From NCBI GenBank assembly GCA_016779165.1, contig JADHOE010000008.1, forward strand, positions 1 through 42,615: DNA of 42,615 nt, given 5' to 3'. The number at the start of each line of letters is the position of its first letter. The stretch's first letter is position 1. A program made the translations under genes and the position numbers. Positions 1-42,615 of this stretch are shown in pieces. Under the pieces are notes generated by a model, which ran no database searches, was not told the DNA's origin, and was given only the letters and a program-made list of their open reading frames with translations. This stretch comes from Candidatus Margulisiibacteriota bacterium (lineage in GTDB: Bacteria > Margulisbacteria > Marinamargulisbacteria > UBA817).

Positions 1-658
1 TATTAAAATGCTTGTTTTTTAAGTATAGATATTCATATATTTTTTTAATAAACTCAAAATCCTCTGGCTCATCCAGCGTCCATCTATAGTGCGAATAATC
101 ATGCTGTGCACTATAGTTCAAACATTTGAACTTTGTTTTTGTTTCCCTAATATAAGGAGTAACATGTTCTCTTTCTATTGCTGATGTTGCATTATGATGT
201 GCATTTTCTAGTGATTTATAGGTCATCACTTCCACATCTAACCCATCCGGGTATGTTGGCGGATTTGTATTCGACACATAATCAACATTATTTTCAACAA
301 AGTCATCGTATACTTGCTTAATAACGCTCACATCGTGCAGTGGGCAATCGCCGGTTAGGCGAATAATTACCTGCGGTTGATGAGCCCCCATATTTGCTGC
401 GTTATAATATCGATCTAACACATCCGTTGGATGCCCCTGATAACAATTAACACCTATTTTTTCACACGTTTTATAAATAATTTCATCTTGCTCTAAGTTG
501 GTTGTTGCTACAATTAATTCATAACTCTGACCTAACTCTAATCTAGTAATCCTTTCTAGAATTAATTCTAATGCCCCCTTTTCATCAATAATTGGCATCA
601 TCATTTTTCCTGGTAAACGAGACGACCCCATTCGTGCTTGTATAATAATCTTAATCAT
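1..658 (-). CDS. SpsF/PseF-like cytidylyltransferase (3' end cut by window edge)
   Basis: 219 codons are visible, open to the left edge. The N-terminus carries the nucleotidyltransferase signature IIIQARMGSSRLPGK followed by a VATTN segment and, later, RLTGDCPLHD, all typical of the acylneuraminate cytidylyltransferase / SpsF family (usual length about 230-250 residues, so little is missing). Members transfer CMP from CTP to a sugar acid. Placed directly after pseB, pseC and an aldo/keto reductase, it most likely activates a pseudaminic-acid-like nonulosonate (PseF role). This is inferred from context; SpsF proteins of unknown substrate look very similar. The start is the ATG at 658, with a GGAG-type sequence further upstream than usual and a TAGGG closer in. 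Confidence 0.85.
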   Translation of the reverse strand, partial: MIKIIIQARMGSSRLPGKMMMPIIDEKGALELILERITRLELGQSYELIVATTNLEQDEIIYKTCEKIGVNCYQGHPTDVLDRYYNAANMGAHQPQVIIRLTGDCPLHDVSVIKQVYDDFVENNVDYVSNTNPPTYPDGLDVEVMTYKSLENAHHNATSAIEREHVTPYIRETKTKFKCLNYSAQHDYSHYRWTLDEPEDFEFIKKIYEYLYLKNKHFN

Positions 659-700
659 CGCAGAAACCCTAGCTCCTCTTTAACCAAATTTCTCACAAAC

Positions 701-1611
701 TTATTGTTTTTTCCACAATTGCGGCGAAACAATATAATCATTAAACCTGGCACCAATTATTTGACTTAGTTGTTCATTGAATATAAAGTCTCTAGCGTTT
801 TTTAGACTATCACAATTATTTTTGAATTGATCAACACCTTGCTGGCCAATGACCAAGGGTAGGTTTAACGAATTTACAAAACTTAATGCCATAGATTCAT
901 TGGTCTGATTGGAATTTGATATGAGCGAATTCCATTCAGAGGATAACCCAAAAGATTCTGGAAGAATTTCTTTAGCATCATTTTCATTCATCAATAACAA
1001 CCCCTGTAAAAAAACACTTCTTACAAAACATAAGGTATTATTTTTCTGAGCTAGTTCAAAAACTCCAGAGTCTATCATTCGATGATCCCACGCATTGCAA
1101 GGCACCTGAATAAAATCAATATCAGGATTCATTATTGCTTTTTTTGCAGCATCCACTGAATAGACAGATGCCCCTAAATATTTTAAAACACCTTCGTTTT
1201 TTAATTCTTTACTCGCGATTAAAATCACGTCCAAATGATTTAAATACATCTCGTCATGAATCATCATGCCCCATAATGGTACCCCTAAATTTTTTGCTGA
1301 AGTTTGAGCAGATGACTTTAATTGCTCTTTATTTTTAATATCAATATTAGCATCCCATTTGCTAATAATATGTATATGATGCTCTTTGTTATTGTTTTGC
1401 TCTAACCACTGACCGATGATTTCTTCAGAATTCCCATAGGCTTGGGCAGTATCAATTGTTGTTACCCCATTCTTTACTGCTTCATCCAAAATAGCAAATG
1501 CTTCTTTTTTGTTTGGTTGACCGGTTTGGTTTGTTATTCCGTAATTCATTCCTAGTTGCGCAGCACCTAATACAAACTGGGACACTTTTTCACCACGCCA
1601 TTCAAAATATT

Positions 1612-1621
<10 letters not shown>
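701..1621 (-). CDS. Aldo/keto reductase in nonulosonate sugar cluster
   Basis: A 306-residue soluble NAD(P)H-dependent oxidoreductase of the aldo/keto reductase superfamily. The catalytic tetrad is visible: Asp57 and Tyr62 in DTAQAYG, Lys88 in ISKWD and His122 in MIHDE. The N-terminal LGAAQLGMNYGI motif marks the subgroup often found beside SpsF-type cytidylyltransferases in flagellin-glycosylation and surface-sugar clusters. Its substrate cannot be read from the sequence; reduction of a sugar intermediate in the pseudaminic-like pathway is a context inference. The frame overlaps the end of pseC by 10 bp. A second in-frame ATG two codons downstream (MKYFEW) is an equally good start. Confidence 0.88.
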
Positions 1622-3794
<2,173 letters not shown>

Positions 3795-3797
<3 letters not shown>

Positions 3798-3854
3798 GGA
3801 ATGGAGCCCAATAAACCCATCCGCGCCCGTAATCAAAATAATGCCTTTGCAACC
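3795..3854 (-). pseudogene. N-terminal relic of an NAD-dependent sugar epimerase/dehydratase
   Basis: Directly after the Wzz stop codon, in the same frame, the minus strand reads GCKGIILITGADGFIGLHSL. This matches the Rossmann N-terminus (TGADGFIGSHL) of NDP-sugar epimerases and dehydratases such as LegB-type enzymes. Only about 20 codons survive, there is no ATG, and homology stops abruptly before the pseB promoter. The best explanation is that an older sugar gene following wzz was cut off when the pse cassette was recombined in, leaving its first codons as a scar. The motif is short, but the fold signature is distinctive. Confidence 0.65.
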
Positions 3855-3860
3855 TCTTTT

Positions 3861-4592
3861 TTAACGATCTCGCAAATCCTCCACCACCTTTGATCCAACC
3901 AAACCAATGCATGTCAGTACAACAGCACCCAATACACCAATCAATGCAAAAGTGTTTCTCCTGGGAAACACCGCCCCCAATGGCTCAACCGCCTCATCCA
4001 ATGGCACAATTTGCAATTTATCGGAATCAATATTCAATTCGTCGTTTAAATTGATTAGGGCATTTAAATAGGCATCCAGCACTGGCAACAACACACTGGG
4101 GTTGGTGTACCGATACGTAATCACATGCACCCCTTCTTTCACGGTTAAGGTCACGTTTTTAGAAAACTTAAGCTGACCAACCATATGGTCCAAGCGCTTG
4201 TCTTCTGGAAGCCGACGCAACTCTGCATTGTCAAACCGATCATCGTAAAGCAACTGCTGAGCCACATAATGCTTGATGCGCCTGGAATTAAAAATTGGCG
4301 TCATGTAGCCGCTGTATTGGCCAGACGTCCCGCCATCAATTGAGGATAAAAACCCAAATTGCGCCATTAACCCGCCCGACACCATGGATGTGCTGGATTC
4401 AGGAACAAAAAAGGTTGTGCTTGCTTGGTACTGTTTGGGCAGCACCAATGAAAGCACCACTGCCACGACCAAGCCCATAATCGCTGAAACCACAAACCAC
4501 CGCCAATGTGACACCATGTGGCGAATGTAAGGCAATAGGTCAATCTCATCGTCGATATAGCTTTGCTGAATGGAATTGCGTGAATCTGACAT
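3861..4592 (-). CDS. Wzz-family polysaccharide chain-length determinant (no kinase domain)
   Basis: A 243-residue inner-membrane polysaccharide copolymerase. One membrane segment lies at about residues 32-51, a periplasmic domain follows, and a second membrane segment lies at about 217-236; a proline-rich element VEPLGAVFPRRN precedes it. This is the Wzz (PF02706) layout. It lacks the cytoplasmic tyrosine kinase of Wzc, so it would control glycan chain length or bridge to the outer-membrane exporter without its own phosphorylation switch. It starts 2 nt after the polysaccharide export gene, so the two are one functional pair. Its position at the end of the basal-body train is unusual. Confidence 0.85.
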   Translation of the reverse strand: MSDSRNSIQQSYIDDEIDLLPYIRHMVSHWRWFVVSAIMGLVVAVVLSLVLPKQYQASTTFFVPESSTSMVSGGLMAQFGFLSSIDGGTSGQYSGYMTPIFNSRRIKHYVAQQLLYDDRFDNAELRRLPEDKRLDHMVGQLKFSKNVTLTVKEGVHVITYRYTNPSVLLPVLDAYLNALINLNDELNIDSDKLQIVPLDEAVEPLGAVFPRRNTFALIGVLGAVVLTCIGLVGSKVVEDLRDR

Positions 4593-4594
4593 GG

Positions 4595-7021
4595 CTATTG
4601 AAGGGACTTCACCAAGGCAATGCTCGTTACCGCATTCGATACAATGGACGTAATGTTGGTTAAAAATTGCAGCCAGTTGAAACTAATCACCACACGCTCT
4701 GGCACATACACAATATCGCCAGGCTCTATCACGTTACTGTTTTGAAACACACGCCCCGAGGACTTAAAAATGTAAATGTTTCGTTTATCGGCGTACTTGC
4801 TAAAGCCACCCACATGGTGAATGTAATCATGCAACGAGTAACTGGGATTATGCGCAATCGAAATGCCTTGCTGCACCCCACCAATCAAATGCACGGATTC
4901 GGGGGCAGTCGGAATCGTTAAGGTATCGCCGTCTTGCACCCTAAAGTTATCTGCTGAGCCCACAAAATTGTCTCGATTCAAATCAATAATTACACGACCA
5001 GAAATGGCACCAACCTTTTTATCCAAATAATCCAAGGCCTCTTTCCTAGCGGTCATCATGATCCCCATCGATACCTGAGAGTCCATCGACAAATTACCCA
5101 AGTGGGTTTGGTCGTAAATAAACCGTTTTTGTTCGTCATCGACAACTTTTTTATGGCCAGCTTTATCTGATTCTTTGACCGATACCCGAGTAAATACAGC
5201 CCCTTTCACATAGGCAGAATCCGTGAACCCACCCGCACGTTGAATCACCTCCGCCAATCGGGTGCCCTTTGCGACTTTGTATTCCCCAGGGAACAACACC
5301 TCACCCGACAAGGTTATGGTGGCCATTTGATCTTTTAGACTATCTTTTTTAACACTTATCCGATCGCCAGCCGTTAATTGAAATGTTGCCATGTCTGATT
5401 GGTTTACATAATGCAATGCCGCTTTTTTACCAGACGACCGGGCAACTTCCACGGCATACATGCTGGCCATTGCCGTGGGCTTTGCCAACAAAATGGCATC
5501 AGACAAGGTCATCTTATCAAAGTATGTGTAATCGCCAGGCGACAATACCTCCCCAATGATTGAAATGCGTTGGGGCTCGATCAATTCACGTTGGTTGTAA
5601 ATGGCCACCACATCTTGGTCTTGAATGCGAAACTCAGTATTGGTTAACTTGGTGCGAAGCAATTCTCGGTGGTCATCAGATGCGTAACGAAACACATGCA
5701 CCGTTGGGTGAGTGTTTTCTTTTACCCCCTTCGCTTGCTTAAGCAATGCCCCCAAGGTTAAGCCATTGTTAAATGCCACTTTTCCGGGCACCTTCACATT
5801 GCCAAGAATGTTCACATAGCCATACGCAATGTTGGGTTTTTTGTTAATCATGATAATATCCCCATTGTTTGCCGGGGTTTCTGCTAATTTAGCCATCACA
5901 GCCGATCGTGACTGCCCTGAAATGCTTTTCACCTGACGAGAAAAACGACCATTAAACCCATTCACATACACATCATTTAAATACGCATTCATGGCAGGGC
6001 CACCCCCATAATTTACCACATCGGCCAAGGTCGTCTTGACGCCCAGCTCAAAAATACCAGGTGTGTTCACCGCCCCGCCAATGGCCACCGTTGGGCCAAT
6101 GGCAGGGACAACAACCACATCCCCCTCGTTAAAATTCATTGCGGGCATGGCCTTGTCCGTTAACACATAGGAATACAAATCAATCTGTCGCTTTTTACCG
6201 TTTGGGCTCAACACCTTAATGTAACGCAACGAGCCAGACTTTTTTACGCCACCAGCCTTGCTTAGAACAGAAAACACCGATTCAAATTTATTCACTGAAT
6301 AGGTGCCCGGTTGCCCCACATGCCCAGAAATCAGCACCATCACCGGCTTTAGTGCGTTTAACTTTAGTTGCGTATCAAAATTAACGTACCGCTTTTTAAG
6401 CGCATTTGTTACTTTTTTATTGGCCTCGCTTAATGTTAAACCGGCCACCACTATGGGCCCAATATTTGGAATAAAAATAGCCCCTTCATTATCCACCGAT
6501 AGTTCCAATATTTGTTCTTTCTTACCGTAAATAAACAGGGTAAAAAAATCACCCGACTGCAACTGATAATTGCTGGGCGCCGCCGTATTGCCATTCGATT
6601 GATACTGATGCTTAAAAAAGTCATAGCCAAACTGACGAAGCGCCGGCGAGGCATTCACTGTAACCCCATGCATGACCTGAACCGCATGGTCGGTATCAAC
6701 ATCCCGGTAATCGCGCTCAATTGCAGACAAATTCAAGGATGGGGCACTGTCTTGTTCAGCAGCGTTGGCTTTAGGGGACTCCTCTTGGGGCTCATCAACC
6801 GTTTCAACACGTTCAATGCCTTGGTTGTCCAGCATCAATCCATCTATCGCATTTGAGTTTGATTGCGTTTGAGTTAAATACCGCTCAGCCAAAATGCGCT
6901 GCTGCGGCAATAACTGCTCCATATTTAACTGAGCGATGTTTGCTTGCCCAAGAACGGCCAATGGCAACATAAAAAGCATAACAATGGCATGAAAAAACAT
7001 GCTCAAATAATAGCATGGCAA
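4595..7021 (-). CDS. Outer-membrane polysaccharide export protein with six SLBB domains (Wza/OPX family)
   Basis: An 808-residue secreted protein, longer than Wza (about 380). A hydrophobic signal segment ends near VLG at residue 25, without a lipobox cysteine. An acidic, low-complexity linker runs to about residue 145. The polysaccharide export domain follows at about 150-225 (YQLQSGDFFTLFIYG). Six SLBB units, each with a GxVxxPG-like turn, run from about 228 to 760. A C-terminal amphipathic stretch (SFNWLQFLTNITSIVSNAV) could be the outer-membrane helix. It would export a capsule or exopolysaccharide together with the Wzz-type protein encoded 2 nt downstream. The ATG at 7000 is an alternative start. 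It follows the FliG-like gene by only 31 bp. Confidence 0.9.
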   Translation of the reverse strand: MPCYYLSMFFHAIVMLFMLPLAVLGQANIAQLNMEQLLPQQRILAERYLTQTQSNSNAIDGLMLDNQGIERVETVDEPQEESPKANAAEQDSAPSLNLSAIERDYRDVDTDHAVQVMHGVTVNASPALRQFGYDFFKHQYQSNGNTAAPSNYQLQSGDFFTLFIYGKKEQILELSVDNEGAIFIPNIGPIVVAGLTLSEANKKVTNALKKRYVNFDTQLKLNALKPVMVLISGHVGQPGTYSVNKFESVFSVLSKAGGVKKSGSLRYIKVLSPNGKKRQIDLYSYVLTDKAMPAMNFNEGDVVVVPAIGPTVAIGGAVNTPGIFELGVKTTLADVVNYGGGPAMNAYLNDVYVNGFNGRFSRQVKSISGQSRSAVMAKLAETPANNGDIIMINKKPNIAYGYVNILGNVKVPGKVAFNNGLTLGALLKQAKGVKENTHPTVHVFRYASDDHRELLRTKLTNTEFRIQDQDVVAIYNQRELIEPQRISIIGEVLSPGDYTYFDKMTLSDAILLAKPTAMASMYAVEVARSSGKKAALHYVNQSDMATFQLTAGDRISVKKDSLKDQMATITLSGEVLFPGEYKVAKGTRLAEVIQRAGGFTDSAYVKGAVFTRVSVKESDKAGHKKVVDDEQKRFIYDQTHLGNLSMDSQVSMGIMMTARKEALDYLDKKVGAISGRVIIDLNRDNFVGSADNFRVQDGDTLTIPTAPESVHLIGGVQQGISIAHNPSYSLHDYIHHVGGFSKYADKRNIYIFKSSGRVFQNSNVIEPGDIVYVPERVVISFNWLQFLTNITSIVSNAVTSIALVKSLQ

Positions 7022-7052
7022 TCCAAATATTGTAAAAAAAATAGACGAAACG

Positions 7053-7562
7053 TCAGTGTGCTGTTAATTCCAATTCATCCATAATCAGTTGAATGACCTG
7101 GGGTGAAATGGGTGTTTTTTCCACTTTGATTTCGCGGATCAACTCTTTTTTTTCGTCTGGAAGTTGATCCAATATAAATGACCGCTGTTCATCACTCACA
7201 CGGTCCAACACACACGCCAATAATTGCGGGGGCTGCGTCTGAATCTTTTCAGCCAGTGTCATGGTTGTTTTTGGAGACACATCTTCTTTTAAGGGCTGAG
7301 GGGCACTCTTTACCACTGCAATGGGCTCAATCACAGGCTCATCCAAATCATCCGCCTCGTCTTTCGCCAATTTTCGGGCATCAACAGCCTCAAAAAATGT
7401 GGTCATGGCCGATGCAATATCCGCATTTGAAAGGTCCGAAAGCGATTCCAACGAAACCCCATTCAATTTAACCAGTTCTTGAGATGTCAACGACGCCAAC
7501 ACAGGGTACTTCAATTCATCCAATAACTCCACAATTAACCGTGCCTTTAATGTATTATCCAT
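7053..7562 (-). CDS. Short FliG-like protein with N and M domains, no torque domain
   Basis: A 169-residue cytoplasmic protein. Residues about 5-62 (LLDELKYPVLASLTSQELVKL...) resemble the FliG N-terminal domain that binds FliF. Residues about 103-165 resemble the FliG middle armadillo domain: a PPQLLACVL helix, then ILDQLPDEKKELIREI, then PISPQVIQLIMDEL. The two halves are joined by a charged, proline-rich linker. Normal FliG is about 330 residues and ends in a domain with charged residues that contact MotA; that domain is absent. The gene lies 3 bp after fliF, the usual fliF-fliG order. It could cap the MS ring without driving rotation. Divergence is strong, so the domain reading rests on pattern and on gene order. 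Confidence 0.68.
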   Translation of the reverse strand: MDNTLKARLIVELLDELKYPVLASLTSQELVKLNGVSLESLSDLSNADIASAMTTFFEAVDARKLAKDEADDLDEPVIEPIAVVKSAPQPLKEDVSPKTTMTLAEKIQTQPPQLLACVLDRVSDEQRSFILDQLPDEKKELIREIKVEKTPISPQVIQLIMDELELTAH

Positions 7563-7565
7563 GGC

Positions 7566-9296
7566 TTATCCTTTGAGTAACGCTTTCAATTCATCCACCA
7601 AATGCTGGGCATCCTGGCTCGACATGGCCTTTAACTGAATTACGGAACCAAAATCGGCCTTGGTTTTCAAATCATTCACCACATCTTTCTCCGTTAACGG
7701 AACCACTTCTGGGGTTGCATCAATAAGTGTCGGTATATCCTCAGTCAATTCCTCGGGTGGCTCGGGGTCTTTTTTCTTTCGCTTAAACAGCTTTGGAATG
7801 CCAGCTAACACAGAAAAAATGCGTTGAATCACCGATTTTACTAAAAATGCAATCACCATTAATGTGGCCGTTATAACACATCCAATCCCCAATATTGGCC
7901 ACAACCGAACCAAGCGGCCAAACTTATCGCCTACAGTATCCTTCGGTAAAACAATACTTTGCTGCACATCGTCCTTATCCAATGATGGCGTTCCTGCATC
8001 ATCGCGTTTTGGCAAAAATCCGGCCTTTGATACGTGAATGGCATCGCGCGACTCCACATACCCAACCGCGCCCGCAACCGCTTGGGTAATCTGGTCTATT
8101 GTGGCGGCGTTTAAGTCCACTTCCTCAAACTGATCATCCACCACAACACTGGTTACAATTTGCTTAATATCTGGCGCACCCGTTTGACTTACCGAATTCA
8201 AATCAATGGTCACGGCTGTTTTAAAAGACCCCGCTGGCAATACCCCGCTCAATTGATTCAGCGCCTTTTTTTCTAGAACTGTTTCATAGTTGAATTTCAA
8301 TTGAAACCAATCCACCACATCTTCAATGGCCGGAATAATCACCTTTCCGTTGCCAACATTCGCAATGGGTGCCTTCCCTGCCAATTCAATTTCCTCAATT
8401 TTTTTAGTCATTCGATCAAGAACCCCAGTGGACAATACCCGGCCTTCGGTATCAACGACTGATATATTGTCAGGCAAAAGATTTTCTACGGAACTGGACA
8501 CCAACTGCATGATGGCATAAACGGTTTCATCGTTAATGTTCGCCCCATTTCTTCGCTTAATTAAAATCGAAGCCGTTACTGGGGGCTGAGTCACAGCAAA
8601 CAATTTTGTTTCCGGAATAACAATCTCAACATACGCATAATCCACCACGTCGAATTCCATAATGGCCTTTTCCATCTCGCCAGATAAGGCACGTATCAAC
8701 CGTATGCGCTTATCAAATTCAGTCACCCCCAAGTTGGAAGCTTCATCAAAGATTTCATACCCTTTAACCGCAGCGCTGGGCATCCCTTTAATGGCCAAAA
8801 CGTGCTTTGCCTCGTCCAATTGATCTTGATCCACTTGCAAGTCGTATTGCTTACCGTTTTGCACCACATTGTAAGAAATATTCAGATAACTCAGTTCACG
8901 AACAATGGGGGCCAACTGTGTCCCTTCCAATTGCTTGTATAAATCAACATATTTTATTTTTTTCTTTTTCTTTTTTTCAGGCTTTTTGGTCACAATGGAT
9001 GCACCATCAAATGTTGGTGATGTGGGCTGAGCCATTGCTTGGGGTTGTCCTTTCGGTACTGAGTCACCTTTAAATAAGAAAAACGAACTTGCAACAATTA
9101 AAACCACAGCACCACCAAGAATCACTTGGTTGCGTCTAGTGGATAGCAATGGCAAAATGCGATCTTTTATTCGAGTAATAAAGGATGGTGTCCCACCATC
9201 TTGAAATACAGGCTCGTCAGTTAAAAAATCACTATCCAATCCATCGTCGTCTAATGGTTCGTCAAGGTCATCTTCAAGGTTATTTTCTTCAGCCAT
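7566..9296 (-). CDS. fliF: Flagellar MS-ring protein FliF
   Basis: A 576-residue inner-membrane ring protein. An acidic N-terminal tail precedes the first membrane helix at about residues 57-76. A lysine-rich stretch leads into the periplasmic YscJ/FliF ring domain (LYKQLEGTQLAPIVRELSYL; later FDKRIRLIRALSGEMEKAI). A second ring-building domain follows, then the second membrane helix near residues 463-487, and a cytoplasmic tail that should bind FliG. Length and order match FliF (about 550). The polybasic run KKPEKKKKKKIKYVD after the first helix and the very acidic N-terminus are unusual. It forms the base of the rod and houses the export gate. Confidence 0.9.
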   Translation of the reverse strand: MAEENNLEDDLDEPLDDDGLDSDFLTDEPVFQDGGTPSFITRIKDRILPLLSTRRNQVILGGAVVLIVASSFFLFKGDSVPKGQPQAMAQPTSPTFDGASIVTKKPEKKKKKKIKYVDLYKQLEGTQLAPIVRELSYLNISYNVVQNGKQYDLQVDQDQLDEAKHVLAIKGMPSAAVKGYEIFDEASNLGVTEFDKRIRLIRALSGEMEKAIMEFDVVDYAYVEIVIPETKLFAVTQPPVTASILIKRRNGANINDETVYAIMQLVSSSVENLLPDNISVVDTEGRVLSTGVLDRMTKKIEEIELAGKAPIANVGNGKVIIPAIEDVVDWFQLKFNYETVLEKKALNQLSGVLPAGSFKTAVTIDLNSVSQTGAPDIKQIVTSVVVDDQFEEVDLNAATIDQITQAVAGAVGYVESRDAIHVSKAGFLPKRDDAGTPSLDKDDVQQSIVLPKDTVGDKFGRLVRLWPILGIGCVITATLMVIAFLVKSVIQRIFSVLAGIPKLFKRKKKDPEPPEELTEDIPTLIDATPEVVPLTEKDVVNDLKTKADFGSVIQLKAMSSQDAQHLVDELKALLKG

Positions 9297-9311
9297 AGTT
9301 TTAGTTTACAC

Positions 9312-9827
9312 CTAAACTGGAATTTGTTGTATTTCTTTAAATGTTTGAACCGCGGATTGCACAATGGTTGTCACCATGGATACTGCCAAATTTAACTTTG
9401 CTGTTTCAAGAACAACTTCATCTTCAGACACCTCACCCTTCACAAACCCATCCATTAAATCGTTCACTTTAAACTCTTGGCGACTCACATTTTGCAACGA
9501 CCGAATGGCATTGTCTAAAAATATTTGCAGTGGAACAATGGCAATATCCTTCGGGTTAGCGTTTCCCGCATTTTGAACAACACCTTGAGTCAACTGTGCC
9601 ATACTGGCTTTATCAATTCGTTCAAGGGAGATTGTTTCGTTAAGGGTGGCCGTTCTCTTTTTTCGCTCTTTTACCAACCATTCATTGGTATCGGATTGCG
9701 CAGCCATGGCCGACGCTTCTTTAAACACCGAATTGAATTCGTCCAATAGGCCAGGGCTAAGCAACTGCTTGCCAATGGCTTGTTTTGCGGCGCCTTGTGC
9801 CTGTTGAACATGCTTAATATCGGCCAT
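9312..9827 (-). CDS. fliE: FliE, MS ring-rod junction protein with an N-terminal extension
   Basis: A 171-residue protein. Its last 55 residues (VNDLMDGFVKGEVSEDEVVLETAKLNLAVSM... ending in TFKEIQQIPV) match the conserved FliE C-terminal helix pair. FliE is usually about 100 residues, so about 70 residues of extra sequence precede the core. No signal peptide is present, unlike FlgB and FlgC beside it. FliE joins the MS ring to the proximal rod. The start codon overlaps the flgC stop as TAATG, giving translational coupling. Confidence 0.85.
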   Translation of the reverse strand: MADIKHVQQAQGAAKQAIGKQLLSPGLLDEFNSVFKEASAMAAQSDTNEWLVKERKKRTATLNETISLERIDKASMAQLTQGVVQNAGNANPKDIAIVPLQIFLDNAIRSLQNVSRQEFKVNDLMDGFVKGEVSEDEVVLETAKLNLAVSMVTTIVQSAVQTFKEIQQIPV

Positions 9828-10267
9828 TACTTTAACAACTCCAATGTGTTTTGAAACATTTGACGAGACGATTTAAATGCCGTTGTATTGGCTTCATATA
9901 ACAAATTTGCATAAGAAAGCGTGACCATCTCATCATTTAGTTCGAAGTTAGGCGTTCTAAGCACCCCATTTTCATCGGCAAACACATGCGATGGGTCCAA
10001 TATTTGGCCAAATGGCGCATCCGATTCCATAATGCCAGCCGCACGAACCCCATCTTTATCTGGCACCACAACCACGTATTTTTTTCGGTAGGGCTCCCCC
10101 CTGTCCGTCATGTGGGTCGACACGTTTGCAATGTTCTCTGCAATGGTCCTTAACCTGTATTTTTGAACGAGCATTCCATTTCCAGCCACATTTAAGGCAT
10201 CAATGGCACCTGTTTTAGCCCCAAGGCATACTATGGAGCACATCAAAAGCATTAATAATGGTTTCAT
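9827..10267 (-). CDS. flgC: Proximal rod protein FlgC with an apparent Sec signal peptide
   Basis: A 146-residue protein. From residue 19 on it aligns with FlgC: GAIDALNVAGNGM, IAENIANVST with GEPYRKK, and the C-terminal helix ANTTAFKSSRQMFQNTLELL. The first 18 residues (MKPLLMLLMCSIVCLGAK) are an added hydrophobic leader that looks like a signal peptide, whereas ordinary FlgC begins at the GAIDAL-equivalent. There is no other Met between the leader and the core, and the ATG overlaps the flgB stop (TAATG), so the leader is hard to remove by moving the start. FlgC forms the proximal rod in the periplasm. Confidence 0.9.
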   Translation of the reverse strand: MKPLLMLLMCSIVCLGAKTGAIDALNVAGNGMLVQKYRLRTIAENIANVSTHMTDRGEPYRKKYVVVVPDKDGVRAAGIMESDAPFGQILDPSHVFADENGVLRTPNFELNDEMVTLSYANLLYEANTTAFKSSRQMFQNTLELLK

Positions 10268-10653
10268 TAGCCGCCCTTTCCCAAGGTCACCACCTTTTTG
10301 GTGATGCCAATTTTTGTACTTAATAACCGAACATAGGCACTATGTTTCAATCGAATTTTAGTTGATCGGACCATTTCATCATCCACATTCACAACATCCA
10401 ACATGGACGAGTCCCCGTATAATCGAATCGCCTCCTGAATTTCATCTTCATAGCGAATGGGCCGAAATCCAGGGGTCGATGCATTTGCAATGTTGTATGC
10501 CGTTGCTTTCTGCTTCTTGTTCATATCGTAAATGGCATCCTCAAGACGAACGGAGGTTGAATCAAACAGTACATTTGAAATAATATTTTCGCCATGCACA
10601 ACAGTTCCAAACATAACCAATACCACCGCCATAAACGTCATCTTACAATTCAT
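10267..10653 (-). CDS. flgB: Proximal rod protein FlgB with an apparent Sec signal peptide
   Basis: A 128-residue protein. The core (LFDSTSVRLEDAIYDMNKKQKATAYNIANASTPGFRP) carries the rod/hook family motif NIANxxTPG. It is preceded by about 21 residues (MNCKMTFMAVVLVMFGTVVHG) with the n-, h- and c-regions of a Sec signal peptide and a likely cleavage after VHG. Typical FlgB is 130-140 residues and starts directly at the core helix. The gene lies 57 bp after the sigma-factor gene, the largest gap in the train, and is coupled to flgC by TAATG. It would form the first rod segment above FliE. Confidence 0.88.
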   Translation of the reverse strand: MNCKMTFMAVVLVMFGTVVHGENIISNVLFDSTSVRLEDAIYDMNKKQKATAYNIANASTPGFRPIRYEDEIQEAIRLYGDSSMLDVVNVDDEMVRSTKIRLKHSAYVRLLSTKIGITKKVVTLGKGG

Positions 10654-10710
10654 TTTAATTTGTTTCTCTTTCTTTCACAATCATATCCATCGCCAACCAT
10701 TCCACACACA

Positions 10711-11451
10711 TTAGGTATTTAACAACTCTTTTAGCCGTAACAAAATACGATTATGATTCCGGCTAATGGTGGCCTCTGACCGATTCAACTCCACAGAAAT
10801 CTCTTTCTGCGTTAGGCCTCGCCTATAAAATAGATCGATAAATGTCACGTCTTCCTTAGGCAAAGATAATACAACCTTGTTCAATAATTGAAATTCATCA
10901 TTCATTTCGTATTCAGCATCAAGTGTTTGCTGATTATCTGGAATGTTATCGCCATGGGCATCCAACACCGTTTCCAACGATACCATATACGACGTGGCGG
11001 CTATGGACAGTAAGTTTTTGGGCACCACTGGCTTTTCACCGTGCTCTAAATTGCTATCAATGGCCTGAGATACACGCTCTTTTATTTGTTCAAGAAATTG
11101 ATCATGTTGGCCGGATGATTTTGCCCGCCACTCTCGTCGGATTAAATCAAGCATTTCACCTCGCACTCGAATATTGGCATACGTTTTAAATTGAGTATCT
11201 TTCGATTGATCAAACCGCCGAAACGCTTTCAATAACCCCTCAAACCCAACGCTGTGCAAATCATTATAGTCAATGGTGGAGGGCAGCTTTTTCTTCGAAA
11301 ATAAGCTAGAGGCTACGGCATCAACAATGTAAGCATGAGACTCCAACATCGCTTTCTCTTCATTGGATACGATTGGCTGAGAAGTAACCGCAGCATTCAT
11401 TTTTTCTGGGTCAATCGGTTGCGCATCTACAGAGGCGTCAGGTTTAGTCAA
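10711..11451 (-). CDS. FliA-type RNA polymerase sigma factor (sigma-28 family)
   Basis: A 246-residue group 3 sigma factor. Region 2 is clear at about residues 60-110 (DLHSVGFEGLLKAFRRFD, then FKTYANIRVRGEMLDLIRREW), close to FliA. Region 3 is weak. Region 4 at about residues 190-245 contains the LTQKEISVELNRSEATISRNHN helix-turn-helix. In flagellated bacteria this sigma factor transcribes late flagellar genes. Here it is encoded inside the basal-body operon, overlapping flgJ by 8 bp, so it is made together with the structural proteins. No anti-sigma factor FlgM is seen nearby. Confidence 0.85.
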   Translation of the reverse strand: MTKPDASVDAQPIDPEKMNAAVTSQPIVSNEEKAMLESHAYIVDAVASSLFSKKKLPSTIDYNDLHSVGFEGLLKAFRRFDQSKDTQFKTYANIRVRGEMLDLIRREWRAKSSGQHDQFLEQIKERVSQAIDSNLEHGEKPVVPKNLLSIAATSYMVSLETVLDAHGDNIPDNQQTLDAEYEMNDEFQLLNKVVLSLPKEDVTFIDLFYRRGLTQKEISVELNRSEATISRNHNRILLRLKELLNT

Positions 11452-11779
11452 TGGCCATCACCCCAGTCAAATCAATAAAGTTTGAGTCCACCAGTTGATT
11501 GGCAAATTCATTAATCATCAATTGATTCACCATGCCATAATCTCTGGTATTTTCTTGGGAATAATATAAATGATTTGATTTAAACATCTGATTCAAAAAT
11601 ACCTCTTTAACAAAATAGGTTTGGAATTGTTTTTTAATCTGCTCCCGATCATCTGGGTCTGGGTCCGGCTCTTTAGTGGCCATGTAATTTAACAAATCAT
11701 AATTCATTTGCACTTGGCCATGGATGCTCGAACAACAACCAACCCCAATCAGCAAACAAATAATACCCCATTTTTTCAC
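11444..11779 (-). CDS. FlgJ-like rod-binding (rod cap) protein with signal peptide, no muramidase domain
   Basis: A 111-residue protein. Residues about 45-108 (REQIKKQFQTYFVKEVFLNQMF ... MINEFANQLVDSN) match the rod-binding domain of FlgJ (PF10135), found alone in many bacteria. The C-terminal muramidase of enterobacterial FlgJ is absent. The N-terminus MKKWGIICLLIGVGCCSSIHG is a signal peptide; its two cysteines do not make a good lipobox, so cleavage after IHG is more likely. Normal rod-binding proteins travel by type III export. It lies 1 bp after flgI, and its 3' end overlaps the sigma-factor gene. Confidence 0.78.
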   Translation of the reverse strand: MKKWGIICLLIGVGCCSSIHGQVQMNYDLLNYMATKEPDPDPDDREQIKKQFQTYFVKEVFLNQMFKSNHLYYSQENTRDYGMVNQLMINEFANQLVDSNFIDLTGVMAID

Positions 11780-11780
11780 A

Positions 11781-12863
11781 TCAAATCACCTCGATGGTTG
11801 CAACCAACGCCCCAGCCTCTTCCATGGCTTGCAAAATGGATATCAAATCCCTTGTGTTTACACCAATGTCATTTAATACATCCACCAAACTTGATAACGA
11901 ATTATCAGGCTTCATGTAATGCACCTTAGACGCCTCTTCTTTGACTTCAATCTCAGGAGCAGCATTCGGAATATCCGTATCATATTGGCTGGCGTTCTTA
12001 CTGTTCTCAGCAATTCGTATTGAAATGCTGCCATGGGTAATGGCCACAGGCAATAATCGCACGTTTTCTCCAATCACCACCACACCAGTTTTGGAATTAA
12101 CCACAACCTTTGAGGTTGACTCGGGCGTAATTTTAGTATTTTCAATTTTTTCAATAATATCCACATATGGCATTTCTGCCATCTCAGCAATTGGAATTTG
12201 AATGGATCCTGCGTCAATGGCCGCCACTTTCTTGAACCCATTGTTTTTTAACGCTTTGACAACTTTTGATGACATTGTAAAATCAGGCTTATTCAACACT
12301 AAGGTGACATTGAGTTGATCTTCTCGGGTAACTTTTACCACTTGCTCCACAATAGCGCCGTTTGGAACACGGCCAGAGGTTGTTTGATTTTTCTTATAAT
12401 TTTCTCGACCGGATTTACCAGACACCCCACCCACCACAATTTGCCCTTGAGCAACCGCATACGTTTCAAAATCAGGCCCTTTCATGGGTGTCATTAGCAA
12501 CGTTCCGCCAGACAAGCTTGTTGCATCGCCCAATGACGACACGCTCACATCCAACCGCTGGCCTGTTCTTGCGTACGGGGGAAGGTTCATGGTTACAATC
12601 ACTGATGCCGCATTTCGTGATTTAAAATCATTTTTATCGGGAGTAATCCCCATTTTTTTTAGCAAATTTGTTAACGCCTTTTCGGTAAACACTGACCGTT
12701 GTGTATCGCCTGTATTTCGCAGCCCCACCACCAACCCATACCCAATCAACTGGTTATCCCTCGACTCAATCACCCTGGAAATGTCTTTCACACGAACCTT
12801 TGCCTCTTCACAAAAAGATACCCCCACCAACACCATCAATAAAATTACAACTTGCTTAATCAT
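11781..12863 (-). CDS. flgI: Flagellar P-ring protein FlgI
   Basis: About 360 residues, the normal FlgI length. A signal peptide (MIKQVVILLMVLVGVSFCEE) is followed by the hallmark VRVKDISRVIESRDNQLIGYG and GLRNTGD, then NAASVIVTMNLPPYARTGQRLDVSVSSLGDA. FlgI forms the periplasmic ring around the rod at the peptidoglycan. I chose the ATG at 12863, which overlaps the flgH stop as TAATG and gives a clean signal peptide. A TTG four codons upstream (12875) is the alternative. Its presence argues for a diderm cell. Confidence 0.95.
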   Translation of the reverse strand: MIKQVVILLMVLVGVSFCEEAKVRVKDISRVIESRDNQLIGYGLVVGLRNTGDTQRSVFTEKALTNLLKKMGITPDKNDFKSRNAASVIVTMNLPPYARTGQRLDVSVSSLGDATSLSGGTLLMTPMKGPDFETYAVAQGQIVVGGVSGKSGRENYKKNQTTSGRVPNGAIVEQVVKVTREDQLNVTLVLNKPDFTMSSKVVKALKNNGFKKVAAIDAGSIQIPIAEMAEMPYVDIIEKIENTKITPESTSKVVVNSKTGVVVIGENVRLLPVAITHGSISIRIAENSKNASQYDTDIPNAAPEIEVKEEASKVHYMKPDNSLSSLVDVLNDIGVNTRDLISILQAMEEAGALVATIEVI

Positions 12864-13477
12864 TAGAACACCCAATTAAAAAAATTTGATAAGACCCCTG
12901 GGGTTTGTTTTGAATTTACCACCCCTTTTCCTTTTAACGAAATATTAAATTGTGCAATTTGATGCGATTCAATGGTATTTTTTGAATTGATATCATCTGG
13001 GCGTACAATGCCAGATATTTGAATAATTTCAGAGTCATTATTGACATCCACCAACCGTTCACCACTAATCACCAAATGGCCATTGGGTAACACTTGCGTC
13101 ACAACACAACTCACAATGGCTTCAACTTTGCTTTTTCGCGTGGTTTGCCCCACACCTGAATAATTATCGTTGCCACGAATGCTGTAATCTTGCATCTTCC
13201 TCATGGAATTGTTTTGATCAGTATCTAAGGAATACTGATCAAATGTATCAAAGAAGTTAGCCCCCACATTGGATTGCTTTCGTGTGGTTGTCCCTGCTTC
13301 TTGCACAGCCGTGGACTCTGCAGAAATCATGACAGTTACCAAATCTCCCACCTTAAACATGCGTTGATTATTCAACATTGATGTCGCGTTCGCTTTACTC
13401 CAAAGCGAATCCGCATGGGCAAATGAACCCAAAACCACCAAATTACAAACTAGAAATAATAACTGTTTTTTTATCAT
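12863..13477 (-). CDS. flgH: Flagellar L-ring protein FlgH
   Basis: A 204-residue protein with a signal peptide ending in AHA, immediately followed by the conserved SLW tripeptide. The FlgH motifs FKVGDLVTVMISAESTA, VTQVLPNGHLVISGER and SGIVRPDDINSKNTIES are all present. Many FlgH proteins are lipoproteins, but no lipobox cysteine is seen here. It builds the outer-membrane ring through which the rod passes. The start overlaps flgA by 35 bp. Confidence 0.95.
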   Translation of the reverse strand: MIKKQLLFLVCNLVVLGSFAHADSLWSKANATSMLNNQRMFKVGDLVTVMISAESTAVQEAGTTTRKQSNVGANFFDTFDQYSLDTDQNNSMRKMQDYSIRGNDNYSGVGQTTRKSKVEAIVSCVVTQVLPNGHLVISGERLVDVNNDSEIIQISGIVRPDDINSKNTIESHQIAQFNISLKGKGVVNSKQTPGVLSNFFNWVF

Positions 13478-14126
13478 GCAACATCCCTAACAATACTTTG
13501 TTGTTTTTTTTTAATTGTAACTTAACATTGTCACCAACACTTCCATTTTGTAAAACTTCTGCATCCAAAGTCAATGTAATCGCATTGCGCTGCACAATTG
13601 CAGTCACAGCATCCCCTTTCACTACATCCGGCATCTTTTCAATCATCCACGACTCAATGATTTCGCCAGCATCCACGTACCGCCTAAATTGAAGCCCTTC
13701 GCCAATACGACTGATGCTATGCGGGGTTAGTGCCGCCAACGGGATTTCTTTTTGTTCCAAATTATGAGCCCCCACCTTATCCCCTTTAACAGCACGGTGC
13801 TTCACAGCCATCACGTTGGCCGATCCACGAATTCGAAACACCTTTGTGATTCGCTTTTTAAAATTATCATTTTCAAAGGCATCAAACTTAATGATAATGT
13901 CGCCAGCCAAGGGCATTTTTTTTGGCCATTCAAAGGATAACACATCACACCCCTCTGGAAACTCAGTCCCTTTGGCTTCAATTGTTAAGTCATTAAAGTC
14001 AATGGCCGAATAGCGGGCCTCAATTTGGGCCAACACGTTCTTCTTAATTAAATCAGATGCGCCATCGCACGATAGTTGAATCGCCATTGCAGGCAATGAC
14101 AACACCAGAAGAAGAGCCATCTTCAT
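13443..14126 (-). CDS. flgA: P-ring assembly chaperone FlgA
   Basis: A 227-residue periplasmic protein with a short signal peptide (MKMALLLVLSLPAMA). The C-terminal SAF-type domain is recognisable: VKHRAVKGDKVGAHNLEQKEIPL, RYVDAGEIIESWMIEKMPDVVKGDAVTAI and VGDNVKLQLKKNNKVLLGML. FlgA helps FlgI assemble into the P ring. The start is coupled to the flgG stop by TAATG. Its presence beside flgI and flgH means that both rings of the basal body are probably built. Confidence 0.88.
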   Translation of the reverse strand: MKMALLLVLSLPAMAIQLSCDGASDLIKKNVLAQIEARYSAIDFNDLTIEAKGTEFPEGCDVLSFEWPKKMPLAGDIIIKFDAFENDNFKKRITKVFRIRGSANVMAVKHRAVKGDKVGAHNLEQKEIPLAALTPHSISRIGEGLQFRRYVDAGEIIESWMIEKMPDVVKGDAVTAIVQRNAITLTLDAEVLQNGSVGDNVKLQLKKNNKVLLGMLHDKKTVIISSL

Positions 14127-14929
14127 TAGGTCATGCCCATTCCAGCCTTCAGCATTTGCTCACCGGCCTGCATCGCTTTACCCAACAGTTCCAACCCTTT
14201 TTGAGTCATGATCATGTCCATCATTTCTTTAATGATATCAACATTTGAATTTTCAATTGAAAATTGCACCACCTGCCCGGTTGCATTACGCCCTGGAATT
14301 TCTACCATGGCTTCTCCAGAGTCCAGGGTTTCTTGATAAAAATTATTTCCAACATTTTTTAATCCATCTGGATTATTGAATCGGGCCAATAACATTTGAC
14401 CAATCTCTCTTGGCATTGAATCGTTATTCACAGTGGCAAATACGCGACCCTCTGGGTCTATTGTAATTTGTGTTGCGTTGGTTGGAATGCGTATTGGTGG
14501 GTCAAGCACATACCCAGACTGACTCATTAAGTTACCGTCCACATCCTTTGCCAAATTACCCGCCCGACTGTATACAATATCCCCATCAGGTTTTCGAAAT
14601 TGAAAAAACCCTTCGCCTCGAATTGCAACATCCATATCACTTTTTGTAACCTGCAAGTTTCCTTCTGAAAAATCCGTTGAAATGGCCTCAATTCGGACCC
14701 CTGTCCCAAGTTCAATGCCTCGTTTTTTCTTGATGTATGGGTTCAGATCTTCATCCTGAGCATATTTCACCTCAGCTTCTTGTAAGATTACGGGGAATAA
14801 TGTGGCCAATTCACAACGTGTTTGTTTGTACCCAGGCGTTTGAGCATTTGCAATATTGTTGGTGATATTGAACATCATTTTTTGGTAGGTCCCAAACCCT
14901 GACCGCGAAATGTTAAACTGTTGAAACAT
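14126..14929 (-). CDS. flgG: Distal rod protein FlgG (no signal peptide)
   Basis: A 267-residue protein of normal FlgG length. It starts MFQQFNISRSGFGTYQKMMF and continues NITNNIANAQTPGYKQTR, the conserved D0 helix and type III export region. The core has DVAIRGEGFFQF and YSRAGNLAKDVDGNLMSQSGY, and the C-terminal helix is ENSNVDIIKEMMDMIMTQKGLELLGKAMQ. Unlike FlgB, FlgC and FlgF in the same train it has no hydrophobic leader. Its ribosome site is the strongest in the region, which fits the roughly 24-copy distal rod. Confidence 0.95.
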   Translation of the reverse strand: MFQQFNISRSGFGTYQKMMFNITNNIANAQTPGYKQTRCELATLFPVILQEAEVKYAQDEDLNPYIKKKRGIELGTGVRIEAISTDFSEGNLQVTKSDMDVAIRGEGFFQFRKPDGDIVYSRAGNLAKDVDGNLMSQSGYVLDPPIRIPTNATQITIDPEGRVFATVNNDSMPREIGQMLLARFNNPDGLKNVGNNFYQETLDSGEAMVEIPGRNATGQVVQFSIENSNVDIIKEMMDMIMTQKGLELLGKAMQAGEQMLKAGMGMT

Positions 14930-14934
14930 TTATT

Positions 14935-14942
14935 CCTCCTTT
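14935..14942 (-). promoter_or_regulatory. Perfect Shine-Dalgarno site of flgG
   Basis: On the minus strand AAAGGAGG lies 5 nt before the flgG ATG. Most other genes in the train have weak or no visible Shine-Dalgarno sequence and rely on stop/start overlaps, so FlgG is probably translated most strongly. Confidence 0.75.
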
Positions 14943-14943
14943 A

Positions 14944-15738
14944 TTACTGTGGATTGGCTGCTTGCACCGCCAACGACATGCTTTTTATATACGCCTTTAC
15001 CATTTTCACATTGGCCTCATGCCCATTTTTCCATTCTGGCACCAACCCTATGTACCCCTTTGTAATTGATGACTCCGACACATACCCTTGAAGTATACCA
15101 ACATTTGCCGGTCGATACTTGTCTTGGTTCTCCCAATCCTCTTTCGAAAAATAAAATATTTTATGGTTAAAAGATTTCAAATCGTGATTATTTTTTGGCC
15201 ATTCAACACGAAACGTATCAACAATACTTCCGTTTTGATAAATCACCCCATTGCGATCCACATCCACGCCCCCACCTGATAAATAAATATACCCATTTTC
15301 ACCCAACACAGGAAAATGCTCTTCCATTGTTACCAATCGACCGGTGTCATCCAACTCAAATCGACCATCTTGCGTGTAGGCTGGCCACTGCCCTGGAATT
15401 TCAATCACAAAAAACCCCTTCCCTTCAATGTAAAAATCCAACGCCTTATTGGATTGGCGCGGGTTCCCCTGAGACAAACGGTAAAACAACACCCGCTTCA
15501 TGCTTCGGGATTTATTGTCGTAATAATACCCCACCCCGGACTCCTTAGTCCCAGGCACATTTTGAATGGCTGTATATACAATGTAAGATTTCATCGCATC
15601 CATAAAGCCGCCCATTGACGCAGAGTTCAACTTCAGTGTAGGGTTCACCACATCATCATAAATTTCGTAATGGAGTGGGTTATGCTCTGCTGCAGCAACT
15701 TTAAGGGATAACAATAACATGAATATGTGTAATCTCAT
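14944..15738 (-). CDS. Divergent FlgF/FlgG-family rod protein with signal peptide
   Basis: A 264-residue protein. The middle (LDFYIEGKGFFVIEIPG, YTQDGRFELDDTGRLVTMEEHFPVLGENGYIYL) is the FlgE/F/G core domain. The C-terminus (MVKAYIKSMSLAVQAANPQ) is a weak version of the rod D0 helix. The N-terminus is odd: a signal peptide (MRLHIFMLLLSLKVAAA) replaces the usual first residues, and the canonical NNxANxxTPG motif is missing, only VPGTKESG remaining. By position ahead of flgG it is the FlgF equivalent. The start overlaps the previous gene by 4 bp (ATGA). Confidence 0.8.
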   Translation of the reverse strand: MRLHIFMLLLSLKVAAAEHNPLHYEIYDDVVNPTLKLNSASMGGFMDAMKSYIVYTAIQNVPGTKESGVGYYYDNKSRSMKRVLFYRLSQGNPRQSNKALDFYIEGKGFFVIEIPGQWPAYTQDGRFELDDTGRLVTMEEHFPVLGENGYIYLSGGGVDVDRNGVIYQNGSIVDTFRVEWPKNNHDLKSFNHKIFYFSKEDWENQDKYRPANVGILQGYVSESSITKGYIGLVPEWKNGHEANVKMVKAYIKSMSLAVQAANPQ

Positions 15739-16130
15739 TTTTTTATTCGCTTAAATTTTGATCTCAATTTCAACCGATTTTTTGCTTTTTGTTCCAAGAA
15801 AAAGATAAATGCCAATATTTCGGCAACCAATTTAAATAAATGCGGAGGTATTTCGCTTTTAATCTTAAGGGATGATAGCAGTTTTGACAATTTTTCATCC
15901 TCAATCATTGGGATTTCATTTTCTTCTGCAAGGGTCAAAATTTCCGTGGCAATCCTTCCTCGGCCAGACGCCACAATAGTTGGGGCCTTTTTCTTGGATG
16001 CATCATATTTTATGGCAATGGCCTGCAAGTTTTCTTTGTCTTTGGATGATAGCTCATCAATATGAGACCGAAGCTTTTTTTCAAGCGCTTTTCTTTTTTT
16101 TAAAATTTGGTCTTTTCTTTGATTCTTCAT
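15735..16130 (-). CDS. Stand-alone FlhB C-terminal-domain protein (FlhX/YlqH-like)
   Basis: A 131-residue protein with a basic N-terminal segment. It then matches the cytoplasmic C-terminal domain of FlhB/YscU: APTIVASGRGRIATEILTLAEENEIPMIEDEKLSKLL and EIPPHLFKLVAEILAFIFFLEQ. It has neither the four membrane helices of FlhB nor the NPTH autocleavage loop. Such short proteins (YlqH in Bacillus) often sit next to a FliK-like gene, as here, and can act in export substrate switching. It overlaps both neighbours by 4 bp (ATGA). A full FlhB would be expected elsewhere in the genome. Confidence 0.85.
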   Translation of the reverse strand: MKNQRKDQILKKRKALEKKLRSHIDELSSKDKENLQAIAIKYDASKKKAPTIVASGRGRIATEILTLAEENEIPMIEDEKLSKLLSSLKIKSEIPPHLFKLVAEILAFIFFLEQKAKNRLKLRSKFKRIKK

Positions 16131-17359
16131 ATTTCGGTTTGTATTCGTTTCACTTCAGAAATGTCCTGTGATGGGGCAATAAACTTTTGAATATTGATGG
16201 TTTTTCTGGACGATTGAAACGCCTCTAAACTGTAATCATACTTTTTTAAGTTATCGACCAGCTCCTTGCGGAATGAATTGATATGAGACACCGCATGATC
16301 TTGGTCAGAATGTATGGTGCACCACACCTTGAACCCCATTACAACAACAATAACTGTGATTTTCCCCATGGTCTCAGATTCCATATTTACAATAATCTTT
16401 TCCTGAGGCGAAGTGTCCTGAGCTTTTTGCTTGCTCTGCTTTAGTACTGATTGTTTTCTTAACAGCAGCTCAATAAATGCCTGCGCAGTTAATGGGTTTG
16501 GAATTTGAAAGTAATGAAATGATTCCAATAACCCCAAGGGCTGTTTAATGGAGTCTTGACTCAAAATAATTTGCCCCATTAAATGGGCGTTCAAGCCACC
16601 CAAGGATTTAATATAATTTAAAAAAATATCCGACTTAATTCCAAACCGTTGCCCCAGCCCTTTAAGAAAAGACGCCATCGCCATGGAATCATCCAATGCA
16701 CTTAACGGCTGCGATAGCCACTGGTTGGCCTTCTCGATTTTTTTAAACTGCTTTAACTGATCATTAAACTCATCAAATACACTCAAAAAAGATTGAAGCC
16801 CCGGATGATTTTTTAAGGCATCTTGCAAAACAGCCATCATGTTTTTCTGCATCCCTGACAATTGATTCAATGATTTTGAAATGGTGGACTGTTTGGTCAA
16901 TAACTGGTTCAATATTCCAACATCATCAGCTGCTTCCCCCAGGCCTTTAGACACCAAAAGCACCGCGCTCTCCCTGGCCTCCTTGGAATTTTTGCCCTTA
17001 AGCAATTTATTAATTAGAGCAAAGCTATCTTCAGATATCTCTATCCCATGAACCGCCATTAGCAATGCCAATTCTTTATTATTATCTGTTAATGGTATAT
17101 CTATTGTTGCCAATTGCTTGGAAATATCCTCTGGGCCCAATTGAGACACCCGTGTTGGAAGCGTGGCTTGCACCTGCGACGGAGAACTAGGGGTATCCCC
17201 TGTTTTTTGAATACTCGCAGACGAAGAAGCGTCGGCAGCGCCAACATTTCTATTGAGGCTAAATACTTCCTCAGAGCTTTTAGGTCCCTGAGGCTTTCCT
17301 GATGGCCAATTCGCCCCTCCCTTGGAAAGCCCCCCAGAATTAACACCACCTAAACCCAT
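16127..17359 (-). CDS. FliK/YlqG-like hook-length control protein
   Basis: A 410-residue soluble protein. The N-terminal 80 residues are low-complexity (Gly, Ser, Pro). The middle is helical and rich in leucine and glutamine. Residues about 310-395 (NMESETMGKITVIVVVMGFKVWCTIHSDQDHAVSHINSFRKELVDNLKKYDYSL) fit the FliK C-terminal (Flg_hook) pattern. Pairing with a short FlhB-C protein is the YlqG-YlqH arrangement. It would measure or signal rod/hook length to the export switch. I chose the ATG at 17359, which has a good GGAAGG ribosome site; a longer frame from 17398 would overlap ctaB. Confidence 0.6.
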   Translation of the reverse strand: MGLGGVNSGGLSKGGANWPSGKPQGPKSSEEVFSLNRNVGAADASSSASIQKTGDTPSSPSQVQATLPTRVSQLGPEDISKQLATIDIPLTDNNKELALLMAVHGIEISEDSFALINKLLKGKNSKEARESAVLLVSKGLGEAADDVGILNQLLTKQSTISKSLNQLSGMQKNMMAVLQDALKNHPGLQSFLSVFDEFNDQLKQFKKIEKANQWLSQPLSALDDSMAMASFLKGLGQRFGIKSDIFLNYIKSLGGLNAHLMGQIILSQDSIKQPLGLLESFHYFQIPNPLTAQAFIELLLRKQSVLKQSKQKAQDTSPQEKIIVNMESETMGKITVIVVVMGFKVWCTIHSDQDHAVSHINSFRKELVDNLKKYDYSLEAFQSSRKTINIQKFIAPSQDISEVKRIQTEI

Positions 17360-17375
17360 TGAGTACCTTCCATAG

Positions 17376-18233
17376 TTAATGCAGCAATATATCGACAATG
17401 ATGAATGTAAACCATAATGGTAAATAAATTATCGATAAAATAAACAATTTCTTTGCATTGTTTTTTAAATCACGAACGCTTTGGATCATGACCCATAGAA
17501 AACAAAGGGAAATCATTAGCATACCCACGGCGTAAACCCCACTTAGAAAACGCATTAAAAAAGGAACAAACGATGTTGCCACCATCAAAAATGAAAACAC
17601 TATAATTTGACGCTTTGTGGCAGGCACTCCCCCCTCTTGATTTGGCAACATTTTAAACCCGGCCGCCTTGTAATCATCAAAATACATTATGGATAACGCG
17701 TAAAAATGAGGTATTTGCCAACAAAACAAGGTAAAAAAGAATGCGACAACCACCGTGTGAATGGGTGTTCCTGTTGCAACCCACCCGCCCAACAATGGTA
17801 GTGCGCCAGGTAAGGCCCCAACATGGGTATTCAACCAAGAGTATCGCTTAAGAGGCGTATAAATACCAACGTAAATAACGACTGTCGCCAATGATACCAA
17901 CAATGTTAATAAGTTGATCTGAGCAACAAAAAAAAGACCAACCAAAAACGTAATCATTACAATAGCACGTGCTTCAAATAAAGACAGCTTATTCACCACC
18001 AACTCTCGATCTTTTGTTCGCCCCATTAACGCATCCAGTTTAACCTCTAATATATTATTTGCGCCGCAAGCTGAGGCCGAAAAAAAATAAGTAGCTAACA
18101 ATAAATACAAAAAAGAAAGGGTAACATCTATGGATTGAATCGCCAAAAAATAACCAATGGATACAGTCAACAATTGAGCACGACTAATGCCGGGCTTTGT
18201 AAACGAAACATAATTTAACATCTGTTGAATCAT
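17376..18233 (-). CDS. ctaB: Protoheme IX farnesyltransferase (heme O synthase)
   Basis: A 285-residue UbiA-family prenyltransferase with about nine membrane helices. The first acidic motif is NNILEVKLDALMGRTKDR. The CtaB hallmarks YTPLKRYSWLNTHVGALPGALPLLGGW and YFDDYKAAGFKMLPNQEGG are present. It adds a farnesyl group to heme b to make heme O, the precursor of heme A needed by the caa3 oxidase encoded on the opposite strand to the right. It is transcribed away from the oxidase genes and heads the basal-body train, 16 bp before the FliK-like gene. Confidence 0.95.
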   Translation of the reverse strand: MIQQMLNYVSFTKPGISRAQLLTVSIGYFLAIQSIDVTLSFLYLLLATYFFSASACGANNILEVKLDALMGRTKDRELVVNKLSLFEARAIVMITFLVGLFFVAQINLLTLLVSLATVVIYVGIYTPLKRYSWLNTHVGALPGALPLLGGWVATGTPIHTVVVAFFFTLFCWQIPHFYALSIMYFDDYKAAGFKMLPNQEGGVPATKRQIIVFSFLMVATSFVPFLMRFLSGVYAVGMLMISLCFLWVMIQSVRDLKNNAKKLFILSIIYLPLWFTFIIVDILLH

Positions 18234-18256
18234 GATATTTTATATATTAATCGGCA

Positions 18257-18286
18257 TTGACAATTTTTTACAGTATTAGTGATAAT
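18257..18286 (+). promoter_or_regulatory. Strong sigma70-like promoter of the hppA-act-cta train
   Basis: A perfect -35 box TTGACA (18257-18262) is followed after 18 nt by GATAAT (18281-18286). Transcription would begin near 18293, about 44 nt before the hppA ATG, and the leader ends in the ribosome site GAAAGGA. This is the only good plus-strand promoter ahead of a 22-kb run of closely packed genes. Confidence 0.7.
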
Positions 18287-18291
18287 ACGGT
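18270..18291. promoter_or_regulatory. Palindrome overlapping the hppA promoter -10 (candidate operator)
   Basis: GTATTA and TAATAC form a perfect inverted repeat around a GTGA centre. Two further pairs outside one mismatch extend it to about 22 bp. It covers the -10 box of hppA and lies in the only region between the two divergent gene trains. That is where a dimeric repressor controlling one or both would bind. No regulator gene is seen nearby. Confidence 0.4.
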
Positions 18292-18336
18292 ATAAATTAC
18301 AAACAAAATTAAGAATCAATTGAAAGGATTTATCCG

Positions 18337-20661
18337 ATGAACACATTACCCTTACTATGGTATTTAGCCCCAGTCTCTGCAGTAATAGCCTTATTTACTG
18401 CTCGATTTTTTTACATCGCTGTATCTAAAGAAAGCGAAGGCACTGATCGCATGAAGGAAATTGCAGGATACGTTAAAGAAGGTGCAATGGCGTATTTATC
18501 CCGGCAATACAAAATTATAACTTACGTTTTTGCGGCTATATTTATATTGCTCATCGGCATGGTCATCGCTGGCGTTCAAAATATATTTGTTCCCTTTATT
18601 TTTTTAAGTGGAGGCATATGGTCTGGGGTCTGTGGTTACTTGGGCATGAAAACCGCAACAAATGCTAGCGCAAGAACGGCCAACGCATGCCAAACATCAC
18701 TAAACAAAGGGCTAAAGGTTTCATTTAGATCTGGTGCGATTATGGGGTTAATTGTTGTCGGCTTTGGGTTATTAGACATATCGGTTTGGTTTTTATTACT
18801 GAACTTCTTCTTTTCTAATAATATTCTTGGCATATGTGAGCCCATTCTTCTTAAAATGAACCTTATTGGATGGGATCCTGGCGTCACACAAACCGTCATG
18901 TTTCAAAAACTAAAATTTGTTGAATTAACCACATCTTTATTGCCATATGCAATGGGCGCATCCGTCATGGCCTTATTTTCTCGCGTCGGTGGTGGAATTT
19001 TCACCAAGGCAGCAGATGTTGGTGCAGATTTGGTTGGAAAAGTTGAAGCCGGCATTCCAGAAGATGATCCAAGAAACCCAGCAACAATTGCTGACAACGT
19101 TGGTGATAACGTTGGCGACGTTGCAGGTATGGGGGCTGATTTGTATGAATCGTATTGTGGATCAATTTTAGCCTGTGCATCTTTAGGGGCAACGCTAATG
19201 ATTTCAGGGATTTCAATATCAGGAACCGAAAATTCCTTGTTCAATTCCATATACGCACCAATGATTGTCGCTGGTGGCGGAATTTTGTTTTCTATCTTGG
19301 GCATTTTCACCGTTAAAACGAAAGAAAATGCAAACCAAAAAGAATTATTAACATCACTTCATAGGGGAACAAATGTGGCTGCAGGTTTAACGCTTGCTTT
19401 TATTGCATTTTTATCTGCACAAGGCTATATCTCATGGGGCATTTTCGGGTCCGTTAGTGCTGGTTTAATTGCAGGTGTTTTAATTGGGCAAGTAACAGAA
19501 TACTACACATCAGATCACTACAAGCCAACAAAATCCATCGCAGAAAACTCTGTAATGGGTGGTGCAACAGCCATTATTCAAGGGATATCTGTTGGAATGT
19601 TATCAACAGGGGTTACGGTAATTATCATATCCATTGGCATTATATGCGCATATTTATTTTCGGGTGGCGCAACATCCGTCATTCAAGGCATATATGGTAT
19701 ATCATTTGCTGCAATCGGCATGCTATCAACATTAGGCATCACATTGGCCACTGATGCATTTGGCCCTATTGCTGACAATGCCGGCGGTAACGCCGAAATG
19801 TCAGGATTAGACCCGATTGTTCGTGAACGAACCGATGCTCTTGACTCATTAGGAAATACCACGGCAGCTACCGGTAAAGGCTTTGCCATTGGTTCAGCTG
19901 CATTAACATCATTAGCATTAATTACAGCATACATTGATTCCATCAAAATATGGCTATCCCGGATTGCCGGTGAAGGAGTTCACTTTATTGGAAACATTGG
20001 GTTTTCTAACTCACCAGAATCAGCTTCAAAAAGCTCAGTTTATATGATTGACCAATTGGACATTGTTGAATTAATCAACATTTTCCAAATCAATGCCATC
20101 AACCCTAAGTTTTTAATTGGATTGCTAATTGGTGCAATGACAGCATTTGTTTTCTGTGCATTCACAATATTGGCAGTAGGAAGAGCCGCCGGCGATATGG
20201 TGAAAGAAGTTCGACGGCAATTCAAAGACATTCCTGGCATTCTTGAAGGAACCGGTAAGCCTGAATATGCAAAATGTGTAGAAATTGCAACCATTGGGGC
20301 ACAAAAAGAAATGGTTATCCCGTCACTCTTAGCCATTTTTGTCCCGATTATTACAGGTTTTACGCTTAGCATAGCGGGAGTGCTCGGTTTATTAATCGGC
20401 GGTGTTGCAACTGGATTCTCGCTGGCTGTAATGCTTAATAATTCAGGCGGTGCTTGGGACAATGCTAAAAAATACATCGAGAAAGGTGCGCATGGTGGGA
20501 AGGGTACTGACGCCCATAAAGCATCTGTCATTGGAGACACTGTCGGAGACCCATTTAAAGATACAGCCGGCCCCTCACTAAATATTTTAATTAAATTAAT
20601 GACAATTGTTTCAGTGGTATTTGTTGGATTAATACTAAAGTTTGGATTAATATTATTTTAA
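18337..20661 (+). CDS. hppA: Membrane pyrophosphatase, K+-dependent, sodium-type signature
   Basis: A 774-residue integral membrane ion pump that hydrolyses pyrophosphate. The substrate site EDDPRNPATIADNVGDNVGD starts at residue 242, and the C-terminal DTVGDPFKDTAGPS is present. GNTTAATGKG has Ala510 and Gly513 where K+-independent enzymes have Lys and Thr, so it should need K+. The ion gate has Glu271 in GADLYESY, the position used by Na+- and Na+/H+-pumping enzymes; H+-type enzymes have GSDLFGSYAE with the Glu one turn later. The actA ATG follows after 1 nt, so it heads the respiratory operon. Confidence 0.95.
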   Translation: MNTLPLLWYLAPVSAVIALFTARFFYIAVSKESEGTDRMKEIAGYVKEGAMAYLSRQYKIITYVFAAIFILLIGMVIAGVQNIFVPFIFLSGGIWSGVCGYLGMKTATNASARTANACQTSLNKGLKVSFRSGAIMGLIVVGFGLLDISVWFLLLNFFFSNNILGICEPILLKMNLIGWDPGVTQTVMFQKLKFVELTTSLLPYAMGASVMALFSRVGGGIFTKAADVGADLVGKVEAGIPEDDPRNPATIADNVGDNVGDVAGMGADLYESYCGSILACASLGATLMISGISISGTENSLFNSIYAPMIVAGGGILFSILGIFTVKTKENANQKELLTSLHRGTNVAAGLTLAFIAFLSAQGYISWGIFGSVSAGLIAGVLIGQVTEYYTSDHYKPTKSIAENSVMGGATAIIQGISVGMLSTGVTVIIISIGIICAYLFSGGATSVIQGIYGISFAAIGMLSTLGITLATDAFGPIADNAGGNAEMSGLDPIVRERTDALDSLGNTTAATGKGFAIGSAALTSLALITAYIDSIKIWLSRIAGEGVHFIGNIGFSNSPESASKSSVYMIDQLDIVELINIFQINAINPKFLIGLLIGAMTAFVFCAFTILAVGRAAGDMVKEVRRQFKDIPGILEGTGKPEYAKCVEIATIGAQKEMVIPSLLAIFVPIITGFTLSIAGVLGLLIGGVATGFSLAVMLNNSGGAWDNAKKYIEKGAHGGKGTDAHKASVIGDTVGDPFKDTAGPSLNILIKLMTIVSVVFVGLILKFGLILF

Positions 20662-20662
20662 A

Positions 20663-21310
20663 ATGAGTCAGCAAATTTTTCCTAAATGGGCAAACACACT
20701 TCCGATAATTGTTCTTATCGTTTTGGTAATAACTCTTGGGTTGGTTGTTCATTTATTTTGGTACTGGTTATCTCCAAAACATCTTAATGTTGGGTACCAA
20801 CCCAAACAACCTATTCCATTTTCTCATGCACTGCATGTTGAAAATGTGGGTTTGGATTGCCGCTATTGCCACTCTAACGTAGAAAAAGCAGCACATTCAA
20901 ACATACCCGCAACGGAAACATGCATGAATTGCCACAAACAAATTAAAACCGATTCCCCCCACATCAAAAAACTAACAAAACATTACGAAAACAATGAACC
21001 AATTGAATGGGTAAAAGTACACATGTTGCCAGATTATGTTTACTTTAATCATGCCGCACACACAACAGCTGGCGTTTCGTGTGTGCAATGTCACGGCCAA
21101 GTCAACAAAATGGATGTGGTTTACCAAGCCAAACCCCTTAGTATGGGATGGTGCTTGGAATGTCACAGAGAACCAGAAAAATTCATATGGCCAAAAGAAA
21201 AAATAACAGACCTAAACTGGCGACCAACAAATCAAATAAACCTTGGTTTACAATTAAAGGAAACATATAATGTTAATCCTGGAGAGGCGTGTAGCGTATG
21301 TCACAGATAA
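20663..21310 (+). CDS. actA: Alternative complex III subunit ActA, pentaheme cytochrome c
   Basis: A 215-residue membrane-anchored cytochrome. One N-terminal helix (about residues 12-36) anchors it. Five CxxCH heme-binding motifs start at Cys66, Cys87, Cys140, Cys164 and Cys210; the last is only one residue from the C-terminus. Additional histidines can serve as second ligands. In alternative complex III, ActA carries electrons from the iron-sulfur subunit towards cytochrome c. It overlaps actB by 13 bp. Confidence 0.93.
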   Translation: MSQQIFPKWANTLPIIVLIVLVITLGLVVHLFWYWLSPKHLNVGYQPKQPIPFSHALHVENVGLDCRYCHSNVEKAAHSNIPATETCMNCHKQIKTDSPHIKKLTKHYENNEPIEWVKVHMLPDYVYFNHAAHTTAGVSCVQCHGQVNKMDVVYQAKPLSMGWCLECHREPEKFIWPKEKITDLNWRPTNQINLGLQLKETYNVNPGEACSVCHR

Positions 21311-24228
21311 AAAAAGAAGATACAGAGTTTCAAACAACAATGTTATCAGAGCCAAAATCCAGACGAAGTGCACTAAAAGCTATCGGATCTGGCATGACAG
21401 TGGCCGCATTATCCGGTTGTGTCGGCATAAGAAAACCGAAGCAGGTCATTCAAACATATACTAAAGAATCGGACATCATTGTTCCGGGGGAGCCAACCAC
21501 TTATGCAACCAGTTGCAACATCAATGGTCAGGTTAACGGACTTACTGTTACCACGCATGAAGGACGCCCAATAAAGCTCGATGGGCATCCCCATCACCCA
21601 AACAACTATGGATCCTCAAATGCATACATACAAGCTGAAATTCACCAGTTGTACGACCCCGACCGTTTAAAAGGCCACTTTAGCAACCAAAAGCCAACGC
21701 AATTTAATCTAATAAAAAAAGCATTGTCTGGAATTGAAAAGAACGAGTCAATTGCGATTTGTCACCCTCCAGTTCGATCGTTACTGGAGGCATCTCTCTT
21801 AAAACAAATCAAAGCTCGCTACCCAAAAAGTAATTTTTTCGAAATTTCACCTGTAAATAAAGACAACCAAACAGCTGCACTATTGGATGCGACCAATACG
21901 CATGGTTATCTGGATTATGATTATTCATCGGCTAAAATGGTGGTCAGTTTTGATCACGATTTTCTTGGTAATGAATCTGACACGCTATCTAGCATTACCA
22001 AATTTATTAAATATCAAAACCAATTCACATTTGTATCGTATAGCAGCAGCTTAACAATCACGGATTCAAAAGCCAATGCAATAATCAACGCTTCAATAAA
22101 AAGCCAAGAACATACCTTGATTTACATCGCACAAGAACTTGCAAAAACCTTTGGCAGCGCCAAAGCGATAAAAGAAATTAACAAGCATTCATTTAACAAA
22201 AAACACATCGATACAAAAAAAACAAATGAACTAATCAAGCTATTAATCGACCATCGGTCACAAACCATCGTGTCGATTGGCGAGATTCATTCCATTGAAA
22301 TGCATAAAATTGGACTACTGATAAACCAGTTACTAAATAATATCAACCGATCTGTTCGACCAATTCAACTTCCAAAAGATCTCATACGTGTGCAAAAGTT
22401 TTCAAGCCATGCGTCCGTTATCGAACGCCTTAAACAACTCATTGAAAACAAAGCAATAAAAACGCTCATTTCATTGGACATTGATTTATCACGATTCATA
22501 CCTAATGTTGAGTCATCTCTAAAACCAATTAACACTTTTTATTTATCTACATATAAAAACCGATTTACTCGTTTAGCAGCCCATGTCATTTCTAAGGGGC
22601 ATTTCTTAGAAGAATGGGATTTGTTAATGAGTCGTGAAGGTCACATAAGCATTCAGCAGCCGGTTATACAGCCGTTGTATAAAAGTAAATCCACAATTGA
22701 CATACTGCTGGCGTTACTGAATATACCGGACTCGGCATACACTTACTTAAAAAAAGAAATAAGAAAAAGAAAGCTAAACGAAACAGAGATAAAACAAAAA
22801 GGATTGCATAAAAATCAAGCAGAGAATGTATCAGCGTCTATAAAAGGCGTATCACTAACAAAAAATAAAGATAACGAATCCTATGGATTAACATTATCTG
22901 TAAAACCCTCTTATCAGTTGCTTGATGGCAAATACACAAACAATTCCTGGCTTCTTGAAACACCCGATCCAGTAACAAAACTGACGTGGGGAAACGCATT
23001 TATTATTTCAAGTAAATTTGCAAAAAAAGAAACCTTAAAAACCGGAGACATCATTCAGATTCGCTTGAAAACATCTGATATTTTAAAAGGCCCGGTTATT
23101 ATATTGCCAGGACAAAATAGCCAAACCATCAGCCTATCCTACGGCTATGGCAAACTCACAGACTCCGCATTTTCAAATTATGGCATTTCTGCTGACAACT
23201 TAAAGTCAAATGCAAATTATGAGATTGCATCCATTAATAAAACCAATGAATTTGAAGCTTTAGCGGATACGCAAATGAATCATGGGTTGGATGAAGAAAC
23301 ATTGGCTGCAAGTGGGATTAAAAGTCGCATTGAATCTATTTTACAAATAAAAACAGTAGAAGAGTTAAATCACACCCATAAAGCTCATGAACCACATAGC
23401 CTATTTAAAGAGCTAAGTTATGAGTCTGAGTATCAATGGGGCATGAGCGTAGACTTAAATGCCTGTATTGGATGTTCAGCATGCCACGTTGCATGCCAAG
23501 CTGAAAATAATATCCCGATTGTTGGGAAAGAAGAAACTCAAAAAGGTCGTGAGATGTCATGGATTAGAATCGACCGATACTTTATTGAAAACGATTCGAA
23601 TGAAACCACAATCAATTATATGCCAGTGGCATGTGTTCATTGTGAGAATGCCCCCTGTGAGCAAGTGTGTCCAGTGAACGCGACCGTTCATGATGACGAA
23701 GGGCTCAATGTCATGACATATAACCGATGCATAGGTACGCGGTACTGTGCGAATAATTGCCCTTATAAAGTAAGACGGTTTAACTTTTTTGATTGGCACC
23801 AGAAAAATCCACAATCAGTCAAAAAAGACAGGATTCACCTATTTGATTATTTTAGAGAGCCCTCAAAACAGACACAAAAACAATTCAACCCAGAAGTAAC
23901 GGTTCGAATGAGAGGTGTCATGGAAAAATGTTCATACTGTCTCCAACGAATAAGTAAAGCAAAAATTAACGCAAAAGTTAATAACGATAAATCCATTATC
24001 GACAAACTACAAACAGCTTGTCAGCAAGCATGCCCAACAAACGCAATCGTATTTGGCGACATAAACAACCCATCGTCTGACGTATCAACAAAAAGAAAAA
24101 GCAAACGACGCTATGATTTATTGCAATATGAGCTAAATACAAAACCTCGAACAATCTACTTATCAAAAATTAAAAAAACCGTTTGGGAATCCCAAAAGAC
24201 AAAGGAGACAACATATGGATATCATTAA
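21298..24228 (+). CDS. actB: Alternative complex III subunit ActB, fused molybdopterin-like and iron-sulfur protein
   Basis: A 976-residue periplasm-facing protein. A twin-arginine signal with a lipobox ([10 protein letters not shown] then LSGC, Cys41) predicts Tat export as a folded lipoprotein. The large middle part is the cofactor-free molybdopterin oxidoreductase-like domain of ActB. The C-terminal part binds four Fe-S clusters, with cysteine groups starting at about residues 723 ([11 protein letters not shown]), 779 (CVHCENAPC), 811 ([11 protein letters not shown]) and 878 (CSYC...CQQACP). The third group has a TRY spacing as in a 3Fe-4S or modified site. It passes electrons between the quinol site and ActA. 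A tatA gene lies downstream in the same train. Confidence 0.93.
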
Positions 24229-25603
24229 CGAAGAAATCCAGCGGGTCCCTCAAGTACTGGGAAAAAAGTCGTTTAAAAAGGTAACAGATATCATTGCAAA
24301 ACCATCGGAAAGTCCGGCACCAAAATGGTGGGTAATTGGGCTTCTTGGCTCAATGTCATTGGCCGCATTGTTGTTTTCACTTATTGGTTACTTGATTTGG
24401 GATGGGGTCGGTGTTTGGGGGCTAAATAACCCTGTTGGTTGGGGATTTGCAATAGTTAACTTTGTTTTTTGGGTGGGGATTGGGCATGCCGGAACATTAA
24501 TTTCAGCCATTCTATTTTTATTCCGTCAAAAATGGCGCACATCAATCAATCGATTTGCAGAGGCCATGACTATTTTTGCAGTTATTTGTGCCGGTATTTT
24601 TCCAGGAATTCACGTCGGCCGAATTTGGGCCGCCTACTATCTATTTCCGATCCCAAATTCAATGGCCATGTGGCCAAACTTTAAAAGCGCTCTTCTTTGG
24701 GATGTTTTTGCTGTTAGTACATACTTCACAGTCTCTCTATTATTCTGGTATGTCGGATTAATTCCTGATTTAGCAACATTTAGAGATCGTGCAACAACAA
24801 AAGTTAAACGATTTACCTATGGTTTATTTGCATTGGGATGGAACGGCTCAAATCGGCACTGGATGAACTACGAAAAAGCATATTTAATTTTAGCCGCAAT
24901 AGCAACTCCGCTTGTACTATCCGTTCACTCGATTGTTAGCTTTGATTTTGCAACGTCAAATCTTCCGGGCTGGCATACAACCATATTCCCGCCTTATTTT
25001 GTTGCAGGGGCTGTATTTTCTGGATTTGCAATGGTTTTAACATTGCTTATCATTGCACGAAAAATATTTAAGCTAGAAGACCTTATAACAATAAGGCATC
25101 TTGAAAACATGAATAAATTTATTCTAGCTACAGGTACAATGGTTGGGTATGCCTACGCAATGGAGTTCTTTATGGCATGGTACTCTGCCAACCAATATGA
25201 AGCATTTGCGTTCATAAATAGAGCGTTTGGTCCGTACGCATGGGCTTATTGGATTATGGTTTCATGCAATGTAATTTCACCACAGTTTTTCTGGTTTAAA
25301 AAACTAAGAACAAACATACCAATCATGTTTGTCATTTCAATATTTGTTAACATTGGCATGTGGTTTGAACGTTTTGTAATTACGGTCACATCACTCCATC
25401 GTGATTTTTTACCATCATCGTGGGATTACTACATTCCAACTTGGGTAGATATTATGACATTTGTTGGCAGCTTTGGTTTATTTTTCACGCTTTTCCTATT
25501 GTTTTTAAAATACTTGCCAATAATTTCAATTTCAGAAGTCAAAGGAGTAATGGAAATTGCAGATCCCCATTACTATGATCATCACACGGAGGACAAACAA
25601 TGA
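24215..25603 (+). CDS. actC: Alternative complex III subunit ActC, NrfD-like quinol-binding membrane protein
   Basis: A 462-residue polytopic protein with about ten membrane helices. [35 protein letters not shown] and the conserved [15 protein letters not shown] are ActC/PsrC-type signatures. This subunit holds the menaquinol site and helices that may move protons. It overlaps actB by 14 bp and actD by 4 bp, so the complex is probably made stoichiometrically. Confidence 0.92.
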
Positions 25604-26130
25604 CATTTCACGGATATCTGTGCGAAGTCGATAACCCAAAAGAACTTGTTACGTTATCAAAAAAGGTATGTGACTCAGGGTACACAAAATTTGATACATA
25701 TTCTCCGTTTCCAATTCACGGTATTGATAAAGCCATGGGTATTCCAGCAAGTATCTTGCCATGGTTATCGTTAACTGGGTGCATTATTGGATTAAGTGTA
25801 GCACTGATTCTTCAAATATGGACAAACGGAATTGACTACAAAATCCCTCTATCAGGGAAACCATACATATCCCTGCCAGCATTTATTCCAGTAACATTCG
25901 AGTTGACCATATTATTCACTGCATTTTTTACAGTATTTGGTATGTTTGCACTGAATAAACTACCAACTTGGTACCAGCCAATCTTTAACAATAAGTCATT
26001 CAAAAAAGCAACATGCTCAGGTTTTTTTCTATCAATATCGTGTTTAGATAATAATTTTGATGAGATTAAAACTCATTCATTTCTAGAAAAAGCCGGAGCA
26101 AAAAATATTGAAAGAATTGAAGAAAAATGA
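25600..26130 (+). CDS. actD: Alternative complex III subunit ActD (DUF3341)
   Basis: A 176-residue protein. An N-terminal soluble part ([43 protein letters not shown]) is typical of DUF3341. Two membrane helices follow at about residues 55-75 and 100-120, then a short cytoplasmic tail. It is a structural subunit of alternative complex III. ATGA overlaps join it to both actC and actE. Confidence 0.9.
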
Positions 26131-26654
26131 AAAAAATTATTCCATTACTATTAATTGCTATAATAATGTCCGGTTGTCGAGGATGGCGATCAGATTCCCC
26201 ACCAATTCACCCAAATATTAACTTTGATTTTCAACCAAAAATAAACGCTCAAACCGCCCCAATTGAACCACCACCTAACACAATTCCCTACATGCATGAA
26301 ACTGATGAAACACCTCTTTCATCGTATTCAATTGACGACGCTTTCATAAGAAATGGACAAAAAAACTTTAATATTTACTGTGCCGCATGCCACACTAAAA
26401 CAGGGAATGGCTTAAAAAGCATCACCTCGCAAAATGGTTGGTTAGCTAGTAATTTACTAGATGATACATCCGAAGAAAAATCCAATCAATACATCTACAA
26501 CGCCATACAAAATGGTATTCGAAGCATGCCAGCCTATGGTAAAAAATTAAATAATAAAGAAACATGGGAAGTTGTTTTATATGTTCGAGCGTTGCAGGCA
26601 ATGACACGAACAAGCCAGTCGGAAAAGAAGCTGCTTAAAAAGAAAGGATCATAA
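26127..26654 (+). CDS. actE: Alternative complex III subunit ActE, monoheme cytochrome c lipoprotein
   Basis: A 175-residue lipoprotein. The lipobox IIMSGC places the lipidated Cys near residue 17. One heme site CAACH follows NFNIYC, and the likely Met ligand is in RSMPAYG. ActE is the terminal heme subunit of ACIII and hands electrons to soluble cytochrome c or directly to the oxidase, here encoded just downstream. Its length is normal for ActE. Confidence 0.92.
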   Translation: MKKIIPLLLIAIIMSGCRGWRSDSPPIHPNINFDFQPKINAQTAPIEPPPNTIPYMHETDETPLSSYSIDDAFIRNGQKNFNIYCAACHTKTGNGLKSITSQNGWLASNLLDDTSEEKSNQYIYNAIQNGIRSMPAYGKKLNNKETWEVVLYVRALQAMTRTSQSEKKLLKKKGS

Positions 26655-26657
26655 GTT

Positions 26658-27830
26658 GTGAATCAACCATCACCATTGAAATATTTCAAACTTGCATTAT
26701 TTTCAGGCATCATTTCTTTGCTTGCCATATTTTATTTTAATAAAGAAAACACAAATTTTTACTTGGATTATTTAAGTGTATTTTCATATTTTATATCACT
26801 AAGCATTGGAGCAACATTTTTAGTGCTGCTCATGCACCTTACACGAGCTGGTTGGGGCGTCGTTGTACGACGTATCCCAGAACATTTAATGAGCTTACTT
26901 CCTATTTATGCTTTATTATTTGTGCCAATATTGTTTGGCCTCGACACTATTTTTGAATGGTTAAATCCTGACGTTATTGCTACAGATTACCTGGTACAAA
27001 AAAAGCTGCCATACTTAAATCTTACATTTTTTATTATTAGAAACATCCTATATTTTACTGTTTTTGCTATTGTATCTAGGTACTACTGGGTACGCTCTGT
27101 GCGCCAAGATTCGGTAAAAAAAGCAGATGGCCTACAGTTAACTAAAAGCATGCAACGTCGATCACCAATTGCAATTTTAGCCATGGCACTTGCAACATCA
27201 TTTGCATCGTTTGACTGGCTAATGTCACTTTACTCGCATTGGTTTTCAACAATATTTGGAATATATTATTTTGCAGGATGCATGGTATTTTTGCTATCAG
27301 TAACAATTATTACATACGAACTCTTGTTAAAGTTAAACATAATAAAAGACGTACCTACAAACGAACACTTTCACGACCTATCAAAGCTACTGTACGGATT
27401 TGTGATTTTTTGGTCATATGTCGCTTTTTCTCAATATTTTTTAACTTGGTACGCAAATATTCCTGAATTTACACAATGGTACTACCCAAGATTGCATAAT
27501 GGTTGGGATACCGTTTTTTACGCGCTCATAATTTTCCACTTCTTGCTGCCTTTATTCGGATTTATGTCCAGGCACGTTAAACGTAACTCGATTGGACGAG
27601 TTGTATTTTCAATAATATTTATCGTTATACACTATGTTGACATTCGATTTTTAATTTATCCAAATTCATTTAAAAAATATCATGAAATTTCACTAATCGA
27701 AGGATCACTAATTGTATCCTTTGCCCTCATTGTCATTCCTTTAATTGCATTTAAAATCGTAAATCACCAAAAAATACCCATTAATGATCCGCGACTAGAG
27801 GAATCTAAAAAACTGGAGAATGCACTATGA
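26658..27830 (+). CDS. actF: Alternative complex III subunit ActF, NrfD-like membrane protein
   Basis: A 390-residue polytopic protein with about ten helices, the second NrfD-like subunit of ACIII. Features include LTRAGWGVVVRRIPEHLMSLLP, FDWLMSLYSHWFSTIFGIYYFAG and FSQYFLTWYANIPEFTQWY. It starts with GTG, preceded by an AAAGGA ribosome site, 3 nt after actE. The 3' end overlaps the next gene by 4 bp (ATGA). Confidence 0.9.
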   Translation: MNQPSPLKYFKLALFSGIISLLAIFYFNKENTNFYLDYLSVFSYFISLSIGATFLVLLMHLTRAGWGVVVRRIPEHLMSLLPIYALLFVPILFGLDTIFEWLNPDVIATDYLVQKKLPYLNLTFFIIRNILYFTVFAIVSRYYWVRSVRQDSVKKADGLQLTKSMQRRSPIAILAMALATSFASFDWLMSLYSHWFSTIFGIYYFAGCMVFLLSVTIITYELLLKLNIIKDVPTNEHFHDLSKLLYGFVIFWSYVAFSQYFLTWYANIPEFTQWYYPRLHNGWDTVFYALIIFHFLLPLFGFMSRHVKRNSIGRVVFSIIFIVIHYVDIRFLIYPNSFKKYHEISLIEGSLIVSFALIVIPLIAFKIVNHQKIPINDPRLEESKKLENAL

Positions 27831-28108
27831 GCAACATGGATTATGATAAAAGTGAAATAAGCCATATTCCCGTAATGGTATCCATCCTTATCTCAATGCT
27901 CGTTATATTTATAATAACGATAACCATTGTTTATTTTTTTAAGGGAACCCTAAAAACCCAAGAACTATCAAACGAAAAAAAATCAAGCAAATCATTTCAG
28001 CTAACTCAACTTAATGAATGGTCAGAAAATTACCTAAAGTCAGAAAAAGACGGTAAAGTTAACATAGATGATGCGATTTATATTACCATTCGTCGTAATA
28101 ATCCATAG
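27827..28108 (+). CDS. Small membrane protein between ActF and SCO (possibly ActG-like)
   Basis: A 93-residue protein with one membrane helix at about residues 16-39 and a soluble tail. The tail LNEWSENYLKSEKDGKVNIDDAIYI resembles the motif 'GWVDKEKGxVxIPIDxAM' seen in small proteins next to SCO and caa3 oxidase genes in many bacteria. It may be an assembly or accessory subunit of ACIII or the oxidase. It overlaps actF by 4 bp and the SCO gene by 41 bp, so it is translated with them. Its function is inferred from place only. Confidence 0.7.
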   Translation: MSNMDYDKSEISHIPVMVSILISMLVIFIITITIVYFFKGTLKTQELSNEKKSSKSFQLTQLNEWSENYLKSEKDGKVNIDDAIYITIRRNNP

Positions 28109-28835
28109 CACGATATGTTGCTTTGCTAATCAAGCACCCTATGTTTTCAAAGATGTTGGTTTAACAACAACTGTTAATACCATTATTAACTCGGATCTAA
28201 TATTAACGGATGAATATGATAAAAATGTAAACTTAAGAGATCTTGTTGCTGACAAACCAACCATCATTAACTTTGTTTATTTAAATTGCCCATTATTATG
28301 CCATTTACTATTGGATGGTTTAAACGATGTGATAAATCAAAGTAGCTATAAAGCAAACAAAGATTTTCAAATCATTTCAATCAGCATTGACCCGAATGAG
28401 AAAAACGAGAATCTAAAAGCATATAAGAAAAAATACTTAAAAGAGTTGGGCACCTCAGATGGCTGGTTATTTTTAAAAGGGAGTGAAAAACAAATCAAAG
28501 CGGTAACTAACCAATTTGGTTACCACTTTAAAAAGATATCGCGTACGAACGACTATTCTCACCCATCAGCAATCTTTTTCTACAACAAAAAAATCACGAA
28601 TTATCTCGAAGGAGTCACATTTGATATAAAGTCATTTAACTACTCACTTATGAGTGGAAAAGTAAACAAGACCATAAAAGAAAAATTCATAACGTACTGC
28701 TACTATTATGATCCAGATTCACAGACATACAGCTTTTTAATCATTAAAGTACTTCGATTGCTATGCTTGATAACTGTGGGAATTCTAAGTATACTGATAA
28801 TCACTTTTATTAGACGAGAAAGACGACAAAAATAA
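28068..28835 (+). CDS. SCO1/SenC-family copper chaperone for cytochrome oxidase
   Basis: A 255-residue protein with a signal sequence or anchor (MMRFILPFVVIIHSTICCFA), a thioredoxin-fold domain and a C-terminal membrane helix at about residues 225-247. The copper ligands are visible: Cys74 and Cys78 in NCPLLC and His165 in YSHPSA. It delivers copper to the CuA centre of subunit II, the next gene 1 nt downstream. The start is one of two tandem ATGs at 28068 and 28071. Confidence 0.92.
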   Translation: MMRFILPFVVIIHSTICCFANQAPYVFKDVGLTTTVNTIINSDLILTDEYDKNVNLRDLVADKPTIINFVYLNCPLLCHLLLDGLNDVINQSSYKANKDFQIISISIDPNEKNENLKAYKKKYLKELGTSDGWLFLKGSEKQIKAVTNQFGYHFKKISRTNDYSHPSAIFFYNKKITNYLEGVTFDIKSFNYSLMSGKVNKTIKEKFITYCYYYDPDSQTYSFLIIKVLRLLCLITVGILSILIITFIRRERRQK

Positions 28836-28836
28836 T

Positions 28837-29799
28837 ATGAATAACATTCAAAGTTTAACTAAAAAAGGGTCTTTTTATTTGCCAGAGAATATTTCTGCAA
28901 ACTTGGGGCAATTTGATATTTTGTTCTATGTTATATTTTGGTTATCTGTAATTTTATTTGTTGGTCTTCTTATATTTGGATTTTTCTTTATTATAAGTGG
29001 AAAACGGCAACAAGACGACCAGCTTGCAAAAAAACAAATTACTCACAACGTTAAATTAGAAGTGATATGGACAGTAATCCCGACATTAATCGTAATCATT
29101 ATATTTTTCTGGGGCTTCAAAGAATACCTAATCATGAGAACGACCGCCCCAAACGCTCTTGAAATATACGTATCCGGAAAAAAATGGTTTTGGGAGTTCA
29201 CTTACCCAAATGGTAAAAAAGCGATAGATGAGTTGGTTGTGCCAGTAAATCAACCAATAAAACTCATTATGAGCAGTACCGATGTCCTCCATAGTTTTTA
29301 CTTGCCAAACTTAAGGGTTAAACGAGACGTCATCCCCAACAGATATACGGTAATGTCTTTTGAATCAGCAAAGCTTGGTAACTACAACATCTTCTGCACC
29401 GAATACTGCGGCGATCAACATTCGAATATGAAAGCCATATTAAAAGTTGTTGACTCTGATGATTACACTTCATTCTTAAATGAAGTCGACTTTGACGAAA
29501 GTATTCCGTTAAGTGAAGCAGGCGCAAACATATATGTTAAAAAAGGATGCAATGCTTGCCATTCAGTTGATGGAAGCAACATGATTGGACCAACATGGAA
29601 AGGCCTTTACAATAAAAACAGAGAGTTTGCAGATGGCACATACGCAAAAGCAGATGAAGTCTATTTAAAAGAATCTATTTTATATCCACAACGAAAAATC
29701 GTAAAAGGGTATCAAAACGTAATGCCATCGTATCAAGGGCTTTTAGTTGATAAAGAAATTGATGCTATTATTGAGTACATAAAGGAATTATCAAAATAA
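28837..29799 (+). CDS. ctaC: Cytochrome c oxidase subunit II with fused cytochrome c (caa3 type)
   Basis: A 320-residue subunit II. Two membrane helices at about residues 25-52 and 75-97 anchor a cupredoxin domain. CuA ligands are His in DVLHSF and Cys187, Cys191, His195 and Met198 in [14 protein letters not shown]-terminal cytochrome c domain has CNACH at 238-242 and the likely Met ligand in NVMPSY. No cleavable lipobox signal is apparent. The fused heme lets the enzyme take electrons from ACIII without a separate soluble carrier. Confidence 0.95.
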
Positions 29800-31376
29800 T
29801 GAAAAATTTTATCACAGAGAAAAAAGGAATATTAAGTTGGCTATTCACACTTGATCATAAACGAATTGGCATCATGTATTTGGTAAGTATATTTGCTGCT
29901 TTTGCCCTAGGAGGATTCGCCGCACTAATATTGCGTTTCGAACTTTTATCGCCTGACAAGATTCTACTTACGGCTAAACAATACAACCAAATGTTCACGC
30001 TTCATGGGGCAGTAATGGTCTTTCTTTTTATAGTTCCATCAATACCGGCAACATTGGGTAACTTTTTCCTGCCATTGCAATTGGGTGCGAATGATGTAGC
30101 ATTTCCACGATTAAACCTTGCCAGCTATCACATATACCTATTGGGGGCCTTGTTTTGCGTAGCCAGCATAATATTGGGCTCGGTTGATACCGGGTGGACA
30201 TTTTATACCCCATATTCAACATCAACAGACACAGCCGTAATAATGATGGTGACAGGTGTATTTATCCTGGGGTTTTCTTCTATACTTACTGGGGTTAACT
30301 TTATTTCAACCATTCACTATCTTCGAGCACCTGGAATGACCTGGTTTCGTATGCCGCTATTTGTGTGGTCATTGTATGCAACATCTATCATTCAAGTACT
30401 CGCAACACCCGTATTAGCAATCACATTGGTATTACTTATGATTGAACGTGTTTGGGGTATCGGAATTTTTGATCCTGCCATTGGTGGAGACCCAGTACTT
30501 TTCCAACACTTTTTCTGGTTTTACTCACATCCAGCAGTTTATATCATGATCTTACCTGCCATGGGAATAATGAATGAAGTTGTGACTACATTTTGCAGAA
30601 AAAATATTTTTGGATATGCCGCCATTGCCTACTCAAGCATTGCAATTGCTATCATATCATTTTTGGTATGGGGTCACCACTTGTTTACATCAGAATCAGA
30701 AGTAGCAGCTACGATTTTTTCGTTTCTTACTTTCTTAGTTGCTATTCCATCTGGCATTAAAGTATTTAATTGGATCGCCACAATGTACAAAGGCTCCATT
30801 GATTTAAAAGCACCATTCTTGTATTTTCTTGGATTCATGTTCCTGTTTGTAATCGGTGGCTTCACAGGAATTTTCTTAGGGGCATTAGCGATTGACATTC
30901 ACCTTCACGATACGTATTTTGTTGTTGCACATTTTCACTATGTTATGTTTGGTGGCACTTTGTATGCATTTTTAAGTGGTATGCACTATTGGTGGCCTAA
31001 AATGTTTGGAAGAATGTACTCAGAGTTTATGGCAAAAATAGCCTTTTGGTTAATTTTCATAGGATTTAACATGACATTTTTTGTTCAATTCATCATGGGA
31101 TCAAAAGGAATGCCAAGACGGTATTACAGCTACATTGAAGAATTTCAAATTTATCACCAAATTTCTACAGTTGGGTCATGGTTACTGGGTGTTGGGTTTA
31201 TTGTCATGCTTGTATATTTAATTCAATCCTTACGATCCAAAGAACAAGCCCCTGATAATCCATGGGGCGCATTAACTTTAGAGTGGACAATTCCGTCGCC
31301 TCCTCAATACCACGCGTTTGAGAAAACACCAGTTGTAGACAAAGGGCCATATGAATTTGGAGTTGAAAAACCATAA
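29799..31376 (+). CDS. ctaD: Cytochrome c oxidase subunit I (heme-copper oxidase, A2-like)
   Basis: A 525-residue catalytic subunit with 12 or so membrane helices. Low-spin heme ligand His69 is in TLHGAVM. CuB ligands are His244, in YSHPAVY with the cross-linked Tyr248, and the HH pair in WGHHLF. The high-spin heme histidine and second low-spin ligand are in VVAHFHYVM. The D-channel glutamate of HPEVY is absent; the preceding Tyr242-Ser243 (YSHP) marks an A2-type oxidase. It reduces oxygen to water and pumps protons. The gene overlaps ctaC by 1 nt and ctaE by 1 nt. Confidence 0.96.
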
Positions 31377-32011
31377 TGCAACAAATTCAAAAAAGAAAAC
31401 TGCCACATTACTTTAATAATGCTCATCAAGAATTTGAAGCAGCAAAACTGGGCATGTGGGCATTTATGGCACAAGAAATTTTATTTTTTAGTGGCTTATT
31501 TGTTGCCTACGGCGTATTTAGGTACTTTAATCCTGAAATGTTCATATATGCAAGCCGATTATTAGACTGGAAATTAGGGTTTATTAATACAATTTTCTTA
31601 ATCATAAGTAGCTTTACGATGGTAATGTCTGTTTACCATATTCAACACAATAACCGAACAAAAAGTCTAGTTAACTTAACGGCAACTTTTTTTCTTGCAG
31701 CAGTTTTTTTAATCATTAAAACATTTGAATACAAAGCAAAGTTTGACCACGGGTATTACCCAGGCATGCTATTTAGTGGCGAAGGCGCCTTTAGTAGTCT
31801 GCATATCTTTTTTGGGCTATATTTTACCATTACAGGGCTGCATGCCCTTCATATCATTGTTGGAATGGTATTAATAGCATGGCTAATGGTTCGCGTGTGG
31901 AACGGAACTGTAAGTGCTGAGTATTTTACGCCTGTAGAAATGGTTGGGCTATATTGGCACTTTGTTGATGTTGTATGGATATTTTTATTTCCATTATTAT
32001 ATTTATTGTGA
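31376..32011 (+). CDS. ctaE: Cytochrome c oxidase subunit III
   Basis: A 211-residue protein with five membrane helices, typical for the short bacterial subunit III. Conserved features are AAKLGMWAFMAQEILFFSGLF near the start and the C-terminal GLYWHFVDVVWIFLFPLLYL. It is an accessory subunit that stabilises proton uptake. The ATG overlaps the ctaD stop (TAATG). Confidence 0.95.
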   Translation: MQQIQKRKLPHYFNNAHQEFEAAKLGMWAFMAQEILFFSGLFVAYGVFRYFNPEMFIYASRLLDWKLGFINTIFLIISSFTMVMSVYHIQHNNRTKSLVNLTATFFLAAVFLIIKTFEYKAKFDHGYYPGMLFSGEGAFSSLHIFFGLYFTITGLHALHIIVGMVLIAWLMVRVWNGTVSAEYFTPVEMVGLYWHFVDVVWIFLFPLLYLL

Positions 32012-32019
32012 GGATTTAA

Positions 32020-32397
32020 ATGTCAGGACACTTTATTATTCCAAAAAAATATTATCAGTTTACTTTTATCGCATTGCTGATATTAACCATATTTACTGTG
32101 CTAATATCCAGAGTTGATTTAGGTGTATTAAATACCCCTGTAGCCATTGGTGTTGCTACTGTAAAGGCCGGCTTGGTTGGTGCCTTTTTTATGGGCCTTC
32201 GCTGGGAGCGAGCAAACCTTATTTTTGTATTTGGGGCCATAGCTGCCATGGTTTTATTTTTTCTATTTACATTTATCGACCTTGCTTACAGAGGCGCAAT
32301 TACAGATGAAGTTTCTCAACCATACGGCTACAAGAGCCCAGTAAAAGTGACTGAGAAATTGCACCACTCATCATCTGAAAAAATGGACAGACACTAG
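32020..32397 (+). CDS. ctaF: Cytochrome c oxidase subunit IV (prokaryotic type)
   Basis: A 125-residue protein with three membrane helices and a polar tail. The conserved VATVKAGLVGAFFMGLRWERANLIFVFGAIAAMVLFFLFTFID identifies the small caa3 subunit IV. It is an assembly or stability subunit. It lies 8 nt after ctaE, with tatA starting 1 nt after its stop codon. Confidence 0.88.
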   Translation: MSGHFIIPKKYYQFTFIALLILTIFTVLISRVDLGVLNTPVAIGVATVKAGLVGAFFMGLRWERANLIFVFGAIAAMVLFFLFTFIDLAYRGAITDEVSQPYGYKSPVKVTEKLHHSSSEKMDRH

Positions 32398-32398
32398 C

Positions 32399-32581
32399 AT
32401 GATTGGGTCAACAGAGTTAATCATTGTTGGTTTAATAGTATTCGTTTTATTTGGTGCAGCCGCGATACCTAAATTTGCAAAGTCAATTGGGGAAGCACGC
32501 AAAGAATTTAAAAAAACAATGGTTGATGACGCTCAAGCAACTAACGAATCACAAAAAGAACCACCCACAACACCTTCATAG
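32399..32581 (+). CDS. tatA: Twin-arginine translocase subunit TatA/E
   Basis: A 60-residue protein: membrane helix at residues 4-20 (STELIIVGLIVFVLFGAAAIP), the hinge, then the amphipathic helix KFAKSIGEARKEFKKTM and a polar tail. This is the complete TatA layout. It forms the pore that exports folded proteins with RR signals. ActB in the same train has such a signal, so co-expression with ACIII makes functional sense. TatC is not in the window. Confidence 0.92.
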   Translation: MIGSTELIIVGLIVFVLFGAAAIPKFAKSIGEARKEFKKTMVDDAQATNESQKEPPTTPS

Positions 32582-32599
32582 AAACTGCCTTAAATGGCC

Positions 32600-32628
32600 T
32601 TGTCGATCCCCATCAAATTATATACTAT
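32600..32628 (+). promoter_or_regulatory. Possible internal promoter ahead of the antiporter genes
   Basis: TTGTCG (32600-32605) is followed after 17 nt by TACTAT, or after 15 nt by TATACT (32621-32626). The gap between tatA and the mrpE-like start (54 nt) is the largest in the right-hand train. The -10 lies about 8-10 nt from the ATG at 32636, so a transcript would have almost no leader. Weak match. Confidence 0.3.
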
Positions 32629-32635
32629 TGGGAAT

Positions 32636-33124
32636 ATGAATCGCTTCGTAACATTTGTGGTAATGCTCGCTTTTTGGCTATTGTGGTCAGGTATGTTTGA
32701 TGCGTTTCATATCACGCTTGGGGTAATATCATCAGGCATTGTTGCCATTTGGACAGGTCGGCTATTTTTAGAGTCCCACAAAACCATCCAGCAACGATTT
32801 AATGAATGGATAAAGTTTGAAATTTACTCATTTTGGTTGCTATGGCAGATCATTATTGCCAATATTCAAGTGCTTAAATTGGCGTTTCAGCCACATGTAT
32901 TGCATGCCTTATCACCTTCATTTGTAACATTTGAAACCAAGCTTATGGGCGATATACCCAAATTCATTTTGGCGCAATCCATTACATTAACGCCTGGTAC
33001 AGTAACCGTATCAATCGAAAATAATACCTTTAAGGTGCATGCCATAAATAAAGCAACTGCGGCTGGCATTCCAGGTGAAATGGAAGATAAAGTTTACGGT
33101 ATCTACAGTGAGAGGCACACATGA
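32636..33124 (+). CDS. mrpE: Mrp antiporter subunit E (MnhE/MbhA-like)
   Basis: A 162-residue membrane protein of the MnhE family: two N-terminal helices (FVTFVVMLAFWLLWSGMFDAFH), the conserved YSFWLLWQIIIANIQVLKLAF, then SITLTPGTVTVSIENNTFKVHAI. I set the start at the ATG at 32636 because the MNRFVTFV N-terminus fits the family and no ribosome site precedes the longer frame from 32594. It overlaps mrpF by 4 bp. It is part of the multi-subunit cation/proton antiporter that fills the next 7 kb. Confidence 0.9.
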   Translation: MNRFVTFVVMLAFWLLWSGMFDAFHITLGVISSGIVAIWTGRLFLESHKTIQQRFNEWIKFEIYSFWLLWQIIIANIQVLKLAFQPHVLHALSPSFVTFETKLMGDIPKFILAQSITLTPGTVTVSIENNTFKVHAINKATAAGIPGEMEDKVYGIYSERHT

Positions 33125-33444
33125 TCAACATATTTACGTGGGCATCCATATTACTTATTGTTCTTATGCTTATGCTCGTCTACCGAATTATTGTTGGACC
33201 AACCGTTATTGACCGAATTGTTGCTGTAAATGTCATAGGAACAAAATCAATCGTATTAATTGTACTAATGGGAATTATTTTTGATCGTTTGGCAATGTTT
33301 GTTGATATCGCCATTGGTTATGGCCTGTTAAATTTCATTGCATCATTAGCCGCAGCCAAATATTTTAAAAAACATCACCGCATCGACTCCAAAAATATAA
33401 CGGCCACAGAACATACTGCAAAAGGGGCAACCAATGGCCATTAA
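33121..33444 (+). CDS. mrpF: Mrp antiporter subunit F (MnhF-like)
   Basis: A 107-residue protein with three membrane helices. RIIVGPTVIDRIVAVNVIGTKSIVLIVLMG is the MnhF/MrpF signature. A polar tail of about 25 residues follows the last helix. It is a small structural subunit of the antiporter. It overlaps mrpE by 4 bp and mrpG by 11 bp. Confidence 0.92.
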   Translation: MINIFTWASILLIVLMLMLVYRIIVGPTVIDRIVAVNVIGTKSIVLIVLMGIIFDRLAMFVDIAIGYGLLNFIASLAAAKYFKKHHRIDSKNITATEHTAKGATNGH

Positions 33445-33844
33445 CGTACTCGCCGTTATTCTATTTGCGATTATTTCACAAACAATTCACCACCCAACAG
33501 TGCAACTAATTTTAAATATTTTAATCATGGCATCGCTTGGGTTAGGATTATTTTTCTTTTTTGCAACGTCTGTTGGGGTGCTGCGTTTTCCAGACTTTTT
33601 TACGCGACTACACGCTGCTGGAAAAGGCGATACCTTATCAACCATATTGATACTATTGGCGTGCTCACTATTTTCGCTAAAATCAGCAAAAACACTGGAC
33701 CAAACCACCATTCTTGCCGCTATTAAAATACTCCTTATCATAAATTTCATATTTATAGGAAGCCCGACAGCGACTCATGCACTCATTGAAGCGGGCTATA
33801 ATTCAGAGATTGATCCTTGGGAAAACAATGCTACTCGGAATTGA
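33434..33844 (+). CDS. mrpG: Mrp antiporter subunit G (MnhG-like)
   Basis: A 136-residue protein with three membrane helices. GVLRFPDFFTRLHAAGKGDTL is the diagnostic MrpG/MnhG motif. The N-terminus carries an extra hydrophobic stretch of about 30 residues, so the ATG at 33434, which overlaps mrpF, is accepted because of the coupling. The 3' end overlaps the next gene by 17 bp. Confidence 0.92.
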   Translation: MAINVLAVILFAIISQTIHHPTVQLILNILIMASLGLGLFFFFATSVGVLRFPDFFTRLHAAGKGDTLSTILILLACSLFSLKSAKTLDQTTILAAIKILLIINFIFIGSPTATHALIEAGYNSEIDPWENNATRN

Positions 33845-34832
33845 AACCTTACTTCTAATTTTAGTGCTAATCTTAGCCGTTGTTTCTTTATGGATTCGAG
33901 ATTTAATGAGTTCCGTGGTTGTTTTTGGCGCCTATAGTTTCCTTATGTGCCTCATATGGACAGGCATGGGTGCCGTTGATGTTGCATTTACAGAAGCCGC
34001 TGTTGGTGCGGGAGTATCCACAGTGTTCTTCGTGGCGGTGTTATTTAATACAACACGTCGAATACAGTTTAATCCACTTGACCTGAGCGCGAAAATCTTT
34101 TCAGCCATTTTATGCATTGGAACTGGGTACTTATTAATGCTTGGCCTATCTGATTTACCAAGTTGGGGTGATCCTCAAGCATTGGTAAATACCAATGTGT
34201 CCAAATACTACATTGAAAGCGCATACAAACAAACCAAGGTACCAAATCTTGTAACAGCGGTTTTAGCAGACTATCGGGCGTTTGACACCATGTTTGAAAC
34301 CTGTGTTGTATTTATCGCTGTACTTGGTATTTTTATGTTGCTAAAAAAAGATGGACGAGAACCTTTAAAAGAAACATCAGCCAAAGCAAATGATAACTTA
34401 ATCATTCGAGTTGCATCACGGTTTATGGTACCGTTTATCCAATTATTTGGCTTGTACGTGGTGGCCCATGGTCATTACAGTCCTGGCGGAGGGTTCCAAG
34501 GTGGGGTTATTTTAGGTGCAAGCCTAATTCTTGTTGCAATGGCGTTTAATATTGAGTTTGTAAAACAATTACTTTCCATTAAGCGGATGTTGTTGTTAGC
34601 TGTTATTGGGGTCATAATATTTGCTGGTTGGGGGTTGGTCCCCGTATTCCTTGGGCAATCATTTTTGGATTACTCAGCGTGGGCAGCCCTATTGCCGGGT
34701 ACTGGGGAGATTATGGCTCGGTCGCATAGCATGTTGGCCGTTGAAATTGGCGTGGCCATTACGGTTATGTGCGGCATGTATGGCATTTACATGAGCCTGG
34801 TGTCCGATGGAAGGTTTGATAAAGGGCTATGA
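33828..34832 (+). CDS. Fused MbhD (DUF4040) + MbhE-like + MrpB antiporter subunit
   Basis: A 334-residue membrane protein joining three parts. Residues about 1-75 are DUF4040 (RDLMSSVVVFGAYS, then DVAFTEAAVGAGVSTVFFVAVL, with the functional Glu). Residues about 80-165 resemble MbhE. Residues about 195-330 are MnhB (FGLYVVAHGHYSPGGGFQGGVILGASLIL). In classical Mrp the first two parts are the C-terminus of MrpA and MrpB is separate; in Mbh hydrogenase modules they are three genes. The start is the ATG at 33828 behind a TTGGGA site; a longer frame from 33777 lacks support. Confidence 0.88.
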   Translation: MLLGIETLLLILVLILAVVSLWIRDLMSSVVVFGAYSFLMCLIWTGMGAVDVAFTEAAVGAGVSTVFFVAVLFNTTRRIQFNPLDLSAKIFSAILCIGTGYLLMLGLSDLPSWGDPQALVNTNVSKYYIESAYKQTKVPNLVTAVLADYRAFDTMFETCVVFIAVLGIFMLLKKDGREPLKETSAKANDNLIIRVASRFMVPFIQLFGLYVVAHGHYSPGGGFQGGVILGASLILVAMAFNIEFVKQLLSIKRMLLLAVIGVIIFAGWGLVPVFLGQSFLDYSAWAALLPGTGEIMARSHSMLAVEIGVAITVMCGMYGIYMSLVSDGRFDKGL

Positions 34833-35203
34833 TTTTAAAATTTAATTACGTGATAATGATTATCTTAATGATGTTGGGATTGTGGGCCATGATCGCTAAA
34901 AAAAACATCATCAAAAAACTAATAGGAATGGCCATTTTCCAAACAGGCATTATTTTGTTCTATATATCCATGGGAGCAAAATCTGGCAGCAATATTCCAA
35001 TCCTTGACTATTATGACCGGTATAAGCCCATAGATGCGGCACAGTACGCAAACCCTCTCACCCAAATTTTAATGCTAACGGCCATTGTTGTTGGTGTTGC
35101 AACCCTCGGCTTGGGGCTGACACTGGCACGAAAGATTTACGATGATTACAAAACATTTAATGAGGATGAGATTTTACAGGAAATAAAGAATGAGCATGAT
35201 TAA
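34829..35203 (+). CDS. mrpC: Mrp antiporter subunit C (MnhC/NuoK-like)
   Basis: A 124-residue protein with three membrane helices, homologous to NuoK. MGLWAMIAKKNIIKKLIGMAIFQTGIILFYISMG and ANPLTQILMLTAIVVGVATLGLGLTLARKIY match MnhC. The periplasmic loop between helices two and three is longer than in NuoK, as usual for MrpC. ATGA overlap with the previous gene and a 14-bp overlap with the next. Confidence 0.92.
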   Translation: MILKFNYVIMIILMMLGLWAMIAKKNIIKKLIGMAIFQTGIILFYISMGAKSGSNIPILDYYDRYKPIDAAQYANPLTQILMLTAIVVGVATLGLGLTLARKIYDDYKTFNEDEILQEIKNEHD

Positions 35204-36668
35204 TCAATTGCCGTTTTATGTGGTAGGAATACCATTGTTCACTGCCTTAATTATTGGCGTATTGGCAATAGTTCAGCCAAAATTAGTTCGGTTAACCGGC
35301 TTGGTTGGGATTATTTCTGGCGCATATGCCTCTTTAACGCTATTTCTTACGGTTCAACAATCTGGTACCAAATATTATACATTTGGTAATTGGCCGGCCC
35401 CATATGGCATTGAATACAGTGTTGATACACTCAACGCACTAATGATTCTATTGATTTACGCTGTGAGCCTTTTGGCTTACGTATACTCGCTACGGTCCGT
35501 AATTATTGAAATTCCGTCTAACAAGCACGGGTATTATTACACCTTATACTTTTTACTTATTACAGGGCTAATTGGCATTACCATTACAGGCGATGCCTTC
35601 AACTTGTACGTGCTATACGAAATATGCGCATTAAGCAGTTATGCCCTACTGGCATCTGGTGGAAAACGTGCCACACTTGCAACCTTTTATTACCTTTTAA
35701 TTGGCACCGTTGGCGCTTGCTTTTATTTAATAGGGGTCGCGTATTTATTCATAAAAACGGGCACATTAAACATGGGGCAACTATTTGAGCACATTCCATC
35801 CATCTACTTTACATCATCCATATTGGTGGCATTTATTTTTATCAATGTCGGATTGTTTATCAAGATGGCCTTATTTCCCTTACATGGATGGTTGCCCAAT
35901 GTTTATACCAAAGCCCCAATATCAACGACATGCCTGCTTGCACCACTAGGGACAAAGCTTAGCATTTATATTTTAATTCGATTTTATTTTCATGTGTTTG
36001 GCCCTGAATATGTATTTCAAGTATTGAATATCCAACCATTCATGGTTTGGTTGGCAACATTGGCCATTATTGTGGGATCTGTATACGCCATTTTTCACAC
36101 CAATTACAGATCAACCATTGCGTTTATTATTGTCGCTGAGATTGGTTATATTATTGGAGGCCTTTGGATTGGGCACCCTGATTCAATTGCTGCAAGCATT
36201 TATCACATTTTGGCGGACTCATTAATGACCTTGTCCCTATTTATGATTGCCGGCACCGTCTTGTTTTACTTAAAATCAGAAAAAACAAGCGCTTTTGCAT
36301 TAACATTTCGCCAATTGCGAATAACAAGTATTTCATTGGTGGTGGTGTTTGCATCCATTGTTGGCATTCCACCAACATCCGGATTTTTTTCTAAGATGTA
36401 TTTAATTAAAGGTGCATTTGCCATGGGGCATTATCAGTTTATTGTTGCATTGTTATTTTCATCACTCGCATCGCTGTTTATTTTCTTTCGCTTATTTGAG
36501 GCCTACTTTTATTCGAAACCACCAGAACCTGCCCCATCTATTATTAAAGAGGACCGCTTGTTTACATTACCAATGATTGGCGTTTCAACTGGCATCATTC
36601 TTTTGGGGGTAACCTTTAATTATTGGTTTTCGGTTATTTCTAGAATCATACCGGTGGGGCTGCGATGA
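35190..36668 (+). CDS. mrpD: Mrp antiporter subunit D, first large antiporter-like subunit
   Basis: A 492-residue protein with about 14 membrane helices, in the NuoL/M/N-MrpA/D superfamily. The ion-path residues are present: Glu in LYVLYEICALSSYALLA, Lys in GLFIKMALFPLHGWLPNVYTKAP, and Lys in PLGTKLSIYIL. It is the likeliest true MrpD. It follows mrpC with overlap and is joined to the next gene by ATGA. A second ATG two codons in (35196) could also be the start. Confidence 0.92.
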   Translation: MSMINQLPFYVVGIPLFTALIIGVLAIVQPKLVRLTGLVGIISGAYASLTLFLTVQQSGTKYYTFGNWPAPYGIEYSVDTLNALMILLIYAVSLLAYVYSLRSVIIEIPSNKHGYYYTLYFLLITGLIGITITGDAFNLYVLYEICALSSYALLASGGKRATLATFYYLLIGTVGACFYLIGVAYLFIKTGTLNMGQLFEHIPSIYFTSSILVAFIFINVGLFIKMALFPLHGWLPNVYTKAPISTTCLLAPLGTKLSIYILIRFYFHVFGPEYVFQVLNIQPFMVWLATLAIIVGSVYAIFHTNYRSTIAFIIVAEIGYIIGGLWIGHPDSIAASIYHILADSLMTLSLFMIAGTVLFYLKSEKTSAFALTFRQLRITSISLVVVFASIVGIPPTSGFFSKMYLIKGAFAMGHYQFIVALLFSSLASLFIFFRLFEAYFYSKPPEPAPSIIKEDRLFTLPMIGVSTGIILLGVTFNYWFSVISRIIPVGLR

Positions 36669-38122
36669 CCAATTTTACAACCATTTTACTAACCATATGC
36701 ATTCCAATCATTGGTGCATTTATGATTTACTTGTTTGGAAAAAAACCAAATCAGCGAGAAGCAGCGAGCTTTGCAACCGCGTTCGTATTGTTTGGGTGCG
36801 TTTTAAAATTATTCAACCCCGGTAAAATCAATGGACAGACCCTCCAGTTGATAGAATTATTTCCTGGAGTTTCGATCTCGTTTTTTTACGACCATTTAAG
36901 TGTTGTCTTTGCTTTTGTGGCATCGTCCCTTTGGATAGTAACTACTTTATACTCCATTGGTTACATGCGAGGAACAAATGAACGAAACCAGACTCGGTTT
37001 TATATGTGCTTTGCATTGGCATTATCTGCAACCATGGGGGTTGCTTTCTCGGCCAACTTACTGACCCTTTACATTTTTTATGAATTACTGTCGATTTCAA
37101 CCTACGCCCTGGTTGGGCATCAGCAAAATGCCGATGCGCAATTTGGCGCTCGAAAATATTTGATCTACCTATTTGGTGGCTCCATTGGATTAGCACTCCC
37201 AGCCATGATTATTATTTACCAAATCACTGGCACCCTGGACTTTAATTATTCCGGTATTGTCCCTGCTTATTTTAATCCAACCATGCTATTGGCCTTGCTC
37301 TTAATGTTTTTATACGGGTTTGGCAAGGCCGGCCTAATGCCGTTCCATGCCTGGTTACCAGGGGCCATGGTTGCGCCAACACCAGTCAGTTCCTTATTGC
37401 ATGCCGTAGCTGTTGTAAAGGTGGGTGTGTTTAGCATTATTCGTGTACTCACTGGCATTTATGGTGTGGATTTAATGCAGTCCCTAAAGTTTAATGGCGT
37501 GGTGTGTGGAATTGCAGCATTTACTGTAATAACCGCATCATTAATTGCCCTTTACCAAGATAACTTAAAGCGGTTGTTGGCCTTTTCTACGATTGGGCAA
37601 TTGGCCTACATCATCATGGGGGTTGGGTTGGCATCATCGTTGGGTGTGACTGGTGGGATACTGCACATTGTCATGCATGCCTTTGGCAAAATTACCCTGT
37701 TTTTTTGTGCGGGTGCCATTTACGTTACAACAAAAAAGAAATACATTTCAGAAATGGATGGCATTGGCAAGCAAATGCCAATTACGCTATCCGCTTTTTT
37801 TATTGGGGCACTGAGTGTGACTGGATTGCCACCAACTGGCGGGTTTATTAGCAAATGGATGATGTTGCAAGGCGCAATGGACGCGAACCTTACCATTATC
37901 ATGATTGTGTATTTGGTGAGTTCTTTATTGAACGCATGTTATTTTTTCCCCATTATTTACAAGGCCTTCTTTAAAGACCCTGCAACAGAAAGTCACGGCA
38001 TTAAAGAAGCCCCATTAAACTGCCTAATTCCACCAATGATCACGGCGGCATGCAGCATTTTGTTGTTTTTTAACTACCGCATATTCACCACCATTATTCA
38101 TGGTGTTACAGGAGGGCTTTAG
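36665..38122 (+). CDS. Second large antiporter-like subunit (MrpA/MrpD/NuoL family)
   Basis: A 485-residue protein with about 14 membrane helices. It has the conserved Glu in LYIFYELLSISTYALVG, Lys in GFGKAGLMPFHAWLPGAMVAPTPVSSLLHA, and VVKVGVFSIIRVL. The LPGAMVAPTPVSSLLHA stretch is closest to the MrpA/NuoL type. It lacks the extra C-terminal helices of full MrpA, whose DUF4040 part is encoded in the fused gene upstream. It should form one of three ion channels of the complex. Confidence 0.9.
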   Translation: MTNFTTILLTICIPIIGAFMIYLFGKKPNQREAASFATAFVLFGCVLKLFNPGKINGQTLQLIELFPGVSISFFYDHLSVVFAFVASSLWIVTTLYSIGYMRGTNERNQTRFYMCFALALSATMGVAFSANLLTLYIFYELLSISTYALVGHQQNADAQFGARKYLIYLFGGSIGLALPAMIIIYQITGTLDFNYSGIVPAYFNPTMLLALLLMFLYGFGKAGLMPFHAWLPGAMVAPTPVSSLLHAVAVVKVGVFSIIRVLTGIYGVDLMQSLKFNGVVCGIAAFTVITASLIALYQDNLKRLLAFSTIGQLAYIIMGVGLASSLGVTGGILHIVMHAFGKITLFFCAGAIYVTTKKKYISEMDGIGKQMPITLSAFFIGALSVTGLPPTGGFISKWMMLQGAMDANLTIIMIVYLVSSLLNACYFFPIIYKAFFKDPATESHGIKEAPLNCLIPPMITAACSILLFFNYRIFTTIIHGVTGGL

Positions 38123-38395
38123 ATGGAAACACCGTCTTTTTTTGAACGGCAATCAGTCAAACAATGGTGCTGGCGATTGCTCATTGGCAGCTTGACCGTT
38201 TTATTTTGCATCGATGCCTTTGTTCTGGACCGATATTCCAAGTTTTCCAAACATGGGGGAATACAATCCATCGACGGCAGTGTATTTTTTTATGTTGGGA
38301 TCGCATTTTTTGGCGCGCTATTCTTGGGCCTTGTTGCGAAAATACTGCATAAACTTTTGAGTGCCGAGGAGACCTATTATACCAATGATTATTAG
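38123..38395 (+). CDS. Small two-helix membrane protein of the antiporter cluster
   Basis: A 90-residue protein. Helices lie at about residues 18-33 and 52-77, with the tail LLSAEETYYTNDY. The pattern 'FYVGxxFFGxLxLxLVAKxLxKLL...EExYY' is shared by small proteins found before the last large subunit in three-antiporter Mrp-type clusters. It starts directly after the previous stop codon and overlaps the next gene. Probably a structural subunit; no catalytic role visible. Confidence 0.7.
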   Translation: METPSFFERQSVKQWCWRLLIGSLTVLFCIDAFVLDRYSKFSKHGGIQSIDGSVFFYVGIAFFGALFLGLVAKILHKLLSAEETYYTNDY

Positions 38396-40178
38396 TTTAA
38401 CGCCTGGCTTACTGTATATTTTAGGTGCGGCTATCAATGCCCTACTGCCAAAGTCGCTTCATCGGCTGTGGGTTATTCTATTACCCATGGGTGTATTGGT
38501 GCAGTTGGCCACATTATCGGCAAACAGCGGCGTTTCAGTTAGTGGGATATCTGGCACCTTGCAACTATTGCGTGTTGATCCCTTGAGCATGACCTTTGGC
38601 TGGGTATTTGTGGTGGCATCGCTGGCTGGTTTTTTATACGGGTTAAGCGTTGCAAAAAAACGAGAATACACAGCAGCACTGGTTTACATTGGGAGTGCCT
38701 TATCCGTAATATTTGCAGGTGACTTGCTGACGCTGTACATTTTTTGGGAGCTGATGGCCATTAGTTCTGTGTTTTTGGTGTTATTTTCAAATACAGGGAC
38801 GTCAAGAGCTGCAGGGTTGCGCTACATCATTGTTCATATTGTTGGGGGGCTGGTTCTATTGGCTGGAATTATCATGCATGCCCATGCAACGGGGTCGTTG
38901 TTGTTTGACGCGATTAGCATCAAAAACACCGCCACATGGCTCATGCTTGTTGGGATGCTTGTAAATGCCGCGGCATTTCCATTTTCGTCGTGGTTATCGG
39001 ATGCTTACCCCGAGTCCACCATTATGGGGGGTGTCATTTTAAGCGCATTCACCACCAAAACAGCCGTATACACCTTGCTTAGGGCCTTCCCAGGCTGGGA
39101 CACACTCATTTGGGTGGGCGTGGTCATGGCCATTTTTGGGGTATTGTATGCTGTTTTTGAAAATAACATTCGCCGCATTTTAGCATTTAGCATCATTAAC
39201 CAAGGCGGGTTTATGGTTTGTGCGGTGGGCATTGGCAGCCCATTGGCCATTGCAGGAAGCGCTGCCCATGCCTTTTGTTGCATCATTTACACGGCCCTGC
39301 TTTGGATGGCTGCCGGCGCCGTGATTCACCGAACAGGTAAAAGCAATTGTACTGAACTCGGTGGCTTATACCGATACATGCCATTCACCACCATATTTGC
39401 TATTATTGGGGCCCTGGCCATTGCAGCAGCGCCATTTGCCAGTGGCTTCACATCTAAAATGCTCATTCTAAAAGCCGCTAAAATGGAGCATTTATTTTGG
39501 CCATGGCTGGGGCTAGAGCTGGCATCGGTGGGGGTTGTTTTTCATGCCGGATTAAGATTTATACTAGACGTGTTTTTTGGAAAAGATTGCGGGCTAAAGG
39601 TAAACGAAGCCCCACGCCCCATGATTTTGGGCATGGGCATCTGCGCCCTAATTACGATGTACATTGGGTTGTTCCCTAGGTTGTTTTACAGCCTTCTGCC
39701 ATTCTCCGATTTAGTAATGGCCACCATTCCGCATACCTTTTATGGCATTTACATTAAATACGCAAAAAATGTGGTCACCCAATGGGAGCTTTTACTTATG
39801 GCTGTGGTTGCATTTTTTATGATTCGAAAAACCATTCAACCCAGTTCTCGAATTTTACGAGATGTGGATTGGTTTTACCGGCGCTTGCTCCGATATGTGG
39901 TGGCTTTTGTGATTGGATTTATTGACTTTATGTATAACCTGATCAATCGTTTGGCCATGGGTGGGGTGAAGCGGTTGGCCGGCTTCTTTCAAACCTCGAT
40001 TCCCACATTGCTGTATTTGATGAATGCCCCCATTATTCGAAGCAGCAACCTAAAAGTGAATAAATTCAAGTTAATGGACGGCTACGATAAACAAGTGCGC
40101 GAGCAGGCCTTCCCGTTTACCGTGTTAGGGGCCATGGTGTTCATTGTATTTATTGCATTGTACGTGTTAATTAACTAG
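38385..40178 (+). CDS. Third large antiporter-like subunit, divergent
   Basis: A 597-residue protein of the NuoL/M/N-MrpD superfamily, with extra C-terminal helices beyond residue 470. It keeps the Glu in LYIFWELMAISSVFLVLF and a Lys in SAFTTKTAVYTLLR. The position of the TM7 lysine and following histidine (GKAG..PFH in the neighbour) reads VNAAAFPFSSWLSDAYPEST, so both are lost. The long C-terminus ends in a last helix (FTVLGAMVFIVFIALYVLI). I chose the ATG at 38385; a GTG at 38361 would add eight residues. It is the last gene of the right-hand train. Confidence 0.88.
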   Translation: MIISLTPGLLYILGAAINALLPKSLHRLWVILLPMGVLVQLATLSANSGVSVSGISGTLQLLRVDPLSMTFGWVFVVASLAGFLYGLSVAKKREYTAALVYIGSALSVIFAGDLLTLYIFWELMAISSVFLVLFSNTGTSRAAGLRYIIVHIVGGLVLLAGIIMHAHATGSLLFDAISIKNTATWLMLVGMLVNAAAFPFSSWLSDAYPESTIMGGVILSAFTTKTAVYTLLRAFPGWDTLIWVGVVMAIFGVLYAVFENNIRRILAFSIINQGGFMVCAVGIGSPLAIAGSAAHAFCCIIYTALLWMAAGAVIHRTGKSNCTELGGLYRYMPFTTIFAIIGALAIAAAPFASGFTSKMLILKAAKMEHLFWPWLGLELASVGVVFHAGLRFILDVFFGKDCGLKVNEAPRPMILGMGICALITMYIGLFPRLFYSLLPFSDLVMATIPHTFYGIYIKYAKNVVTQWELLLMAVVAFFMIRKTIQPSSRILRDVDWFYRRLLRYVVAFVIGFIDFMYNLINRLAMGGVKRLAGFFQTSIPTLLYLMNAPIIRSSNLKVNKFKLMDGYDKQVREQAFPFTVLGAMVFIVFIALYVLIN

Positions 40179-40504
40179 TTCAAAACCAACACGCTACGCC
40201 ATATGCATCACTAATTTAGATTAGACTTAATTCACTAGTTTTTTAAAACAATGTTCAATAGGGCTGCTTTTTAAGCGATTCATTCAAAGAGTCGACAACT
40301 GACACGTTCTCCAACTAGGGCGGCGTTCTTGCCGATAACCAGGGGTGATTAGAAAACCATTGAATAACTGTCAGCCAAGCTGAGATGTTAATATGCAAGC
40401 CGTCTACTTGAAGGGTTAAACATTAACCAAAACGGGCAATGAATTAGTTCCCCATGTGTTTAATTCCCTAGAAGGATGGTTTGCAAGACCTACTGTTTGA
40501 TTTG
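40179..40504. other. 326-bp region without an intact gene
   Basis: No complete reading frame, tRNA or clear terminator is seen. It contains several short inverted repeats: CTAAT/ATTAG soon after the antiporter stop, TCAGC/GCTGA near 40370-40385, and GGTTAA-ACA-TTAACC at 40414-40428. On the minus strand 40315-40422 is a 36-codon stretch free of stops, with no start codon, that could be decayed coding sequence. No terminator T-run follows any hairpin. Confidence 0.5.
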
Positions 40505-41017
40505 TTATTTAACTTCTTTGAGTGGGAATAACGTATTAATATCGTCTGCTGGGAGTTTTCCATCACTTGCCAATTGTTCTAACCATTCTTGATGAATTTG
40601 TGTGTTATGCCGCTTTTCAAGAACTTCATGTCCGGCATTAACAAAACCTTTTTTGGTTTGTGCTCCGTCTTGGCGCCACTCGCGTCGTGTTTGATCTCCA
40701 GCTTGGTTATATTCGCGTCGTGTTTGATCTCCAGCTTGGCTATATTTGCTTTGTATTTGAGCTCCAGCTTTTCCCCAATTATCAGATTGATTGGTCGGGT
40801 CCCGTTGGAGGGCCTTATATTGAGCTTCTAGCATTTCTTGATTTATTTGCTTACCACTCATTTCTCGTTCTGTGCTAACACAAGGACCCATAGATGGTCT
40901 CCGTGGATGAAAACCTGGCCTGGCCGAATCGCTCACTGTTGGTTTACCTGATACGCTACCTGCAGCAGAAGCAGTGCCAGCTAAACTTATACCTAATGCA
41001 CACACACTTAGTTTCAT
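40505..41017 (-). CDS. Secreted protein with five 11-residue repeats
   Basis: A 170-residue protein of unknown function. A Sec signal peptide (MKLSVCALGISLAGTASA) is followed by a basic, proline-rich stretch. Residues 83-137 are five 11-residue repeats with the pattern (Q/K/N)-(A/D)-G-x-(Q/E)-x-x-x-x-aromatic-x, as in QAGDQTRREYN and QAGDQTRREWR; the fifth is degenerate. Eleven-residue periodicity favours an extended amphipathic helix or right-handed coiled coil, as in LEA-type proteins. The C-terminal 33 residues are acidic and polar. It has its own promoter and stands alone, divergent from the binding-protein gene. Confidence 0.75.
   Translation of the reverse strand: MKLSVCALGISLAGTASAAGSVSGKPTVSDSARPGFHPRRPSMGPCVSTEREMSGKQINQEMLEAQYKALQRDPTNQSDNWGKAGAQIQSKYSQAGDQTRREYNQAGDQTRREWRQDGAQTKKGFVNAGHEVLEKRHNTQIHQEWLEQLASDGKLPADDINTLFPLKEVK
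40681..40746. repeat. Two tandem 33-bp repeats inside the 11-residue-repeat gene
   Basis: Units 40681-40713 and 40714-40746 are identical except for one T/C difference. Each encodes one 11-residue unit. More diverged copies flank them on both sides. The near identity suggests a recent duplication, so copy number may vary between strains. Confidence 0.9.
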
Positions 41018-41043
41018 AATTAACTCACACTCCTAACTTCAGC

Positions 41044-41071
41044 ATTATACTGGAGTTTATGAAAACATCAA
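41044..41071 (-). promoter_or_regulatory. Promoter of the 11-residue-repeat gene
   Basis: On the minus strand TTGATG (41066-41071) and TATAAT (41044-41049) are separated by 16 nt. A ribosome site AGGAG lies between the predicted start of transcription and the ATG at 41017, about 12 nt before it. Confidence 0.6.
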
Positions 41072-41161
41072 TGGCAAATATTTTGATGTGTAACACGCCA
41101 ATACAGCTGCTCTTAAAACTTATCGAACCCACCACGACTATTATTTCATTTTTTATGCTAC

Positions 41162-41167
41162 TATAAT
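41162..41167 (+). promoter_or_regulatory. TATAAT box 6 nt before a start codon (possible leaderless promoter)
   Basis: A perfect TATAAT ends only 6 nt before the ATG at 41174, so transcription would begin at or near the A of the start codon. No Shine-Dalgarno sequence is present in those 6 nt. No good -35 box is visible at 17 nt. Confidence 0.45.
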
Positions 41168-41173
41168 ACGCAT

Positions 41174-42615
41174 ATGAAACCCATTCCCCATCATTTTAAA
41201 CAATTGGCCATGGGGCTTCTTTTTGTGACATTAACGGCTTGCAGTGGCCCATCAAATCGCTCGGCTTCCCCAGCGCTTCAGCTTCGCTTGGGGGGTGAAC
41301 CCACCGTATTGAACCCCGTGTTATCGACCGACGCGCCATCGTCTTCGGTTGAAGGTTTAATTTTTTCTGGCTTGTTTCGGATTAACCCAGACTTGGCGTT
41401 GGAACCTGATTTAGTAGAACGCTACACAGTAAATACCCCGGGCACCAAGTACACGTTTTACCTTAAAAAAAACGTCAACTGGCACGATGGGCAGCCCTTT
41501 ACGGCGCATGATGTTAAATTTACCGTTGATGCCATTTTAAACCCTTCAACCAACACCGTTCGACGTTCCAATTTTATGATTGGTGATACCCCCATTCAGT
41601 TTAAGGTGTTGGACGAGCATACCATTCAGGCCACACTGCCCCAACCCTTTGCCCCGTTTTTGCAGCGAATGACCATGGGCATATTGCCCAGCCATTTATT
41701 GAAAAACGTGGACATTAACACGGCCACATTTAACCGAAACCCCATTGGCACTGGCCCCTACAAATTTCGGGTGTGGAAGGCCGCTCAGTATGTGCAACTG
41801 GATCGCTATGATGGACATCACCTGGGCGCAGCAAAAATTGCGTCCATCATGATGAAAATTATTCCAGATGCCAATACAGCCTTATTAGCCTTTGAAAAAG
41901 GTGAGCTTGATTCAGTTGGCATTCCCGCCAAAGATTTTGACCGCTACGCCAAAGAATCGTTTTTAACCATTTACCGGTATTACGATTTGGTGTACACCTA
42001 TTTGGGGTTCAACCTAGAACACCCTTTTTTTTCAGACCTTCGGGTGCGCAAAGCCATTGCCCATGCGGTGGATAAACGTGCCATTGTGAATGGGGTACTA
42101 AAGGGGTTTGGCACCCAGGCCGACATGCCATGCTCGCCCGTGTTATGGTCGTACCCAGACCCAAGCTCCATTCCATTGTTTGATTACAACCCAGAAAAAG
42201 CAAAAGCACTATTGGCCGATGCCGGGTTTTCAATGAACAAACAAACAAAGTTGCTTGAAAAAAATGGGCAACCCTTTGACTTTAAAATCATCACCAATAA
42301 AGGAAACAAAGACCGAGAAAAAGCAGCACAAATCATTCAGCGTTTTTTACTTGAGGTTGGGATTAATGCCCGAATTCAACTGTTGGAATGGAGCTCATTT
42401 TTAAAAATTGTAAATGCCACAGACACCCCTAAAGCCTACGATGCCGTTATTTTGGGTTGGTCGCTGGGGCTTGACCCCGATGCTTATGCCATTTGGCATT
42501 CCAGTCAGTACCCAAAAGGCTTTAACTTCATTGGGTACAACAACCCCTCCGTGGATGCGTTGCTCGATAAAGGGCGCACCACCATTAACCAAGATGAACG
42601 AAAGCGCATTTATGG
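41174..42615 (+). CDS. Peptide/oligopeptide ABC transporter substrate-binding lipoprotein (3' end cut by window edge)
   Basis: 480 codons are visible; the family is usually 500-560 residues. A lipoprotein signal (LLFVTLTAC) is followed by LGGEPTVLNPVLSTDA and the SBP_bac_5 hallmarks NVNWHDGQPFTAHDVKFTVDAIL, NPIGTGPYKF, LGFNLEHPFFSDLRVRKAIAHAVDKRAIVNGV and YNPEKAKALLADAGF. It should capture peptides, or other solutes such as nickel or opines, in the periplasm and feed an ABC permease that is not in the window. The substrate cannot be told from this sequence. Confidence 0.92.
   Translation, partial: MKPIPHHFKQLAMGLLFVTLTACSGPSNRSASPALQLRLGGEPTVLNPVLSTDAPSSSVEGLIFSGLFRINPDLALEPDLVERYTVNTPGTKYTFYLKKNVNWHDGQPFTAHDVKFTVDAILNPSTNTVRRSNFMIGDTPIQFKVLDEHTIQATLPQPFAPFLQRMTMGILPSHLLKNVDINTATFNRNPIGTGPYKFRVWKAAQYVQLDRYDGHHLGAAKIASIMMKIIPDANTALLAFEKGELDSVGIPAKDFDRYAKESFLTIYRYYDLVYTYLGFNLEHPFFSDLRVRKAIAHAVDKRAIVNGVLKGFGTQADMPCSPVLWSYPDPSSIPLFDYNPEKAKALLADAGFSMNKQTKLLEKNGQPFDFKIITNKGNKDREKAAQIIQRFLLEVGINARIQLLEWSSFLKIVNATDTPKAYDAVILGWSLGLDPDAYAIWHSSQYPKGFNFIGYNNPSVDALLDKGRTTINQDERKRIY

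Follow-up and report, generated by a model that had tools for sequence, protein, structure and literature searches.

Putative Sec-dependent delivery of proximal rod subunits in a flagellum-derived, probably non-rotary type III apparatus of Marinamargulisbacteria

How could a flagellar rod be built if some of its subunits carry the address of the general export pathway? All rods studied so far are, to our knowledge, assembled inside-out through type III export. The question is raised by the window analysed here (a whole stretch of 42,615 nucleotides) from a Ca. Marinamargulisbacteria MAG (1.15 Mb, completeness 71%). One operon in this window encodes the gene set of a flagellar basal body, including the FliF MS ring, the FlgB, FlgC, FlgF and FlgG rod and the FlgH and FlgI rings (Table 1), in a gene order that is conserved over about 17 families. 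The canonical situation, with FlgB, FlgC and FlgF devoid of an N-terminal leader and exported by the T3SS, is not the one found here. Judging from sequence, we consider it likely that the locus encodes a type III apparatus that derives from a flagellum, probably does not rotate, and would receive its proximal rod subunits by Sec.

Table 1. Features of the operon, with their positions in the window and the matches supporting each assignment
Feature	Position	Strand	Evidence
FliG, short, without torque (FliG_C) domain	7053..7562	-	FliG_M 1.2e-5
FliF, MS-ring protein	7566..9296	-	PF01514 1.5e-46
FliE, without leader	9312..9827	-	PF02049 2e-4 (slightly below cut-off) and synteny
FlgC rod protein precursor	9827..10267	-	NCBIfam FlgC 8.7e-29, residues 23-146
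FlgC Sec-type leader	~10267-10217	-	residues 1-17
FlgB rod protein precursor	10267..10653	-	NCBIfam FlgB 6.1e-9; profile vs PDB FlgB chains 8.2e-5
FlgB leader	~10653-10591	-	residues 1-21, VHG^E
FliA-type sigma factor, cytoplasmic negative control	10711..11451	-	Sigma70_r2 1.8e-11
FlgJ-like rod-cap protein, without muramidase domain	11444..11779	-	synteny after flgI
FlgJ leader	~11779-11717	-	residues 1-21, IHG^Q
FlgI P-ring protein, classical Sec substrate, positive control	11781..12875	-	PF02119 1.7e-108
FlgH L-ring protein, positive control	12863..13477	-	PF02107 8.9e-48
FlgA P-ring chaperone, positive control	13443..14126	-	PF13144 7.2e-18
FlgG distal rod protein, without leader, presumed type III substrate	14126..14929	-	TIGR02488 7.5e-73
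FlgF-like rod protein precursor	14944..15738	-	NCBIfam flgF 1.9e-19
FlgF leader	~15738-15688	-	residues 1-17
Stand-alone FlhB C-terminal domain (FlhBc; binds early substrates)	15735..16130	-	PF01312 positions 262-335, 1.7e-19
FliK-like protein	16127..17398	-	weak C-terminal PF02120 match, 0.014; syntenic orthologues

Leaders on rod proteins within the class and the phylum

Four proteins of the operon begin with n-, h- and c-region leaders resembling those of known Sec substrates, all present in the sequence where the initial annotation had placed them: FlgC (MKPLLMLLMCSIVCLGAK), FlgB (MNCKMTFMAVVLVMFGTVVHG), FlgF (MRLHIFMLLLSLKVAAA) and FlgJ (MKKWGIICLLIGVGCCSSIHG, from a GTG start). FlgG and FliE, which had been described as leaderless, indeed show no leader in the window, and in the class a leader occurs in 1/19 FlgG and 0/20 FliE. 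It had also been noted that FlgC has no start codon between leader and core; we found no ATG, GTG or TTG between residues 9 (within the h-region) and 27 (within the conserved core), and in-frame stops lie upstream. The idea that gene overlaps fix the starts holds for FlgB/FlgC (1 base) and FlgF/FlhBc (4 bases), but not for the 5' side of FlgB, where a gap of 57 bases follows fliA. The FlgJ start lies 1 base past the FlgI stop.

The comparison with relatives proposed at the outset was carried out over 21 orthologous loci of the class (denominators of 19-21, depending on the gene). Leaders are present in 19/21 FlgB, 20/21 FlgC, 17/19 FlgF and 16/20 FlgJ, while the classical Sec substrates have them in 18/19 (FlgA), 19/20 (FlgH) and 19/21 (FlgI) cases, 56/60 together, and the negative controls FlgG, FliE, FliA and FlhBc in 1/75. 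The leader sequences are strongly diverged among class orthologues. Their recurrence at 16-20 of 19-21 loci in spite of this divergence, at frequencies like those of FlgA, FlgH and FlgI, and their near absence from the four negative controls argue that they are not chance hydrophobic stretches. By signal-peptide score, the rod leaders are on a par with FlgA/H/I (p=0.98) and rank above the negatives (p=6e-18). The scores come from a small weight matrix built on textbook E. coli signal peptides and are meaningful only against the in-operon controls. As this E. coli-derived matrix scores low in absolute terms even for FlgH and FlgA, only control comparisons were used. In FliG, the simple leader rule picks up a hydrophobic FliG_N helix, a false positive; others occur in some FliA from outside the class and in the FlgB of one locus (L184), where the call lies upstream of the true start.

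Outside the class, the same operon displays graded states, with no leaders in families f22-f30, a leader on FlgC in f18-f20, and leaders on both FlgB and FlgC in f21; the families of these leader states form supported FlgC clades. Eight genomes (G027-G034) also carry a canonical leaderless flagellar operon with a FliG of 337-343 aa, together with the operon described here, which has a short FliG where seen.

A residue needed for the type III route appears to have decayed in parallel. F45 of Salmonella FlgB is required for type III export/targeting (PMC9307174); its equivalent is retained in 35/35 leaderless FlgB vs 3/19 leader-bearing FlgB of the class (it is Tyr in the window) and in 6/6 leader-bearing FlgB of family f21, a pattern of few independent events (2-3 independent pairs), too few for significance. 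The predicted mature FlgC keeps the fold of Salmonella proximal-rod FlgC in an AlphaFold model (TM 0.85, 128 aligned columns, rmsd 2.1), in which the leader forms an additional helix. FlgB and FlgJ are little conserved in sequence. The family profile search gave no significant match for the FlgJ-like protein of the window, and Rod-binding PF10135 matches 3/13 FlgJ orthologues (best 7.9e-5). Conservation, in-operon controls, the gradient across the phylum, the FlgC fold and the decay of F45 all lend good support to the initial proposal of Sec routing for part of the rod.

Export gate, filament and torque

What does not stand is a replacement of the exporter. FlhA (22/27), FliP (20/27), FliI (24/27) and FliM/N (22/27) are spread over the class genomes, and FliQ, FliR and FlhB adjoin FliP at two loci (L056/L060), so that the flagellar export gate and its ATPase are both represented. 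The class-wide presence of FlhA, FliP and FliI suggests that the export route is mixed. FlhA, FliP and FliM/N were not detected in the window's own MAG, in which FliH/I/J were found; incompleteness is the simplest explanation, because a genome of the same genus carries the missing genes. A system without exporter, first suggested by the negative FlhA search of that MAG, was overruled by FlhA and FliP in relatives.

In the assembly route that we propose, FlgB, FlgC, the FlgF-like subunit and the rod cap resembling FlgJ would be synthesised in precursor form, each with a Sec signal peptide that is removed in the periplasm, and would enter the rod from the periplasmic side, as P- and L-ring proteins do. 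The leaderless FliE, FlgG and hook-like FlgE/F/G would still pass the FlhA/FlhB/FliPQR gate. In this view, the operon would specify a type III machine derived from a flagellum and comprising the MS ring, the rod and both the P and the L ring; rotation and filament have probably been lost, and the machine might act in secretion or as a surface apparatus. It counts against this reading that leaderless FlgG would have to travel through a channel walled by externally delivered FlgB and FlgC, requiring a co-ordinated assembly order.

The apparatus is probably not a swimming flagellum, since flagellin is missing from the 27 class genomes and FliG has no torque domain. Flagellin searches gave 0/27 class genomes and 0/6 near-complete ones, with positive controls in 4 flagellated genomes, and the orthologues of the operon's FliG consist of FliG_N and FliG_M only, FliG_C being present elsewhere in the genomes, in separate proteins. 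MotA/MotB-like genes in most class genomes (MotB_plug in 21/27) speak on the other side, as they make rotation possible. One could also envisage a true motile flagellum whose filament protein escaped recognition and whose stator works through another FliG_C protein, only the rod export route being new; the same genomes do encode MotA/MotB pairs, FliG_M+FliG_C membrane proteins and a conserved second cluster of hook-like genes (FlgE/F/G), whose products have no leader. We regard it as unlikely: where MotAB adjoins a separate FliG_C protein (L128), the latter lies away from the operon and bears a leader of its own as well as a TM-like segment, and Pfam Flagellin_N has no match in the 66 phylum genomes outside G027-G034.

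Other readings of the leaders

The leaders might instead be uncleaved signal anchors, inserted by Sec and tethering the proximal rod subunits beside the MS ring. Several orthologues have long hydrophobic cores (9-residue means of 2.5-4) and the cleavage motif of the window's FlgC is weak (2.1 by the weight matrix), yet these cores are of signal-peptide length, the scores equal those of FlgA/H/I, and in many orthologues an A-x-A site followed by Q lies directly past the h-region, which makes anchoring a rather improbable reading. We also find it quite improbable that the exported proteins are repurposed periplasmic proteins forming no rod, the operon being a remnant: the lost flagellin, the short FliG and the poorly conserved FlgB and FlgJ would fit, but the operon order is kept over the families mentioned above, FlgC retains its rod fold and conserved core, and none of the P and L rings, FliE, FlgG or the export gate has been lost.

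Early flagellar subunits open the type III gate via a short N-terminal hydrophobic signal (PMC8983047), and the leaders could be an enlarged form of this signal unrelated to Sec, as the very N-terminus of known rod and hook subunits bears a small hydrophobic element and the T3SS gate genes are present. This seems very improbable: the known element comprises a few small non-polar residues, without n/h/c leader or signal-peptidase site, FlgG and the hook-like FlgE/F/G have no leaders although they are obligate gate users, and FlgB loses its FlhB-binding residue where leaders occur. Start misassignment or MAG errors, conceivable for a single incomplete MAG with a GTG start in FlgJ, can be dismissed, as the leaders recur in genomes independent of this one and in other classes, and the window's FlgC has no start between leader and core.

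Relation to known systems

The Sec-fed apparatus proposed here shares with the Salmonella basal body and rod (FlgB/FlgC/FlgF/FlgG; 7cg0, 7bin) the fold and core of FlgC, the rod and ring gene set, P- and L-rings, the export gate and the ATPase complex, but differs from it by the Sec leaders of FlgB/C/F and FlgJ, the missing flagellin and a FliG devoid of the torque domain. Flagellar basal bodies that lack a filament and have a proposed secretion role are found in Buchnera (PMC8109811). There too, basal body and type III gate are retained and flagellin is lost; however, the reduction in Buchnera is recent and Sec leaders on its rod are unreported, whereas the leaders described here are class-wide and flagellin loss extends across most of the phylum. 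Spirochaete FlaA is a Sec-exported flagellar sheath protein, hence likewise an axial-type component delivered by Sec, but has no relation to rod subunits. In its likely function, as a non-motile type III apparatus, the present machine recalls the injectisome (non-flagellar T3SS), from which the flagellar-type L and P rings and the FlgG rod set it apart. No homologue of the needle SctF was found: profile searches of the PDB gave no match for the small proteins S90 and N102, a fold comparison gave none for S90, and both were dropped as needle-like candidates (AlphaFold hairpin, pLDDT 64). The open-access literature yielded no description of rod proteins exported by Sec, and no paper combining Marinamargulisbacteria with flagell*.

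On balance, we lean slightly towards a flagellar secretion machine of ancient origin and without flagellin in Margulisiibacteriota, in which rod subunits shifted stepwise from type III to Sec, FlgC first and then, in whatever order, FlgB, FlgJ and FlgF, the inner segment of the drive shaft being built from the periplasm and the outer one threaded through the channel; a type III axial structure would then have a second way of being built. If so, the Sec-switched subunits would mean that a proximal rod is able to assemble from the periplasm, uncoupling rod building from the exporter, and the phylum would offer a natural intermediate series for asking how flagella become other secretion machines. 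The picture for the whole class, made up of uncultured marine bacteria, is one of drive-shaft components with conserved tags resembling those for general export, which would not depend solely on the flagellar export channel. One member of this class is known as an intracellular animal symbiont, Ruthmannia eludens (PMC6784892), and the apparatus is a candidate protein-delivery machine for the class.

Leader sequences on the rod proteins

The Sec-type leaders reported in the initial annotation for FlgB, FlgC, FlgF and FlgJ are present in the sequence. Their starts had been described as fixed by neighbouring genes, which holds for FlgB/FlgC (an overlap of one base) and for FlgF (four bases with its upstream gene), but not for FlgB itself, the only leader-bearing protein whose start is not pinned by a neighbour (gap of 57 bases). 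The starts are nevertheless firm, and FlgC has no alternative start codon from its hydrophobic core (residue 9) up to its conserved core (residue 27).

Positive and negative controls came from the same operon: the classical Sec substrates FlgA, FlgH and FlgI on the one hand, and the non-Sec proteins FlgG, FliE, FliA and FlhBc (a stand-alone FlhB C-terminal domain) on the other. Under one rule applied identically to all proteins (hydrophobic 9-mer, position and c-region), the rod-protein leaders were found in most loci of the class Marinamargulisbacteria (FlgB 19/21, FlgC 20/21, FlgF 17/19, FlgJ 16/20), with positive controls at 18/19 (FlgA), 19/20 (FlgH) and 19/21 (FlgI), versus 1/19, 0/20, 0/20 and 0/16 for FlgG, FliE, FliA and FlhBc. 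In many of the leaders the last residues are A-x-A, with Q coming next. We also scored the proteins with a weight matrix derived from some 15 textbook signal peptides of E. coli, for which only relative values are meaningful: medians were 3.7 for the rod leaders, 3.4 for FlgA/H/I and -3.6 for the negatives, here including FliK. The rod leaders did not differ from FlgA/H/I (p=0.98), but did from the negatives (p=6e-18). The leader observation is confirmed, and is stronger than could be known when it was first made. A Sec function of the leaders is well supported by this conservation, by the in-operon controls and by the gradient across the phylum.

FlgC matches the NCBIfam FlgC family (8.7e-29) and PDB FlgC chains (3.8e-31). 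The named near relatives of the window's genome are one MAG of Ca. Marinamargulisbacteria, whose FlgC is 83% identical, and another from an unclassified bacterium; FlgC relatives are encoded in 22 of 26 related genomes. In an AlphaFold model of the FlgC precursor (pLDDT 83), the leader forms a helix of its own, and the canonical hairpin and beta domain come after it; the fold is that of FlgC in the Salmonella proximal rod (TM 0.85, 128 alignment columns, rmsd 2.1), from which it differs by the extra N-terminal helix. Since the leader sits immediately before the canonical N-terminus, cleavage would yield an ordinary FlgC. The FlgB family match is weaker yet clear, and FlgJ was assigned by synteny and weak Rod-binding matches in 3/13 orthologues.

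Leader distribution across the phylum

A FlgC-core profile search found relatives in 68/74 Margulisiibacteriota genomes, and the same operon occurs in families beyond the class. In families f22-f30, FlgB and FlgC are leaderless, as is FlgF in all four loci showing it. Families f18-f20 (genomes G027-G034) carry a leader on FlgC and none on FlgB or FlgJ, FlgF being also leader-bearing in G034, while family f21 has leaders on FlgB and FlgC, and on FlgJ in the single full locus examined. Each of G027-G034 encodes two flagellar systems (loci L171-L185), a short-FliG one with the FlgC leader and a canonical leaderless one with full-length FliG (337-343 aa) and flagellin, which among the phylum genomes was found only in these eight. 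In the FlgC tree, f18-f20, f21, f22-f30 and the canonical copies each form a supported group, as does the class except for the long-branched locus L042, and f21 joins the class with support 96/86. Only three changes of leader state are needed on this tree for FlgC and two for FlgB, which argues that leaders were gained (or lost) rarely and then retained.

The FlhB C-terminal domain of Salmonella requires F45 to recognise FlgB, and every substitution of this residue hurt rod assembly via a secretion defect (PMC9307174). The equivalent Phe is found in 35/35 leaderless FlgB, including that of L026, the sole leaderless class member scorable at this position, versus only 3/19 leader-bearing FlgB of the class; the window's FlgB has Tyr. 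The plain Fisher test gives p 5e-11, with just two or three independent contrasts on the tree, so that this apparent loss of a type III targeting residue alongside the leaders is supportive, not proof. All six leader-bearing FlgB of f21 keep the Phe, which fits an order in which the leader arrived first and the old signal decayed later.

A putative assembly route and the nature of the machine

The sequences themselves show the leaders with their conservation and gradient, the fold of FlgC and the gene complement. Beyond this, we propose that the FlgB, FlgC, FlgF and FlgJ precursors would be exported via Sec and cleaved by signal peptidase, and that the proximal rod would assemble from the periplasm onto FliE/FliF, FlgG and hook-like subunits being exported afterwards by the type III route. 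This different building route, already suggested initially, is the best explanation, albeit unproven. A Sec-routed rod cap FlgJ agrees with the periplasmic side organising the proximal rod. What the proposal explains least well is how an externally supplied channel wall would close around the export gate.

Features of the window and of other contigs of its genome (G000)
Feature	Location	Strand	Content
Flagellar operon	17398 to 7053	minus	One operon: FliK-like, FlhBc, FlgF-like, FlgG, FlgA, FlgH, FlgI, FlgJ-like, FliA-type sigma factor, FlgB, FlgC, FliE, FliF, short FliG
FlhBc	15735-16130		Separate small gene in rod operon
Polysaccharide-export (Wza-like) protein	4595-7021		808 aa, at least 4 SLBB domains; directly downstream of operon
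Predicted aerobic respiratory block	20663-38122		Read from sequence: alternative-complex-III-like cluster, cytochrome c oxidase, Mrp-type antiporter genes; membrane pyrophosphatase alongside
Motor cassette L128	G000:C15, 1626-4514		MotA, MotB, 475-aa protein (leader, TM-like segment, cytoplasmic FliG_M+FliG_C)
Second conserved cluster L101	G000:C28, 68-5434		Also at L100, L102, L103, L107, L112, L114

The operon order is conserved across about 17 families of the class, whose 27 genomes encode FlhA (22), FliP (20), FliM/N (22) and FliI (24). As read from the sequence, FliQ, FliR and full-length FlhB adjoin FliP and FlhA, relatives having a full-length FlhB beside FliPQR in addition to the separate FlhBc gene. 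The window's own genome (1.15 Mb, 71% complete) contains FliH/I/J, whereas FlhA, FliP and FliM/N were not detected in it; incompleteness is the likeliest reason, as the same-genus genome G001 has all three.

No flagellin was found in the 27 class genomes, and the operon's FliG consists of the N and M domains only. MotA/MotB-like pairs are present in the class, and in many of its genomes FliG_C proteins similar in size to that of L128 adjoin MotB_plug matches on the same contigs; the L128 cassette, where the pair of the window's genome lies, resembles a small rotary-motor module that stands apart from the rod operon. The operon might still serve a motile flagellum whose filament is unusual. We rather infer that it encodes a non-rotating secretion or surface apparatus of flagellar origin, which probably does not serve swimming. 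Candidates for further axial or secreted components of this machine come from the second cluster: small proteins (one or two, of about 90 and 100 aa), three larger proteins without assignment, a 131-aa protein and an FlgE/F/G-like protein that has no leader. Several class members (L026, L028, L029, L030, L033) carry a tandem pair of FlgG-like genes.
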